Assembly (NCBI RefSeq): GCF_032854445.1
Contig: NC_088304.1
Span: 1,240,001-1,304,000 of the forward strand
Direction of reading: 5' to 3'
From: Liolophura sinensis
Lineage: Eukaryota; Mollusca; Polyplacophora; Chitonida; Chitonidae
Length of the DNA stretch: 64,000 nucleotides
Shown here: piece by piece, positions 1 to 64,000 of the stretch
Numbering within the stretch: position 1 is the stretch's first letter
Layout of the letters: every line of letters starts with the position of its first letter
Made by a program: the position numbers and the translations under genes
The notes under the pieces: model-generated
The model's database searches: none
The model's input: the letters and a program-made list of their open reading frames with translations, nothing else
Told to the model about the DNA's origin: nothing

Positions 1-3000
1 AAGTCGTACAGAGTGGTTTACTGATTCATGCTATCTTTTACTGAGGAGATCCAGTGGTCTCTGCCTGCCAGAAAGTCGTACAGAACGGTTTACTGATTCA
101 TGCTATCTTTTACTGAGGAGATCAAGTGGTCTCTGCCTGCCAGAAAGTCGTACAGAATGGTTTAGTGATTCATGCTATCTTTTACTGAGGAGATCAAGTG
201 GTCTCTGCCTGCCAGAAAGTCATACAGAATGGTTTAGTGATTCATGCTATCTTTTACTGAGGAGATCAAGTGGTCTCTGCCTACCAGAAAGTCATACAGA
301 ATGGTTTAGTGATTCATGCTATCTTTTACTGAGGAGATCCAGTGGTGTCTGCCTGCCAGAAAGTCGTACAGAATGGTTTAGTGATTCATGCTATCTTTTA
401 CTAAGGAGATCAAGTGGTCTCTGCCTGCCAGAAAGTCGTACAGAATGGTTTAGTGATTCATGCTATCTTTTACTGAGGAGATCCACTGGTTTCTGCCTGC
501 CAGAAAGTCATACAGAATGGTTTACTGATTCATGCTATCTTTTACTGAGGAGATCAAGTGGTCTCTGCCTGCCAGAAAGTCATACAGAATGGTTTAGTGA
601 TTCATGCTATCTTTTACTGAGGAGATCAAGTGGTCTCTGCCTACCAGAAAGTCATACAGAATGGTTTAGTGATTCATGCTATCTTTTACTGAGGAGATCC
701 AGTGGTGTCTGCCTGCCAGAAAGTCGTACAGAATGGTTTAGTGATTCATGCTATCTTTTACTAAGGAGATCAAGTGGTCTCTGCCTGCCAGAAAGTCGTA
801 CAGAATGGTTTAGTGATTCATGCTATCTTTTACTGAGGAGATCAAGTGGTCTCTGCCTGCCAGAAAGTCATACAGAATGGTTTAGTGATTCATGCTATCT
901 TTTACTAAGGAGATCAAGTGGTCTCTGCCTGCCAGAAAGTCATACAGAATGGTTTACTGATTCATGCTATCTTTTACTGAGGAGATCCACTGGTTTCTGC
1001 CTGCCAGAAAGTCATACAGAATGGTTTAGTGATTCATGCTATCTTTTACTGAGGAGATCAAGTGGTCTCTGCCTGCCAGAAAGTCATACAGAATGGTTTA
1101 GTGATTCATGCTATCTTTTACTAAGGAGATCAAGTGGTCTCTGCCTGCCAGAAAGTCATACAGAATGGTTTAGTGATTCATGCTATCTTTTACTGAGGAG
1201 ATCCAGTGGTCTCTGCCTACCAGAAAGTCGTACAGAATGGTTTAGTGATTCATGCTATCTTTTACTGAGGAGATCCAGTGGTCTCTGCCTGCCAGAAAGT
1301 CGTACAGAATGGTTTAGTGATTCATGCTATCTTTTACTGAGGAGCTCCAGTGGTCTCTGCCTGCCGGAAAGTCATACAGAATGGTTTAGTGATTCATGCT
1401 ATCTTTTACTGAGGAGATCCAGTGGTCTCTGCCTGCCAGAAAGTCGTGCAGAATGGTTTAGTGATTCATGCTATCTTTTACTGAGGAGATCCAGTGGTCT
1501 CTGCCTGCCAGAAAGTCGTGCAGAATGGTTTGGTGATTCATGGTATCTTTTACTGAGGAGATCCAGTGGTCTCTGCCTGCCAGAAAGTCATACAGAATGG
1601 TTTAGTGATTCATGGTATCTTTTACTGAGGAGATCCAGTGGTCTCTGCCTGCCAGAAAGTCGTACAGAATGGTTTAGTGATTCATGGTATCTTTTACTGA
1701 GGAGATCCAGTGGTCTCTGCCTGCCAGAAAGTCGTACAGAATGGTTTAGTGATTCATGGTATCTTTTACTGAGGAGATCCAGTGGTCTCTGCCTGCCAGA
1801 AAGTCATACAGAATGGTTTAGTGATTCATGGTATCTTTTACTGAGGAGATCCAGTGGTCTCTGCCTGCCAGAAAGTCGTACAGAATGGTTTAGTGATTCA
1901 TGCTATCTTTTACTGAGGAGATCCAGTGGTCTCTGCCTGCCAGAAAGTCGTACAGAATGGTTTAGTGATTCATGCTATCTTTTACTGAGGAGATCCAGTG
2001 GTCTCTGCCTGCCAGAAAGTCGTACAGAATGGTTTAGTGATTCATGCTATCTTTTACTAAGGAGATCCAGTGGTCTCTGCCTGCCAGAAAGTCGTACAGA
2101 ATGGTTTACTGATTCATGCTATCTTTTACTGAGGAGATCAAGTGGTCTCTGCCTGCCAGAAAGTCGTACAGAATGGTTTAGTGATTCATGCTATCTTTTA
2201 CTGAGGAGATCCAGTGGTCTCTGCCTGCCAGAAAGTCGTACAGAATGGTTTAGTGATTCATGCTATCTTTTACTGAGGAGATCAAGTGGTCTCTGCCTGC
2301 CAGAAAGTTGTACAGAATGGTTTACTGATTCATGCTATCTTTTACTAAGGAGATCCAGTGGTCTCTGCCTGCCAGAAAGTCGTACAGAATGGTTTACTGA
2401 TTCATGCTATCTTTTACTGAGGAGATCCAGTGATCTCTGCCTGCCAGAAAGTCGTACAGAATGGTTTAGTGATTCATGCTATCTTTTACTGAGGAGATCC
2501 AGTGGTCTCTGCCTGCCAGAAAGTCATACAGAATGGTTTACTGATTCATGCTATCTTTTACTCAGGAGATCCAGTGGTCTCTGCCTGCCAGAAAGTCGTA
2601 CAGAATGGTTTAGTGATTCATGCTATCTTTTACTGAGGAGATCCAGTGGTCTCTGCCTGCCAGAAAGTCGTACAGAATGGTTTACTGATTCATGCTATCT
2701 TTTACTGAGGAGATCCAGTGGTCTCTGCCTGCCAGAAAGTCGTACAGAATGGTTTAGTGATTCATGCTATCTTTTACTGAGGAGATCCAGTGGTCTCTGC
2801 CTGCCAGAAAGTCATACAGAATGGTTTAGTGATTCATGCTATCTTTTACTGAGGAGATCCAGTGGTCTCTGCCTGCCAGAAAGTCGTGCAGAATGGTTTA
2901 CTGATTCATGCTATCTTTTACTGAGGAGGTCAAGTGGTCTCTGCCTAATGGTTTAGTGATTCATGGTATCTTTTACTGAGGAGATCAAGTGGTCTCTGCC

Positions 3001-6000
3001 TGCCAGAAAGTCGTGCAGAATGGTTTAGTGATTCATGCTATCTTTTACTGAGAGATCCAGTGGTCTCTGCCTGCCAGAAAGTCATACAGAATGGTTTAGT
3101 GATTCATGCTATCTTTTACTGAGGAGATCAAGTGGTCTCTGCCTGCCAGAAAGTCATACAGAATGGTTTAGTGATTCATGCTATCTTTTACTGAGGAGAT
3201 CAAGTGGTCTCTGCCTGCCAGAAAGTCGTACAGAATGGTTTAGTGATTCATGCTATCTTTTACTGAGGAGATCAAGTGGTCTCTGCCTGCCAGAAAGTCA
3301 AACAGAATGGTTTAGTGATTCATGCTATCTTTTACTGAGGAGATCCACTGGTTTCTGCCTGCCAGAAAGTCATACAGAATGGTTTAGTGATTCATGCTAT
3401 CTTTTTCTGAGGAGATCCAGTGGTCTCTGCCTGCCAGAAAGTCGTACAGAATGGTTTAGTGATTCATGCTATCTTTTACTGAGGAGATCCAGTGGTCTCT
3501 GCCTGCCAGAAAGTCGTACAGAATGGTTTAGTGATTCATGCTATCTTTTACTGAGGAGATCCAGTGGTCTCTGCCTGCCAGAAAGTCGTACAGAACGGTT
3601 AACTGATTCATGCTATCTTTTACTGAGGAGATCCACTGGTTTCTGCCTGCCAGAAAGTCGTGCAGAATGGTTTACTGATTCATGCTATCTTTTACTGAGA
3701 GATCCAGTGGTCTCTGCCTGCCAGAAAGTCATACAGAATGGTTTAGTGATTCATGGTATCTTTTACTGAGGAGATCAAGTGGTCTCTGCCTGCCAGAAAG
3801 TCGTGCAGAATGGTTTAGTGATTCATGCTATCTTTTACTGAGAGATCCAGTGGTCTCTGCCTGCCAGAAAGTCATACAGAATGGTTTAGTGATTCATGCT
3901 ATCTTTTACTGAGGAGATCCAGTGGTCTCTGCCTGCCAGAAAGTCATACAGAATGGTTTAGTGATTCATGCTATCTTTTACTGAGGAGATCAAGTGGTCT
4001 CTGCCTGCCAGAAAGTCGTACAGAATGGTTTAGTGATTCATGCTATCTTTTACTGAGGAGATAAAGTGGTCTCTGCCTGCCAGAAAGTCGTACAGAATGG
4101 TTTAGTGATTCATGCTATCTTTTACTGAGGAGATCCACTGGTTTCTGCCTGCCAGAAAGTCATACAGAATGGTTTAGTGATTCATGCTATCTTTTTCTGA
4201 GGAGATCCAGTGGTCTCTGCCTGCCAGAAAGTCGTACAGAATGGTTTAGTGATTCATGCTATCTTTTACTGAGGAGATCCAGTGGTCTCTGCCTGCCAGA
4301 AAGTCGTACAGGATGGTTTAGTGATTCATGCTATCTTTTACTGAGGAGATCCAGTGGTCTCTGCCTGCCAGAAAGTCGTACAGAACGGTTAACTGATTCA
4401 TGCTATCTTTTACTGAGGAGATCCACTGGTTTCTGCCTGCCAGAAAGTCGTGCAGAATGGTTTACTGATTCATGCTATCTTTTACTGAGGAGATCCAGTG
4501 GTGTCTGGCTGCCAGAAAGTCGTACAGAATGGTTTAATGATTCATGCTATCTTTTACTAAGGAGATCAAGTGGTCTCTGCCTACCGAAATGTCGTACAGA
4601 ACGGTTTACTGATTCATGGTATCTTTTACTGAGGAGATCCACTGGTTTCTGCCTGCCAGAAAGTCATACAGAATGGTTTAGTGATTCATGCTATCTTTTA
4701 CTGAGGAGATCCAGTGGTCTCTGCCTGCCAGAAAGTCATACAGAATGGTTTAGTGATTCATGCTATCTTTTACTGAGGAGATCCAGTGGTCTCTGCCTGC
4801 CAGAAAGTCGTACAGAGTGGTTTAGTGATTCATGCTATCTTTTACTGAGGAGATCCAGTGGTCTCTGCATGCCAGAAAGTCGTACAGAGTGGTTTAGTGA
4901 TTCATGCTATCTTTTACTGAGGAGATCAAGTGGTCTCTGCCTGCTGGAATGTCGTACAGAATGGTTTACTGATTCATGCTATCTTTTACTGAGGAGATCC
5001 ACTGGTTTCTGCCTGCCAGAAGGTCATACAGAATGGTTTAGTGATTCATGCTATCTTTTACTGAGGAGATCAAGTGGTCTCTGCCTGCCAGAAAGTTGTA
5101 CAGAATGGTTTAGTGATTCATGCTATCTTTTACTCTTTAGATCAAGTGGTCTCTGCCTGCCAGAAAGTTGTACAGAATGGTTTACTGATTCATGCTATCT
5201 TTTACTGAGGAGATCAAGTGGTCTCTGCCTGCCAGAAAGTCGTACAGAATGGTTTACTGATTCATGGTATCTTCTACTGAGGAGATCCACTGGTTTCTGC
5301 CTGCCAGAAAGTCATACAGAATGGTTTACTGATTCATGCTATCTTTTACTGAGGAGATCAAGTGGTCTCTGCCTGCCAGAAAGTCATACAGAATGGTTTA
5401 GTGATTCATGCTATCTTTCACTGAGGAGATCAAGTGGTCTCTGCCTGCCGGAATGTCGTACAGAGTGGTTTAGTGATTCATGGTATCTTTTACTAAGGAG
5501 ATCCAGTGGTCTCTGCCTGCCAGAAAGTCGTACAGAATGGTTTAGTGATTCATGCTATCTTTTACTGAGGAGATCCAGTGGTCTCTGCCTGCCAGAAAGT
5601 CGTACAGAATGGTTTAGTGATTCATGCTATCTTTTACTGAGGAGATCCAGTTGTCTCTGCCTGCCAGAAAGTCGTACAGAATGGTTTAGTGATTCATGCT
5701 ATCTTTTACTGAGGAGATCCAGTGGTCTCTGTCTGCCAGAAAGTCGTACAGAATGGTTTAGTGATTCATGCTATCTTTTACTGAGGAGATCCAGTGGTCT
5801 CTGCCTGCCAGAAAGTCGTACAGAATGGTTTAGTGATTCATGCTATCTTTTACTGAGGAGATCAAGTGGTCTCTGCCTGCCAGAAAGTCATACAGAATGG
5901 TTTAGTGATTCATGCTATCTTTTACTGAGGAGATCCAGTGGTCTCTGCCTGCCAGAAAGTCATACAGAATGGTTTAGTGATTCATGCTATCTTTTACTGA

Positions 6001-9000
6001 GGAGATCCAGTGGTCTCTGCCTGCCAGAAAGTCGTACAGAATGGTTTACTGATTCATGCTATCTTTTACTGAGGAGATCCAGTGGTCTCTGCCTGCCAGA
6101 AAGTCATACAGAATGGTTTAGTGATTCATGGTATCTTTTACTGAGGAGATCCAGTGGTCTCTGCCTGCCAGAAAGTCGTACAGAATGGTTTAGTGATTCA
6201 TGCTATCTTTTACTGAGGAGATCCAGTGGTCTCTGCCTGCCAGAAAGTCGTACAGAATGGTTTAGTGATTCATGCTATCTTTTACTGAGAGATCCAGTGG
6301 TCTCTGCCTGCCAGAAAGTCGTACAGAATGGTTTAGCGATTCATGCTATCTTTTACTGAGGAGATCAAGTGGTCTCTGCCTGCCAGAAAGTCGTACAGAA
6401 CGGTTTACTGATTCATGCTATCTTTTACTCAGGAGATCCAGTGGTCTCTGCCTGCCAGAAAGTCATACAGAAGGGTTTAGTGATTCATGGTATCTTTTAC
6501 TGAGGAGATCCAGTGGTCTCTGCCTGCCAGAAAGTCGTACAGAATGGTTTAGTGATTCATGGTATCTTTTACTGAGGAGATCCAGTGGTCTCTGCCTGCC
6601 AGAAAGTCGTACAGAATGGTTTAGTGATTCATGGTATCTTTTACTGAGGAGATCCAGTGGTCTCTGCCTGCCAGAAAGTCGTACAGAATGGTTTAGTGAT
6701 TCATGCTATCTTTTACTGAGGAGATCCAGTGGTCTCTGCCTGCCAGAAAGTCGTACAGAATGGTTTAGTGATTCATGCTATCTTTTACTGAGGAGCTCCA
6801 GTGGTCTCTGCCTGCCAGAAAGTCATACAGAATGGTTTAGTGATTCATGCTATCTTTTACTGAGGAGATCCAGTGGTCTCTGCCTGCCAGAAAGTCGTAC
6901 AGAATGGTTTAGTGATTCATGGTATCTTTTACTGAGGAGATCCAGTGGTCTCTGCCTGCCAGAAAGTCATACAGAATGGTTTAGTGATTCATGGTATCTT
7001 TTACTGAGGAGATCCAGTGGTCTCTGCCTGCCAGAAAGTCGTACAGAATGGTTTACTGATTCATGCTATCTTTTACTGAGGAGATCCAGTGGTCTCTGCC
7101 TGCCAGAAAGTCGTACAGAATGGTTTACTGATTCATGCTATCTTTTACTGAGGAGATCCAGTGGTCTCTGCCTGCCAGAAAGTCGTACAGAATGGTTTAC
7201 TGATTCATGCTATCTTTTACTGAGGAGATCCAGTGGTCTCTGCCTGCCAGAAAGTCGTACAGAATGGTTTAGTGATTCATGCTATCTTTTACTGAGGAGA
7301 TCAAGTGGTCTCTGCCTGCCAGAAAGTCGTACAGAATGGTTTACTGATTCATGCTATCTTTTACTGAGGAGATCCAGTGATCTCTGCCTGCCAGAAAGTC
7401 GTACAGAATGGTTTAGTGATTCATGCTGTCTTTTACTCAGGAGATCCAGTGGTCTCTGCCTGCCAGAAAGTCATACAGAATGGTTTAGTGATTCATGCTA
7501 TCTTTTACTGAGGAGATCCAGTGGTCTCTGCCTGCCAGAAAGTCGTACAGAATGGTTTAGTGATTCATGCTATCTTTTACTGAGGAGATCCAGTGGTCTC
7601 TGCCTGCCAGAAAGTCGTACAGAATGGTTTAGTGATTCATGCTATCTTTTACTGAGGAGATCCAGTGGTCTCTGCCTGCCAGAAAGTCATACAGAATGGT
7701 TTAGTGATTCATGCTATCTTTTACTGAGGAGATCCAGTGGTCTCTGCCTGCCAGAAAGTCGTGCAGAATGGTTTACTGATTCATGCTATCTTTTACTGAG
7801 GAGATCAAGTGGTCTCTGCCTGCCAGAAAGTCATACAGAATGGTTTAGTGATTCATGGTATCTTTTACTGAGGAGATCAAGTGGTCTCTGCCTGCCAGAA
7901 AGTCGTGCAGAATGGTTTAGTGATTCATGCTATCTTTTACTGAGAGATCCAGTGGTCTCTGCCTGGCAGAAAGTCATACAGAATGGTTTAGTGATTCATG
8001 CTATCTTTTACTCAGGAGATCCAGTGGTCTCTGCCTGCCAGAAAGTCATACAGAATTGTTTAGTAATTCATGCTATCTTTTACTGAGGAGATCAAGTGGT
8101 CTCTGCCTGCCAGAAAGTCATACAGAACGGTTTACTGATTCATGCTATCTTTTACTGAGGAGATCCAGTGGTCTCTGCCTACCAGAAAGTCGTACAGAAT
8201 GGTTTACTGATTCATGCTATCTTTTACTGAGGAGATCCAGTGGTCTCTGCCTGCCAGAAAGTCATACAGAATGGTTTAGTGATTCATGCTATCTTTTACT
8301 GAGGAGATCAAGTGGTCTCTGCCTACCGAAATGTCGTACAGAACGGTTTACTGATTCATGCTATCTTTTACTGAGGAGATCCACTGGTTTCTGCCTGCCA
8401 GAAAGTCATACAGAATGGTTTAGTGATTCATGCTATCTTTTACTGAGGAGATCCACTGGTTTCTGCCTGCCAGAAAGTCGTACAGAATGGTTTAGTGATT
8501 CATGCTATCTTTTACTGAGGAGATCCAGTGGTGTCTGCCTGCCAGAAAGTCGTACAGAATGGTTTACTGATTCATGCTATCTTTTACTAAGGAGATCAAG
8601 TGGTCTCTGCCTACTGAAATGTCGTACAGAACGGTTTACTGATTCATGCTATCTTTTACTGAGGAGATCCACTGGTTTCTGCCTGCCAGAAAGTCATACA
8701 GAATGGTTTAGTGATTTATGCTATCTTTTACTGAGGAAATCCAGTGGTCTCTGCCTGCCAGAAAGTCATACAGAATGGTTTAGTGATTCATGCTATCTTT
8801 TACTGAGGAGATCCAGTGGTCTCTGCCTGCCAGAAAGTCGTACAGAGTGGTTTAGTGATTCATGCTATCTTTTACTGAGGAGATCCAGTGGTCTCTGCCT
8901 GCCAGAAAGTCGTACAGAGTGGTTTAGTGATTCATGCTATCTTTTACTGAGGAGATCAAGTGGTCTCTGCCTGCCGGAATGTCGTACAGAATGGTTTACT

Positions 9001-11960
9001 GATTCATGGTATCTTTTACTGTGGAGATCCACTGGTTTCTGCCTGCCAGAAGGTCATACAGAATGGTTTAGTGATTCATGCTATCTTTTACTGAGGAGAT
9101 CAAGTGGTCTCTGCCTGCCAGAAAGTTGTACAGAATGGTTTAGTGATTCATGCTATCTTTTACTCTTTAGATCAAGTGGTCTCTGCCTGCCAGAAAGTTG
9201 TACAGAATGGTTTACTGATTCATGCTATCTTTTACTGAGGAGATCAAGTGGTCTCTGCCTGCCAGAAAGTCGTACAGAATGGTTTACTGATTCATGGTAT
9301 CTTTTACCGAGGAGATCCACTGGTTTCTGCCTGCCAGAAAGTCATACAGAATGGTTTACTGATTCATGGTATCTTTTACTGAGGAGATCAAGTGGTCTCT
9401 GCCTGCCAGAAAGTCATACAGAATGGTTTAGTGATTCATGCTATCTTTCACTGAGGAGATCCAGTGGTCTCTGCCTGCCGGAATGTCGTACAGAGTGGTT
9501 TAGTGATTCATGGTATCTTTTACTAAGGAGATCCAGTGGTCTCTGCCTGCCAGAAGATCGTACAGAATGGTTTAGTGATTCATGCTATCTTTTACTGAGG
9601 AGATCAAGTGGTCTCCGCCTGCCAGAAAGTCGTACAGAACAGTTTACTGATTCATGCTATCTTTTACTAAGGAGATCAAGTGGTCTCCGCCTGCCAGAAA
9701 GTCGTACAGAACAGTTTACTGATTCATGGTATCTTTTACTGAGGAGATCAAGTGGTCTCTGCCTGCCAGAAAGTCATACAGAACAGTTTACTGATTCATG
9801 CTATCTTTTACTGAGGAGATCAAGTGGTCTCTGCCTGCCAGAAAGTCATACAGAACGCTTTACTGATTCATGCTATCTTTTACTGAGGAGATCAAGTGGT
9901 CTCTGCCTGCCAGAAAGTCGTACAGAACGGTTTACTGATTCATGCTATCTTTCACTGAGGAGATCAAGTGGTCTCTGCCTGCCGGAAAGCCGTACAGAAC
10001 GGTTTAGTGATTCATGCTATCTTTTACTAAGGAGATCAAGTGGTCTCTGCCTGCCAGAAAGCCGTACAGAACGGTTTACTGATTCATGCTATCTTTTACT
10101 GAGGAGATCAAGTGGTCTCTGCCTGCCGGAATGTCATACAGAACGGTTTAGTGATTCATGCTGTCTTTTACTAAGGAGATCCAGTGGTCTCCGCCTGCCA
10201 GAAAGTCGTACAGAATGGTTTACTGATTCATGCTATCTTTCACTGAGGAGATCAAGTGGTCTCTGCCTGCCAGAAAGTCGTACAGAATGGTTTACTGATT
10301 CATGCTATCTTTTACTGAGGAGATCAAGTGGTCTCTGCCTGCCAGAAAGTCGTACAGAATGGTTTACTGATTCATGGTATCTTTTACTGAGGAGATCCAG
10401 TGGTCTCTGCCTGCCAGAAAGTCGTACAGAGTGGTTTAGTGATTCATGCTATCTTTTACTGAGGAGATCAAGTGGTCTCTGCCTGCCAGAAAGTCGTACA
10501 GAATGGTTTAGTGATTCATGGTATCTTTTACTGAGGAGATCCAGTGGTCTCTGCCTGCCAGAAAGTCGTACAGAACAGTTTACTGATTCATGCTATCTTT
10601 TACTAAGGAGATCAAGTGGTCTCCGCCTGCAGGAATGTCGTACAGAGCGGTTTTAGTGATTCATGCTATCTTTTACTGAGGAGATCAAGTGGCCTCTGCC
10701 TGCCAGAAAGTCGTACAGAATGGTTTACTGATTCATGCTATCTTTCACTGAGGAGATCAAGTGGTCTCTGCCTTCCGGAATGTCGTACAGAATGGTTTAC
10801 TGATTCATGCTATCTTTTACTAAGGAGATTAAGTGGCCTCTGCCTGCCGGAATGTCGTACAGAATGGTTTAGTGATTCATGCTATCTTTTACTGAGGAGA
10901 TCAATTGGCCTCTGCCTGCCGGAATGTCGTACAGAACGGTTTACTGATTCATGCTATCTTTTACTGAGGAGATTAAGTGGTCTCTGCCTGCCGGAATGTC
11001 GTACAGAATGGTTTACTGATTCATGCTATCTTTTACTAAGGAGATTAAGTGGTCTCTGCCTGCCAGAAAGTCGTACAGAATGGTTTACTGATTCATGCTA
11101 TCTTTTACTGAGGAGATCAAGTGGTCTCTGCCTGCCAGAAAGTCGTACAGAATGGTTTACTGATTCATGCTATCTTTTACTGAGGAGATCAAGTGGTCTC
11201 TGCCTGCCGGAATGTCGTGCAGAATGGTTTACTGATTCATGCTATCTTTTACTGAGGAGATCAAGTGGTCTCTGCCTGCCAGAAAGTCGTACAGAATGGT
11301 TTACTGATTCATGCTATCTTTTACTAAGGAGATCAAGTGGTCTCCGCCTGCCGGAATGTCGTACAGAACGGTTTACTGATTCATGCTATCTTTTACTGAG
11401 GAGATTAAGTGGTCTCTGCCTGCCAGAAAGTCGTACAGAATGGTTTACTGATTCATGCTATCTTTTACTAAGGAGATCAAGTGGCCTCTGCCTGCCAGAA
11501 GGTCGTGCAGAATGGTTTACTGATTCATGCTATCTTTTACTCTGGAGATCAAGTGGTCTCTGCCTGCCGGAATGTCGTACAGAATGGTTTAGTGATTCAT
11601 GCTATCTTTTACTCAGGAGATCAAGTGGTCTCCGCCTGCCGGAATGTCGTGCAGAATGGTTTACTGATTCATGCTATGTTTTACTAAGGAGATCAAGTGG
11701 CCTCTGCCTGCCAGAAAGTCATACAGAATGGTTTACTGATTCATGCTATCTTTTACTAAGGAGATCAATTGGCCTCTGCCTGCCGGAATGTCGTACAGAA
11801 TGGTTTACTGATTCATGCTATCTTTTACTGAGGAGATCAAGTGGTCTCTGCCTGCCGGAATGTCGTGCAGAATGGTTTACTGATTCATGCTATCTTTTAC
11901 TAAGGAGATCAAGTGGTCTCTGCCTGCAGGAATGTCGTGCAGAATGGTTTACTGATTCAT
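1..11960. repeat. 72-bp satellite array, about 166 copies
   Basis: Head-to-tail units of 72 bp fill this stretch and run off the left edge. The unit carries the landmarks ctgcctgccagaaagtc and gattcatgctatcttttact. Units differ at a few recurrent sites: cgtac or catac, tttagtg or tttactg, atgctat or atggtat, and atccagtgg or atcaagtgg or atccactgg. Because 72 is a multiple of three, one plus-strand frame stays open for hundreds of codons. A one-base deletion (tgagagatcc for tgaggagatcc) recurs at about 3050, 3696, 3840, 6287 and 7942 and breaks that frame. Blocks are themselves duplicated: the rare variant tactctttagatc recurs 4,030 bp apart (about 5134 and 9164), and tctttttctgagg recurs 790 bp apart (about 3401 and 4191). 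The right end (about 10,600-11,960) is richer in the ggaatgtcg variant. No known satellite is recognised. Confidence 0.98.
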
Positions 11961-12284
11961 CCTTCCCTGCTCAAGATGTCCCCATTCCATCAGTTTGGTA
12001 TATTTACCCACTAACAAGTTTGAATGAACCTTTAGTTTGTCTTCTTCATTCTACACACAGAAAGTAATGTTGTATGATAGGGTTTAGTCAATAACCCAGC
12101 AGTTTTCAGTTTGACAGTAATGAAAAGCCTCATTAGCCACCACTGACACCACTGGCACCACTGCCATGCTAAAAGGATCTGAGGAAAAATATATTTGAAA
12201 TATATATATATATATATATATTATATGTGTGTGTGTATTAGCTCAAATAACTAATCAACAATTTTCTTCCCCCTCCGGCCACAG
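11961..12284 (+). other. pelota intron segment between satellite and exon
   Basis: Unique sequence between the 72-bp satellite and the first recognisable pelota exon. It holds a (TA)n(TG)n microsatellite at about 12,199-12,237 and ends in a pyrimidine-rich tract followed by the acceptor ccacag at 12,279-12,284. No exon is visible in it. Confidence 0.6.
12199..12237. repeat. TA/TG microsatellite
   Basis: About ten TA dinucleotides are followed by a short TG run, just upstream of the pelota exon acceptor. Confidence 0.9.
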
Positions 12285-12403
12285 GATCAGTTTAATGAGT
12301 ACATGTTCCAGCAGGCCATCAAGTTGGAGTACAAGATACTACTGGAGAACAAGTCCAATTTGTCCTGTCCATTCTTCATCGGGGTTCAAACATGCACTTA
12401 ACG
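12285..12403 (+). CDS. PELO: pelota exon a, two single-base deletions
   Basis: It opens in frame with DQFNEYMFQQAIKLEYKIL. The frame is lost after ENKS: one base is missing near 12,357 and another near 12,366, after which VHSSSGFKHALN reads in a different frame. The tandem copies immediately downstream keep the continuous version NKSEFVLLHS, which supports the view that two bases are missing here. The donor is gtgagt at 12,404. Confidence 0.85.
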
Positions 12404-15400
12404 GTGAGTTGTCAGTCTGAACTCATTCTTGGTGTTACTTCTGGACAACAAGTCTGAGTTTGTCCTCCATTCTTCTCTAGTTTTAAACACAAACTTAACG
12501 GTGAGTTCTCAGGACTGATATGTGGTGTTTCTGCTGGACAACAAGGTCTGAGTTTGTCCTCCTCCATTCTTTCTCTAGTTTCAAACATGCTATTAACAGT
12601 GAGTTCTCAAGACTGATATGTGGTGTTACTGCTGGACAACAAGTCTGAGTTTGTCCTCCTCCATTCTTTCTCTAGTTTTCAAACATGCTATTAACAGTGA
12701 GTTCTCAGGACTGATATGTGGTGTTACTGCTGGACAACAAGTCTGAGTTTGTCCTCCTCCATTCTTTCTCTAGTTTCAAACATGCTATTAACAGTGAGTT
12801 CTCAGGACTGATATTGTGTTACTGCTGGGACAACAAGTCTGAGTTTGTCCTTCTCCATTCTTCCTCTAGTTTCAAACACACACTTAACGGTGAGTTCTCA
12901 GGACTGATATGTAGTGTTACTGCTGGACAACACGTCTGAGTTTGTCTTTCTCCATTCTTCCTCTAGTTTCAAACACACACTTAACAGTGAGTTCTCAGGA
13001 CTGATGCATGGTGTTACTGCTGGACAACAAGTCTGAGTTTGTCCTCCTCCATTCTTCCTCTAGTTTCAAACACGCTATTAACAGTGAGTTCTCAGGACTG
13101 ATATGTGGTGTTACTGCTGGACAACAAGTCTGAGTTTGTCCTCCTCCATTCTTTCTCTAGTTTCAAACATGCTATTAACAGTGAGTTCTCAAGACTGATA
13201 TGTGGTGTTACTGCTGGACAACAAGTCTGAGTTTGTCCTCCTCCATTCTTTCTCTAGTTTCAAACACGCTATTAACAGTGAGTTCTCAAGACTGATATGT
13301 GGTGTTACTGCTGCACAACAAGTCTGAGTTTGTCCTCCTCCATTCTTTCTCTAGTTTCAAACATGCTATTAACAGTGAGTTCTCAAGACTGATATGTGGT
13401 GTTACTGCTGGACAACAAGTCTGAGTTTGTCCTCCTCCATTCTTTCTCTAATTTCAAACATTCACTTAACATTGAGCTGATGCGTGGTGTTATTGCTGGA
13501 CAACAAGTCTGTCTAAATCTTTGTACCCATCTCACTGGACTGACTGGAGTGTATGAGCCAGGAGTTTTGATCAAGAGTGTCTATGTGATTGTGTGTTTGA
13601 GTGATGTAGTAATCACATATGTGTACTTATCTGCCGCTTGATGTAAGCACGTTTAATGTTTTGATGGATTTATACCACCACTTTGTGTGCTGAAAATTTA
13701 ACATTGCTATCAGTATTATTTTGCTATCATAATTGTTATTATATCACGACAGTGTTGGTATATTCTAGATATATCACATAGTTTTATGCTGCCTCAAAGG
13801 GACGCCATTCCAGACGTACAGATATTTCATCCCGACTCACTGGTAATATACTGTCACTTGTCTACCAGCACTAGGCTTATTCATTTATTCTGCTTGCCAG
13901 ACTTTCAAGAAATTATTAAGTCAGCCAATTTCAAAATCTTTAAAGGCATAATCCGGCTCAGGATTAATCCCACTATTCCCACCACGGCAAAACGTCTTGC
14001 CCAGATGGTTGTCCTTCATCAGTGTACTGTTATAAGATTTTATGATAGGTATTTTTCATGAAGTGATCAAAGTGAAAACTGATGCCATTTTTCTTTGGAC
14101 TCACAGAAGTGCTGTCCGATCCAGCTGTCACATCAAAACTGGCAGACACGAAAGCAGCAGGAGAAGTGCGAGCTTTGGATGACTTCTACAGATGTTACAG
14201 AATGATCCTAATAGGGCTTTCTATGGGTGAGAGTGCCATGATCCAGTTATAGTCCTGGGCCACTTTCAGAAAGCTTAAATCGACTTTTCTGATCTTTTCT
14301 TGTAATTCTTGTCCCTAAATACTATGGCACGTCAGCCTACATGTAGGTAACATCTTTTACATAAAAAACTTTATGTTAAAAGAAATATGACTTGTTAAGT
14401 TTTGTGAATATGTATCCAGTGAAAACACTAACACAAACAGGACATGATCAGACTTTCTAATCTTACCTGTATACTGTAACATAGGTGTCTGAAAAAAGTC
14501 TCGCAAAAGCTTATGTAGAGTGGATGAAACAACGAACAGCTGAGCAGTTGGGAAGATGTTCCTGATGGAAAGTTTTCATTTTGCCTTTTGAACAAGGCGA
14601 GACATATGATCGTTAATTATGTCGAGAAAAGTTGCCTAACATTTACGCTATAAATCCCCCAACCTTTTCAGATATGAAGAGCAACTTTCAGTACAGTTCA
14701 TACACCTTTATAATGTGAATCTGCTTGAATAAACACCTTGAAAACATGCAAGAAGATTGAAGAATTACAGTATGACGAGCCACATAATACTGTAGGACTA
14801 TTTTTACCAGTAGTGACAAAAGAGTTGCAACTCCAAGCTCCCCTTTTGCAATGTTAAATCTGACTGTTTTATCTTGGTTTTCTCTTTCAGTATCAAGGCA
14901 GTAGAGAGGGCAGCAGAGTTACAGGGTATAGAAACCTTGATGGTTACAGATGAGCTTTTCAGGTAACTAAATGGCCTTCAGTATCACTTGTTTATTTATT
15001 TTATCAGTGTGTTGAGTGGCACTGGAGAAGAGTCAAATTCTACATTTTTTAGTTGTAAAATCCAGCCTGATAACTTGGGTTTCCTACCTCCTAACATGGG
15101 CCATTCCCTTAACCTGGGGCCTGTGTGCAAAACGACACGAAATCGTATAAGGCGACATCACAGGTAAAGCCGTCATTTGTGTTATTAAGGCTACTTGTTT
15201 AACCACAATATTTAGTTTATAACAGTATTTAATTTAATTTATTTATTTGATTGGTTTTTTATGCCCTGGTCAAGAATATTTCACTTATACAACGGTAGCA
15301 AGCATTATGATGGGAGGAACCCGGGAAGAGCCCAAAGGAAACCAACCATCATTCGCACGTTGCTGCAGACCTTCCCATGTATGACCGGAGAGGGAAGCAT

Positions 15401-15973
15401 CACAAGTTGGACTTGACTGTCTGGAACCACATTGATGAGAGGGTTCAGAATTATTGCTCTGCACTGACCCTGTTTAATTTAAAGACACAGAGCATGGTTA
15501 CTACATATTTGCATGCATAAAATTAGACCATTTTTGTAAATGTGTCGATTGTTTTTGACGGTGTTTTAATCTCCAGGTCAGCTGTTGTGGAGAAGAGGAA
15601 GCGGTATGTGAAGCTGGTGGACACGGTCAAAGATCTGGGGAGGAGATGTGAAAATATTCTCCAGCCTCCATGTCTCAGGAGAGCGTAAGTTATTTTACAT
15701 CACAGTTTTGTGGACAACCTTAGTAATTGGATGAAAATAATGCATCAGATTTTTGGTTAGCCATATACGCTTACATGTGAGTTTTGTTGAATGAAATTTG
15801 TTATCATTTAACAGTTAAGTGCAAAAAATGAAAAACACAATCAAATTAAATAACTGAGTGAATGGTGTGTTTGTATGTAAACAGAGCTGACTCAGCTGTC
15901 TGGCGTGGCGGCCATTTTGAGGTTCCCCATCCCTGATGAGGATGAAGATCAGGATTCGGAGGAGGAAAACTGA
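12285..15973 (+). CDS. PELO: pelota (Dom34 family), last five exons, 5' end outside window
   Basis: Five exons encode the C-terminal part of pelota, the eRF1-like factor that works with Hbs1 to release ribosomes stalled on mRNA (no-go decay). Exons: 12,285-12,403; 14,107-14,226; 14,891-14,962; 15,577-15,684; 15,885-15,973. Recognisable motifs in order are QFNEYMFQQAIK (end of the central eRF1-like domain), then from the C-terminal domain KLADTKAAGEV, ALDDFY, AFYG, TLMVTDELFR, IFSSLHVSGE, LSGVAAILRFP and an acidic tail ending in SEEEN. All introns are GT-AG and split codons rejoin correctly (for example G|AA, GG|T, AG|G, C|AG). However, exons 1, 2 and 4 have lengths out of phase by two, one and one bases, so the literal reading frame is broken four times. 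Either this copy is decaying or the assembly contains small indels. Retained introns rule out a processed pseudogene. The N-terminal exons must lie left of the 72-bp satellite. Confidence 0.88.
12404..13512 (+). repeat. pelota exon/intron-junction minisatellite, about 12 copies of about 96 bp
   Basis: Each unit contains about 67 bp matching the 3' end of the preceding pelota exon (tggacaacaagtctgagttt to aaacatgctattaaca), followed by the donor GTGAGT and about 25 bp of intron (tctcaggactgatatgtggt). Period is 96-97 bp (for example ctgctgg at 13,115 and 13,211). The exon-derived part still reads LLDNKSEFVLLHS then SFKHAIN without interruption. A new acceptor-like tract, ttctttctctag, has arisen inside the exonic part of most units. 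The last unit (about 13,490) is truncated. The array lies wholly within the pelota intron. Confidence 0.9.
13513..14106 (+). other. pelota intron, unique part
   Basis: AT-rich intronic sequence up to the acceptor ctcacag at 14,100-14,106. A 91-codon open frame at 13,786-14,061 has no recognisable domain or good splice context and is not called as a gene. Confidence 0.5.
14107..14226 (+). CDS. PELO: pelota exon b, one single-base deletion
   Basis: It reads EVLSDPAVTSKLADTKAAGEV and then RALDDFY, the most conserved start of the pelota C-terminal domain. After tacag one A appears to be missing (tacagatg where tacagaatg is expected). One frame over, MLQNDPNRAFYG continues to the donor gtgaga at 14,227. 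The 120-nt length is out of phase with its neighbours by exactly one base, which agrees. Confidence 0.87.
14227..14890 (+). other. pelota intron with dispersed repeat fragment
   Basis: Intron between exons b and c. At 14,723-14,770 it carries cttgaataaacacctt and gaagaattacag. The same pair of landmarks occurs at about 49,278-49,324, so a dispersed repeat is present. Confidence 0.5.
14891..14962 (+). CDS. PELO: pelota exon c
   Basis: An intact 72-nt exon between tctctttcag and gtaact. It encodes IKAVERAAELQGIETLMVT followed by DELFR, the helix and strand around the conserved DELFR motif of the pelota C-terminal domain. Confidence 0.9.
14963..15576 (+). other. pelota intron with antisense dispersed repeat
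   Basis: Intron between exons c and d. Most of 15,240-15,405 is a minus-orientation copy of the AAATA-tailed dispersed repeat described elsewhere in this window. The remainder shows nothing. Confidence 0.5.
15240..15405 (-). mobile_element. AAATA-tailed dispersed repeat, minus copy
   Basis: It reads in reverse: the tail complement atttatttgattgg, then gaatatttcacttatac, then attatgatgggaggaaccc and ctgcagaccttcccat. These are the complements of the cgtgggaaggtctg, ccataatg and gtgaaatattc landmarks of the plus-oriented copies. It is SINE- or MITE-like, non-autonomous, with no coding capacity. Confidence 0.7.
15577..15684 (+). CDS. PELO: pelota exon d, one single-base insertion
   Basis: It begins SAVVEKRKRYVKLVDTVKDLG in frame with DELFR. 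After ctgggg one extra A shifts the frame. One frame over, GDVKIFSSLHVSGE continues to the donor gtaagt at 15,685. The length (108 nt) is one base more than phase requires. Confidence 0.87.
15885..15973 (+). CDS. PELO: pelota last coding exon
   Basis: After the acceptor aaacag the exon reads QLTQLSGVAAILRFPIPDED and continues with an acidic tail EDQDSEEEN and TGA. The first two bases complete the Q codon of SGEQL split by the intron. The acidic C-terminus is typical of animal pelota proteins. Confidence 0.92.
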
Positions 15974-16660
15974 GGCCAGGTTCAGGGTGAGCAGAACTAC
16001 TCTCTGTGACCTCAAAATTCAGCGTTAACTGTTGCTTATTTTGTTTGATTCTGACTCCTGTTTGAGTTAGGTTTGTGATTTCTTTTGAAGGTAGGGTAAT
16101 GGAGAAGCTTCACCACCAAGTCATATTTTAGGTCATGACTGAAAATATGTTTATTGGATAAAACTTGACCAGACCCAGAACAAGTTCTCGTTGGGATTTT
16201 TGAAAAAAAATATTCTCGCATATTTCTCTTTCAGTGTTAATTTCTGGAAAATTCCTTTCCTTTCATTAACAAGATTTACCAAAAAAAAAAAAAAAAAACG
16301 TTAAATTCTCTAACGACCAATCCTGTCATTCTCTCTGTAAACTGTAATTCTCAGCCTTTTGGTGTGTTTGTAACATGTTCATTTAAGCATATTCTGAAGG
16401 CATTATTCTGTGAAGACTGATAAAATTATACTTTCTGTGAAGCCCTGAAATTGGCCAATCTCTCAGTTGTAGTTTTGTCTCCAAAGTCAAATATAAAATG
16501 TGCATATATTGCCCTTTTATATGCAAAAAAGTTGAGGAATTGGGGTAGGTAAGGTTAAAAATCTAGATCATATCATGCGCAACAAAGAATTTTTTAGGAT
16601 GGCCTTGGTTATGACCTTTATTTGGCTCTAAAAATGCCTTCTTTTAGGCATTGGTCTGGC
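15974..16660 (+). other. pelota 3' flank
   Basis: Probable 3' untranslated or flanking sequence. It contains a poly-A run near 16,281-16,298 and a dispersed repeat at 16,387-16,468 matching the complement of 49,203-49,262. No canonical polyadenylation signal close to the stop codon is certain. Confidence 0.45.
16387..16468 (+). repeat. dispersed repeat, inverted copy at 49,203
   Basis: It shares cattattctgtg, gataaaat, gtgaagccctg and attggccaatc, in this order, with the reverse complement of 49,203-49,262. Confidence 0.75.
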
Positions 16661-17392
16661 TTCAGTGTCAACACTGAGTGTGTAACAGTAGCTGCTTCTG
16701 TCAACACTGAATGTGTAACATTAGCTGCCTCTGTATCAACACTGAGTGTGGAACATTAGCTGCCTCTGTGTCAATACTGAGTGTGGAACATTAGCTGCCT
16801 CTGTGTCAACACTGAGTGTGTAGCGTTAGCTGCCTCTGTGTCAACACTAAGTGTGTAACATTAGCTGCCTCAGTGTCAACACTGAGTGTGTAACATTAGC
16901 TGCCTCAGTGTCAACACTGAGTGTGGAACATTAGCTGCCTCAGTGTCAACACTGAGTGTGGAACATTAGCCACCTCTGTCAACACTGAGTGTGTAACATT
17001 AGCTGCCTCTGTGTCAACACTGAGCGTGTAACATTAGCTGTCTCTGTGTCAACACTGAGTGTGGAACATAAGCTGCCTCAGTGTCAACACTGAGTGTGTA
17101 ACATTAGCTGCCTCTGTCAACACTGAGTGTGTAACATTAGCTGCCTCTGTCAACACTGAGTGTGGAACATTAGCTGCCTCTGTGTCAACACTGAGTGTGG
17201 AACATTAGCTGCCTCTGTGTCAACACTGAGTGTGGAACATTAGCTGCCTCTGTGTCGACACTGAGTGTGGAACATTAGCTGCCTCTGTATCAACACTGAG
17301 TGTGGAACATTAGCTGCCTCTGTGTCAACACTGAGTGTGTAACATTAGCTGCCTCTGTGTCAACACTGAGTGTGGAACATTAGCTGCCTCTG
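16661..17392. repeat. 35-bp minisatellite, about 21 copies
   Basis: The unit is tgtgtcaacactgagtgtgg followed by aacattagctgcctc (for example starts at 17,181 and 17,216). Some units lack tgtg and are 31 bp. Each contains ACACT-G-AGTGT, a short interrupted palindrome. Confidence 0.95.
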
Positions 17393-17461
17393 GCATATTC
17401 TTGGATGGATTTCCCTTACAGCAGTCTTCCTTGATTCATCTTTATGCCGGGTTGCCAAGTA

Positions 17462-17585
17462 TCGTGGGTTTCCACCAGGCTCTGTCCAGTTTCCTGAACC
17501 ATAATGCTTGCCACTGTCATATACTAATAAATTAGATATTGTTGGGCATGGCGTAAAGCTCAAACTGAATGAATAAATCAATAAA
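17462..17585 (+). mobile_element. AAATA-tailed dispersed repeat, degenerate copy
   Basis: It contains gtgggtttccaccaggctct, ccataatgcttgccac and ggcatggcgtaaagctc followed by gaatgaataaatcaataaa, which matches the landmark order of the family. It directly abuts the 35-bp array. Confidence 0.65.
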
Positions 17586-17765
17586 CTCACCCTGCAATGT
17601 GTCAGTGCGACTAGTTCAAGTAAATCATCCATTTGAGTTAAATTGGTAACATCGGAAGTCACATTTGTTTAAGTTAGTCAATTCTGCTACTTTTTGTTTC
17701 TAAAGGCATGTAACGAAAATTCTACACCCATGTGCAGTATACGTAATATGTGTTGTTCTTTATAG

Positions 17766-17852
17766 GTCAATGCAATTATCAAACTGTGGGATGTGAGATT
17801 TACTGATGCACTCCATACGATGGACCAGAAAGACAAAACAATTGACAACTGA
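17766..17852 (+). CDS. possible exon, low confidence
   Basis: After the acceptor-like ttgttctttatag an open frame reads VNAIIKLWDVRFTDALHTMD, then QKDKTIDN and TGA. It could be a terminal exon or a fortuitous frame. No partner exon with a clear splice donor was identified; pelota ends about 1.8 kb upstream. The protein is not recognised. Confidence 0.2.
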   Translation, partial: VNAIIKLWDVRFTDALHTMDQKDKTIDN

Positions 17853-19483
17853 CCAGCGTTATTCCATATTAGTAAGCTATTCAGTGGTTCTGAGCATTGT
17901 AAGGGAATGACCTTAGAGTGAACCAGTACAATTGCATACCTATACACAAAGGTATATGTACTTGTGTGTAAGTAACCGGGTGGAATTGCATGTGGACGTA
18001 GGTGATGTCTTGTGTTTGGTACAAACAGACAAATGGGATTATATGGACTAATATACCGTACAAGAACGATTGAAAATGAGGATTTTCCTATTTTAAGGTA
18101 TTGGTACATAAATTACTCTTGATTTGAGGATATAGACTGTACAATCAAGATGAAGGACTAATCTAAAAGACTGTGTTTACAACATTACTAAACCAAACAA
18201 GCAAGATGGCAGTAGGTCACCCCATCACACTTACATAAGGCTCATAACACACCACTATGTTTCTCCTTAACTTTCATCCATTAGACTGGCTGATGTGGTC
18301 GCAAAATGGTGTATATGGCGATTAGTCATTTAGAACCTTCTTTTAGTATATCTTAAAGATAAAGAAAACATTAATGACTACGGGATGACCATGACACGCT
18401 CTCCAGCAAAATGGTTCAGTTTATTTTTTTAAGAATTCTTTCAACAAAGTAAAATACATTTGAAACATTGGATTCCACGTCGGTATTTTCTGACTATATT
18501 GTGACCAGCCAAGTGACATTTTTAGGAGCCAGTTAAGATGGTCACTAAAGCAGTCCTTTTTAATGCCTGTTAGCACAGTTTGACTGGCTGGTGTGGGAGA
18601 TAGGCAAGTCCAGGCGATGCCTTATCTAATTTGAATTTAGGTGTGGTATATTTACTCAAGCGTGACCAAGGCTGCAAGTTTTAACCCAAGAAACCTTATT
18701 TCAACTGTCGCCATTGTAAACAATTAAACATCAGTGATGGTGTATATTGTTGTACAATTTGTAAGCGAAGTCCAACTTACAAACTATGTAGAAAAAGTCG
18801 TGGTTTTGCCTTTAATATATAACTTGTTCCTGAAACAGATGACCGTTCTGCAAAGCTGTCTCGATGCTGCCTTTCGACAATGCTGCCACTATTTTCAATA
18901 GTGACGTATCTCTTCATTGTATGTTGTCGTGGAGATAGCGTCAGGTCAGTTTGCAGCTGCTTGTTATATCAGGCCCGTGAGCTACATGTGGAAGCAATTT
19001 GTCATATTAAAACCATTGAACTTTAAAATGAAATATAAAGTTTTAAGAAATTTAATTTCATACGAAATGTATATATGCTCTGAAGATCCTTGTAAATATA
19101 TCTGTACGCTAATGGTCATCTATTATTTAAATGAATACACGTAGATTTATCTATGTGGATTTAAATTTGTTAGCATTTGAAATGCTACTTAATCCAAGAA
19201 ATAAAAAAATTCAAAACTTTGAATTTTCGGAATTCAACTGTATAAAAAGGGTTGAGCTGACATTCAGAGAATATAAGCAGCCATCTCTGACAACTATTTG
19301 GAATTATTCTATGGTTTATATATGTATATTTATAAAATTGAAATGTATATTTAAGAGCTGTTTGTCTCCGCAACGATGTGACATAAATTGATGTAGTATG
19401 ATGGCAGTTATTTGCAAATAAAGAAATTGTTGCACAAAACTAATTGGTGGTCTTATAAATAATGGAAGTGGGTTTTGTTTAGG
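17853..19483. other. AT-rich intergenic stretch
   Basis: No convincing gene is seen. Short open frames on both strands lack recognisable domains. An AATAAA at about 19,419 could be a polyadenylation signal but cannot be tied to a coding exon. Confidence 0.4.
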
Positions 19484-20092
19484 TCGTCGAATACCAATGG
19501 TGGGTTTTCCCCGGTTTCGTGGGTTATGTTCGATTCACAATACAGTCACTCCCCTCCTCCCCCCCCCCCCCCCACACACACACATCGGTTTCCACCAACA
19601 ACCATGATGCTGGCCGCCGTCGTAGTAGTGAAATATTCTTTAGTATGGCATAAAACGCCGATCTGCATTCGTTGTGAGTTCAAGTGAGGTTAAAGTCCAG
19701 CTCCTGCGTGGGAAGGTCTGCCGGCAATCCTGGATTGTCATGGGTTATGTGGGCCCCCCTCACCCCCCCCCCCCCCCCCACACACACACACCGGTTTCCA
19801 CCAACAACCATAATGCTGGCCGCCGTCCTATTTAATGAAATATTCTTTAGTGTGGCGTAAAACGCCGATCTGCATTCGTTGTGAGTTCAAGTGAGGTTAA
19901 AGTCCAGCTCCTGCGTGGGAAGGTCTGCCAGCAATCCTGGATGTCCGTGGGATATATCGGATTCCACCACCCCTGCCCCCACACCGGTTTCCAGCCACTA
20001 TAATGCTGGCCGCCTTCGGCAATATTCTGAGTACACCGTAAACCACCAATCAAATAAATAAATAAAACGTCGATCAAATCAATAAATAAAAT
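19484..20092 (+). mobile_element. three head-to-tail copies of the AAATA-tailed dispersed repeat
   Basis: The landmark ggtttcca occurs at 19,587, 19,793 and 19,986, each followed by aatgctggccgcc and then gaaatattctttagt or aatattctgagt. The first two copies continue with the cgtaaaacgccgatc motif, and the third with gtaaaccaccaatc and an AAATA tail. The copies are separated by gtgagttcaagtgaggtt and cgtgggaaggtctgcc. Two copies carry a long poly-C and (CA)n run, a likely place for assembly length error. Confidence 0.8.
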
Positions 20093-20209
20093 GAATAGGA
20101 ATTAAGGACGTGTGAAATTCCGATCATGATGTTCTTTCACTGAAGTAACAAAATGTCATGTCAATCATCCAAAGATGGTATCCTGCTGTTTAGAAAACTG
20201 TGTGGGTTT

Positions 20210-23200
20210 TTCATGCTACAATGACGCGGAATTTGTTCCCTTGCCAACTGATGATATAATTAGGACAGGATATTGTCATGCAGCTACATGACGCGGAACT
20301 TGTTCCGTTGCCAGCTGATGATATAATTAGAACAAGATATGTCATGCATCCACATGACGCGGAACTTGTTCCCTTACCAACTGATGATATAATTAGGACA
20401 GGATATTGTCATGCAGCCACATGACGCGGAACTTGTTCCCTTACCAACTGATGATATAATTAGGACAGGATATTGTCATGCAGCCACATGACACGGAACT
20501 TGTTCCCTTACCAACTGATGATATAATTAGGACAGGATATTGTCATGCAGCCACATGACACGGAACTTGTTCCCTTACCAACTGATGATATAATTAGGAC
20601 AGGATATTGTCATGCAGCCACATGACGCGGAACTTGTTCCCTTACCAACTGATGATATAATTAGGACAGGATATTGTCATGCAGCCACATGACGCGGAAT
20701 TTGTTCCCTTACCAACTGATGATATAATTAGGACAGGATATTGTCATGCAGCCACATGACGCGGAACTTGTTCTGTTACCAACTGATGATATAATTAGAA
20801 CAAGATATGTCATGCAGCCACATGACGCGGAATTTGTTCCCTTACCAACTGATGATATAATTAGAACTGGATATTGTCATGCAGCCACATGACGCGGAAC
20901 TTGTTCCCTTACCAACTGATGATATAATTAGAACAGGATATTATCATGCAGCCACATGACGCGGAATTTGTTCCGTTGCCAACTGATGATATAATTAGAA
21001 CAAGATATGTCATGCAGCCACATGACGCGGAATTTGTTCCCTTACCAACTGATGATAGAATTAGAACTGGATATTGTCATGCAGCCACATGACGCGGAAC
21101 TTGTTCCCTTACCAACTGATGATATAATTAGGACTGGATATTGTCATGCAGCCACATGACGCGGAACTTGTTCTGTTACCAGCTGATGATATAATTAGAA
21201 CAAGATATGTCATGCAGCCACATGACGCGGAACTTGTTCCCTTACCAACTGATGATATAATTAGAACTGGATATTGTCATGCAGCCACATGACACGGAAC
21301 TTGTTCCCTTACCAACTGATGATATAATTAGAACAGGATATTATCATGCAGCCACATGACGCGGAATTTGTTCCCTTGCCAACTGATGATATAATTAGGA
21401 CTGGATATTGTCATGCAGCCACATGACGCAGAACTTGTTCCGTTGCCAACTGATGATATAATTAGAGCAAGATATGTCATGCAGCCACATGACACGGAAC
21501 TTGTTCCCTTACCAACTGATGATATAATTAGGACAGGATATTGTCATGCAGCCACATGACGCGGAACTTGTTCCCTTACCAACTGATGATATAATTAGGA
21601 CTGGATATTGTCATGCAGCCACATGACGCGGAACTTGTTCCCTTACCAACTGATGATATAATTAGAGCAAGATATGTCATGCAGCCACATGACACGGAAC
21701 TTGTTCTGTTACCATCTGATGATACAATTAGAACAAGATACTGTCATGCAGCCACATGACGCGGAACTTGTTCCCTTACCAACTGATGATATAATTAGGA
21801 CAGGATATTGTCATGCAGCCACATGACGTGGAACTTGTTCCCTTACCAACTGATGATATAATTAGAGCAAGATATGTCATGCAGCCACATGACACGGAAC
21901 TTGTTCCCTTACCAACTGATGATATAATTAGGACTGGATATTGTCATGCAGCCACATGACGCGGAACTTGTTCTGTTACCAGCTGATGATATAATTAGAA
22001 CAAGATATGTCATGCAGCCACATGACGCGGAACTTGTTCCCTTACCAACTGATGATATAATTAGAACTGGATATTGTCATGCAGCCACATGACGCGGAAC
22101 TTGTTCCCTTACCAACTGATGATATAATTAGGACAGGATATTGTCATGCAGCCACATGACACGGAACTTGTTCCCTTACCAACTGATGATATAATTAGGA
22201 CAGGATATTGTCATGCAGCCACATGACGTGGAACTTGTTCCCTTACCAACTGATGATATAATTAGGACAGGATATTGTCATGCAGCCACATGACGCGGAA
22301 TTTGTTCCCTTACCAACTGATGATATAATTAGGACTGGATATTGTCATGCAGCCACATGACGCGGAACTTGTTCTGTTACCAACTGATGATATAATTAGA
22401 ACAAGATATGTCATGCAGCCACATGACGCGGAATTTGTTCCCTTACCAACTGATGATATAATTAGAACTGGATATTATCATGCAGCCACATGACGCGGAA
22501 TTTGTTCCGTTGCCAACTGATGATATAATTAAAACAAGATATGTCATGCAGCCACATGACGCGGAATTTGTTCCCTTACCAACTGATGATATAATTAGAA
22601 CTGGATATTGTCATGCAGCCACATGACGCGGAACTTGTTCCCTTACCAACTGATGATATAATTAGGACTGGATATTATCATGCAGCCACATGACGCGGAA
22701 CTTGTTCTGTTACCAGCTGATGATATAATTAGAACAAGATATGTCATGCAGCCACATGACGCGGAACTTGTTCCCTTACCAACTGATGATATAATTAGAA
22801 CTGGATATTGTCATGCAGCCACATGACACGGAACTTGTTCCCTTACCAACTGATGATATAATTAGAACAGGATATTGTCATGCAGCCACATGACGCGGAA
22901 CTTGTTCCCTTACCAACTGATGATATAATTAGGACTGGATATTATCATGCAGCCACATGACGCGGAACTTGTTCTGTTACCAGCTGATGATATAATTAGA
23001 GCAAGATATGTCATGCAGCCACATGACGCGGAATTTGTTCCCTTGCCAACTGATGATATAATTAGGACTGGATATTGTCATGCAGCCACATGACGCAGAA
23101 CTTGTTCCGTTGCCAACTGATGATATAATTAGAGCAAGATATGTCATGCAGCCACATGACACGGAACTTGTTCCCTTACCAACTGATGATATAATTAGGA

Positions 23201-25341
23201 CAGGATATTGTCATGCAGCCACATGACGCGGAACTTGTTCCCTTACCAACTGATGATATAATTAGGACTGGATATTGTCATGCAGCCACATGACGCGGAA
23301 CTTGTTCCCTTACCAACTGATGATATAATTAGAGCAAGATATGTCATGCAGCCACATGACACGGAACTTGTTCTGTTACCATCTGATGATACAATTAGAA
23401 CAAGATACTGTCATGCAGCCACATGACGCGGAACTTGTTCCCTTACCAACTGATGATATAATTAGGACAGGATATTGTCATGCAGCCACATGACGTGGAA
23501 CTTGTTCCCTTGCCAACTGATGATATAATTAGAGCAAGATATGTCATGCAGCCACATGACACGGAACTTGTTCCCTTACCAACTGATGATATAATTAGGA
23601 CTGGATATTGTCATGCAGCCACATGACGCGGAACTTGTTCTGTTACCAGCTGATGATATAATTAGAACAAGATATGTCATGCAGCCACATGACGCGGAAC
23701 TTGTTCCCTTACCAACTGATGATATAATTAGAACTGGATATTGTCATGCAGCCACATGACACGGAACTTGTTCCCTTACCAACTGATGATATAATTAGGA
23801 CAGGATATTGTCATGCAGCCACATGACACGGAACTTGTTCCCTTACCAACTGATGATATAATTAGGACAGGATATTGTCATGCAGCCACATGACACGGAA
23901 CTTGTTCCCTTACCAACTGATGATATAATTAGGACAGGATATTGTCATGCAGCCACATGACGTGGAACTTGTTCCCTTACCAACTGATGATATAATTAGG
24001 ACAGGATATTGTCATGCAGCCACATGACGCGGAATTTGTTCCCTTACCAACTGATGATATAATTAGGACTGGATATTGTCATGCAGCCACATGACGCGGA
24101 ACTTGTTCTGTTACCAACTGATGATATAATTAGAACAAGATATGTCATGCAGCCACATGACGCGGAATTTGTTCCCTTACCAACTGATGATATAATTAGA
24201 ACTGGATATTGTCATGCAGCCACATGACGCGGAACTTGTTCCCTTACCAACTGATGATATAATTAGAACAGGATATTATCATGCAGCCACATGACGCGGA
24301 ATTTGTTCCGTTGCCAACTGATGATATAATTAGAACAAGATATGTCATGCAGCCACATGACGCGGAATTTGTTCCCTTACCAACTGATGATATAATTAGA
24401 ACTGGATATTGTCATGCAGCCACATGACGCGGAACTTGTTCCCTTACCAACTGATGATATAATTAGGACTGGATATTGTCATGCAGCCACATGACGCGGA
24501 ACTTGTTCTGTTACCAGATGATGATATAATTAGAACAAGATATGTCATGCAGCCACATGACGCGGAACTTGTTCCCTTACCAACTGATGATATAATTAGA
24601 ACTGGATATTGTCATGCAGCCACATGACACGGAACTTGTTCCCTTATCAACTGATGATATAATTAGAACAGGATATTATCATGCAGCCACATGACGCGGA
24701 ATTTGTTCCCTTGCCAACTGATGATATAATTAGGACTGGATATTGTCATGCAGCCACATGACGCAGAACTTGTTCCGTTGCCAACTGATGATATAATTAG
24801 AGCAAGATATGTCATGCAGCCACATGACACGGAACTTGTTCCCTTACCAACTGATGATATAATTAGGACAGGATATTGTCATGCAGCCACATGACGCGGA
24901 ACTTGTTCCCTTACCAACTGATGATATAATTAGGACTGGATATTGTCATGCAGCCACATGACGCGGAACTTGTTCCCTTACCAACTGATGATATAATTAG
25001 AGCAAGATATGTCATGCAGCCACATGACACGGAACTTGTTCTGTTACCATCTGATGATACAATTAGAACAAGATACTGTCATGCAGCCACATGACGCGGA
25101 ACTTGTTCCCTTACCAACTGATGATATAATTAGGACAGGATATTGTCATGCAGCCACATGACGTGGAACTTGTTCCCTTACCAACTGATGATATAATTAG
25201 AGCAAGATATGTCATGCAGCCACATGACACGGAACTTGTTCTGTTACCAACTGATGATATAATTAGGACTGGATATTGTCATGCAGCCACATGACGCGGA
25301 ATTTGTTCTGTTACCAACTGATGATATAATTAGGACAGGAT
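20210..25341. repeat. 67-bp satellite with about 1,667-bp higher-order repeat
   Basis: About 77 units of 66-67 bp carry the landmarks catgacgcggaacttgttcc, aactgatgatataatta and gatattgtcatgcagcca. Variants (gacacgg, ttctgttacc, gagcaagatatg, ggactgg) recur in the same order. The rare unit with accatctgatgatacaatt occurs with its acc at 21,711, 23,378 and 25,046, spacings of 1,667 and 1,668 bp, about 25 units. The array therefore grew by amplification of a 25-unit block. No open frame of note and no recognised family. Confidence 0.97.
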
Positions 25342-27328
25342 TTTCTTTTATTACCAAAGGACCTGGTACGGTAAGGCAGGGAATCGGCCTCAGAGAGGTA
25401 CCGCCGAGAAAATGCAAATTTCAATATCCGAGTAGAATTCTATATTCTTTTTTGATTTTCAGAATCAAAAGTATAATAACTTGATCGAGGCTTATAAAAG
25501 TTACCTGGCCATGTAAGAGTTGGATGCTTATGTAATTACCCGATTTTTGGTTGAAATGATCCACTGTGTTGTTAATTTACTGTATGAAGATCGACCAAAA
25601 TTAACCAGAAAAATATTTTTAGTGAAACTCGCCCGTATGTTAAGGGTTGGTGTGGTTTTGGTTAACGTTTGTCTTCATATGTAAAACAAAGTTTATAACC
25701 CAGTTAATTTTGTCATGTTGTGACAAGTTTAAAATCCTGCCTAAGCCAGTATAGCATCCTTCACAGTACAGTGAATGAACAAAAAAGAAAAAAAAAAAAA
25801 TAACGAAGTGATTGTGGAGAACAAAGACAACCCTTTGAGTCAGAAATGGAATCCTCGTGATGGAGTAAGTTAGCCTTATTCGATTTAAGACCTACACATT
25901 GCTAACACGTAGATAATCTCGCTTCAGTGGAACATTAAGTCGCAAGCTTGTCATATAACAGGAAAAGAGGAGTACAAACCAGAAATGGGCCTGCCAGCAA
26001 CCTGTGGATTTCGTGAAGTGGTCAGTCTTGCTTCTTCCTATAAATTGGCGCTCAAGATAGAAGAAAGGCCAAGCACTGGCTGATCTGGTATCTGTATACT
26101 TTGACTGGGTGAATGCATTTTCGGCATAACAATCTGTACATTGTAGGCCTATACTCAAGTCGGCATTCGGAGGTTTCCGCAATATACAAGGATGCAGACA
26201 CCATCGTGACAAGCCCAAACAAACATGCTCATTCAGATTGCGATAGAACACGCGCATGGTAGACATAATAGTTTTATATGTCTGCAATTGTGTCTTTTAA
26301 TACACGTTTAAATCATGTTATCACTTCATGCTTTGACGAACCGCCCCAAGATGAAAAGGTTGTGGTTAACGTCGCATTTTAGACAGGAACATCGTTTAAT
26401 TTGCCGAGTGCCGAGTGAAAATGCAAAAGCGAATGAAACGCGTTGATCGATGGTAGTTTTGCGTTTGTGCCAGCGCGGAAAACGATATGGACCAATGCCT
26501 TTAAACAAGGATAAGGATGTAAAAGGTAAGGGAGTGCTGGAGTGGCAGAAGCGTATACTCACAATTAAAGAGGTCGAATTTAGCCGGTTACGAGTAGGCC
26601 TAATCATGTGCCCACTATAACAATATCATCGCTGCTGTGATGTACTCTCCATACTGTAGTCTTTTGTACCCTCGCGTTTTAACAATGCGATTTTGGGATT
26701 TAGCCTAAAAGTGTAATCAGAATTATATACTCTTTATAAAATATCCGTATTCATTAAATGGATAAAAACTTAACCCCTGGTTCTGTACTGTGGTATTATA
26801 CAATGACGGATTGCCCTTTGTGTTGAGTCAAAATAACGATATGAGCGACATTGACTTGATTTTCCTGTAGTTTCTTGGCTTTTCTGCGACCAAAACGTAA
26901 ATGTCTGCATTAGGGAAAAGATTGTCGTGTGTGAATCGTGTGTGTTGGATTGTTGTGGAAGTTCAGAACGATCACCACAAACTAGGTGGACCCATGCAAA
27001 ATGGCTTTGTAAGACATAGGCCTACTCTGACCGGCCTGTTTTACTATTACCTTCGGAAAAGAAAACTCGCAAATAATTGTTAGATGACATCAGGCAATTT
27101 CCTTGAGAAATTTTTTTATGTAATCATTACACGTTACGGTAAATGGATGGATATATAAGTAAAAATTGCCTGCTCGAAACCATTTTTTTTTTAATCTGAT
27201 AAACTGTAGACTATATTTTCATTCAAAATATTTAAATGGTGTTTAAATGTCATCTGGAAACTGTTGGCTTTACATTTCATTGAATTCAAATTGACCTCAA
27301 AGCTCAGATTAGCGCCAACTTCTACACC
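25342..27328. other. unique intergenic sequence
   Basis: No gene is supported. Two minus-strand open frames (131 codons at 25,892-26,287 and 93 codons at 26,326-26,607) have no recognisable domains, repeats or splice context. Poly-A runs occur near 25,785 and 27,184. Confidence 0.4.
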
Positions 27329-27447
27329 CGACGTCAAAAAGCATATCTTGGCTTCCGCTGAAGGGGAAAGGTCAGCTGTATTATGACGTCACTGATTGAT
27401 ATTACGTCACACCCAGTCGCGTCATCGTTTGTCCCATTATGACGTCA
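27329..27447 (+). promoter_or_regulatory. cluster of CRE-like (CREB/ATF) sites upstream of the 208-residue protein gene
   Basis: Two perfect TGACGTCA palindromes (27,384-27,391 and 27,440-27,447), one TTACGTCA (27,402-27,409), one CGACGTCA (27,329-27,336) and a GCGTCATC (27,419-27,426) lie 130-250 bp before the start codon at 27,581. TGACGTCA is the established cAMP response element bound by CREB/ATF factors. The density and position suggest a proximal promoter. Function is inferred. Confidence 0.6.
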
Positions 27448-27580
27448 CGGCATAAATGACATGCAGCAGGATTCTTTTCATCTTGTTTTTATTCCACGTG
27501 AGACGATGTTTGGTTAGGGGGCTTATGGGTGTAAATGTGATGTTCGGTTAAGGGTCTTCATAGGCCGTGGAGGTCACGGT

Positions 27581-30500
27581 ATGCTGCAGAACATAGTGTC
27601 CGTGTCCAGCGTGTGTTTGCTGCTGGCGATCGCGGGCTGGGACAGGGACGCCAGTAAAACCATCCAAGAGAACATTTTCGACCCTTCCATATTTGAGACG
27701 TATACCGACAAGTACAGCGTGTATGTATACATACCTACTACCTTGTGTCGTTTGGTCAAGAATTTGGCCATCAATGAAATCTAATAACACCTGTTTACTA
27801 CTTTCTCGTGACTTCCTAGTTTATTTTGGAACTTTGTGAGTTGGGGCTGTTTTATGTCAGATGATTTGTCATTATTACGGGGTTTTATGGAACGTATGCA
27901 CGTATGTCGGCTTAAATATATTCTCAGCCTAATTGTACCAGTTTTAGGGCAGAGCTGCATGCAAGCAGTTATACTTTATGGACTTCATGGGGATTTCTGA
28001 TAGGTTCCATATTTCTGTAAACCCTTCTGGGTTTAGGCTAATACATAATACTAGAAAGCAATATGAGTAAGTCTCCTAGCGCCACGTCGGATATTATCCA
28101 GCCACTTCATGCAGAGAACGGCTTTAAACCGACAAGAAATCAAACGAAAAGATACACAGACAGTATCTGAATTATTCATGCCATCTGGGTTCCATTTTCC
28201 CAAGGGACGCTATTTTAACAAACAGTATTTCTGACATTGTCGACTGCACACAAGAAAACCGTGTACTCACGCTGCTTTTACGATCGCAGATGGGTTAAAA
28301 CATTTTGCAATATATTCGGTGTTTGTATCAGTATGTCTAGCCATCCTTTTCCTTGTACCGAACAAAGCCTCATCACGGCGTGAATTGTATAGTGCCAACC
28401 TGGAGCATCCAAACCTATCGCAATTTGAGGAGAAGAGACTTGCGATTTTTTTTTCTCGCGATATGTGGTATAAATTAAACATATATGATATATTCAGTTA
28501 CGCCTTTGTTTCGTGAAGTAGACTTATAGTTGCATATAAATGTACACTAATAACACTTGTGTTGAAATCTAACACACATTGGATTGTTTTCATTCAACAC
28601 AGATATGTTTTACCTTAACACAACGTGTGCTAAATAAATGTGAAGTACATATGTTTGTGATACAGCATGTAAATGAAACACAGACAAGACCTTGCATTAA
28701 TTCAACACAAGGCAGAGCTCTTCAAATATGACAGAAGGCTTTTGTTGGAAAGAACACAACTGTGACATTCGTACAACACAAGCGTTGTTTTGTGTGAGCA
28801 CAAAATAGTTACTTTCTTATAATACAGGTGAATGTTAACTATAGTAAACCAAAGAGCTTTGGTGCCTACTTGGGACAACGACACCTTTAAATAATGTACA
28901 CACCACCTCAAAGCCCATTACATGTAGATTTCAAAAAATGTTTTTTTATGATTTTTTTTCTTTTTTTGATTTTTTTTTCAGTCAATAAACTGCAAAAAAA
29001 AGAGAAAAGCTATTAAAGTTCTAATAGTGTTGGAACCTTATTGAACAGGCTGTAAAATTTTATTGTAAAGTTTAAGTTTTATGCCCCAGGAGATGAATTT
29101 GGGAACACTTAACAAGTGTTATGTTTGGATAAATATATAACAATTTGAACTTCATCACGATAACGTTTTACATTATTATTTATGTTAAAAGCCGCCTTAA
29201 TTTGTTAAATCTGACTGAAGTTCGTCTGTTGACTTGCCAAAGGTCGGTGGTTTACGTCAGGCACTGAGGATTCCTCCATTCATAAACCTCCCCGCCTTGC
29301 AATAAGTAAAAAATTCTTGAATATGGCTTTAAACAACGATCAAATAAATAAATAAATAAATAAATAAGTAAATAAATAAATAAATAAATAAATAAAACCA
29401 ATCACTTGTTCACCTCTCTCCCTCACAGTGACTCAGACACGTGGGACTGGTTCGGTACCGTTACTTGGTCAGGGGAGGTCGAACCCTGCCCCTGCCGATG
29501 GAGTTTCTTCTTTCCAGGGGCTTGTCCCACCAGACGCCGAGACGAACTGCACGACTTGGGCATTTTCTCCTGGGTCTTTCATAGGGTCATATACAGCATC
29601 GAGGTAACTATTTTATTCCTCATGTAGCGGTATTAAAATGATTATGGTATAATGATAACCGCTATGCACCTAGGGCAGGTTCCACAAAGCTGTTTGTCAA
29701 AATTTCAATGCCTCAAAACCTCAATGCAAATTGAAAGTTGACACATTTGTCTTAAGATAGTAGGCCTATTGATGACGTGAACCAAATGTTTACTTCAGAA
29801 GCCAAAAAATAGGCTTTAATATCGTGTTTCAAATTTTTGACTTAAGTCAGAAATGGCTTTGTGGAATTGGGTCCTGCAGTAGGCCAAGCTACTAACAGTT
29901 GATTGCTGTATGGCAAAAGTTGGCTTTTTCTACAGATAGAAGAGTAAATGAGAAAGAGTTTCAAAAATGGAACCGATACCAGTGTTAAGTTAAGACAAAG
30001 CGCTGCATTTTCAACTTTTTCCAGTTATAATGGACGCTAAAATATTGACTTAAGTCCTGTGTCTAAAGTCTCTTCGTTGAACTGGTCCAAGTGCAGTCCA
30101 TTTTTTTTATTCGGTGCAAATTAAGTGAGATACTTTGCCTTTGTTAAATTTCCTATAAAAAACAATTTCCGTTCACTCATCAACTGGTCTCAGGGAAGTT
30201 TTCAAAATTGTATTTTTCTCTCTCCAGAAAAGTCATGGGTTCAAAATATTTTGTCATGTTCTGATTCACTGTTCATTTCTTTTGCATATAGTGCATGATC
30301 TCAGGTGCACATGGTCTTAGTTATTAATGCCATAGGTAGCGACATTTCTTGAAAACTTTCTATACATGTGGAACACGTGATTTGCATAACCAGTTTTCCA
30401 AACCATCTCAGAGAAGCCCTAGCTGTGTGACTTCATCATTGGTCATGTGCACTGAAGTATTAAATTGGCATTTTAAAACCCCTCGAATCTTAGAGTTGAA

Positions 30501-33500
30501 ATATTTTAATGGAATATAAATGTAAACCCGAGTAAGTGAAAATATATGACGTTATATCAATATGTAGATATCTTTTCTAAACAAAGCTTTCTTTTCAATG
30601 CCCCCCTACACTGCATCCGCCTAGCCTATATACCGTTTTAGAAAACGCAGAGGCCTAAAGCGTTTTGACTGTTTGTTTATCAGGACTTGGGGGCGGTAGT
30701 GGACGGATTTGCGGTGGGGAATGCGGTCTGGTTGCTTCTGTCTATAGGAGCACACATCACTCTATACATAATACATGCCCAGGGAACCGACTGGAAAAGT
30801 AAGTATGGCTCACTGACAGCTTGGTTTGTATGACCTGATTCAGCACAAACTTCATTTCTCTTTGGGAGTTCGTTCAGATAGATGTTAGGAAATCATTGCA
30901 GACTAATATTGATTAAAAACCCAAGAGTGTCATTCTGGTAAAACTGCACAACATATGGTTCATAGAGATGAGTATAGTTGGAAACCCATATTTATTTTCA
31001 TACTTTACACCTTTCCGCAACGATCCAAAGAAAGAAACGTTTCTTTCTGGAATCACGCGATAAAATTCTACGCATTAGTAGCAATAAGCACACGCAGGTA
31101 CAGCACAACAGTAGAGTAAGATCTTCACACAGGACACATGCACCCCTGTAGGGGGCTTATACCGTAAGTTTCCAGTTCCGACAAGGCCTACTGTGTCAAT
31201 AAGATAATGCAAAGAGTCATTTGTTGGAGCTACCATGCAGGGTACTGTACGACGATCAACTCCATGTATGCCCTCGCACGGCGCAATAACCCAGGAGTTT
31301 CCCACCATTGAGGTCGATGCGAGTGCAAGCCCAACTCATGCTGGCTTCCTCAAAGGCCATACGTGGGAAGGTCCGTCAGCAACATGCGGATGGTCGTCGG
31401 TTTCCCCTGGTTTCCTTCCACCGTAAGGCTGACCGCCGTGGTGTAAGTGAAATATTCTCGAGTATGGCGTAAAACACCAATCGAATAAATAAATAAATAT
31501 TATATACCCTCGTGTTTCTCCTCCCCAGGGTTATTTGGTCTACACCCAAAGAAACAAACGAAGGACTCGGCTTGTCAGAAGAACACTAACATTTATAGAA
31601 AGATAAATATCTTACGACTTCGACACCGTAAGTATATGGGCTACCAATGCTCTTTTATAATGTTTTCTCCTAAACCTCATTGGATGTTTACTCCTAAACC
31701 TCATTGGATGTTTACTCCTAAACCTTATTGTGTGTTTACTCCTAAACCTCATTGGATGTTTATCTTTCCATATTTTAACTCGCTGGAAAATCTGTCCTTT
31801 ATCCAAAATGGTCAGATTTTTTGTATAAGCTAAATGCCTTTCGGCCATGATGCGTGCAAAGTCGGAGTACACTGCCTTGAACCGACACACGAACGCACCG
31901 GCTTGGTTAGCTCCATTCGGAATACCTTGTAGTTTAAAAGGTTAAGTGGTGACTCGGGTTTTATTGAGATGTTTAACATAAATACAGCTCTGAGTACTTT
32001 AAAAAAGCTAGAGCAACAATAGAGATCGATAAAGTATGCGTTTTTGCATCGTATTAAAGGATGTACACTCGAAAGGTTGATCTGTTAATTTGAACAGAAA
32101 GGTCTGTTGTGTGAGTGATGCTGGCATGTACTCGATTATTATAGCATAATATTCAACATAACAGCGTTTGTCTAATAGAATCTTTATGTTGAATTAATAG
32201 AATAAATGAGTTATATTTAACAGAACAAACTGCTTCAGTAACAGAATACATTCTAGCATCATTCTGACAGATCACCTAACAGATTCATTTTTCGAGTGTA
32301 GAATCCACAAGTTGGCTTCAAAAAGCTCTATATATGCGATCGACCTGCATGCATGTAATGCAAAGCACTCTGACCAGAACTAGAGAAGCCGTGGATCAGG
32401 CGGTACGTTGGTATGGCAGTTCTTGGCCATGCACTCTGACCAGAAATAGTCAAGCCGTTAGGCGGGATTTTGGGAAGGCAGTTCTGGGCCAGGAACTCTG
32501 GCCAGAACTAGAGAAGCCGTCGATCAGGTGGTACGTTGGTATGGCAGTTCTTGGCCATGCACTCTGACCAGAAATTGTCATGCCGTTAGGCGAGATTTTG
32601 GTAAGGCAGTTATGGGCCAGGCACTCTGACCAGAACTAGACAAATCGTCGATCAGGCGGGTCTTTGGTATGGCAGTTCGAGGCTAGGTATTGTATGGCAG
32701 TTCCAGACCCAAAATTGAATTGCTTAGGTGTATAGCATATTGTATCTGGACTACGCGATACCAAACAAAAATCATTAGCCAAGTGAACCTGAATATAACG
32801 GTTTTACTTTGCTCTGGGATTTGCGTTGCAGGTAACAGCGACTTTTACGCACTGGGAGTTATTTTAAAATTATTCTGCTTTTGATTTGTTCTGAATGCTT
32901 GTAACAATAGATCCACCAATGTCTCAGCTTACATTAAAACTGCTGTGTGTTCACGAATTATAAATAATTTAAAGATCAGTTCATTCTTCACAATTTGTCC
33001 TGTGACTTCATCATAAAGATACTTACTGTAAGGTAATATTAACAATAATATTAATTTTCCTTGGAGCTTCGTCAAAACAGTTCCTTACTCTATTTTTTCT
33101 CGCTTTTCAGGCGAAGAGCTTGAAGAAATGGCCAAGACAATAGAGTATTTAGAGCGCGAGAGGCAAAAACAGGAGGATTATTTAGAACAGAAAAGTAAAT
33201 CTTACATTTTTTTTACCGTTGGTTTATATAATTTTATATTTGATTTATTCATTTGTTTATATTTTTGTCATATTTTAAAATCAAGAAAATATAATTTTGC
33301 TTTTGTCTTTTTATTCGTTGATATGACATGTCACAAATTGGTTCTTATTAAAGAGGTGTCTGGCATATATGTAAAGATATAGTTTATTAGATAAGATATT
33401 GTAGAAAGGCACCTGAAATTATGTCCATGTTTTCATTAAAAAAACACTAAACATGAAAAAACACTGTTTGGTTCCGGGAATTAGAGCCTAACACTGCCAG

Positions 33501-33961
33501 CACTCTGTCATCGATGGGCTGAAAGTCGATCCCTTTGTATCCTTAGTCGTGTAATCACATGACATGAAACAGCCGCCCACACTAACCAGCTCCCACCCCT
33601 CCCCTCACAGTCTGACGTTCGTTAAGGACCACTGTACACGTGGGAAAAGTGCATCATTAGCTAGCCCAAAGTCGGTGGTTTACACCTTTCACTCCAGTTT
33701 CCCTCACTCCAAAATACTGGCCGCCATCATACAGGTAAAAAAAAAAACATCTTGAATATTTCGTTAAACACCAATCAAATATATAAGTAGATACATGAAA
33801 CAGTTTTCTGTATTCGCTAATTTCTTTTGTTCTGTGTTTGTTTATCAGAAGTTGAGGTAGACATACTGCAGAACGCCATACGTCACTTATATCATGCCCA
33901 CGCACAAGGAGACGTGGAGAAACCACCCAAGGGAGTGAAACCCGACTGTAGATGGGACTGA
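27581..33961 (+). CDS. five-exon gene for an unrecognised 208-residue single-pass membrane protein
   Basis: Exons: 27,581-27,720; 29,429-29,603; 30,684-30,798; 33,111-33,194; 33,849-33,961. All introns are GT-AG and all split codons rejoin with no stop, giving 208 residues. Residues 1-20 (MLQNIVSVSSVCLLLAIAGW) resemble a signal peptide. Residues 48-105 are rich in W, F and C (CPCRW at 67-71, a third Cys at 79) and probably lumenal or extracellular. Residues about 110-136 (AVGNAVWLLLSIGAHITLYI at its core) form a membrane segment. Residues 144-182 are a charged helix, likely a coiled coil (EELEEMAKTIEYLERERQ). The C-terminus is PDCRWD. I do not recognise the family and assign no function. Type I topology is an inference from the signal peptide. 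CRE-like sites precede it and an AATAAA follows at 34,003. Confidence 0.8.
27721..29239 (+). other. intron 1 of the 208-residue protein gene
   Basis: AT-rich. A short open frame near 28,276-28,450 encodes a hydrophobic stretch, but its phase does not fit the flanking exons, so it is not called. 28,540-28,880 is rich in aacac/gtgtt motifs but shows no clear element boundary. Poly-T runs occur near 28,940-28,980. Confidence 0.4.
29240..29397 (+). mobile_element. AAATA-tailed dispersed repeat
   Basis: It contains ccaaaggtcggtggtttacg, tcctccattcataa, ttcttgaatatggctttaaa and a long (AAAT)n tail from about 29,337. It lies in intron 1 just upstream of the exon 2 acceptor, so its tail sits close to the polypyrimidine tract. 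Confidence 0.75.
29604..30683 (+). other. intron 2 of the 208-residue protein gene
   Basis: Unique AT-rich sequence from the donor gtaact to the acceptor tttatcag. Nothing else is recognised. Confidence 0.4.
31290..31500 (+). mobile_element. AAATA-tailed dispersed repeat, near full-length copy
   Basis: It shows the full landmark order: ccatacgtgggaaggtc, agcaacatgcggatggtcgt, gtttcccctggtttcctt, ccaccgtaaggctgaccgcc, gtaagtgaaatattctcgag, tatggcgtaaaacaccaatc and the tail gaataaataaataaat. This is the reference copy for the family in this window. I recall very similar elements in several mollusc genomes. No coding capacity, so non-autonomous. Confidence 0.8.
31661..31761. repeat. 24-bp minisatellite, about four copies
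   Basis: The unit is cctaaacctcattggatgtt plus tact, repeated in tandem. Confidence 0.9.
32064..32300. mobile_element. MITE with terminal inverted repeats and TA ends
   Basis: It starts TACACTCGAAA (32,064-32,074) and ends TTTCGAGTGTA (32,290-32,300), perfect inverted repeats. Imperfect complementarity continues inward (gatctgtta / taacaga; gatgctggcatgta / attctagcatc). The TA at each end could be the target duplication, as in Tc1/mariner-derived MITEs. It is 237 bp with no coding capacity. Confidence 0.8.
32365..32700. repeat. dimeric 66/62-bp minisatellite
   Basis: gcactctgacc-type starts occur at 32,365, 32,431, 32,493, 32,559 and 32,621, giving alternating 66- and 62-bp units (dimer of 128 bp). 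The A unit carries gatcaggcggtacgttgg and the B unit carries gttaggcgggattttgg. Confidence 0.9.
33195..33848 (+). other. intron 4 of the 208-residue protein gene
   Basis: From the donor gtaaat to the acceptor tttatcag. The second half includes an AAATA-type dispersed repeat (33,655-33,795). The rest is unique. Confidence 0.45.
33655..33795 (+). mobile_element. AAATA-tailed dispersed repeat, diverged copy
   Basis: It contains ccaaagtcggtggtttacac, ccagtttccctcact, actggccgccatcata, cttgaatatttcgttaaaca and ccaatcaaatatataa, in the family's landmark order. Confidence 0.7.
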
Positions 33962-34002
33962 GACTCACAGCGAACCAGACAGATCTATACATCTACGCTT
34001 AT

Positions 34003-34008
34003 AATAAA
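34003..34008 (+). terminator. polyadenylation signal AATAAA
   Basis: AATAAA lies 42 bp after the stop codon of the 208-residue protein gene, inside ataataaagattcc. Its position suits a short 3' untranslated region. Confidence 0.7.
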
Positions 34009-34207
34009 GATTCCGGGTTTCTTCGCTGTAAACAGTTTTTGGGGAAAACAGAATAATTTATAAAAGTGTCTTATTTATTTTCATGTAAACACAGGTACGT
34101 ATTTTTTTTATAATAAAATGAATGACATACATATATCATAAACTTGCTCGTTGTTGACATTTCATTTACATCACAGGAAAATACAGCATAAAACCATCAG
34201 TATTTAG

Positions 34208-34250
34208 ATATATTTATTTATTTGATTTGTGGTTTACGCCGTACTCAATC
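34208..34250 (-). mobile_element. AAATA-tailed dispersed repeat, minus 3' fragment
   Basis: tatttatttatttgattt followed by gtttacgccgtactcaatc is the complement of the family's 3' end (gagtacggcgtaaac plus AAATA tail). Confidence 0.65.
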
Positions 34251-34419
34251 AGGACTTCTTATACATATACACATGTACATATAGGTAGTAGTTCAGACAC
34301 TATCGTAGAGACGAATGGAATGAAAGCCGGATGAGGACATCTCCCACCGCAGAGAGGAATGGGGATACCACTGCCGTGGTTATATACAGTGTCATTTAGG
34401 ATGACACCTACCGTATTCA

Positions 34420-35060
34420 TATAGCTGCAGAGTAATCGAGACATACACAGCTGCACAGAAATCGAGACATATACAGCGACGGAGTAATCTAGACATATAT
34501 AGCGACAGAGTAATCTAGGCACATACAGGTGCGAGTAACCTAGACACATACAGCTACAGAGTAATCTAGACATATAGTGCTGCAGAGTAATCTTGAGACA
34601 TACAGATGCGAGTAATATACAGCGACGGAGTAATCTAGACATATATAGCGACAGAGTAATCTAGGCACATACAGGTGCGAGTAACCTAGACACATACAGC
34701 TACAGAGTAATCTAGACATATAGTGCTGCAGAGTAATCTTGAGACATACAGATGCGAGTAATCTAGACATATACATCTGCAGAGTAATCTGGACATATAC
34801 AGCTGTAGAGTAATCCAGACATATACTAGCATAGCTACAGAGTAATCTAGACAGCTGCAGAGTAATCTAGACATGTACTAATATAGCTACAGAGTAATTT
34901 AGACATATACTAGTATAACTACAGAGTAATCTAGACATATTCTAGCATAACTACAAAGTAATCCAGACATATACTAGCATAGCTACAGAGTAATCTAGAC
35001 AGCTGCAGAGTAATCTAGACATGTACTAATATAGCTACAGAGTAATCCAGAAGCGGTTGC
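34420..35060. repeat. irregular 27-33-bp minisatellite
   Basis: About 20 units carry gagtaatctagacatatac with variable linkers (agctacaga, agcgacgga, aggtgc, tagcata). Unit lengths vary and blocks of several units are duplicated (about 34,490-34,600 and 34,620-34,760). Confidence 0.9.
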
Positions 35061-35317
35061 AGACTAATGAACATGGACTTGTACAGAGTCTGTGTAATCT
35101 AGACATGTGCTTTATAAGTCATCACCTTACCGGCAAGTCTGTCTGAAGAAGATAACATTACCATTATATCTGCAACATTAAAGTGCAATGCATTAGAGAA
35201 TTCTTGTGGATATCAACTTCTGGGTTTATTGCGCACGATGTGTCGGTGTGAGAAGTAATATCAAGCGTGAAACACAATGTAGACCCTAATTCTCTTCTTC
35301 TAAACGCCCTCAAAAGA

Positions 35318-35645
35318 GTGAGTGAGTGAGTGAGTGCTTGGGGTTTAACGTCGTACTTCACTATTTTTCAGTCATACGACGACGAAGGACTGCTTCATGT
35401 AATATGCCTTCTTGTTGCAGGACGGATTTCCACTGCTCTTTTATCTAGTGCTGCTTTACCCAGACGATTTGCCGAAGGCAAGTAAGCCGCCCCGCCCAAG
35501 CCATTATAATGATAAAGGTCAACCAGTCGTTGCACTATCTCCTTAATGCTGAACGCCAAGCGAGGAAGTTACAATTTCTTTTTTAAGGTCTTAGGTGTGA
35601 CCCGACCCAGGATTGACCCTGGATCTATCGCCTCCAGATACAATA
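35318..35645 (-). mobile_element. tRNA-derived SINE, minus orientation
   Basis: On the plus strand it runs from gagtgagtgagtgagtg, cttggggtttaacgtcgtac, cagtcatacgacgacgaagg, aagtaagccgccccgcccaa and ccaagcgaggaagttacaa to gacccaggattgaccctgg. The last part reads on the minus strand as a tRNA-like B box (gggtcaatcct), so the head is at about 35,645 and the (actc)n tail at 35,318. I recall near-identical elements in mollusc genomes. Family name not certain. Confidence 0.75.
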
Positions 35646-36969
35646 TCCTACATGACATTCCTGCGTTTATCGAATAACCAAATTACAACATTGTTGAAGA
35701 ACAAAACTAAAATACGAAGTAATGTCAGACGGATATTTGAAGGCCATACGTAAAAATACTTTCATAAATTTACAAAAATCTCGTCTGTTGGTGAATAAGA
35801 ATGAAAAACAGCACGTGACTAGCTACAGAGTAGGCCACCGGAACTGGAATGAGCAATGAAGCCCACTTTAGAATTCCGACCACTGAATTCATATAATTCC
35901 ATTTCAAACAGTCCAAATATACATACATGTCTATTTGGCAATGTGCTTATGTCATTTGAACTTCCACAGAACCTGGAAGATTAAGATTAATCCCAGATTA
36001 ATCCCAGATAGAACTAAATTCCCAGGTAGAACTAAATTCAGACGCATACCAAGGAAAGAACCGGTTCGAATCCAACTCTGCCCGATTCGGTAAGCCAAAG
36101 CTTTCTTACAGGAGGGTTGAGGGCGAACTTGTCTCCTGCAAGAGGCATTGGTTTAATTGCTCCACTTTCTGTCCTATGACCTGATCGCTGTATTAATACA
36201 GGTAAGTAAAAAACTATGACGTTGAACAGATATTAATCGAATAAATAGAAAAGATGTATAGATCAAACCATAGACGTTGGATATTTGACAGTGAATGTAC
36301 ATGTAGGCCTACTTGTAACGTAATAAATGTACATACAAAAGAAAGTGCTTTCCATTCACACTTACAGGCATACATACGACAAAATAACATCACAATACTC
36401 ATGGAGTAATTAACACAGACATAATACAACAGACACCCTATATGAATAATGGCAACCCTAGCCAGCATGGTTAATGGCAAAGGATTAAAAGCTATTCAGA
36501 AACTCTTTAATCGCCCAAATCTAAAGTTAGCATAATGATGTTGAACCATTCTTAATAGACACCTTTGTTAACACAAGTAACCTATACCAGTACACAATCA
36601 AGAAATTCGTCATGAAAATGCTTGCTCGAACACTTTGTTAATATGCATATATTTGTTTTGAAGAAAGGATCTGTAATTAATAAAAAAAATACTAGCGCTT
36701 TGGTAATTTGAGGGCTGTATATGAAGAACATAAAGTAAACAGATATTAAGCATTTTCACAAGGTCAGATAATGTACTCGCAGTTATTCCCCTTGTGTTTT
36801 TAGAGTTATTTCCCCTATGTTAACGTTTCAACACAGATGGCGTTCTAAATTTTTGGATTGTTGAATTGTTTAACTTCTCGCAACTTTTAATGAGCTGTTT
36901 CTGACAAAGGCCACATATGCGTTAAATTGCAACAACAACATCGCCAAGGTTTGAATTCAGTCGATTGAA
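35646..36969. other. intergenic sequence before the RAMA-domain gene
   Basis: No gene is supported. A lone B-box-like ggttcgaatcc at about 36,062 has no matching A box. The 3' part is the likely promoter of the gene starting at 36,970, but no TATA box or recognised element is clear. Confidence 0.4.
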
Positions 36970-39900
36970 ATGGATGACAACACATGTACGGAAGCGGGTA
37001 GCGACCGTCTGTCAGTGATTTCTGGTACGACTCACGGAACAGACGAATTTGATTCACCTCGATGGCAAACAGGGTTACTGAAGATGTGAGTTTCGAGTTT
37101 ACGTTTGAAAGTTAGTACAAGCCAGAACGTGCCTATATTCTAACCTAATTCAGCGAGTTAAATGATCTTCCTTCTCAATTTATTTAACAATAACATTCAG
37201 ACATTTACCTTGACCAAACGAATTTCAGAGATATAAAATATAGAGATTTAAGGCTTTCACACCTTAAGCGGTGTTTGTGTAACCTGATACCACTGACCCT
37301 TGTTTCGTACCGAGTCAAATCCCGAGAATGTGCAGCCTTCGAGGGATTTGACGAGGTACGAAACAAGGTTCAATGGTATAGGGTTACACAACAAACACCG
37401 CTACGGTCTGCTCTACCCAAAAAAGGGAAGAAATTGTGCCAAAAACGGTATATTTTTTGCCTCTGTTCTCTTTCCCTCCCTCCGCAGATGGCATGCATTT
37501 TAGACCAATCAACGGCAAGCTTATCCCAGTGCAGCTCAGATTGAGACATCATGAAACAAATGTTTTCTTTCTTTTTTTTTTTCAATGTCATGGCATTGCT
37601 CAGGGAGGTAAATGTACCGGCCGGTGTGTTAGCGAGACACACTCGATGTTGTTTGTAAGGTCATCTCTGTTTAATCTGTATATTTGCACATGACCCGCAA
37701 CTAAAAGCAGAGTAGAGTAGTACATAACTACTTGAATTGTTCTCTTACCTTAAAAGAAGAAATACAAGAATTGATGCTTCCTTTCCACCCCCACCCCACT
37801 TTCTACTTCCCGATATATAGTAACCCTGACTTAATTTAGATTGAGATTAACCCCTTGTATTCGTCTTTTAACACTTTCCTTCTGTTGCTGTACATTCAAG
37901 TTCATTCACTGAGTATAGCATATTCTTTGTCGCTTTGTATAAATGCCAGCACTTATGAAAGTCAGCATTTATGGGGACATATTTAAATTTGTAATCTGCA
38001 TATGTATTTTCTAGATCTGAATATGTGGACATTTATTTGAAATCTTGCATAACATTGGGTATGGAAATGGTTGAATAAACGGTGAATTATTAGCACAAAT
38101 AATTTGGATGACCTAAATAAATTTCTGTTTTCTTATTTACAGGTTTCAAGGTTCTGATGTAAAAGGTAAGAGTATCTATGCATATTATATGATATCTTCA
38201 ATATACTGTAAAAGGATTATCATTAAGTGTATGTATTGTCTTGTATAATCACCTCAACTTATGTTTTAATAGAAGTATAAGGTGAGAGGAGAGAATGGCC
38301 AAGTAGTGTTTGTTCACAAAACAAAAGTTTTATCTGTTTTTACATTTTTAATATTTTTCACCCAGATGCCATTACACTGAAAGAAAAAAAATTTGTTTAA
38401 AGATGCCCCAATCTGAGCTGCATTGGGATAAGCTTGTCATTGATTGGTCTAAAATGCATGACATCTGCAGAGGGAGGGAAAGAGAACATCAGCTAAAAAT
38501 AAACCGTTTTTGACACATTTTCTTCTGGTTTTTGGGTAGAGTAGACTTTAACACCGCCGTAGCGGCATTTGTTGTGTAACGTGATACCACTGTTTTATCA
38601 GAATTAAATAACAGTTGATACTATGATATGTTTCCACAATGTTTTTAATGAAATTAGAGTTAAATTATCCATAACATGATAAAGTTTTACAGGTTTATAA
38701 ACTTGTGCAAATTCACACAAAATATAATGTATCTATCCCAGAACAGTGATATGTGTTGGTAGTCTCACCAGTCCTAGGTCAATCCATGATTGATAACATA
38801 TTTCATTGTTTAAAACTAGATAACTGTACTGAATGTGAATTCAAGTCACCTAAATTTAATGTTGAAAAATAAATTGTCAGAATACAAATTTTATAACTGA
38901 GTTGTTATTTCAGATGTTTTCCAGGCCTCTCCAGTGATTGGATTTGCAGGAAAGAAATCTTTAAATCAGAACGAATACCTGTTTGAAGGTGACACCAGTC
39001 AAGAGACAGTAAGAACAATTATGCATCTAATTATATTATATTATATTATTTTATATTTATATCAATACAAAGCTGTGTTCTGAAAGACATATTCTGAATA
39101 TTATTTTTGCTTTTGTTTATATGTCACAAATGTTTATTTTTTGCCTCAATTTCTGTTTTCTGAATTTTTTCTTTGAGAATGGTAGGGAAGTATTTTTTAT
39201 TTTGTAACAGATATAGCTTTTATGGTAAACCAGCTGATAGCCAGTCAAACAGATTTATTGATTTATTTGTTTATGATTTAAAATTGCACTCAATAAAATT
39301 TCTTCTATGTGAAGGTGGTCAGATTTATGGGTGGGAACTGGGCAGATCCTAAGAAATCCATCATTGTTTGCCAGGTACCTGACAATTTTCCCAACTTTAA
39401 GCTACAGCGAAACCGGCAAAAGCGGAAACTGATTTCATGGGTGTGTTTATCATCCTCGGCCTCACTGTAGTTTCCTGATCTCTAACCATCGTCATACCTG
39501 ATGTACTGGTCCCAGTTTACTGAATGTCAGGATTTCATGTCATCCTCAGCCTCACTGCAGCTTCCTGATCTCTAACCATTGTCATGTCTGATGTACTCTT
39601 CCCAGTTTACTGAATGTCAGGATTTCATGTCATCCTCAGCCTCACTGCAGCTTCCTCATCTGTAACCATCGTCATGTCTGATGTACTCTTCCCAGTTTAC
39701 TGAATGTCAGGATTTCATGAAGTCAGTTTTATTTCAGACATTTAATTTTCAGTCTGTTAGTTGAAGGACTAGTTGTGGCCAAACATAAGATTTAGATTTA
39801 CCTATGAAAGATAGTGTGAAATCATTCAGTACTTGTCAGTGCTCAAATTAGATATGTGCACTCATTTTTTCAGACAGCTCCAGTAGATGATAATGATGAT

Positions 39901-42900
39901 GTCATGTCCAGCATGTCAGAATCACTGTTGTCACATCAAAACATACCATTCACCAACTCTAATGCACCAGTATCATCACAGACCTGGAGAAAGGGTATGG
40001 GGACTAAGGGGGATAACTCTCAGAGCAGGCATGTAAAGGGGCACAACTCAGACTGGATGGGTCACAGCCAAGGAACACAGTTCAGTCCAAGTATTTTAGG
40101 CCCACAACATGTATCTCAGATGCAACAGAGCTTTAAAACCAGCCTGCCAAATGAGGGGTCAGGTCTGTCCTTTTCCCTGTCTTTGTAATATGAATTTCCT
40201 TATGTATTCTGATTGGCAAATGTCATTGTGTATGGAAGACTAGGATATTAAAGTGTGATTTTGACAACAGGTAGTAACCAATGATCAGCCAATTAAACCC
40301 TTTATGTGCACAATGCTTGGTTCTATACCATGGTTTTTAATCATTCAAAGTCCTAAAAAAAAAAAAAAAAAAAAACCTATAAAAAATCTACTAACAGTAC
40401 AGTTCAAATTTAGCAATATTCTTAATTCAGTTTTGGAGCCCCCTAGTCTTAAAAGCAGATGTAACCAAGCAACAGTTTGTGCTCAAATGCTCAGATTCCT
40501 GATGGTGTGAGTGAAAATTAGATTTATACGTATGTACCAGTTTGCATGTTTTGAGTCAAATGCTCAGATTCCTGATGGTCTAAAGTGAAAATTAGATTTA
40601 TACGTATGTACCAGTTTGCGTGTTTTGAGTCAAATGCTCAGATTCCTGATGGTCTAAAGTGAAAATTAGATTTATACGTATGTACCAGTTTGCATGTTTT
40701 GAGTCAAATGCCCAGATTCCTGATGGTGTGAGTGAAAATTAGATTTATACGTATGTACCAGTTTGCATGTTTTGAGTCAAATGCTGAGATTCCTGATGGT
40801 GTGAGTGAAAATTAGATTTATATTTTAAGAAAAAATCAACGAAAAAGCCATAATTTACTGTATTTTTATCATAAAGTTTGGCGCGTAAAGATGCACTTTC
40901 AAAAGCATGCAATTTTAAATTCTACTTAAATTTTCTGATAAGAAGTTAATTAAACTTAAGTGAATCAATCAGAATGTGTCACATGAAAAATGCTTAACTT
41001 TAAGTGGAATACAGTATATTAGTTATCATCTTAATTAGCAGAAGTATATGTGTTAATTATATTAGAGGATTTCATTGAGCTGATTTTATTATGTTTCCAG
41101 TTTTGTCAGGGTTTAATGAAGAAGAAGTAGACTTGTTGCACAAATGTCAAAACAGATTGAAGGACATCAAAATCCTACTGAATACTTCAAGTAACAACCA
41201 TCAGGTGATCTATAAGTTCTAAGAAGACAAGTTTTCCCCATTTTGGGTATAATATTCTGGGGGAAGTTCTCTTGCTAATTATTGGTTAATTATCACACTG
41301 TTGATGGAATTAATTACTTATGTCCAGTGTCTGAGAATTATTGACACTTTCCCCAAATCTCAATGTTTGTAGGGCCTTGCCACCATAGTGTCATTTTCCT
41401 TTTATTCTTCCTTTGTTTAAAAATTCATGAGATTTGCTTGTCTAAAATGCTTCAGTGGAAAAGTTTGAGAAAATGTTACGATTGTGATTTTGAACATCTT
41501 CCAGTTTATAACCAGCTTGTTTCGCTAATGAAGTCAGCTAGTGGAAAAAATTTCAGCTGATTTTAATAGAAAATTTTCTCTTCCCTGCCTCTGGTACCCT
41601 TGTGTTATGATAAATTTCCCATCCTAGATTTGATATGGAATTATAGTGTGTCTTTTATTTTAATCACTGTTAATATTGCTTTCACTTTTGAACAGGATGT
41701 GATGGTAAAGATAGGAGAGACACAAGGCCTTATTATTCAGGGACTTGAGACACTACATTCTTCAAATGGTGTTATAAGTTCAGGTGAGAGTCTCAAATTT
41801 TTATGGACATTCAAATATTGTTTGATACAGTTCCCCCCCCCCCCACCAAAAAAAAATTAAAGGCTCATTAAATTAAAGTTAAATAGGACTTAGTGTGTAG
41901 TGCATTCTGGGACAGGGTTTTTCAGATTCACGTGCTTACATTGTTACTGTGGTAATCGTGTCTTTTGGTTGTACATGAAATTCTCTTGATACTAATTTTC
42001 ACCCATATGGCATTTGTCACGTGTGTGAAAGTTCACCACTTAGTCATCAAAGGCCGATGGTTTACTCTCGGCACGCCAGTCTCGTGCATCTGACCACCAC
42101 TGTATACATGTAAGTCTTGAGTATGACATGAAACAAACAATAAAGTACATAAATTAGTGTGCCATTCTTGGAATAAACGCACATGTACATATATCTTCGG
42201 GCCAGTATGGACATGTACATATATCCTCGGGCCAGTATGGACATGTACATATATCCTCGGGCCAGTATGCGCATGTTCATGTATCCTCAGGCCAGTATGG
42301 ACATGTACATGTATCCTCGGGCCAGTATGGACATGTACATGTATCATCGGGCCAGTATGAACATGTACATATATCCTCGGGCCAGTATGAACATGTACAT
42401 ATGTCCTCGGGCCAGTATGAACATGTACATATATCCTCGGGCCAGTATGGACATGTTCATATATCCTCAGGCCATTTTGAACATGTACATGTATCCTCGA
42501 GCCAGTATGCACATGTTCATATATCCTTGGGCCAGTATGCGCATGTTCATGTATCCTCAGGCCAGTATGGACATGTACATGTATCCTCGAGCCAGTATGC
42601 ACATGTTCATATATCCTTGGGCCAGTATGCGCATGTACATGTATCCTCGGGCCAGTATGAACATGTACATGTATCCTCGGGCCAGTATGGACATGTACAT
42701 GTATCATCGGGCCAGTATGGACATGTATATGTATCCTCAGGCCATTTTGAACATGTACATGTATCCTCGAGCCAGTATGCACATGTTCATATATCCTTGG
42801 GCCAGTATGCGCATGTTCATGTATCCTCAGGCCAGTATGAACATGTACATGTATCCTCAGGCCAGTATGAACATGTACATGTATCCTCAGGCCAGTATGA

Positions 42901-45900
42901 ACATGTACATGTATCCTCGGGCCAGTATGGACATGTACATGTATCCTCGGGCCAGTATGGACATGTATATGTATCCTCGGGCCAGTATGAACATGTACAT
43001 GTATCCTCAGGCCAGTATGCACATGTTCATGTATCCTCAGGCCAGTATGCACATGTTCATGTATCCTCAGGCCAGTATGGACATGTACATGTATCCTCGA
43101 GCCAGTATGCACATGTTCATATATCCTTGGGCCAGTATGCGCATGTTCATGTATCCTCAGGCCAGTATGAACATGTACATGTATCCTCAGGCCAGTATGA
43201 ACATGTACACGTATCCTCGGGCCAGTATGAACATGTACATGTATCCTCGGGCCAGTATGAACATGTACATGTATCCTCGGGCCAGTATGAACATGTACAT
43301 GTATCATCGGGCCAGTATGAACATGTACACGTATCCTCGAGCCAGTGTGTACATGTACATGTATCCTCGAGCCAGTATGAACATGTACATGTATCCTCGA
43401 GCCGGTATGAACATGTACATGTATCATCGGGCCAGTATGAAAAAGATACCTATATCCTCGGGCCATTTTGAACATGTACATGTATCCTCGAGCCAGTATG
43501 AACATGTACATATATCCTCAGGCCAGTATGGACATGTACATGTATCCTCGGGCCAGTATGGACATGTTCATATAACCTCAGGCCAGTATGGACATGTTCA
43601 TATATCCTCGGGCCAGTATGGACATGTTCATATATCCTCGGGCCAGTATGAACATGTACATATATCCTCGGGCCAGTATGGACATGTACATATATCCTCG
43701 GGCCAGTATGCGCATGTTCATGTATCCTCAGGCCAGTATGAACATGTACATGTATCCTCAGGCCAGTATGAACATGTACATGTATCCTCAGGCCAGTATG
43801 AACATGTACATGTATCCTCAGGCCAGTATGAACATGTACATATATCCTCAGGCCAGTATGGACATGTACATGTATCCTCGGGCCAGTATGGACATGTTCA
43901 TATAACCTCAGGCCAGTATGGACATGTACATGTATCATCGGGCCAGTATGGACATGTATATGTATCCTCAGGCCATTTTGAACATGTACATGTATCCTCG
44001 AGCCAGTATGCACATGTTCATATATCCTTGGGCCAGTATGCGCATGTTCATGTATCCTCAGGCCAGTATGAACATGTACATGTATCCTCAGGCCAGTATG
44101 AACATGTACATGTATCCTCAGGCCAGTATGAACATGTACATGTATCCTCGGGCCAGTATGGACATGTACATGTATCCTCGGGCCAGTATGGACATGTATA
44201 TGTATCCTCGGGCCAGTATGAACATGTACATGTATCCTCAGGCCAGTATGCACATGTTCATGTATCCTCAGGCCAGTATGCACATGTTCATGTATCCTCA
44301 GGCCAGTATGAACATGTACATGTATCCTCAGGCCAGTATGAACATGTACACGTATCCTCGGGCCAGTATGAACATGTACATGTATCCTCGGGCCAGTATG
44401 AACATGTACATGTATCCTCGGGCCAGTATGAACATGTACATGTATCCTCGAGCCAGTATGAACATGTACACGTATCCTCGAGCCAGTGTGTACATGTACA
44501 TGTATCCTCGAGCCAGTATGAACATGTACATGTATCCTCGAGCCGGTATGAACATGTACATGTATCATCGGGCCAGTATGAAAAAGATACCTATATCCTC
44601 GGGCCATTTTGAACATGTACATGTATCCTCGAGCCAGTATGAACATGTACATATATCCTCAGGCCAGTATGGACATGTACATGTATCCCCGGGCCAGTAT
44701 GGACATGTATATGTATCCTCGGGCCATTTTGAACATGTACATGTATCCTCGAGCCAGTATGCACATGTTCATGTATCCTTTTTCACTTTGAATCGATGAC
44801 AGCCAGCATAATAGTGGGAGGTAACCAGTGGTACAAAACATGTTAAGATTTACACATACATTAATGTGTGTATAAAGCTGGTGAGGTGCTAAGATTAATG
44901 TCCTGTAATGGTCTTACTCCTCCAGGCAAAAACCTGACCCGTGATGTAGGTATATCAAGAGTAACGTAGCTTTAAGTTTGTGGTAAAAGACTTCAATAAG
45001 TAAATGAATCATATACAACAAGGGTTAATTTCTGTAAGGTCTAGGTGTTGAAGCAGAGATGAGGAAACTGAAGAATCTATTGTCAACCTTTTTGTCATTC
45101 TTTTATTTACAGACTGGAAAACTCGTTTTGAAACTTTAAAGGGACATCTGGGTCAAATCCGACAAGCTCATGATGTCAAACGAGAGCAACTGGCATTACA
45201 GGTCAAACAGAGAGGTCAAACCAAAGACAAGAGACAAAAAATTCACAAAGAGCTATTGTCACTGAGCATGCAACAAAAGTCTCTCTTGAATCTTTTCCAA
45301 AAACAACAAGACATCAACAAGCTCATGAAATCCTGTATTCAGACAGCTCAGTCCAGTGATTTATCACAGCAGAAGACTTTGAGTTCAAGGTCATCACCAG
45401 TGTCAGACCCAAGGTCATCACCAAGGTCACATTCAAATTCTAGGTCAGTACCAAGGTCAAGGTCATCTTTGACAAAATCACCACTAACTTTAAGTGGATC
45501 TAGCAAATCAAGTCCGTCAGTTACGAAATCAGCTCAGAATGAAAAACTGCCTAATGAAGATTTAAAGAAGAAGAGAGAGGAAGAAAGTCAAGCTGAATGG
45601 AACACAATATCAGCATCAACAACTGACATGACTGCCTCAAAATTGGGAGACAAAGAAAAGACATTTAGCAGAGGATTTGACAGTGAGACACAGCCACTTG
45701 CCTCAGAGACAAGAAATTGGGTTCATGTCCGATTGTAGCTCAGGTTTAAAAACTACTTCTGGGACTCCAGCAGATCTTGATACAACTGCTGTTAAACGCA
45801 TGGAGAATGTTAAAAAAATCCATGGTGGTGACTGGTGTGGGGTTGAAGAGGAAGACGGCTGGGTTAGAGGCAGAGGGACAACAAGACACAAAACCTCCAC

Positions 45901-48900
45901 ACATGCTGTAATATGTGTTCATGCTCTACATGGTTCAGAGAAGAAAAAGTGTTTGAATCCAGAAGGAATACAGGTTAGTGGTAATTTGCTGTCAGGTAAA
46001 GGTTCTGAGGCAGGTGATGTGATAGTCGTCCAGCCAAGTCAGAAACAACCAGTCCACATGGGCAATAAAGAGATGAAGAGTGCAAACATCCTTTAACATT
46101 GGACGAGGTGTAACGGGTGTGAGTCTGCTGTGATGAAGGAGTGCAACGTCAGGCAATGTTGGACAAAGTGTAGCATGGTGTGAGACTGCTGTGATGATGT
46201 CAGCTAAGTCACAGAGTCAAGACAAAATGTTGTGCACCAACAGGAAGGAGAGTTCCATGGGATCAAACAGCGTATTGGTCAGCCCGGGGGTTCCAGGACA
46301 TTAACAGGTTCCACAGTTTCCAAACAACCAGAAGAGCTGGGATATCAACAACTGGAAAGTACATTTGCTCAAACGAAAAGCTCTATCACAAACCTCCCTC
46401 AAGCTGGCCCAGTGTTTAAATCTAGTACTGATACAGCATCTTTGACCACCCCCAAAGTTCTACCTTCGAGTGACATAAGATTTCATTGTACAGATTCTGT
46501 TCTTCAGACAGCTGCTGTTGGATCAAAGCAGGACACTATCCTACCCTAATGTCACACCTTACAAAGTTCTGCCCAAGTTACCTGGCAGGAAAAACAACTG
46601 TGCTCCGCACAGTTATGCTTCAAAGGTTTTACCTGAGAAACAGAGCCATGCGCAAGTCAGTGGTGACGATCAGGTAAACTCGGCTGCTGAGATGTCTCGA
46701 AGTGATGGATGCAGTGGTATGCGACAGGTTCAGTCTGCTGGTTGTAAGCCTCACGGGACTGAGACATCACAGACACTGGTAAATGTAAGCCTTACTGTAA
46801 AGTTGTAAGCCTTACTGAAAGTTGTAAGCCTTACTGTAAAGTTGTCATAGTGGTAAATAAATTCAAGACTTATCCGAAATTCTATTGCCTTTGCAGGCAA
46901 TATTTTGAAACATTTTGAGATAACTATGGAGTGTAGAAAAATAATGTGCGCAGTTTCATGAAGCCTTCATCTTTAGTGACACAAACAAACCATTAAGTAT
47001 CATTGTCATGATAACTGTGTGCATGACTTCCACTCAAAAAAGTGCTTTAGTATTTGAAAAAGTTAAAGATTTAGAATAAGTCAAGAGATGTTGTATGTCC
47101 ATGTATAAAAGAACAGGACAGCCTCCCTCACATTTTAAATGATGTCCCAAGTACATGTGAATACATAACAAATTCCTAAATCTCAGCCTTTACAATAAGA
47201 TCATTCCAATCTTACCCCACCCCTAACGATAAAGAAAATTTAAGAAAGGAAAATCCCTCTTGTGAGCTAGTCTATATTAATAACGTTGAATGTCATTGTG
47301 CCCTGTTGTTGGGCTGGTTGCTATGTTTCAATTGTGCCTTGAGCATGACATTACAGTGAGGAAGCACTATAGATATTATTAAAGCAGTCTGTTGCTGGTT
47401 CCAGTGTGTGCGTATGAAATCTAGCGAGTACCTGAGCACCAGACTCGACAGTGTCATGGAGTTGATGGAGAAGGGTTTGCTGAGATCAGGCCAGGGGAAT
47501 CTCACACTCACTATCAAGGTAAACCTAAAAAAACAACACCTCAGCTATTTTCATTACATGTATATATACAGTTTTAACAGTTTACACTGGCTGGCGATCC
47601 TCACCAGACCCAAAGCCGCTGCTAGTCCAGCAAGAGCTGGCGATAATCACCAGACCCAAAGCCGCTGCTAGTCCAGCAAGAGCTGGCAATCCTCACCAGA
47701 CTCAAAGCCGCTGCTAGTCCAGAAAGAGCTGGCAATCCTCACCAGACCCACAGCTGCTGCTAGTCCAGCAAGAGCTGGCTATCCTCACCAGACTCAAAGC
47801 TGCTGCTAGTCCAGCAAGAGCTGGTGATCCTCACCAGACCCAAAGCTGCTGCTAGTCCAGCAAGAGCTGGCGATCCTCACCAGACTCAAAGCTGCTGCTA
47901 GTTCAGCAAGAGCTGGCGATCCTCACCAGACCCAAAGCTGCTGCTAGTCCAGCAAGAGCTGGCAATCCTCACCAGATCCAAAGCTGCTGCTAGTCCAGCA
48001 AGAGCTGGCGATCCTCACCAGACTCAAAGCTGCTGCTAGTCCAGCAAGAGCTGGCGATCCTCACCAGACTCGACGCTGCTGCTAGTCCAGCAAGAGCATT
48101 TTCAACTGCCTCTGCAACCAAAATTTTGAAACATTCCGAGAGAGCTAGACTATATAGAGAAGAAAACTAATTTGTTTTATGAAGCTTTAGTGACACAAAC
48201 AAATTTTATCATCATTTTTGATATCAATTGTATGCTTAAATCTGCAAATCCTGCAAAGCCTCTAACATAAATATTTCAGATTTTAAATTCATTGATTATG
48301 AATAATACTGATATAATATACCTGCCCATGTTAAAATGCATTTGCCCCAACATGGCATAAGGTGACAACATCATTACGCAAAGGGACTTCCCTATGATGT
48401 CATAGCGTTCCTACTTAAAAGCTTCGTATTGGGTATAAGGGTCTGGTTGACTTCTAGCAGAAATTCATTTATAACACTGTTTAACTTGTGATGACTCAAC
48501 AGAGAAACTGAGATGGAATGGGGTCTTAATATCCTGCAATTTTGTATGAAAAACCTACAGAATATTGTGCGATTTTGATGAAACTTAGCATACATCTTGC
48601 CTATAATCTGATTTTGCCGAAGTATAATCGCCCATTTAGGACTTGTGTAACAGTGCCTTCCATTCAACTCTTCCTATTGTACTGAACCTGTTTCCATGAA
48701 ACTCAGAATTCATCTTCCCTACACATCTAAACTTGTGCACGCTTAATAGTTTCAATAACTACTCCCATTCAGGTACGTAGTGCAATAATGTATCTTCATA
48801 TATGCAGATTTTGTCCTTGATGCAACTTTTACTAAAGTATTGCACCAATTTTCCTGAAACCTTGTGTACATCTTTTATATCATCTAAACATCCACATTCT

Positions 48901-51900
48901 AAATAATAATGACTGTATTGATTAATATTTTTATTTTCATTTTCTTTCTTTCTCTTCTTGGAAATGTTAGGGAATGGGGGTATTTCAGATATCTGAATTT
49001 TTGTGGTTTAAAATTTATCTTTTGTTTTTAATTCTTGTCTTCAGAGTTTAGTGGAGCTTACTGCTATATAATATTCCACAGCTGTAATTCCACGAACACT
49101 AGTTTTGTAATTCCTCAACATTTTCCTATATAAAAATGCAACTTTCTGTGCAATTTATGTACATTTTTTAATGTGATTTTAAAGACATACCTACATAGAT
49201 TGGATTGGCCAATTCCAGGGCTTCACAAAAAGTATGATTTTATCACTCTACACAGAATAATGCTCGCAGAAATGTGCTTGAATAAACACCTTGTAATCAT
49301 GCAAAAAGGGTTGAAGAATTAGAGTAACTCATTTTAGCCATGATAACAATACCAAAATTTGCATCCAAAATCATAAAACTCCAATACTTGATTTACATGA
49401 TCAAATTTTATACTAAAGGGGAAGAAACTGTGGGTTGATTTTTTCTGATGAGTGTCAAGATTTTGATGATGAACCTCTCTTCCGACCATTTCCGCTCAAT
49501 CTTTCATAGCTTGATTGCATCTCTCTGGTTCTTGGCACTGCTTTTGATGCTGTAAGATGAGGAAGATCTTATTTCTGGTTGAATTTAAGTAAATCAAGTT
49601 ATTTGGAAAAAAAAATACTGGCTCCCTTTAATCTTGGCTAATGTAATTACGTGAAAAGAAAGAAAAAAAAAATTGAAAAAGGAAAAAAAAATTGAAAACG
49701 AAAAAAGGCTATTCGTTACCAGAAATGAGCTTTCCTGACCTGCTTGAAAATCAATACTTGACTTGATCGTGTGTAGATCAAAAAACTGTAACTCCCAACA
49801 TACAACCAGGCCAGGCTCATTGTTAAATATACTTGTGCCAGTGGAATCAGCGTAGATCAGCTGTGTTCAGCTGAATGAATGTCTGTACTCTATTGGGGGT
49901 GGGGATTGGGTGGGGTTGGGGAGACAGGGCCGCAGTCAAGAGGTTAGTAAAAGCAACTGGCCTTTCTATTGCTGGAACATACATGTAAGAGGTGTGCATG
50001 CAAAACCGGATGGGGAATTTGTGAATTTCCCCACTGTCACTGCTTGTGGGACCTTGGTGACAAAAAGGTGACACTAACTTGAATTTGTGAATTTCAATGT
50101 GAAAAGAAAAAAAAATTTATAAAATAAAACTAATAATGCACCCTTTTGTTCCTTGTCCAGTCTTAATGTGTTTTTTGTGTTTATCAAGACTTGTTGAGCA
50201 TGTATACATATCCTCAACAGGATGCAAATTAGATTATTTTCAAGTACAATTTTTATTTTCATTCACTCCTTTGACTTCGAAAAAGAATTATTCTGCCAGT
50301 AAAACAACAATTAAAATTGGCCCAAAGGTCTGGTGATGACACTCATTGTAGTTTACCTGTGTATCTACATGTATGTCACATGTAAGACCTTAATAGTTGC
50401 TAGTTTTCTGGACCTTTTTTCTAAATGACTCTTTCATTCTGAATTGAAAATTAGCAAGTAGCTTGACTAATTAGGGTTTTAGACCATTGCAACTATTTTC
50501 AGCAGAATTATGGACCGTTTTCATTCTGTTGAAAACTTCGACACACCGACAGCTCAAATGCACCGATCTCACGAGCATTCATGGACAGACCAGTCATAAT
50601 CAACACTGTTGCAGATAGGTCCACCAGATGTACCAGACATTAGTTACATGAGTTCAACCATTACATGATGTAATTAAACAGTCCCACAGTTATACTTTTC
50701 CCATAAATGGAAGAGTATGAACATCCTCACTAGAAAGGGTGTTGGGACACCGAACATCTGGCATGATGCAACATCTGGGATGGTCTCTACTCTTCCAGCT
50801 GAGAATGGGGTTACTCTCTAATCAAAAAAGAGTGAGTGAGTGAAGTACATTGCATTTTGAACAGGGTGTCTGCCATAGAGGGTCTGTGATGCAGGATGGC
50901 CGTATTCACTCTAGGGAGGGCACATTTAAAACCCCGACAGGCTGGGTGTCAAAGGTGACTGGGGTGAAGGTCAAGAAACAGGCTGCCTATGATACGGTGA
51001 GGCTGTTAAGACAATGTCAGTGGTTACCTGCATGTGTCAATTTCATTTAAGTTTGAAATGATTGGCGGAAAGTTGGAATCTCAGTTGTAGCAACTTAAAG
51101 GTGAAGAAAACATAAAAAATAATGCAAATATCGAATGAAAGAGCGTGAAAAGATATTTGCAAATTTGGTTTTTAATATTATTTTTGATATTTGTTTTCAA
51201 GACGACAGGGTACTTGGAAATATTTTTGCATGGTGGGTATTTGGGACCACCTCTTGGTATTTATGATCTTTGCATAAAAAAGGATGTGATGCATATCTAA
51301 TAAATTTGTTGTTTATATCCAAACACATGCATTTAATCTAAATTATGATAATATTTATGAATATATTAAAAATACAAATATGGTTAAAACTTGGGTTGAA
51401 CACTTTGGGTTTCTGTTAGCTGAAAAGACAAAATTATAGCACAAATATATTTATTATACGTTCGCTACATCTTCATTTAGAACATTATTGTGCTGAGGCA
51501 ATAATATTCACCACACAAACATTGTTTTCAAATGGCTTTTTCTCATTAAAGAAAAAAAAGGTAGAAGGCCCTATACACAAGTATTTTTTCCAACTCTTTC
51601 ATCTGAAATTTATGTCATTTTTATGTTTCCTCCACCTTTTCCAGCCAGTTTTCTTGAGAACTTTACACGCAATATTTATATATCGCACACTACTGCAAGT
51701 ATTAATTTTTGTCTTAGTCTTTATGCATTTTCATCACAGTTTTATTTCTGTACAATAACTGCTCCAAATATTGCTCGATTTTGATCAAATTTTAGTGTTC
51801 AGCTTAAATTTGAAAACCATCTGGATCCACACAGAAGTTTTCTATGTTTAATGATTCTCATTACTGCTTCAAATTTTGTGCACAGATTCATGTTGTGGTG

Positions 51901-52107
51901 TCTCGAATCATGTTTTAAAACAAGGATGTCAATTTTACATCACGGTTACATTTTTTACATTACAATTTTACAAATGTGATGTTTTTCATTGTTTTCTGCT
52001 TTGCAGGTGATGTTTAAGGGTGTACCTCTGTCCAAACTGCGGACAGCTTCTGTCCCATCAGGAGTTTCAGGTGAAGAAGGGACCGAAACATGCAAAGATA
52101 CGCCAGG
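36970..52107 (+). CDS. RAMA-domain protein, ten exons (possibly ANKRD31-like), 3' end not found
   Basis: Exons: 36,970-37,085; 38,143-38,165; 38,914-39,008; 39,874-40,162; 41,101-41,204; 41,696-41,783; 45,113-46,784; 47,405-47,518; 50,865-50,996; 52,007-52,107. The chain starts MDDNTCTEAGSDRLSVISG. The first seven exons join in phase with GT-AG introns, and the last four join in phase once the frame is reset inside exon 7. Exons 5-7 encode charged helical sequence (NEEEVDLLHKCQNRLKDIKI; KGHLGQIRQAHDVKREQLAL), likely coiled coil, followed by a Ser/Arg-rich low-complexity stretch. Exons 8-10 together encode a RAMA-type domain: LMEKGLLRSGQGNL, then HRGSVMQDGRI, TFKTPTGWVSKVTGVKV and MFKGVPLSKL. 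RAMA domains are known from ANKRD31 (meiotic break control) and MPND. No ankyrin repeats are visible here, so the ANKRD31 link is tentative. Terminal exons beyond 52,107 were not identified. Confidence 0.72.
37267..37402. repeat. near-perfect hairpin with 57-60-bp arms
   Basis: Arm 1 (37,267-37,323) starts agcggtgtttgtgtaacc and ends gtcaaatccc. Arm 2 (37,343-37,402) is its reverse complement apart from a few mismatches and one 3-bp gap. The loop is 19 bp. It lies in intron 1 of the RAMA gene and looks like a foldback or MITE-type element. Confidence 0.85.
37363..37573 (+). repeat. left arm of a 210-bp inverted repeat pair
   Basis: Sequence from about ggttcaatggtatagggtta to caaatgttttctttc matches the reverse complement of 38,379-38,592. 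Shared landmarks include tctgctctaccc, cctccctc-gcagatg, gcattttagaccaatcaa and agcttatccca. It includes the second arm of the smaller hairpin. Confidence 0.8.
38143..38165 (+). CDS. 23-nt microexon of the RAMA-domain gene
   Basis: Between acceptor tcttatttacag and donor gtaaga. Its 23 nt fit exactly between a phase-2 donor and a phase-1 continuation, giving M-FQGSDVK-D. It lies between the two arms of an inverted repeat. Confidence 0.65.
38379..38592 (-). repeat. right arm of a 210-bp inverted repeat pair
   Basis: It contains gaaagaaaaaaaatttgttt, gggataagcttg, gattggtctaaaatgcat, gagggagggaaagagaac, gggtagagtagac and tttgttgtgtaacgtgatac, the complement of 37,363-37,573. About 0.8 kb, including exon 2 of the RAMA gene, lies between the arms. 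Confidence 0.8.
38593..38913 (+). other. RAMA-gene intron 2, 3' part
   Basis: AT-rich intron up to the acceptor ttgttatttcag. Nothing recognised. Confidence 0.4.
39451..39719. repeat. 90-bp minisatellite, three copies
   Basis: The unit runs catcctcagcctcactgcag, gtcatgtctgatgtactctt, cagtttactgaatgtcagg and atttcatgt. It lies in RAMA-gene intron 3. 39,009-39,450 otherwise shows only AT-rich intron. Confidence 0.92.
39874..40162 (+). CDS. RAMA-gene exon 4
   Basis: A 289-nt exon between ttttttcag and gtctgt. It encodes an acidic, Ser/Gln/Asn-rich region starting TAPVDDNDDVMSSMSESL. No domain is recognised and it is probably disordered. It joins exon 5 through a split GTT codon. Confidence 0.65.
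40478..40830. repeat. 74-bp minisatellite, about five copies
   Basis: gagtcaaatgctcagattcc recurs at 40,553, 40,627, 40,701 and 40,774 (last copies with small changes). The unit also carries gaaaattagatttatacgta and tgtaccagtttgcatg. It lies in RAMA-gene intron 4. A poly-A run lies just upstream near 40,355. Confidence 0.93.
40858..41016. mobile_element. MITE of the TACTGTA family, copy 1
   Basis: It begins TACTGTATTTTTATC and ends GTGGAATACAGTA, inverted termini with TA at each outer edge. Its 5' part (gtaaagatgcactttcaaaa, gcatgcaatt) matches the element at 60,280-60,513. It is 159 bp, non-coding, in RAMA-gene intron 4. Confidence 0.7.
41205..41695 (+). other. RAMA-gene intron 5
   Basis: Unique AT-rich intron between donor gtgatc and acceptor ttgaacag. 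A 65-codon open frame inside it has no features. Confidence 0.4.
42045..42152 (+). mobile_element. AAATA-type dispersed repeat, diverged copy
   Basis: Contains catcaaaggccgatggttta, ctctcggcacgccagtc, gtaagtcttgagtatgacat and gaaacaaacaataaagtaca, the family's landmark order, in RAMA-gene intron 6. Confidence 0.6.
42181..44780. repeat. 30-bp minisatellite with 1,141-bp higher-order repeat, about 87 copies
   Basis: The unit is gccagtatgaacatgtacat followed by gtatcctcgg. Most units hold the perfect palindrome ACATGTACATGT. A 31-bp variant unit with gaaaaagatacctatatcc occurs once per block, at 43,440 and 44,581, defining a 1,141-bp block of 38 units. Since 30 is a multiple of three, frames on both strands stay open for up to 800 codons (MNMYMYPRAS on plus, RIHVHVHTGP on minus). 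Neither shows selection-like features. It lies in RAMA-gene intron 6. Confidence 0.97.
44781..45112 (+). other. RAMA-gene intron 6, 3' end
   Basis: Unique sequence from the end of the 30-bp array to the acceptor ttttatttacag. Confidence 0.4.
45113..46784 (+). CDS. RAMA-gene large exon 7, reading frame broken
   Basis: It reads WKTRFETLKGHLGQIRQAHD onward for 208 codons (to TAG at 45,736). It covers a helical, Lys/Gln-rich part and then a Ser-rich part with RSSPVSDPRSSPRS. Protein-like sequence continues in shifted frames: a second frame to 46,096, a third about 46,150-46,318, back to the second to 46,549, and finally the third (YPNVTPYKVLPKLPGRKNN) to the donor gtaagc at 46,785. The final frame is the one that joins exon 8 in phase. 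At least four indels would be needed. An approximately 54-bp duplication (gttggac, gtgtgag, ctgctgtgatga repeated near 46,100 and 46,155) lies at one break. Alternatively the coding exon ends earlier at one of the donor-like sites (cag/gttagt near 45,974). Confidence 0.55.
46783..46848. repeat. short 21-bp direct repeat at the exon 7 donor
   Basis: gtaagccttactgtaaagtt is repeated about three times starting at the exon 7 donor, so the donor sequence gtaagc is itself multiplied. Confidence 0.8.
46883..47036 (+). repeat. dispersed repeat family Z, copy 1
   Basis: Landmarks in order: attgcctttgcaggcaatat, tttgaaacatt, tgtagaaaaataatg, tttagtgacacaaacaaac and ataactgtgtgcatgactt. Copies 2 and 3 are at 48,103-48,235 and 55,640-55,796. 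Confidence 0.75.
47405..47518 (+). CDS. RAMA-gene exon 8, start of RAMA domain
   Basis: 38 codons, phase 0 at both ends, between the acceptor ccag and donor gtaaac. It encodes STRLDSVMELMEKGLLRSGQ and GNLTLTIK. The pattern of a short helix, then GLL-x-G-x-G-x-L, is how RAMA domains begin. Confidence 0.7.
47591..48096. repeat. 46-bp minisatellite, 11 copies
   Basis: The unit is ctggcgatcctcaccagacc, caaagccgctgctagtccag, caagag. It starts about 70 bp inside intron 8 of the RAMA gene. Confidence 0.95.
48103..48235 (+). repeat. dispersed repeat family Z, copy 2
   Basis: caactgcctctgcaacca, ttttgaaacattc, tttagtgacacaaacaaatt and atcaattgtatgctt match copies 1 and 3 in order. It begins directly after the 46-bp array. 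Confidence 0.75.
48236..50864 (+). other. RAMA-gene intron 8, unique part
   Basis: About 2.6 kb of AT-rich sequence up to the acceptor ttgaacag. It contains the minus-oriented dispersed repeat at 49,203-49,324 and poly-A tracts near 49,660. Short open frames on both strands have no recognisable features. Confidence 0.4.
49203..49324 (-). repeat. dispersed repeat, inverted copy of 16,387 and related to 14,723
   Basis: gattggccaattccagggct, gtatgattttatcac and cagaataatg are the complement of 16,387-16,468. The continuation gcttgaataaacacctt and gttgaagaattagag matches 14,723-14,770 directly. Confidence 0.7.
50865..50996 (+). CDS. RAMA-gene exon 9, core of RAMA domain
   Basis: 44 codons, phase 0 at both ends. 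It encodes GVCHRGSVMQDGRIHSREGT, FKTPTGWVSKVTG and VKVKKQAAYDT. The G-x-V-x-x-DG-x-I turn and the T(P/S)-x-x-W motif are hallmarks of RAMA domains. Confidence 0.75.
50997..52006 (+). other. RAMA-gene intron 9
   Basis: AT-rich intron between gtgagg and ctttgcag. Nothing else recognised. Confidence 0.4.
52007..52107 (+). CDS. RAMA-gene exon 10, end of RAMA domain
   Basis: It encodes VMFKGVPLSKLRTASVPSGV then SGEEGTETCKDTPG and ends in phase 2 at donor gtaagt. V-x-F-K-G-x-P-L is the usual last strand of a RAMA domain. The following intron opens straight into a 27-bp array, and the next exon was not found. Confidence 0.68.
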
Positions 52108-52135
52108 GTAAGTACATGTTATATGGAGAGACTGA

Positions 52136-53330
52136 GACTCAGACTGTGCTCCACAATTTTCAGATTCAGAGTGTGTCCACAATTATCAAGCTCAGAATGT
52201 GATCCACAATTTTCAGGCTCAGACTGCTCCACAGTTTTCAGGCTCAGGCTGTGCTCCACAATTTTCAGGCTCAGACTGTGCTTCACAATTTTCAGGCTCA
52301 GACTGCTCCACAGTTTTCAGGCTCAGGCTGTGCTCCACAATTTTCAGGCTCAAACTCTGCTCCAAAAATTATCAGGCTTAGACTGTGCTCCACAATTTTA
52401 AGGCTCAAACTCTGCTCCACAATTATCTGACTCAGAATGTGATTCACAATTTCAGGCTCAGACTGTGCTCCACAATTATCAGACTCAGAATGTGATTCAC
52501 AATTTTTAGGCTCAAACTGTGCTCCACAATTTTCAGGCTCAAACTGTGCTCCACAATTTTCAGGCTCAGACTGTCCTCCACAATTTTCAGGCTCAGGCTG
52601 TGCCCTTCAATTATCAGGCTTAGACTGTGCTCCACAATTATCTGTCTCAGAATGTGATTCACAATTTCAGGCTCAGACTGTGCTCCACAATTATCAGGCT
52701 GAGAATGTGATTCACAATTTCAGGCTCAGACTGTGCTCCACAATTTTCAGGCTCAGGCTGTGCTCCTCAATTATCAGGCTCAGTGATCCAACATTTTCAG
52801 GTTCAGACTGTGCTCCACAGTTATTAGGCCCAGAGTGTGATCCACAATTATCAGGCGCAAAATGTGATCCACAATTTTCAGACCCAAACTGCTCCACAAT
52901 TTCCAGGCTCAGACTGTGTTCCTCAATCATCAGGCTCAGACTGTGTCCCACAATTATCAAGCTCAGAATGTGATCCACAATTTTCAGGCTCAGTTAGCTC
53001 TACAATTTTCAGCTCCAGCAGCTCCACAATTTTCAGGCTTACACTATGCTCCACAGTTTTCAGGCTCCTTCTCTGCTTTTCAATTATCAGGCTCAGACTG
53101 TGATCCACAATTTTTTGGCTCAGACTGTGATGCACAGTTATCAGGCTCAGACTGTGATCCACAATTTTCAGGCTCAGAATGTGATAAAAAAATTTCAGGG
53201 TCAGTGTGTGTGCCACAAATTTTCAAGCTCAGCATGTGCTCCACAATTTACATGCTCAGTGTGTACTCCACAGTTTTTAGGCTCAGACTGCGTTCCACAA
53301 TTTTCAGGCTCAGAATGGAACAGTTTTCAG
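52136..53330. repeat. 27-bp minisatellite, about 45 copies
   Basis: The unit is cacaattttcaggctcagac plus tgtgctc, with many substitutions and small indels (tgtgatc, attatc). Periodicity is loose at the left. It lies directly after RAMA-gene exon 10. Confidence 0.93.
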
Positions 53331-53868
53331 ACTTAGTATGTGCTCCAAAATTTTCAGGCTCAACGTGTGCTCCACAATAATTACACTCAGAATGGAACAG
53401 TTTTCAGACTTAGTATGTGCTCCAAAATTTTCAGGCTCAACGTGTGCTCCACAATAATTACGCCCAGAATGGAACAGTTTTCAGACTTAGTATGTGCTCC
53501 AAAATTTTCAGGCTCAACGTGTGCTCCACAATAATTACACTCAGAATGGAACAGTTTTCAGACTTAGTATGTGCTCCAAAATTTTCAGGCTCAACGTGTG
53601 CTCCACAATAATTACGCTCAGAATGGAACAGTTTTCAGACTTAGTATGTGCTCCAAAATTTTCAGGCTCAACGTGTGCTCCACAATAATTACGCTCAGAA
53701 TGGAACAGTTTTCAGACTTAGTATGTGCTCCAAAATTTTCAGGCTCAACGTGTGCTCCACAATAATTACGCTCAGAATGGAACAGTTTTCAGACTTAGTA
53801 TGTGCTCCAAAATTTTCAGGCTCAACGTGTGCTCCACAATAATTACACTCAGAAAGTGCTCCAAAGTA
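53325..53868. repeat. 77-bp minisatellite built from three 27-bp-type subunits, about seven copies
   Basis: Identical starts recur every 77 bp (53,340, 53,417, 53,494, 53,571, 53,648). Each unit parses into aggctcaacgtgtgctccac + aataatt, acactcagaatggaacag + ttttcag, and acttagtatgtgctcc + aaaattttc, all diverged forms of the adjacent 27-bp unit. Copies are nearly identical, so this expansion is younger. Confidence 0.95.
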
Positions 53869-53869
53869 T

Positions 53870-55435
53870 TTGGATTCTGACTTTGATCCACACTGAACTT
53901 TCTGCAATTTTTAGCCTTGGAACATTATGTGATCTACCATTTTCAGCCAGTCATGAAAACTCAGATTCTGACTGTGATCCACACTGAACTTTCAGCAATT
54001 TTTAGCCTTGGAACATTATGTGATCTACCATTTTCAGCCTGTCATGAAAACTCAGATTCTGACTGTGATCCACACTGAACTTTCAGCAATTTTTAGCCTT
54101 GGAACATTATGTGATCTACCATTTCCAGCCTGTCATGAAAACTCAGATTCTGACTGTGATCCACACTGAACTTTCTGCAATTTTTAGCCTTGGAACATTA
54201 TGTGATCTACCATTTTCAGCCTGTCATGAAAACTCAGATTCTGACTTTGATCCACACTGAACTTTCAGCAATTTTTAGCCTTGGAACATTATGTGATCTA
54301 CCATTTTCAGCCTGTCATGAAAACTCAGATTCTGACTTTGATCCACACTGAACTTTCTGCAATTTTTAGCCCTGGAACATTATGTGATCTACCATTTTCA
54401 GCCTGTCATGAAAACTCAGATTCTGACTTTGATCCACACTGAACTTTCAGCAATTTTTAGCCTTGGAACATTATGTGATCTACCATTTTCAGCCTGTCAT
54501 GAAAACTCAGATTCTGACTGTGATCCACACTGAACTTTCTGCAATTTTTAGCCTTGGAACATTATGTGATCTACCATTTTCAGCCAGTCATGAAAACTCA
54601 GATTCTGACTGTGATCCACACTGAACTTTCTGCAATTTTTAGCCCTAGAACATTATGTGATCTACCATTTTCAGCCAGTCATGAAAACTCAGATTCTGAC
54701 TGTGATCCACACTGAACTTTCAGCAATTTTTAGCCCTGGAACATTATGTGATCTACCATTTTCAGCCAGTCATGAAAACTCAGATTCTGACTGTGATCCA
54801 CACTGAACTTTCTGCAATTTTTAGCCTTGGAACATTATGTGATCTACCATTTTCAGCCTGTCATGAAAACTCAGATTCTGACTTTGATCCACACTGAACT
54901 TTCAGCAATTTTTAGCCTTGGAACATTATGTGATCTACCATTTTCAGCCTGTCATGAAAACTCAGATTCTGACTTTGATCCACACTGAACTTTCTGCAAT
55001 TTTTAGCCCTGGAACATTATGTGATCTACCATTTTCAGCCTGTCATGAAAACTCAGATTCTGACTTTGATCCACACTGAACTTTCAGCAATTTTTAGCCT
55101 TGGAACATTATGTGATCTACCATTTTCAGCCAGTCATGAAAACCCAGATTCTGACTGTGATCCACACTGAACTTTCTGCAATTTTTAGCCTTGGAACATT
55201 ATGTGATCTACCATTTTCAGCCAGTCATGAAAACTCAGATTCTGACTGTGATCCACACTGAACTTTCTGCAATTTTTAGCCCTAGAACATTATGTGATCT
55301 ACCATTTTCAGCCAGTCATGAAAACTCAGATTCTGACTGTGATCCACACTGAACTTTCTTCAATTTTTAGCCCTGGAACATTATGTGATCTACCATTTTC
55401 AGCCAGTCATGAAAACTCAGATTCTGACTGTGATA
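53870..55435. repeat. 91-bp minisatellite, about 17 copies
   Basis: The unit runs gaactttctgcaatttttag, ccttggaacattatgtgatc, taccattttcagccagtcat, gaaaactcagattctgactg, tgatccacact (starts at 53,895 and 53,986). Phrases such as ctcagattctgactgtgatccac resemble the 27-bp unit, so it may also derive from it. The variants tctgcaat/tcagcaat, ccttgg/ccctgg and cagtcat/ctgtcat recur in blocks. Confidence 0.96.
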
Positions 55436-55561
55436 AATCATTTGTAATTAAGTTTTCTGGCCATGATGGTGATTCATGAGTGATGCACTCAGTGTGATTC
55501 ACAGATTTTTTTCTTGCTGTGATGAGGATTCACCCGCAAGTACCTCACACATGGAAAAGTT

Positions 55562-55630
55562 TGTCAGTAACTTGCCCAAGGTGGGTGGTTTACCCCATTC
55601 AATCCGGATTCCTCCAACTACCCAAATTCT
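55562..55630 (+). mobile_element. AAATA-type dispersed repeat, 5' fragment
   Basis: cagtaacttgcccaaggt, gggtggtttacccca and ccggattcctccaacta match the middle of the family. It is cut off where family Z copy 3 begins. Confidence 0.5.
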
Positions 55631-55639
55631 TCAACCTTT

Positions 55640-55796
55640 TCAACTGCCTCTGCAACCAATATTTTGAAACATTCTTAGAGAACTATAGGATGTAGAGAAA
55701 CAATCCACATAGCTGTGTCAAGCTTGCAACTTCAGTGACACAAACATATCAATTTTGGTGTCATTTTCTTAATAACTGTATGCATAATTTGCACTG
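55640..55796 (+). repeat. dispersed repeat family Z, copy 3
   Basis: caactgcctctgcaaccaat, attttgaaacattc, cagtgacacaaacatatc and ataactgtatgcata match copies 1 and 2. Confidence 0.75.
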
Positions 55797-56832
55797 AAAA
55801 ATATGTATACATGTACAAAACAAAGTCAGGAAGTTGGTAATGGTGAGGTTTAGGGTGTGTTTATTTGTCAGTTTCTCAGCATCACAGGCTGCCAGACAGG
55901 AATAACATATGTACAGATGCCATGCAAAGCTTTTACCTGGGGACTTAATAATTCTTTTGTTTTTTATCTTTGTCTAATTTAAAAGGTAGGTTTGGAAGGT
56001 TGATCACTGGAAGGTTGATCACTGGAAGGTGGCCTTGGAGTGTGATGGCAAAACACTGAAATTCTGTGAAATATAAAATATACAATACAGGCTGACCTGA
56101 GCTAGGAGCTTCAAAACTGAAATGAGATAAAAGCCATTAAAAGTGCCAATGCTTTCAATCATTTTATGATTGTTTAGTTTTTTCGGGAAAAAAAACAGAA
56201 ATGTAGTCTTTTATTTATGTTCCTTGTTAAATGGGAAGGAAAATGGATATGAAAAATGCGATCGTTGCTTGCCGGATTCTGGATTCATCAGTGTTTCTTA
56301 GTTGGTTGGATATCACTAGTAGTCTTTAATATTATGATTGAATTGATGATATTCATTGATATATATAAGATATGATGACATTACTTCTGAGACAGTTTTA
56401 AAACATTAACCACAGCTTTTTGAAAGTGTTTCATAAATTTTAGGAAAAGAAGGCATATTCTGGCTTTAACCAGAATTGTGGAATTTTGTTGGAAGCTTGG
56501 TTTGTACATGTACATGTAATACTTGGTGGATAACATTTTTCATCCTTTGTTTTTCCTGCCAGTATTTGCATCTATGGCAGTATTGCCAGTGTATGGGTTA
56601 CTGACAACTTAGTCATTTTGCTCATTAAAGAACAGAACTGAACAATCTTATAGGTCAACAACAGGCTATTTACCAAACATGGAATGATAGGGCCATCAAA
56701 CAGAACTATTTAGCTCAGTATATCCAGAAATTTTCATTTTACTTGTTTAATTACTCACTACTTGAGATAGATCGACAGAGCCTTCCACATGTAACTGTCA
56801 ACTAAACAGACATATATCTATAACTCTATAAG
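55797..56832. other. intergenic or intronic sequence
   Basis: AT-rich, no gene supported. A local duplication gaaggttgatcactg occurs near 55,998-56,028. Confidence 0.4.
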
Positions 56833-57375
56833 TGGACAGCAGAGCAGTCTAACTCAGCAATCTATGGAACCATAAAGAGCTCAGTGAACAGCAGGGCAAT
56901 CTAACTCAACAATCTGTGGAACCATAAAGAGCTCAGTGAACAGCAGGGCAATCTGACTCAGCAATCTATGGAACCATAAAGAGCTCAGTGAACAGCAGGG
57001 CAATCTAACTCAGCAATCTATGGAACCATAAAGAGCTCAGTGAACAGCAGGGCAATCTAACTCAGCAATCTATGGAACCATAAAGAGCTCAGTGAACAGC
57101 AAGGCAATCTAATTCAGCAATCTATGGAACCATAAAGAGCTCAGTGAACAACAGGGCAATCTAATTCAGCAATCTATGGAACCATAAAGAGCTCAGTGAA
57201 CAGCAGGGCAATCTAACTCAGCAATCTATGGAACCATAAAGAGCTCAGTGAACAGCAGGGCAATCTAACTCAGCAATCTATGGAACCATAGATATTGCTT
57301 AATGAACAGCGGAGCAATCTTCCTCAGCAATCTATGGAACCATAAAGAGCTCAGTGAACAGCAGAGCAGTCTAAC
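56833..57375. repeat. 52-bp minisatellite, about 10 copies
   Basis: The unit is agctcagtgaacagcagggc, aatctaactcagcaatctat, ggaaccataaag (starts at 56,881 and 56,933). Degenerate related sequence (aacaacagtcatccaactc) continues to about 57,760. Confidence 0.94.
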
Positions 57376-57760
57376 TCATTGAACATAGAGCCTGTGCTAA
57401 ACTCACTGAACAACAGTCATCCAACTCTTTGAACAATAGAGTCAACCTTACCTTTAATACTGTAGACCCACAATAGTCATCCAATTCCATGAACACTAGA
57501 ACCAATTCTAACTCAGTACTGCACAACTTAACTTGTTGAACAATCTGATAAACTCAGTTCTAGCTCACAGGACAACAGTCATCTCGCTCATTGTACAAGA
57601 GAGCCAGTTCTAACTCACTGAACAACAGTCATCCAACTCTGTGAACACTAGAGCCAATTCTAACTCACTGAACAACAGACCAATCTAACTTGTTGAACAA
57701 TCTGACATACTCAATTCACTAAACACCAGTCATCAAACTCAGCGGGCAACTCATCAGACA

Positions 57761-58797
57761 ATAGAGCCATCTCTACATGTGCTGATGAAGTCAATTCAGG
57801 ATTTATATACCCTGTGCACAGATGGTACCTAGCTGATAGTGACGGTCAGTTATATGTGCTTAATACTGTAGATTTGACCACCTTCAAGTGGTTGGAATTT
57901 GCTGAAAGTTTGATTTGATAAGCGGCCATTATAAACTTACTCATCTGTTGTACATTGGGAGGTGAATTAATCTTGGAGTGATTTTGTTTGAACATGTCAT
58001 AATCAAAGATTCGTCTTCCAGTGCATTTTAGAATGTTTAGACCTCATCAGTACTGGTTAATTGCTACAATACACATACATGTACCTCTAGGATAGTTTCA
58101 ACCATACAAATATCAACTTCTAGAAAGTGCACTTAAATCGGCTGACTTTAGACCGGTTGTCTGCATGACATGTTTTCTACCTACTACATGAAGTCGTATG
58201 TCAGCTAGCAATGAATCTAACTGGAAATGGGCAATGGCAGTGTGTGTCATGTGCGAGTGAGCATAACATCAGGAAGCATGTTTAATGATCTATCTACATA
58301 CACACCTTGTCCCTGGATAAAACAATTTTCACAAAACCATACACTGCTTCAGGCATTCTGTTTCAGTATGCTAGTCAGGGGCTGCTTTCACAAATGTTCG
58401 TAAGACATATTTCTCGTAACTTTTTTTGTAGAAGACATTGCCTAGGTTGTAGTCCATAAGGCGATGTGATTTACGAGAAAAGTTTTGATAAACTGATTTA
58501 CAAAGCGTTGTAAAAATGGCCCCTGATTATGTACATGCTTTCCATACTCTAAACTCTTTCATGCAATGTTGACATTTTTGAATTAAAACGGCAGATAACA
58601 ATGCAAAGCAAGTTAATCCTGTATTATGAATATTCCTTCACATATCATTTCAGAACCATCAATAGCCATTTTTATTTGTTTCCAAATGAGGCTTTCATTT
58701 GTTCACATTTCTGAGGAACAGCGTTATACAATACTTTTCATATGTAAGCCAATACATACATGCAATGTTATAATTTTCACTGACACTAGTTGCAATT
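57761..58797. other. 3' flank of the RD3-like gene
   Basis: No coding exon seen. AT-rich sequence downstream of the minus-strand RD3-like coding region, perhaps including its 3' untranslated region. Confidence 0.35.
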
Positions 58798-59424
58798 TCA
58801 GATTTCTATTGATGTTTCTTCGTTTTCGTTTCCGTGAAAAACTGTTAAGAAAGTCTGGCTGCTTGGCCCCATGGTTTGTAACTGGGTGCCCTGCTTTTCC
58901 ATATCATCATACTGCTCATCGTCCAGTGGGGTCACTTTGGGGTTTGGCCGTACGCTCATACGCAGACTGGTCAAACTGGCAGTCCTTTTGGTCACCCAGT
59001 CGGTCAGCGTCTCCTCTTTGGGGCGCTCCTCTATGACCTGGATGACCGCCGATCGCAAAATCCGTGGAAGTTTGTCCACAGGTGGCTCAGCGACTAATGC
59101 ATCACGGAAAGTGCCGATGATTCGGCTGCACTCAGAGGCCTTGACTTTGTAGCACAGTTCCTCGAGTTCTAATCTTTCCAGCTGAGGAATTTCAAATGTT
59201 TTGGGAGAGGGCGTTGATGCCAGCCAGCTGTAATCGACAGCGCTTGCGCTTTGTTGTTTCTCCTCCCGGTCACGCGCCATGTAGTACTCTTCCAGCTCCT
59301 TGATTCGGAAGTCAAGTTCTGTCATAAGCGAATCACACACGACACTCTGCTGATCCTTCTCGTGTGTGCGGTAAGGAGTGGTGTAGTCCGCCACCCACTG
59401 ACGCAGCCGCGACACAAATGGCAT
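58798..59424 (-). CDS. RD3: RD3-family protein (retinal degeneration 3-like)
   Basis: An uninterrupted minus-strand frame of 208 codons from ATG (59,424) to TGA. Vertebrate RD3 binds and inhibits retinal membrane guanylate cyclases and aids their export from the endoplasmic reticulum. The match rests on VDYSWLASTP (residues 63-72), followed by the IPQLERLELEELCYKVK helix (79-95) and a preceding helical, charged segment (SLMTELDFRIKELEEYY, 32-48). These have the same order and spacing as in RD3, and the length is similar to human RD3. The region after about residue 150 is not recognised. The start was chosen at MPFVSRLRQW because it resembles the short N-terminus of RD3 and is the first ATG in frame. 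Codon use is GC-richer than the surroundings. Whether RD3 or RD3L is the closer relative cannot be told by eye. Its role in an invertebrate is unknown. Confidence 0.85.
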   Translation of the reverse strand: MPFVSRLRQWVADYTTPYRTHEKDQQSVVCDSLMTELDFRIKELEEYYMARDREEKQQSASAVDYSWLASTPSPKTFEIPQLERLELEELCYKVKASECSRIIGTFRDALVAEPPVDKLPRILRSAVIQVIEERPKEETLTDWVTKRTASLTSLRMSVRPNPKVTPLDDEQYDDMEKQGTQLQTMGPSSQTFLTVFHGNENEETSIEI

Positions 59425-60279
59425 TGCGGATCGAATGTTCAAACAAGAGCCAGGTTAAAGTAAGATAGTATCCAGTCACAGACGTGGTTTCATACAACTA
59501 CCAATAGCTGTTCAAATCACCACGACTGTTACTGTCCAAACATAAGTTTTGGTTAATTATCATGACAAAATCATGGTGACTCAACACATGGATGGCATCA
59601 GTGACCAAAACTACTGGTCAGTCGTATCATGTTGGCTTCAACTGTCCAGAACGATATTGGGTAAAAGTATGACTAGTAGAATTTGTCCAAGGCTTGCTGA
59701 TGATAATGTCACTTTGGGAGCGTGCTGAAGTGATCTAAGCAGTGTAATGACCAGTATAAGATGTGATCAGTTGTCATCTGGTCATGCTGGTTCCAGGCCG
59801 CCAAAGTAGATCTGTAGACAGTCAGCTGGCATATATCTGCAGTGGAAACAGGCCTCTAGTTAGTATGGCTTAGTGGTATTTCATTTATAAATAGTTCAGG
59901 TAAAATCACAAAGTTTCTTTATGGACACCAATTTCTGATTTATTTTTACAAATGTTTTCATGTACATTCTAACAATGTAACTTTGTGATGTTACTCTGTC
60001 AACTTGTAAGTGCCTTTAAGGAACAAAGTTCAGGTAACATCGGAATTTACTGAATTCAAGAGCAGCATTCTTCATGCTGGATCATTTTGACCAGTAAAAT
60101 CAAACTTTTTGAATTAAATATTGAAGCAATTATGATTGTCAATCATACATCGACTACATACAGTCAGGAGGTCTGTGTGTTTGATTTATTTGCATGGATT
60201 ATTTGAAAGTAATAACTTAAACAAAAGAGCTACATGCACAAAATGTGGCAGAGTGTATTGATATACATTGTACTATAAA
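59425..60279. other. 5' flank of the RD3-like gene
   Basis: No further coding exon is evident. It should contain the promoter and 5' untranslated region of the minus-strand RD3-like gene. No specific element was recognised. Confidence 0.35.
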
Positions 60280-60513
60280 TACTGTAAGTATTTCATCGAA
60301 ACTTTGATAGGTAAAAGTGCACTTTCAGAAGCATATGAATTAAGCCATGAAGATCAATACTTTTGATGCAAACACTTCTGTTTATATTTCTTATAACATA
60401 TCATTAAAAATTCACAAAAAAACCCCTAAGTGGCACTGTAAGGTAACTGAATCCATTAGAATCAAGTATAAATGTACTTGTTGTGTTAAATGCGCTTTAG
60501 GTGAAATACAGTA
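60280..60513. mobile_element. MITE of the TACTGTA family, copy 2
   Basis: Begins TACTGTAAGTATTTCATCG and ends GGTGAAATACAGTA, inverted termini with outer TA. Shares aaaagtgcactttcagaagc with copy 1 at 40,858-41,016. It is 234 bp, non-coding. A 16-bp array starts immediately at its right end. Confidence 0.7.
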
Positions 60514-60692
60514 GCCAGGTATCTCATCAGCCAGGCATCTCATCAGCCAGGTATCTCATCAGCCAGGTATCTCATCAGCCAGGCATCTCATCAGCCAGCT
60601 ATCTCATCAGCCAGCTATCTCAGTAGCCAGCTATCTCATCTGCCAGCTATCTCATCTGCCAGCTATCTCATCTGCCAGCTATCTCATCTGCC
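60514..60692. repeat. 16-bp minisatellite, about 11 copies
   Basis: The unit is gccaggtatctcatca with variants gccagctatctcatct. It directly follows the MITE. Confidence 0.95.
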
Positions 60693-60704
60693 TTACTGGC
60701 AAAA

Positions 60705-60795
60705 TTAGCAAGAGCTGGATTTGAACCTGAAACCTGACCCTGAGAGCTGGTGGACTTCTGACAGCAGCCATTACTTCCCTTAACCAGCAAAGATC
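60705..60795 (-). mobile_element. possible tRNA-derived SINE head
   Basis: On the minus strand, tggttaaggga (A-box-like) is followed about 50 bp later by caggttcaaatccagc (B box). There is no complete cloverleaf, so a degraded tRNA-derived repeat is the likelier reading. Confidence 0.35.
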
Positions 60796-60845
60796 TCTTA
60801 CCAACTTAACTTTATTTCATTGTCTACATGCTGAAGGTATTGAGC

Positions 60846-60992
60846 GTGACAAATGACAGTAGGTGTATTATATGTGACAAATGACAGTAGGTGTATTATA
60901 TGTGACAAATGATAGTAGGTGTATTATATGTGACAAATGACAGTAGGTGTATTATATGTGACAAATGACAGTAGGTGTATTATATGTGACAA
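60846..60992. repeat. 28-bp minisatellite, about five copies
   Basis: The unit is gtgacaaatgacagtaggtg followed by tattatat. Confidence 0.95.
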
Positions 60993-61285
60993 AACGATTC
61001 ATCAGAGATGGTACATTAATTTCACCCTCATCACTAATTTGTGTATGTTGACAGTTATCCTATCATCAGTAATAATAAAGGTTGTTTGTTTCTGAAAATA
61101 AAACCTTCCAGTGAAGGAAATGAACCATGACATAAAGTGGTGGTTAATCAATTGAATGAATGCTATATCCTGAACAATTTTTTATTTTTATTTTGCTGCA
61201 AATAGCAGTGACAAACAAAAGCTCTAGTATATTTTCTACTGCCTGCGAATTTCACAGTTATTATTTGTCTGCATTAGTACTGGCT

Positions 61286-62782
61286 ACATCAGTGGTAGTG
61301 ATTACATCTGATACAGTCTCTAATCTGACATCAGTGGTAGTGATTACATCTGATACAGTCTTTAATCTGACATCAGCAGAAGTGATTACATTTGATACAG
61401 TCTTTAATCTGATGTCAGTGGTAGTGATTACATTTGATACTGTCTTTATTCTGACATCAGCAGAAGTGATTACATTTGATACAGCCTTTAATCTGATGTC
61501 AGTGGTGATGGTTACATTTGATACAGCCTATAATCTGACATCAGTGGTAGTGATTACATTTTTGATACAGTCTTTAATCTGATGTCAGTGGTAGTGATTA
61601 CATTTTTGATACAGTCTTTAATCTGACATCAGTGGTAGTGATTACATTTGATACAGCCTTTAATCTGACATCAGTGGTGATGGTTACATTTGATACAGCC
61701 TTTAATCTGACATCAGTGGTAGTGATTACATTTGATACAGCCTTTAATCTGACATCAGTGGTGATGGTTACATTGATACAGCCTTTAATCTGATGTCAGT
61801 GGTAGTGATTACATTTGATACTGCCTTTATTCTGACATCAGCAGAAGTGATTACATTTGGTACAGTCTTTAATCTGATGTCAGTGGTAGTGATTACATTT
61901 GATACTGTCTTTATTCTGACATCAGCAGTAGTGATTACATTTGATACAGCCTTTAATCTGACGTCAGTGGTGATGGTTACATTTGATACTGCCTTTATTC
62001 TGACATCAGCAGTAGTGATTACATTTGGTACAGTCTTTAATCTGATGTCAGTGGTAGTGATTACATTTGATACTGTCTTTATTCTGACATCAGCAGTAGT
62101 GATTACATTTGATACAGCCTTTAATCTGATGTCAGTGGTAGTGATTACATTTGATACTGCCTTTATTCTGACATCAGCAGTAGTGATTACATTTTTGATA
62201 CAGTGTTTAATCTGACATCAGTGGTAGTGATTACATTTGATACTGTCTTTAATTTGACATCAGTGTTAGTGATTACATTTGATACTGTCTTTAATCTGAC
62301 ATCAGTGGTAGTGATTACATCTGAAACAGTCTTTAATCTGACATCAATGGTGATGGTTACATTTGATACAGCCTTTAATCTGACATCAGTGGTGATGGTT
62401 ACATTTGATACTGCCTTTAATCTGATGTCAGTTGTGATGATTACATCTGATACAGTCTTTAATCTAACATCAGTGGTGATGATTACATTTGATACAGCCT
62501 TTATTCTGACATCAGCAGTAGTGATTACATTTTTGATACAGTCTTTAATCTGACCAGTTGTGATGATTACATCTGATAGTCTTTAATCTAACATCAGTGG
62601 TGATGGTTACATTTGATATAATCTTTAATCTGACATCAGTGGTGATGATTACATTTGATATAATCTTTAATCTGACATCAGTGGTAGTGATTACATTGAC
62701 ATCAGCAGTAGTGATTACATTTGATACTGTCTTTAATCTGACATCATTGGTAGTGATTACATTTGATACTGTCTTTAATTTA
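61286..62782. repeat. 42-bp minisatellite, about 35 copies
   Basis: The unit is gtggtagtgattacatttga, tacagtctttaatctgacat, ca. Recurrent variants are gatgtca, agcagaagtg, ggtgatggtt and tttattctg. The period is a multiple of three, so frames encoding a 14-residue repeat (TSVVVITFDTVFNL) stay open in blocks until single-base variants (atttttgat) break them. Confidence 0.96.
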
Positions 62783-63264
62783 ACGCCTGCATTATGATGA
62801 GCCGGGAAGGGAATATTAGTCTGCATGACATCAATGAAATGTCATCAGGGTCCTACTGCCTGGCATTGTCAGGATTGTTTGCTGGGTGTCCATTGTCAGA
62901 TTTGACCTAAATTCCTCGACCCAGAATTGATCTGATAAAGGTGGTTTAAGGGTTGCTTGGAAAATAGGATGATATAGGAAAGTTTCAGCGCCAAATCTAA
63001 TGTTTTAGTATCTTTATTTACCTCTAGTAGTGGACTTATTGTAGATGTGTTGTCTGTTATTTATTTCTGCCTTTGAAGTGATGATTTGTGGGTAGATTTG
63101 TTACATAGCACTCAGCCAGTTATTTAAAGAATTAAACTGGTCAATCCAGCTTGGACCTGAGTTGCCAGCATTAGGTTGGGCAAGGTGCCAACCTATGCCC
63201 ACTTATGCATGTGGTCAGTTCCCCCTGATGGATGCTACATTCAGATTGTTTTTCATTCCTTCAG
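62783..63264. other. unique sequence before a possible exon
   Basis: No gene supported. It ends with the acceptor-like tttttcattccttcag. Confidence 0.35.
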
Positions 63265-63357
63265 TTGTCGAACAAATAGTTAAAAACTTAAAGGACAGTG
63301 CCATTCTTATCACAATAAGAAATGGCCATCCTAGGGAATGTATGAGGAGAACAAAAG
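63265..63357 (+). CDS. possible exon, gene unknown
   Basis: Between ttcattccttcag and gtatta, a 93-nt stretch reads VEQIVKNLKDSAILITIRNG then HPRECMRRTK in the frame that starts after two bases. The amino-acid pattern looks protein-like and both splice sites are good. It needs a preceding phase-1 donor, whereas RAMA-gene exon 10 ends in phase 2, so they do not join directly. It could belong to that gene through unseen exons or to another gene. Confidence 0.35.
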
Positions 63358-63629
63358 GTATTACGAGACATTAACCAATCATAATAGAGGCTTAGTTCCA
63401 TATTGTGATGGGAGCCACAGTAAAAAATTCACTGATGACGCGTCACTTTGATGTCTTAACTGATCAAAATGATTTGTTGTAAGATTGATCCTTAATTGAT
63501 TGCTGTTGATTGTTTAGCTGAGTGAATACTGTTTATATATCAATGCAGGCTACGAGATATACATACACTGTATAGCAATGGTCCTGTCCAATCAAAACCA
63601 TCTATGTCACATCATAATGGCAAACTAAA

Positions 63630-63702
63630 TTAATGTTTTCTCCCACCATAATACCGTTGTATAAGTGAAACATTCTTAAGTATGGCTTGAAACGACAATG
63701 AA
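63630..63702 (+). mobile_element. AAATA-type dispersed repeat, 3' fragment
   Basis: ttttctcccaccataatacc, gttgtataagtgaaacattc and ttaagtatggcttgaaacga match the 3' half of the family. Confidence 0.65.
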
Positions 63703-63730
63703 AACACCCTCCTGTAATCAACGACCATCC

Positions 63731-63794
63731 TGTGATCAATCACTGTCTTGTGATCAATCACTGTTTTGTGATCAATCACCGTCCAGTGATCAAT
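63731..63794. repeat. 18-bp minisatellite, about four copies
   Basis: tgtgatcaatcactgtct recurs at 63,731, 63,749 and 63,767. Each unit holds tgatca, a palindrome. Confidence 0.9.
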
Positions 63795-64000
63795 AGAACT
63801 ATCAGAATCAGGCAGAATTTTGTCGTGGGTAAAATTTTAGGTCAAATACTTGACTTCATTGGTGGTATTCAAGAATTATTTCGCAGATTTATGGTTGTAG
63901 GAAACCTGGCTTAATACAGGGAAGGAAACCACCGCTGGCCCTTTTTCAGATTCCTGATACTGACATACAAACTGGCCGTCAACATTCTTTTAGCATGGTA

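Follow-up and report, generated by a model that had tools for sequence, protein, structure and literature searches.

Does a splice junction that has been copied about a dozen times in tandem change how a gene is spliced, or do the copies simply leave with the intron that holds them? The question is raised by the pelota gene of Liolophura sinensis, whose exon 8 is followed by repeated copies of its own end. A stretch of 64,000 nucleotides containing the locus (the window, to whose first letter all positions refer) was analysed together with the assembly it comes from (609 Mb in 632 contigs); the window is eukaryotic by gene structure.

The pelota gene and the array behind exon 8

Pelota lies on the + strand, with exons 8–12 inside the window and exons 1–7 upstream of it; the exon that holds the ATG, also upstream, is counted as exon 1. 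The features considered below are as follows.

12285..12403, + strand: pelota exon 8; acceptor AG ends at 12284, donor at 12404; one-base losses near 12358 and 12366
12337..13512, + strand: 97-bp tandem array; each unit holds the exon 8 end, the donor and about 28 bp of intron; original, 11 copies and a stub
12404..14106, + strand: pelota intron 8, host of the array; donor ACG/GTGAGT; acceptor ACTCACAG, branch motif CTGAT
12456..13354, + strand: ten acceptor-like TCTAG tracts, ending at 12480, 12578, 12675, 12773, 12869, 12966, 13063, 13160, 13257 and 13354
12501..13380, + strand: ten copied GTGAGT donors, at 12501, 12599, 12697, 12794, 12890, 12987, 13084, 13181, 13278 and 13375
14107..14226, + strand: pelota exon 9; short by one base near 14192
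14891..14962, + strand: pelota exon 10; intact frame
15577..15684, + strand: pelota exon 11; one surplus base near 15637–15640
15885..15973, + strand: pelota exon 12 including the stop codon; intact frame; weak acceptor (2.38 bits)

Each of the 12 pelota exons was matched by a piece in tblastn with a human pelota query, exon 1 at only E 1.1, and GT and AG stand at the ends of all 11 introns. With exon boundaries chosen by us, exons 1–7 comprise 642 nt, or 214 open conserved codons, whose frame continues into exon 8. When the frame breaks treated below are bridged, the C-terminal part matches human pelota (PDB 5lzw) with E 9.1e-65 and 103/167 identical residues. The protein is conserved along its whole length; 17 of the 79 sites identical between human and fission yeast differ in it. 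A 169-aa C-terminal pelota query gave 14 matches in the assembly, all at this locus, six of them to exon pieces and eight to copies in the array, and TIGR00111 gave two weak matches below the cut-off, both to upstream exons of the same gene. A second pelota locus was thus not found in the assembly with these two queries, in searches that score the best candidates only, and a second intact pelota gene elsewhere was rejected. Pfam searches of ten pieces placed eRF1_3 just under the cut-off for one pelota piece and only RD3 above it; a search of the window with Rfam returned nothing at gathering thresholds.

The array was delimited by TRF at 12337–13476 (period 97, 11.8 copies, 91% matches, score 1748) and continues by eye to about 13512 as a stub. 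Each unit consists of the last ~67 bases of exon 8, GTGAGT and the start of intron 8; in the aligned units, about 69 columns are exon-derived and 28 intron-derived. An earlier note on this DNA had reported about a dozen tandem copies of the exon end with its donor and some intron, produced by amplification of the junction, and both the TRF result and the unit alignment bear this description out; the array itself is more than a chance pattern. Unit size (97 bp × 11.8) and content (exon end, donor and intron start) are those of a junction-spanning minisatellite, and the array originates from the amplified exon 8/intron 8 junction of pelota. Units U2–U11 are near-identical (pairwise identity 0.87–1.00) and the edge copy U1 is divergent (0.73–0.76 to all others), the pattern of a homogenised minisatellite. 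When the array DNA was searched against the 609-Mb assembly, by a method that skips very common words, it matched once, at the array itself, and dispersal through the genome was rejected accordingly.

Other observations were made in the window. An open frame of 218 aa on the minus strand at 58801–59454 encodes an RD3 domain that is almost complete (Pfam PF14473, E 2.5e-27); in mammals, this family is associated with retinal degeneration. At 45052–46546, long open frames follow one another with changes of register and may form a single gene; the three pieces tried showed no Pfam match over the cut-off. Two ~207-bp copies followed by a tail lie at 19551–20091, with motifs that we take to resemble molluscan SINE ends.

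Splice-like sites and reading frame in the copies

GTGAGT is intact at 11 positions, from the real donor at 12404 to 13375, and the 12th junction reads TTGAGC. The earlier note had regarded these donors as nearly equivalent, which fails at the base before the junction: among the ten copied donors, G precedes GTGAGT only at 12501 and 12890, and A does so in the other eight. Sites were scored with splice matrices and branch rules of human values, the matrices being not very sensitive. By this matrix, ACG/GTGAGT scores 10.67 bits and is found in 3 of the 11 donors (12404, 12501 and 12890); ACA/GTGAGT, found in the remaining eight, scores 6.75 bits and takes rank 88 among the GT sites. Two copied donors therefore score like the real one and eight are weaker. 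The real donor ranks 5 of 4,066 GT sites, lies nearest to the exon and is joint best in the array. Although GTGAGT is invariant over the 11 units compared, this says little, because the units were cut at GTGAGT, the 12th junction was left out and 11 of the 97 six-column windows are likewise invariant. Dual-specific AG/GT sites were considered and rejected, since the junctions read AACG/GTGAGT or AACA/GTGAGT and the acceptor TCTAG is separate. Across exons 1–7, real pelota donors range from −0.01 (exon 4) to 10.56 bits by the same matrix. The exon 4 donor, which keeps the frame (upstream of the window, L004 7229), reads AG/GTCTCT and at −0.01 bits falls far under the other pelota donors.

A pyrimidine tract ending in TCTAG is present in 10 of the 11 copies and absent from exon 8; the 11th copy has TCTAA (ending at 13451). 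The new acceptor-like tract that the earlier note described in most copies is thus confirmed. Its AG is derived, since a glycine codon of exon 8, GGG (glycine in human and fission yeast as well), reads AGT in the copies. The copied acceptors score 9.47–10.53 bits, and the real acceptors of exons 8–12 score 12.79, 8.24, 10.09, 6.75 and 2.38 bits (exons 2–7, 3.65 to 13.54), all with the human matrix. All ten copied acceptors outscore those of exons 9, 11 and 12, and nine of the ten that of exon 10; among the five real acceptors in the window, only that of exon 8 is higher. A branch motif, defined as YTNAY located 15–60 bases upstream of the AG with no AG between, was found for 0/10 copied acceptors versus 4/5 real pelota acceptors in the window; this test is passed by 929 of the 4,110 AG sites of the window and failed by the real acceptor of exon 12. 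From copied acceptor to next donor, the putative pseudo-exon measures 20 nt in nine of ten copies and 21 nt in one, so that the 20-nt pseudo-exon proposed for every unit holds for these nine and not for the 21-nt copy or the copy with TCTAA. The stretches from donor to acceptor are ~77 nt long (e.g., 12404–12480).

The copies had also been said to keep an uninterrupted pelota-like frame, which was not confirmed. Seven of the 12 exonic copies have an open frame in the right register; the frame is broken in copies 0–3 and 5, which fall in the same stretch as a cluster of indels, and exon 8 itself is broken as assembled. The unit length is not divisible by 3. Across 12285–13512, the three frames contain 26, 18 and 18 stops. 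In the frame of the pelota C-terminal part, use of any copied donor in place of 12404 leads to a stop after five further codons, and a continuous coding extension through the array was rejected on these grounds. Exon extension cannot therefore vary the protein and can only reduce the correct message; the variable exon extension suggested earlier is unsupported by the sequence. Inclusion of the first 20-nt pseudo-exon shifts the frame and leads to a stop in exon 9. What survives of the earlier interpretation is the origin of the array and its repeated splice-like motifs, and what the sequence does not bear out is the dozen equivalent donors together with the variable extension.

Frame breaks in exons 8, 9 and 11

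Measured against conserved codons, the assembled pelota gene carries four frame-breaking 1-base indels (two bases missing in exon 8, one missing in exon 9 and one extra in exon 11), and exon 8 has a stop just before its end; exons 1–7, 10 and 12 are open. All four are compatible, by eye, with a one-base change in a run of 2–4 identical bases. Between 12357 and 15640, exons 8, 9 and 11 together with the first copies of the array show an unusual density of 1-base indels. Private 1-base indels were compared with those in 19 other arrays (period at least 25, copies at least 8, matches at least 88%; from the 72-bp array of pelota intron 7 only the first 6,501 bases were used), where 14 were counted in 30,624 bases. 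Units U2–U11 contain 5 in 971 bases (Fisher 2.2e-4), confined to U2, U3 and U5, and exons 8–12 contain 4 in 507 coding bases (Fisher 1.8e-4); exons 1–7 have 0 in 642 coding bases (Fisher 0.038 versus exons 8–12). The stricter count of 5 in 971 was preferred to the whole-array count of 9 in 1,140, which includes exon 8 and the edge copy. Private substitutions were not raised in step (indel:substitution 5:11 versus 14:228, Fisher 0.003). Two adjacent losses in U5 can be aligned as one 2-base gap, and without them the count is 3 in 971, with Fisher 0.014 for the rate and 0.056 for the indel:substitution ratio; two other short arrays have comparable indel rates (2 in 323 and 2 in 558 bases).

These data suggest a locally poor consensus and not a dead gene; poor consensus was judged the likelier of the two because of the local indel excess and the failure of both pelota queries to find a second locus. 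If the locus were a decaying pseudogene, splicing at the array would be irrelevant. The four frame breaks would fit such a gene, as would the exon 4 donor and exon 12 acceptor, weak by the human matrix, and the 17 altered sites among the 79 are compatible with relaxed constraint without being decisive. Decay is nevertheless improbable given the 214 open conserved codons of exons 1–7, the intact GT and AG of all 11 introns, the 103 residues shared with human pelota and the private indels that are raised in the adjoining array too, which points to consensus error. Exon 8 compared with the copies gave pN/pS of 0.21–0.36 (20 hand-aligned codons in four comparisons, the two indel codons omitted), indicating that exon 8 remained coding through much of the period after the duplication. 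The same indel excess (5 in 971 and 4 in 507 versus 14 in 30,624) might mean that the length or arrangement of the array is itself misassembled, but this is scarcely credible: the shared substitutions are patterned and the edge copy is divergent, as in true minisatellites, and arrays of ~1.2 kb are short for long reads.

Repeat background, splicing roles and known systems

Arrays with a period of at least 20 and at least 3 copies were counted in 20 samples of 10 kb, at places picked by hand and not at random. They cover 33,497 of the 200,000 sampled bases (16.7%), with at least one array in 18/20 samples, and 45.7% of the window itself. A minisatellite that spans a junction is therefore to be expected in this genome. 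By rough estimate, 42 arrays per 200 kb would correspond to about 128,000 arrays genome-wide; if ~350,000 exon ends and ~55-bp founders are assumed, blind placement would put about 3% of these arrays across an exon end. The 42 sampled arrays and the 19 in the window (61 arrays, 122 array-strands) were then compared for splice-like sites, using thresholds of 6.7 bits for donors and 9.4 bits for acceptors that were set just under the scores of the pelota array, so that the pairing contrast is a post hoc one. A donor-like site occurs in half or more of the units in 21/122 array-strands, an acceptor-like site in 1/122 and both in 1/122, the last being the pelota array. Donors in arrays are thus ordinary and a strong acceptor is rare.

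Three further arrays of the window were noted. A 72-bp array of about 166 copies (1–11960, + strand; also found by TRF with period 216) takes up the greater part of pelota intron 7 and contains 97 acceptor-like sites of at least 7 bits. A 35-bp array of 21 copies at 16665–17392 follows closely on the pelota stop codon and may lie within the 3′ UTR or close to it. In a 74-bp array at 40483–40822, three of five units have GGTGTGAGTG and two have GGTCTAAAGTG, and donor-like sites vary between copies.

The array is probably an intronic minisatellite that arose by tandem duplication of the junction, is removed with intron 8 and is a bystander to splicing; it resembles normal repeat expansion in a genome rich in repeats and not a new splicing device. 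It would have begun when a ~97-bp segment, lying by chance across the exon 8/intron 8 junction, was duplicated in tandem, and we infer that expansion and homogenisation followed by slippage or unequal exchange, the processes to which this genome owes its many minisatellites. The donors in the copies would be inherited from the real junction, and TCTAG would have arisen in the founding copy through a few substitutions, in a part of the exon that was already rich in pyrimidines. Between donors of equal strength, the one closest to the exon would normally be expected to prevail; splicing would thus most likely join 12404 to exon 9 and the array would leave inside intron 8, and a copied site, if used now and then, would yield a frameshifted or truncated transcript bound for decay. 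Against the bystander reading stands the position of pelota as the sole array-strand of 122 with both strong sites, which a pure bystander need not be.

This donor–acceptor pairing, obtained with post hoc thresholds, is the one feature that keeps a bolder reading alive, in which the paired sites would generate 20-nt frameshifting micro-exons, and longer arrays would send more pelota transcripts to decay and so tune the dose. The eleven GTGAGT donors up to 13375 and the ten acceptors, stronger than those of exons 9, 11 and 12, would supply such a sink, and for the human CBS junction VNTR more repeats are said to accompany lower activity (PMC5188458). It is unlikely all the same, as the AG-free branch motif is absent in all ten copied acceptors and eight of the ten copied donors carry the weaker −1 A. 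Exons of 20 nt are, moreover, very short for recognition. The stronger form, a sink of variable length in which each 97-bp copy adds one poison acceptor–donor pair and the size of the array governs what share of pelota mRNA is frameshifted and destroyed, is more doubtful still; if true, it would place a possible feedback, via surveillance itself, in a gene of ribosome rescue and mRNA surveillance. It is equally hard to see the array as an intermediate in intron birth, with a donor and an acceptor in each unit letting the spliceosome remove pieces of ~77 nt. Introns born from tandem repeats have been described (PMC2812944, PMC10809524), as has the origin of an intron from a junction duplication in potato (PMC4974935), but the pelota copies are already intronic, and a new intron would matter only if a pseudo-exon were kept, whose 20 nt shift the frame.

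The pelota array offers a clear example from nature of junction multiplication, about a dozen copies of one splice junction that have gained an acceptor, on which long-read cDNA could measure how the spliceosome ranks near-identical adjacent donors. It also serves as a warning that, in minisatellite-rich genomes, such arrays together with nearby consensus errors can mislead models of conserved genes. Lievers 2001 reportedly treats the CBS VNTR and Zhuo 2007 the origin of introns from tandem arrays. Among the papers listed in a literature search light on subscription papers, no pelota junction array was apparent from title or start of abstract.

The nearest relative is the human CBS 31-bp VNTR, c.1444_1467+7(16_21), which is located at the exon 13/intron 13 boundary in 16–21 copies (PMC2630376), a position also given in PMC5188458 and PMC1395315; it is polymorphic, and more repeats go with lower activity according to the review PMC5188458. 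Like the CBS VNTR, whose name implies 24 exonic and 7 intronic bases, the pelota unit spans an exon end and an intron start. Unlike it, the pelota unit measures 97 bp instead of 31 and contains a separate acceptor, none being mentioned for the CBS unit in the parts of these sources drawn on here; moreover, polymorphism and an effect on activity are reported for CBS, whereas the pelota array is known from the sequence of one assembly. PMC10604255 deals with other VNTRs. Internal tandem repeats at exon–intron boundaries in human segmental duplications are described as a possible source of both alternative splicing and novel introns (PMC2812944); those belong to recently duplicated paralogues and have transcript support, whereas the pelota array sits in the intron of a single gene and is a genomic observation. 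Repeat units with splice sites are also found in the tandem repeats of UBC and VCX3A, whose splice sites are dual-specific; in human, 792 introns lie within 262 tandem repeats (PMC10809524). In dual-specific sites, one AGGT acts as both donor and acceptor, whereas in pelota GTGAGT and TCTAG are separate, ~20 nt apart, in a unit whose length is not a multiple of 3. In CBS 844ins68 (PMC2630376) and potato RdRp (PMC4974935), an intron/exon junction segment is duplicated and splice sites are added; according to these accounts, they are single duplications of an intron-to-exon junction, in contrast to the dozen copies of an exon-to-intron junction in pelota. Junction-spanning minisatellites are thus known, and the pelota array adds to them a larger unit and a separate, derived acceptor.
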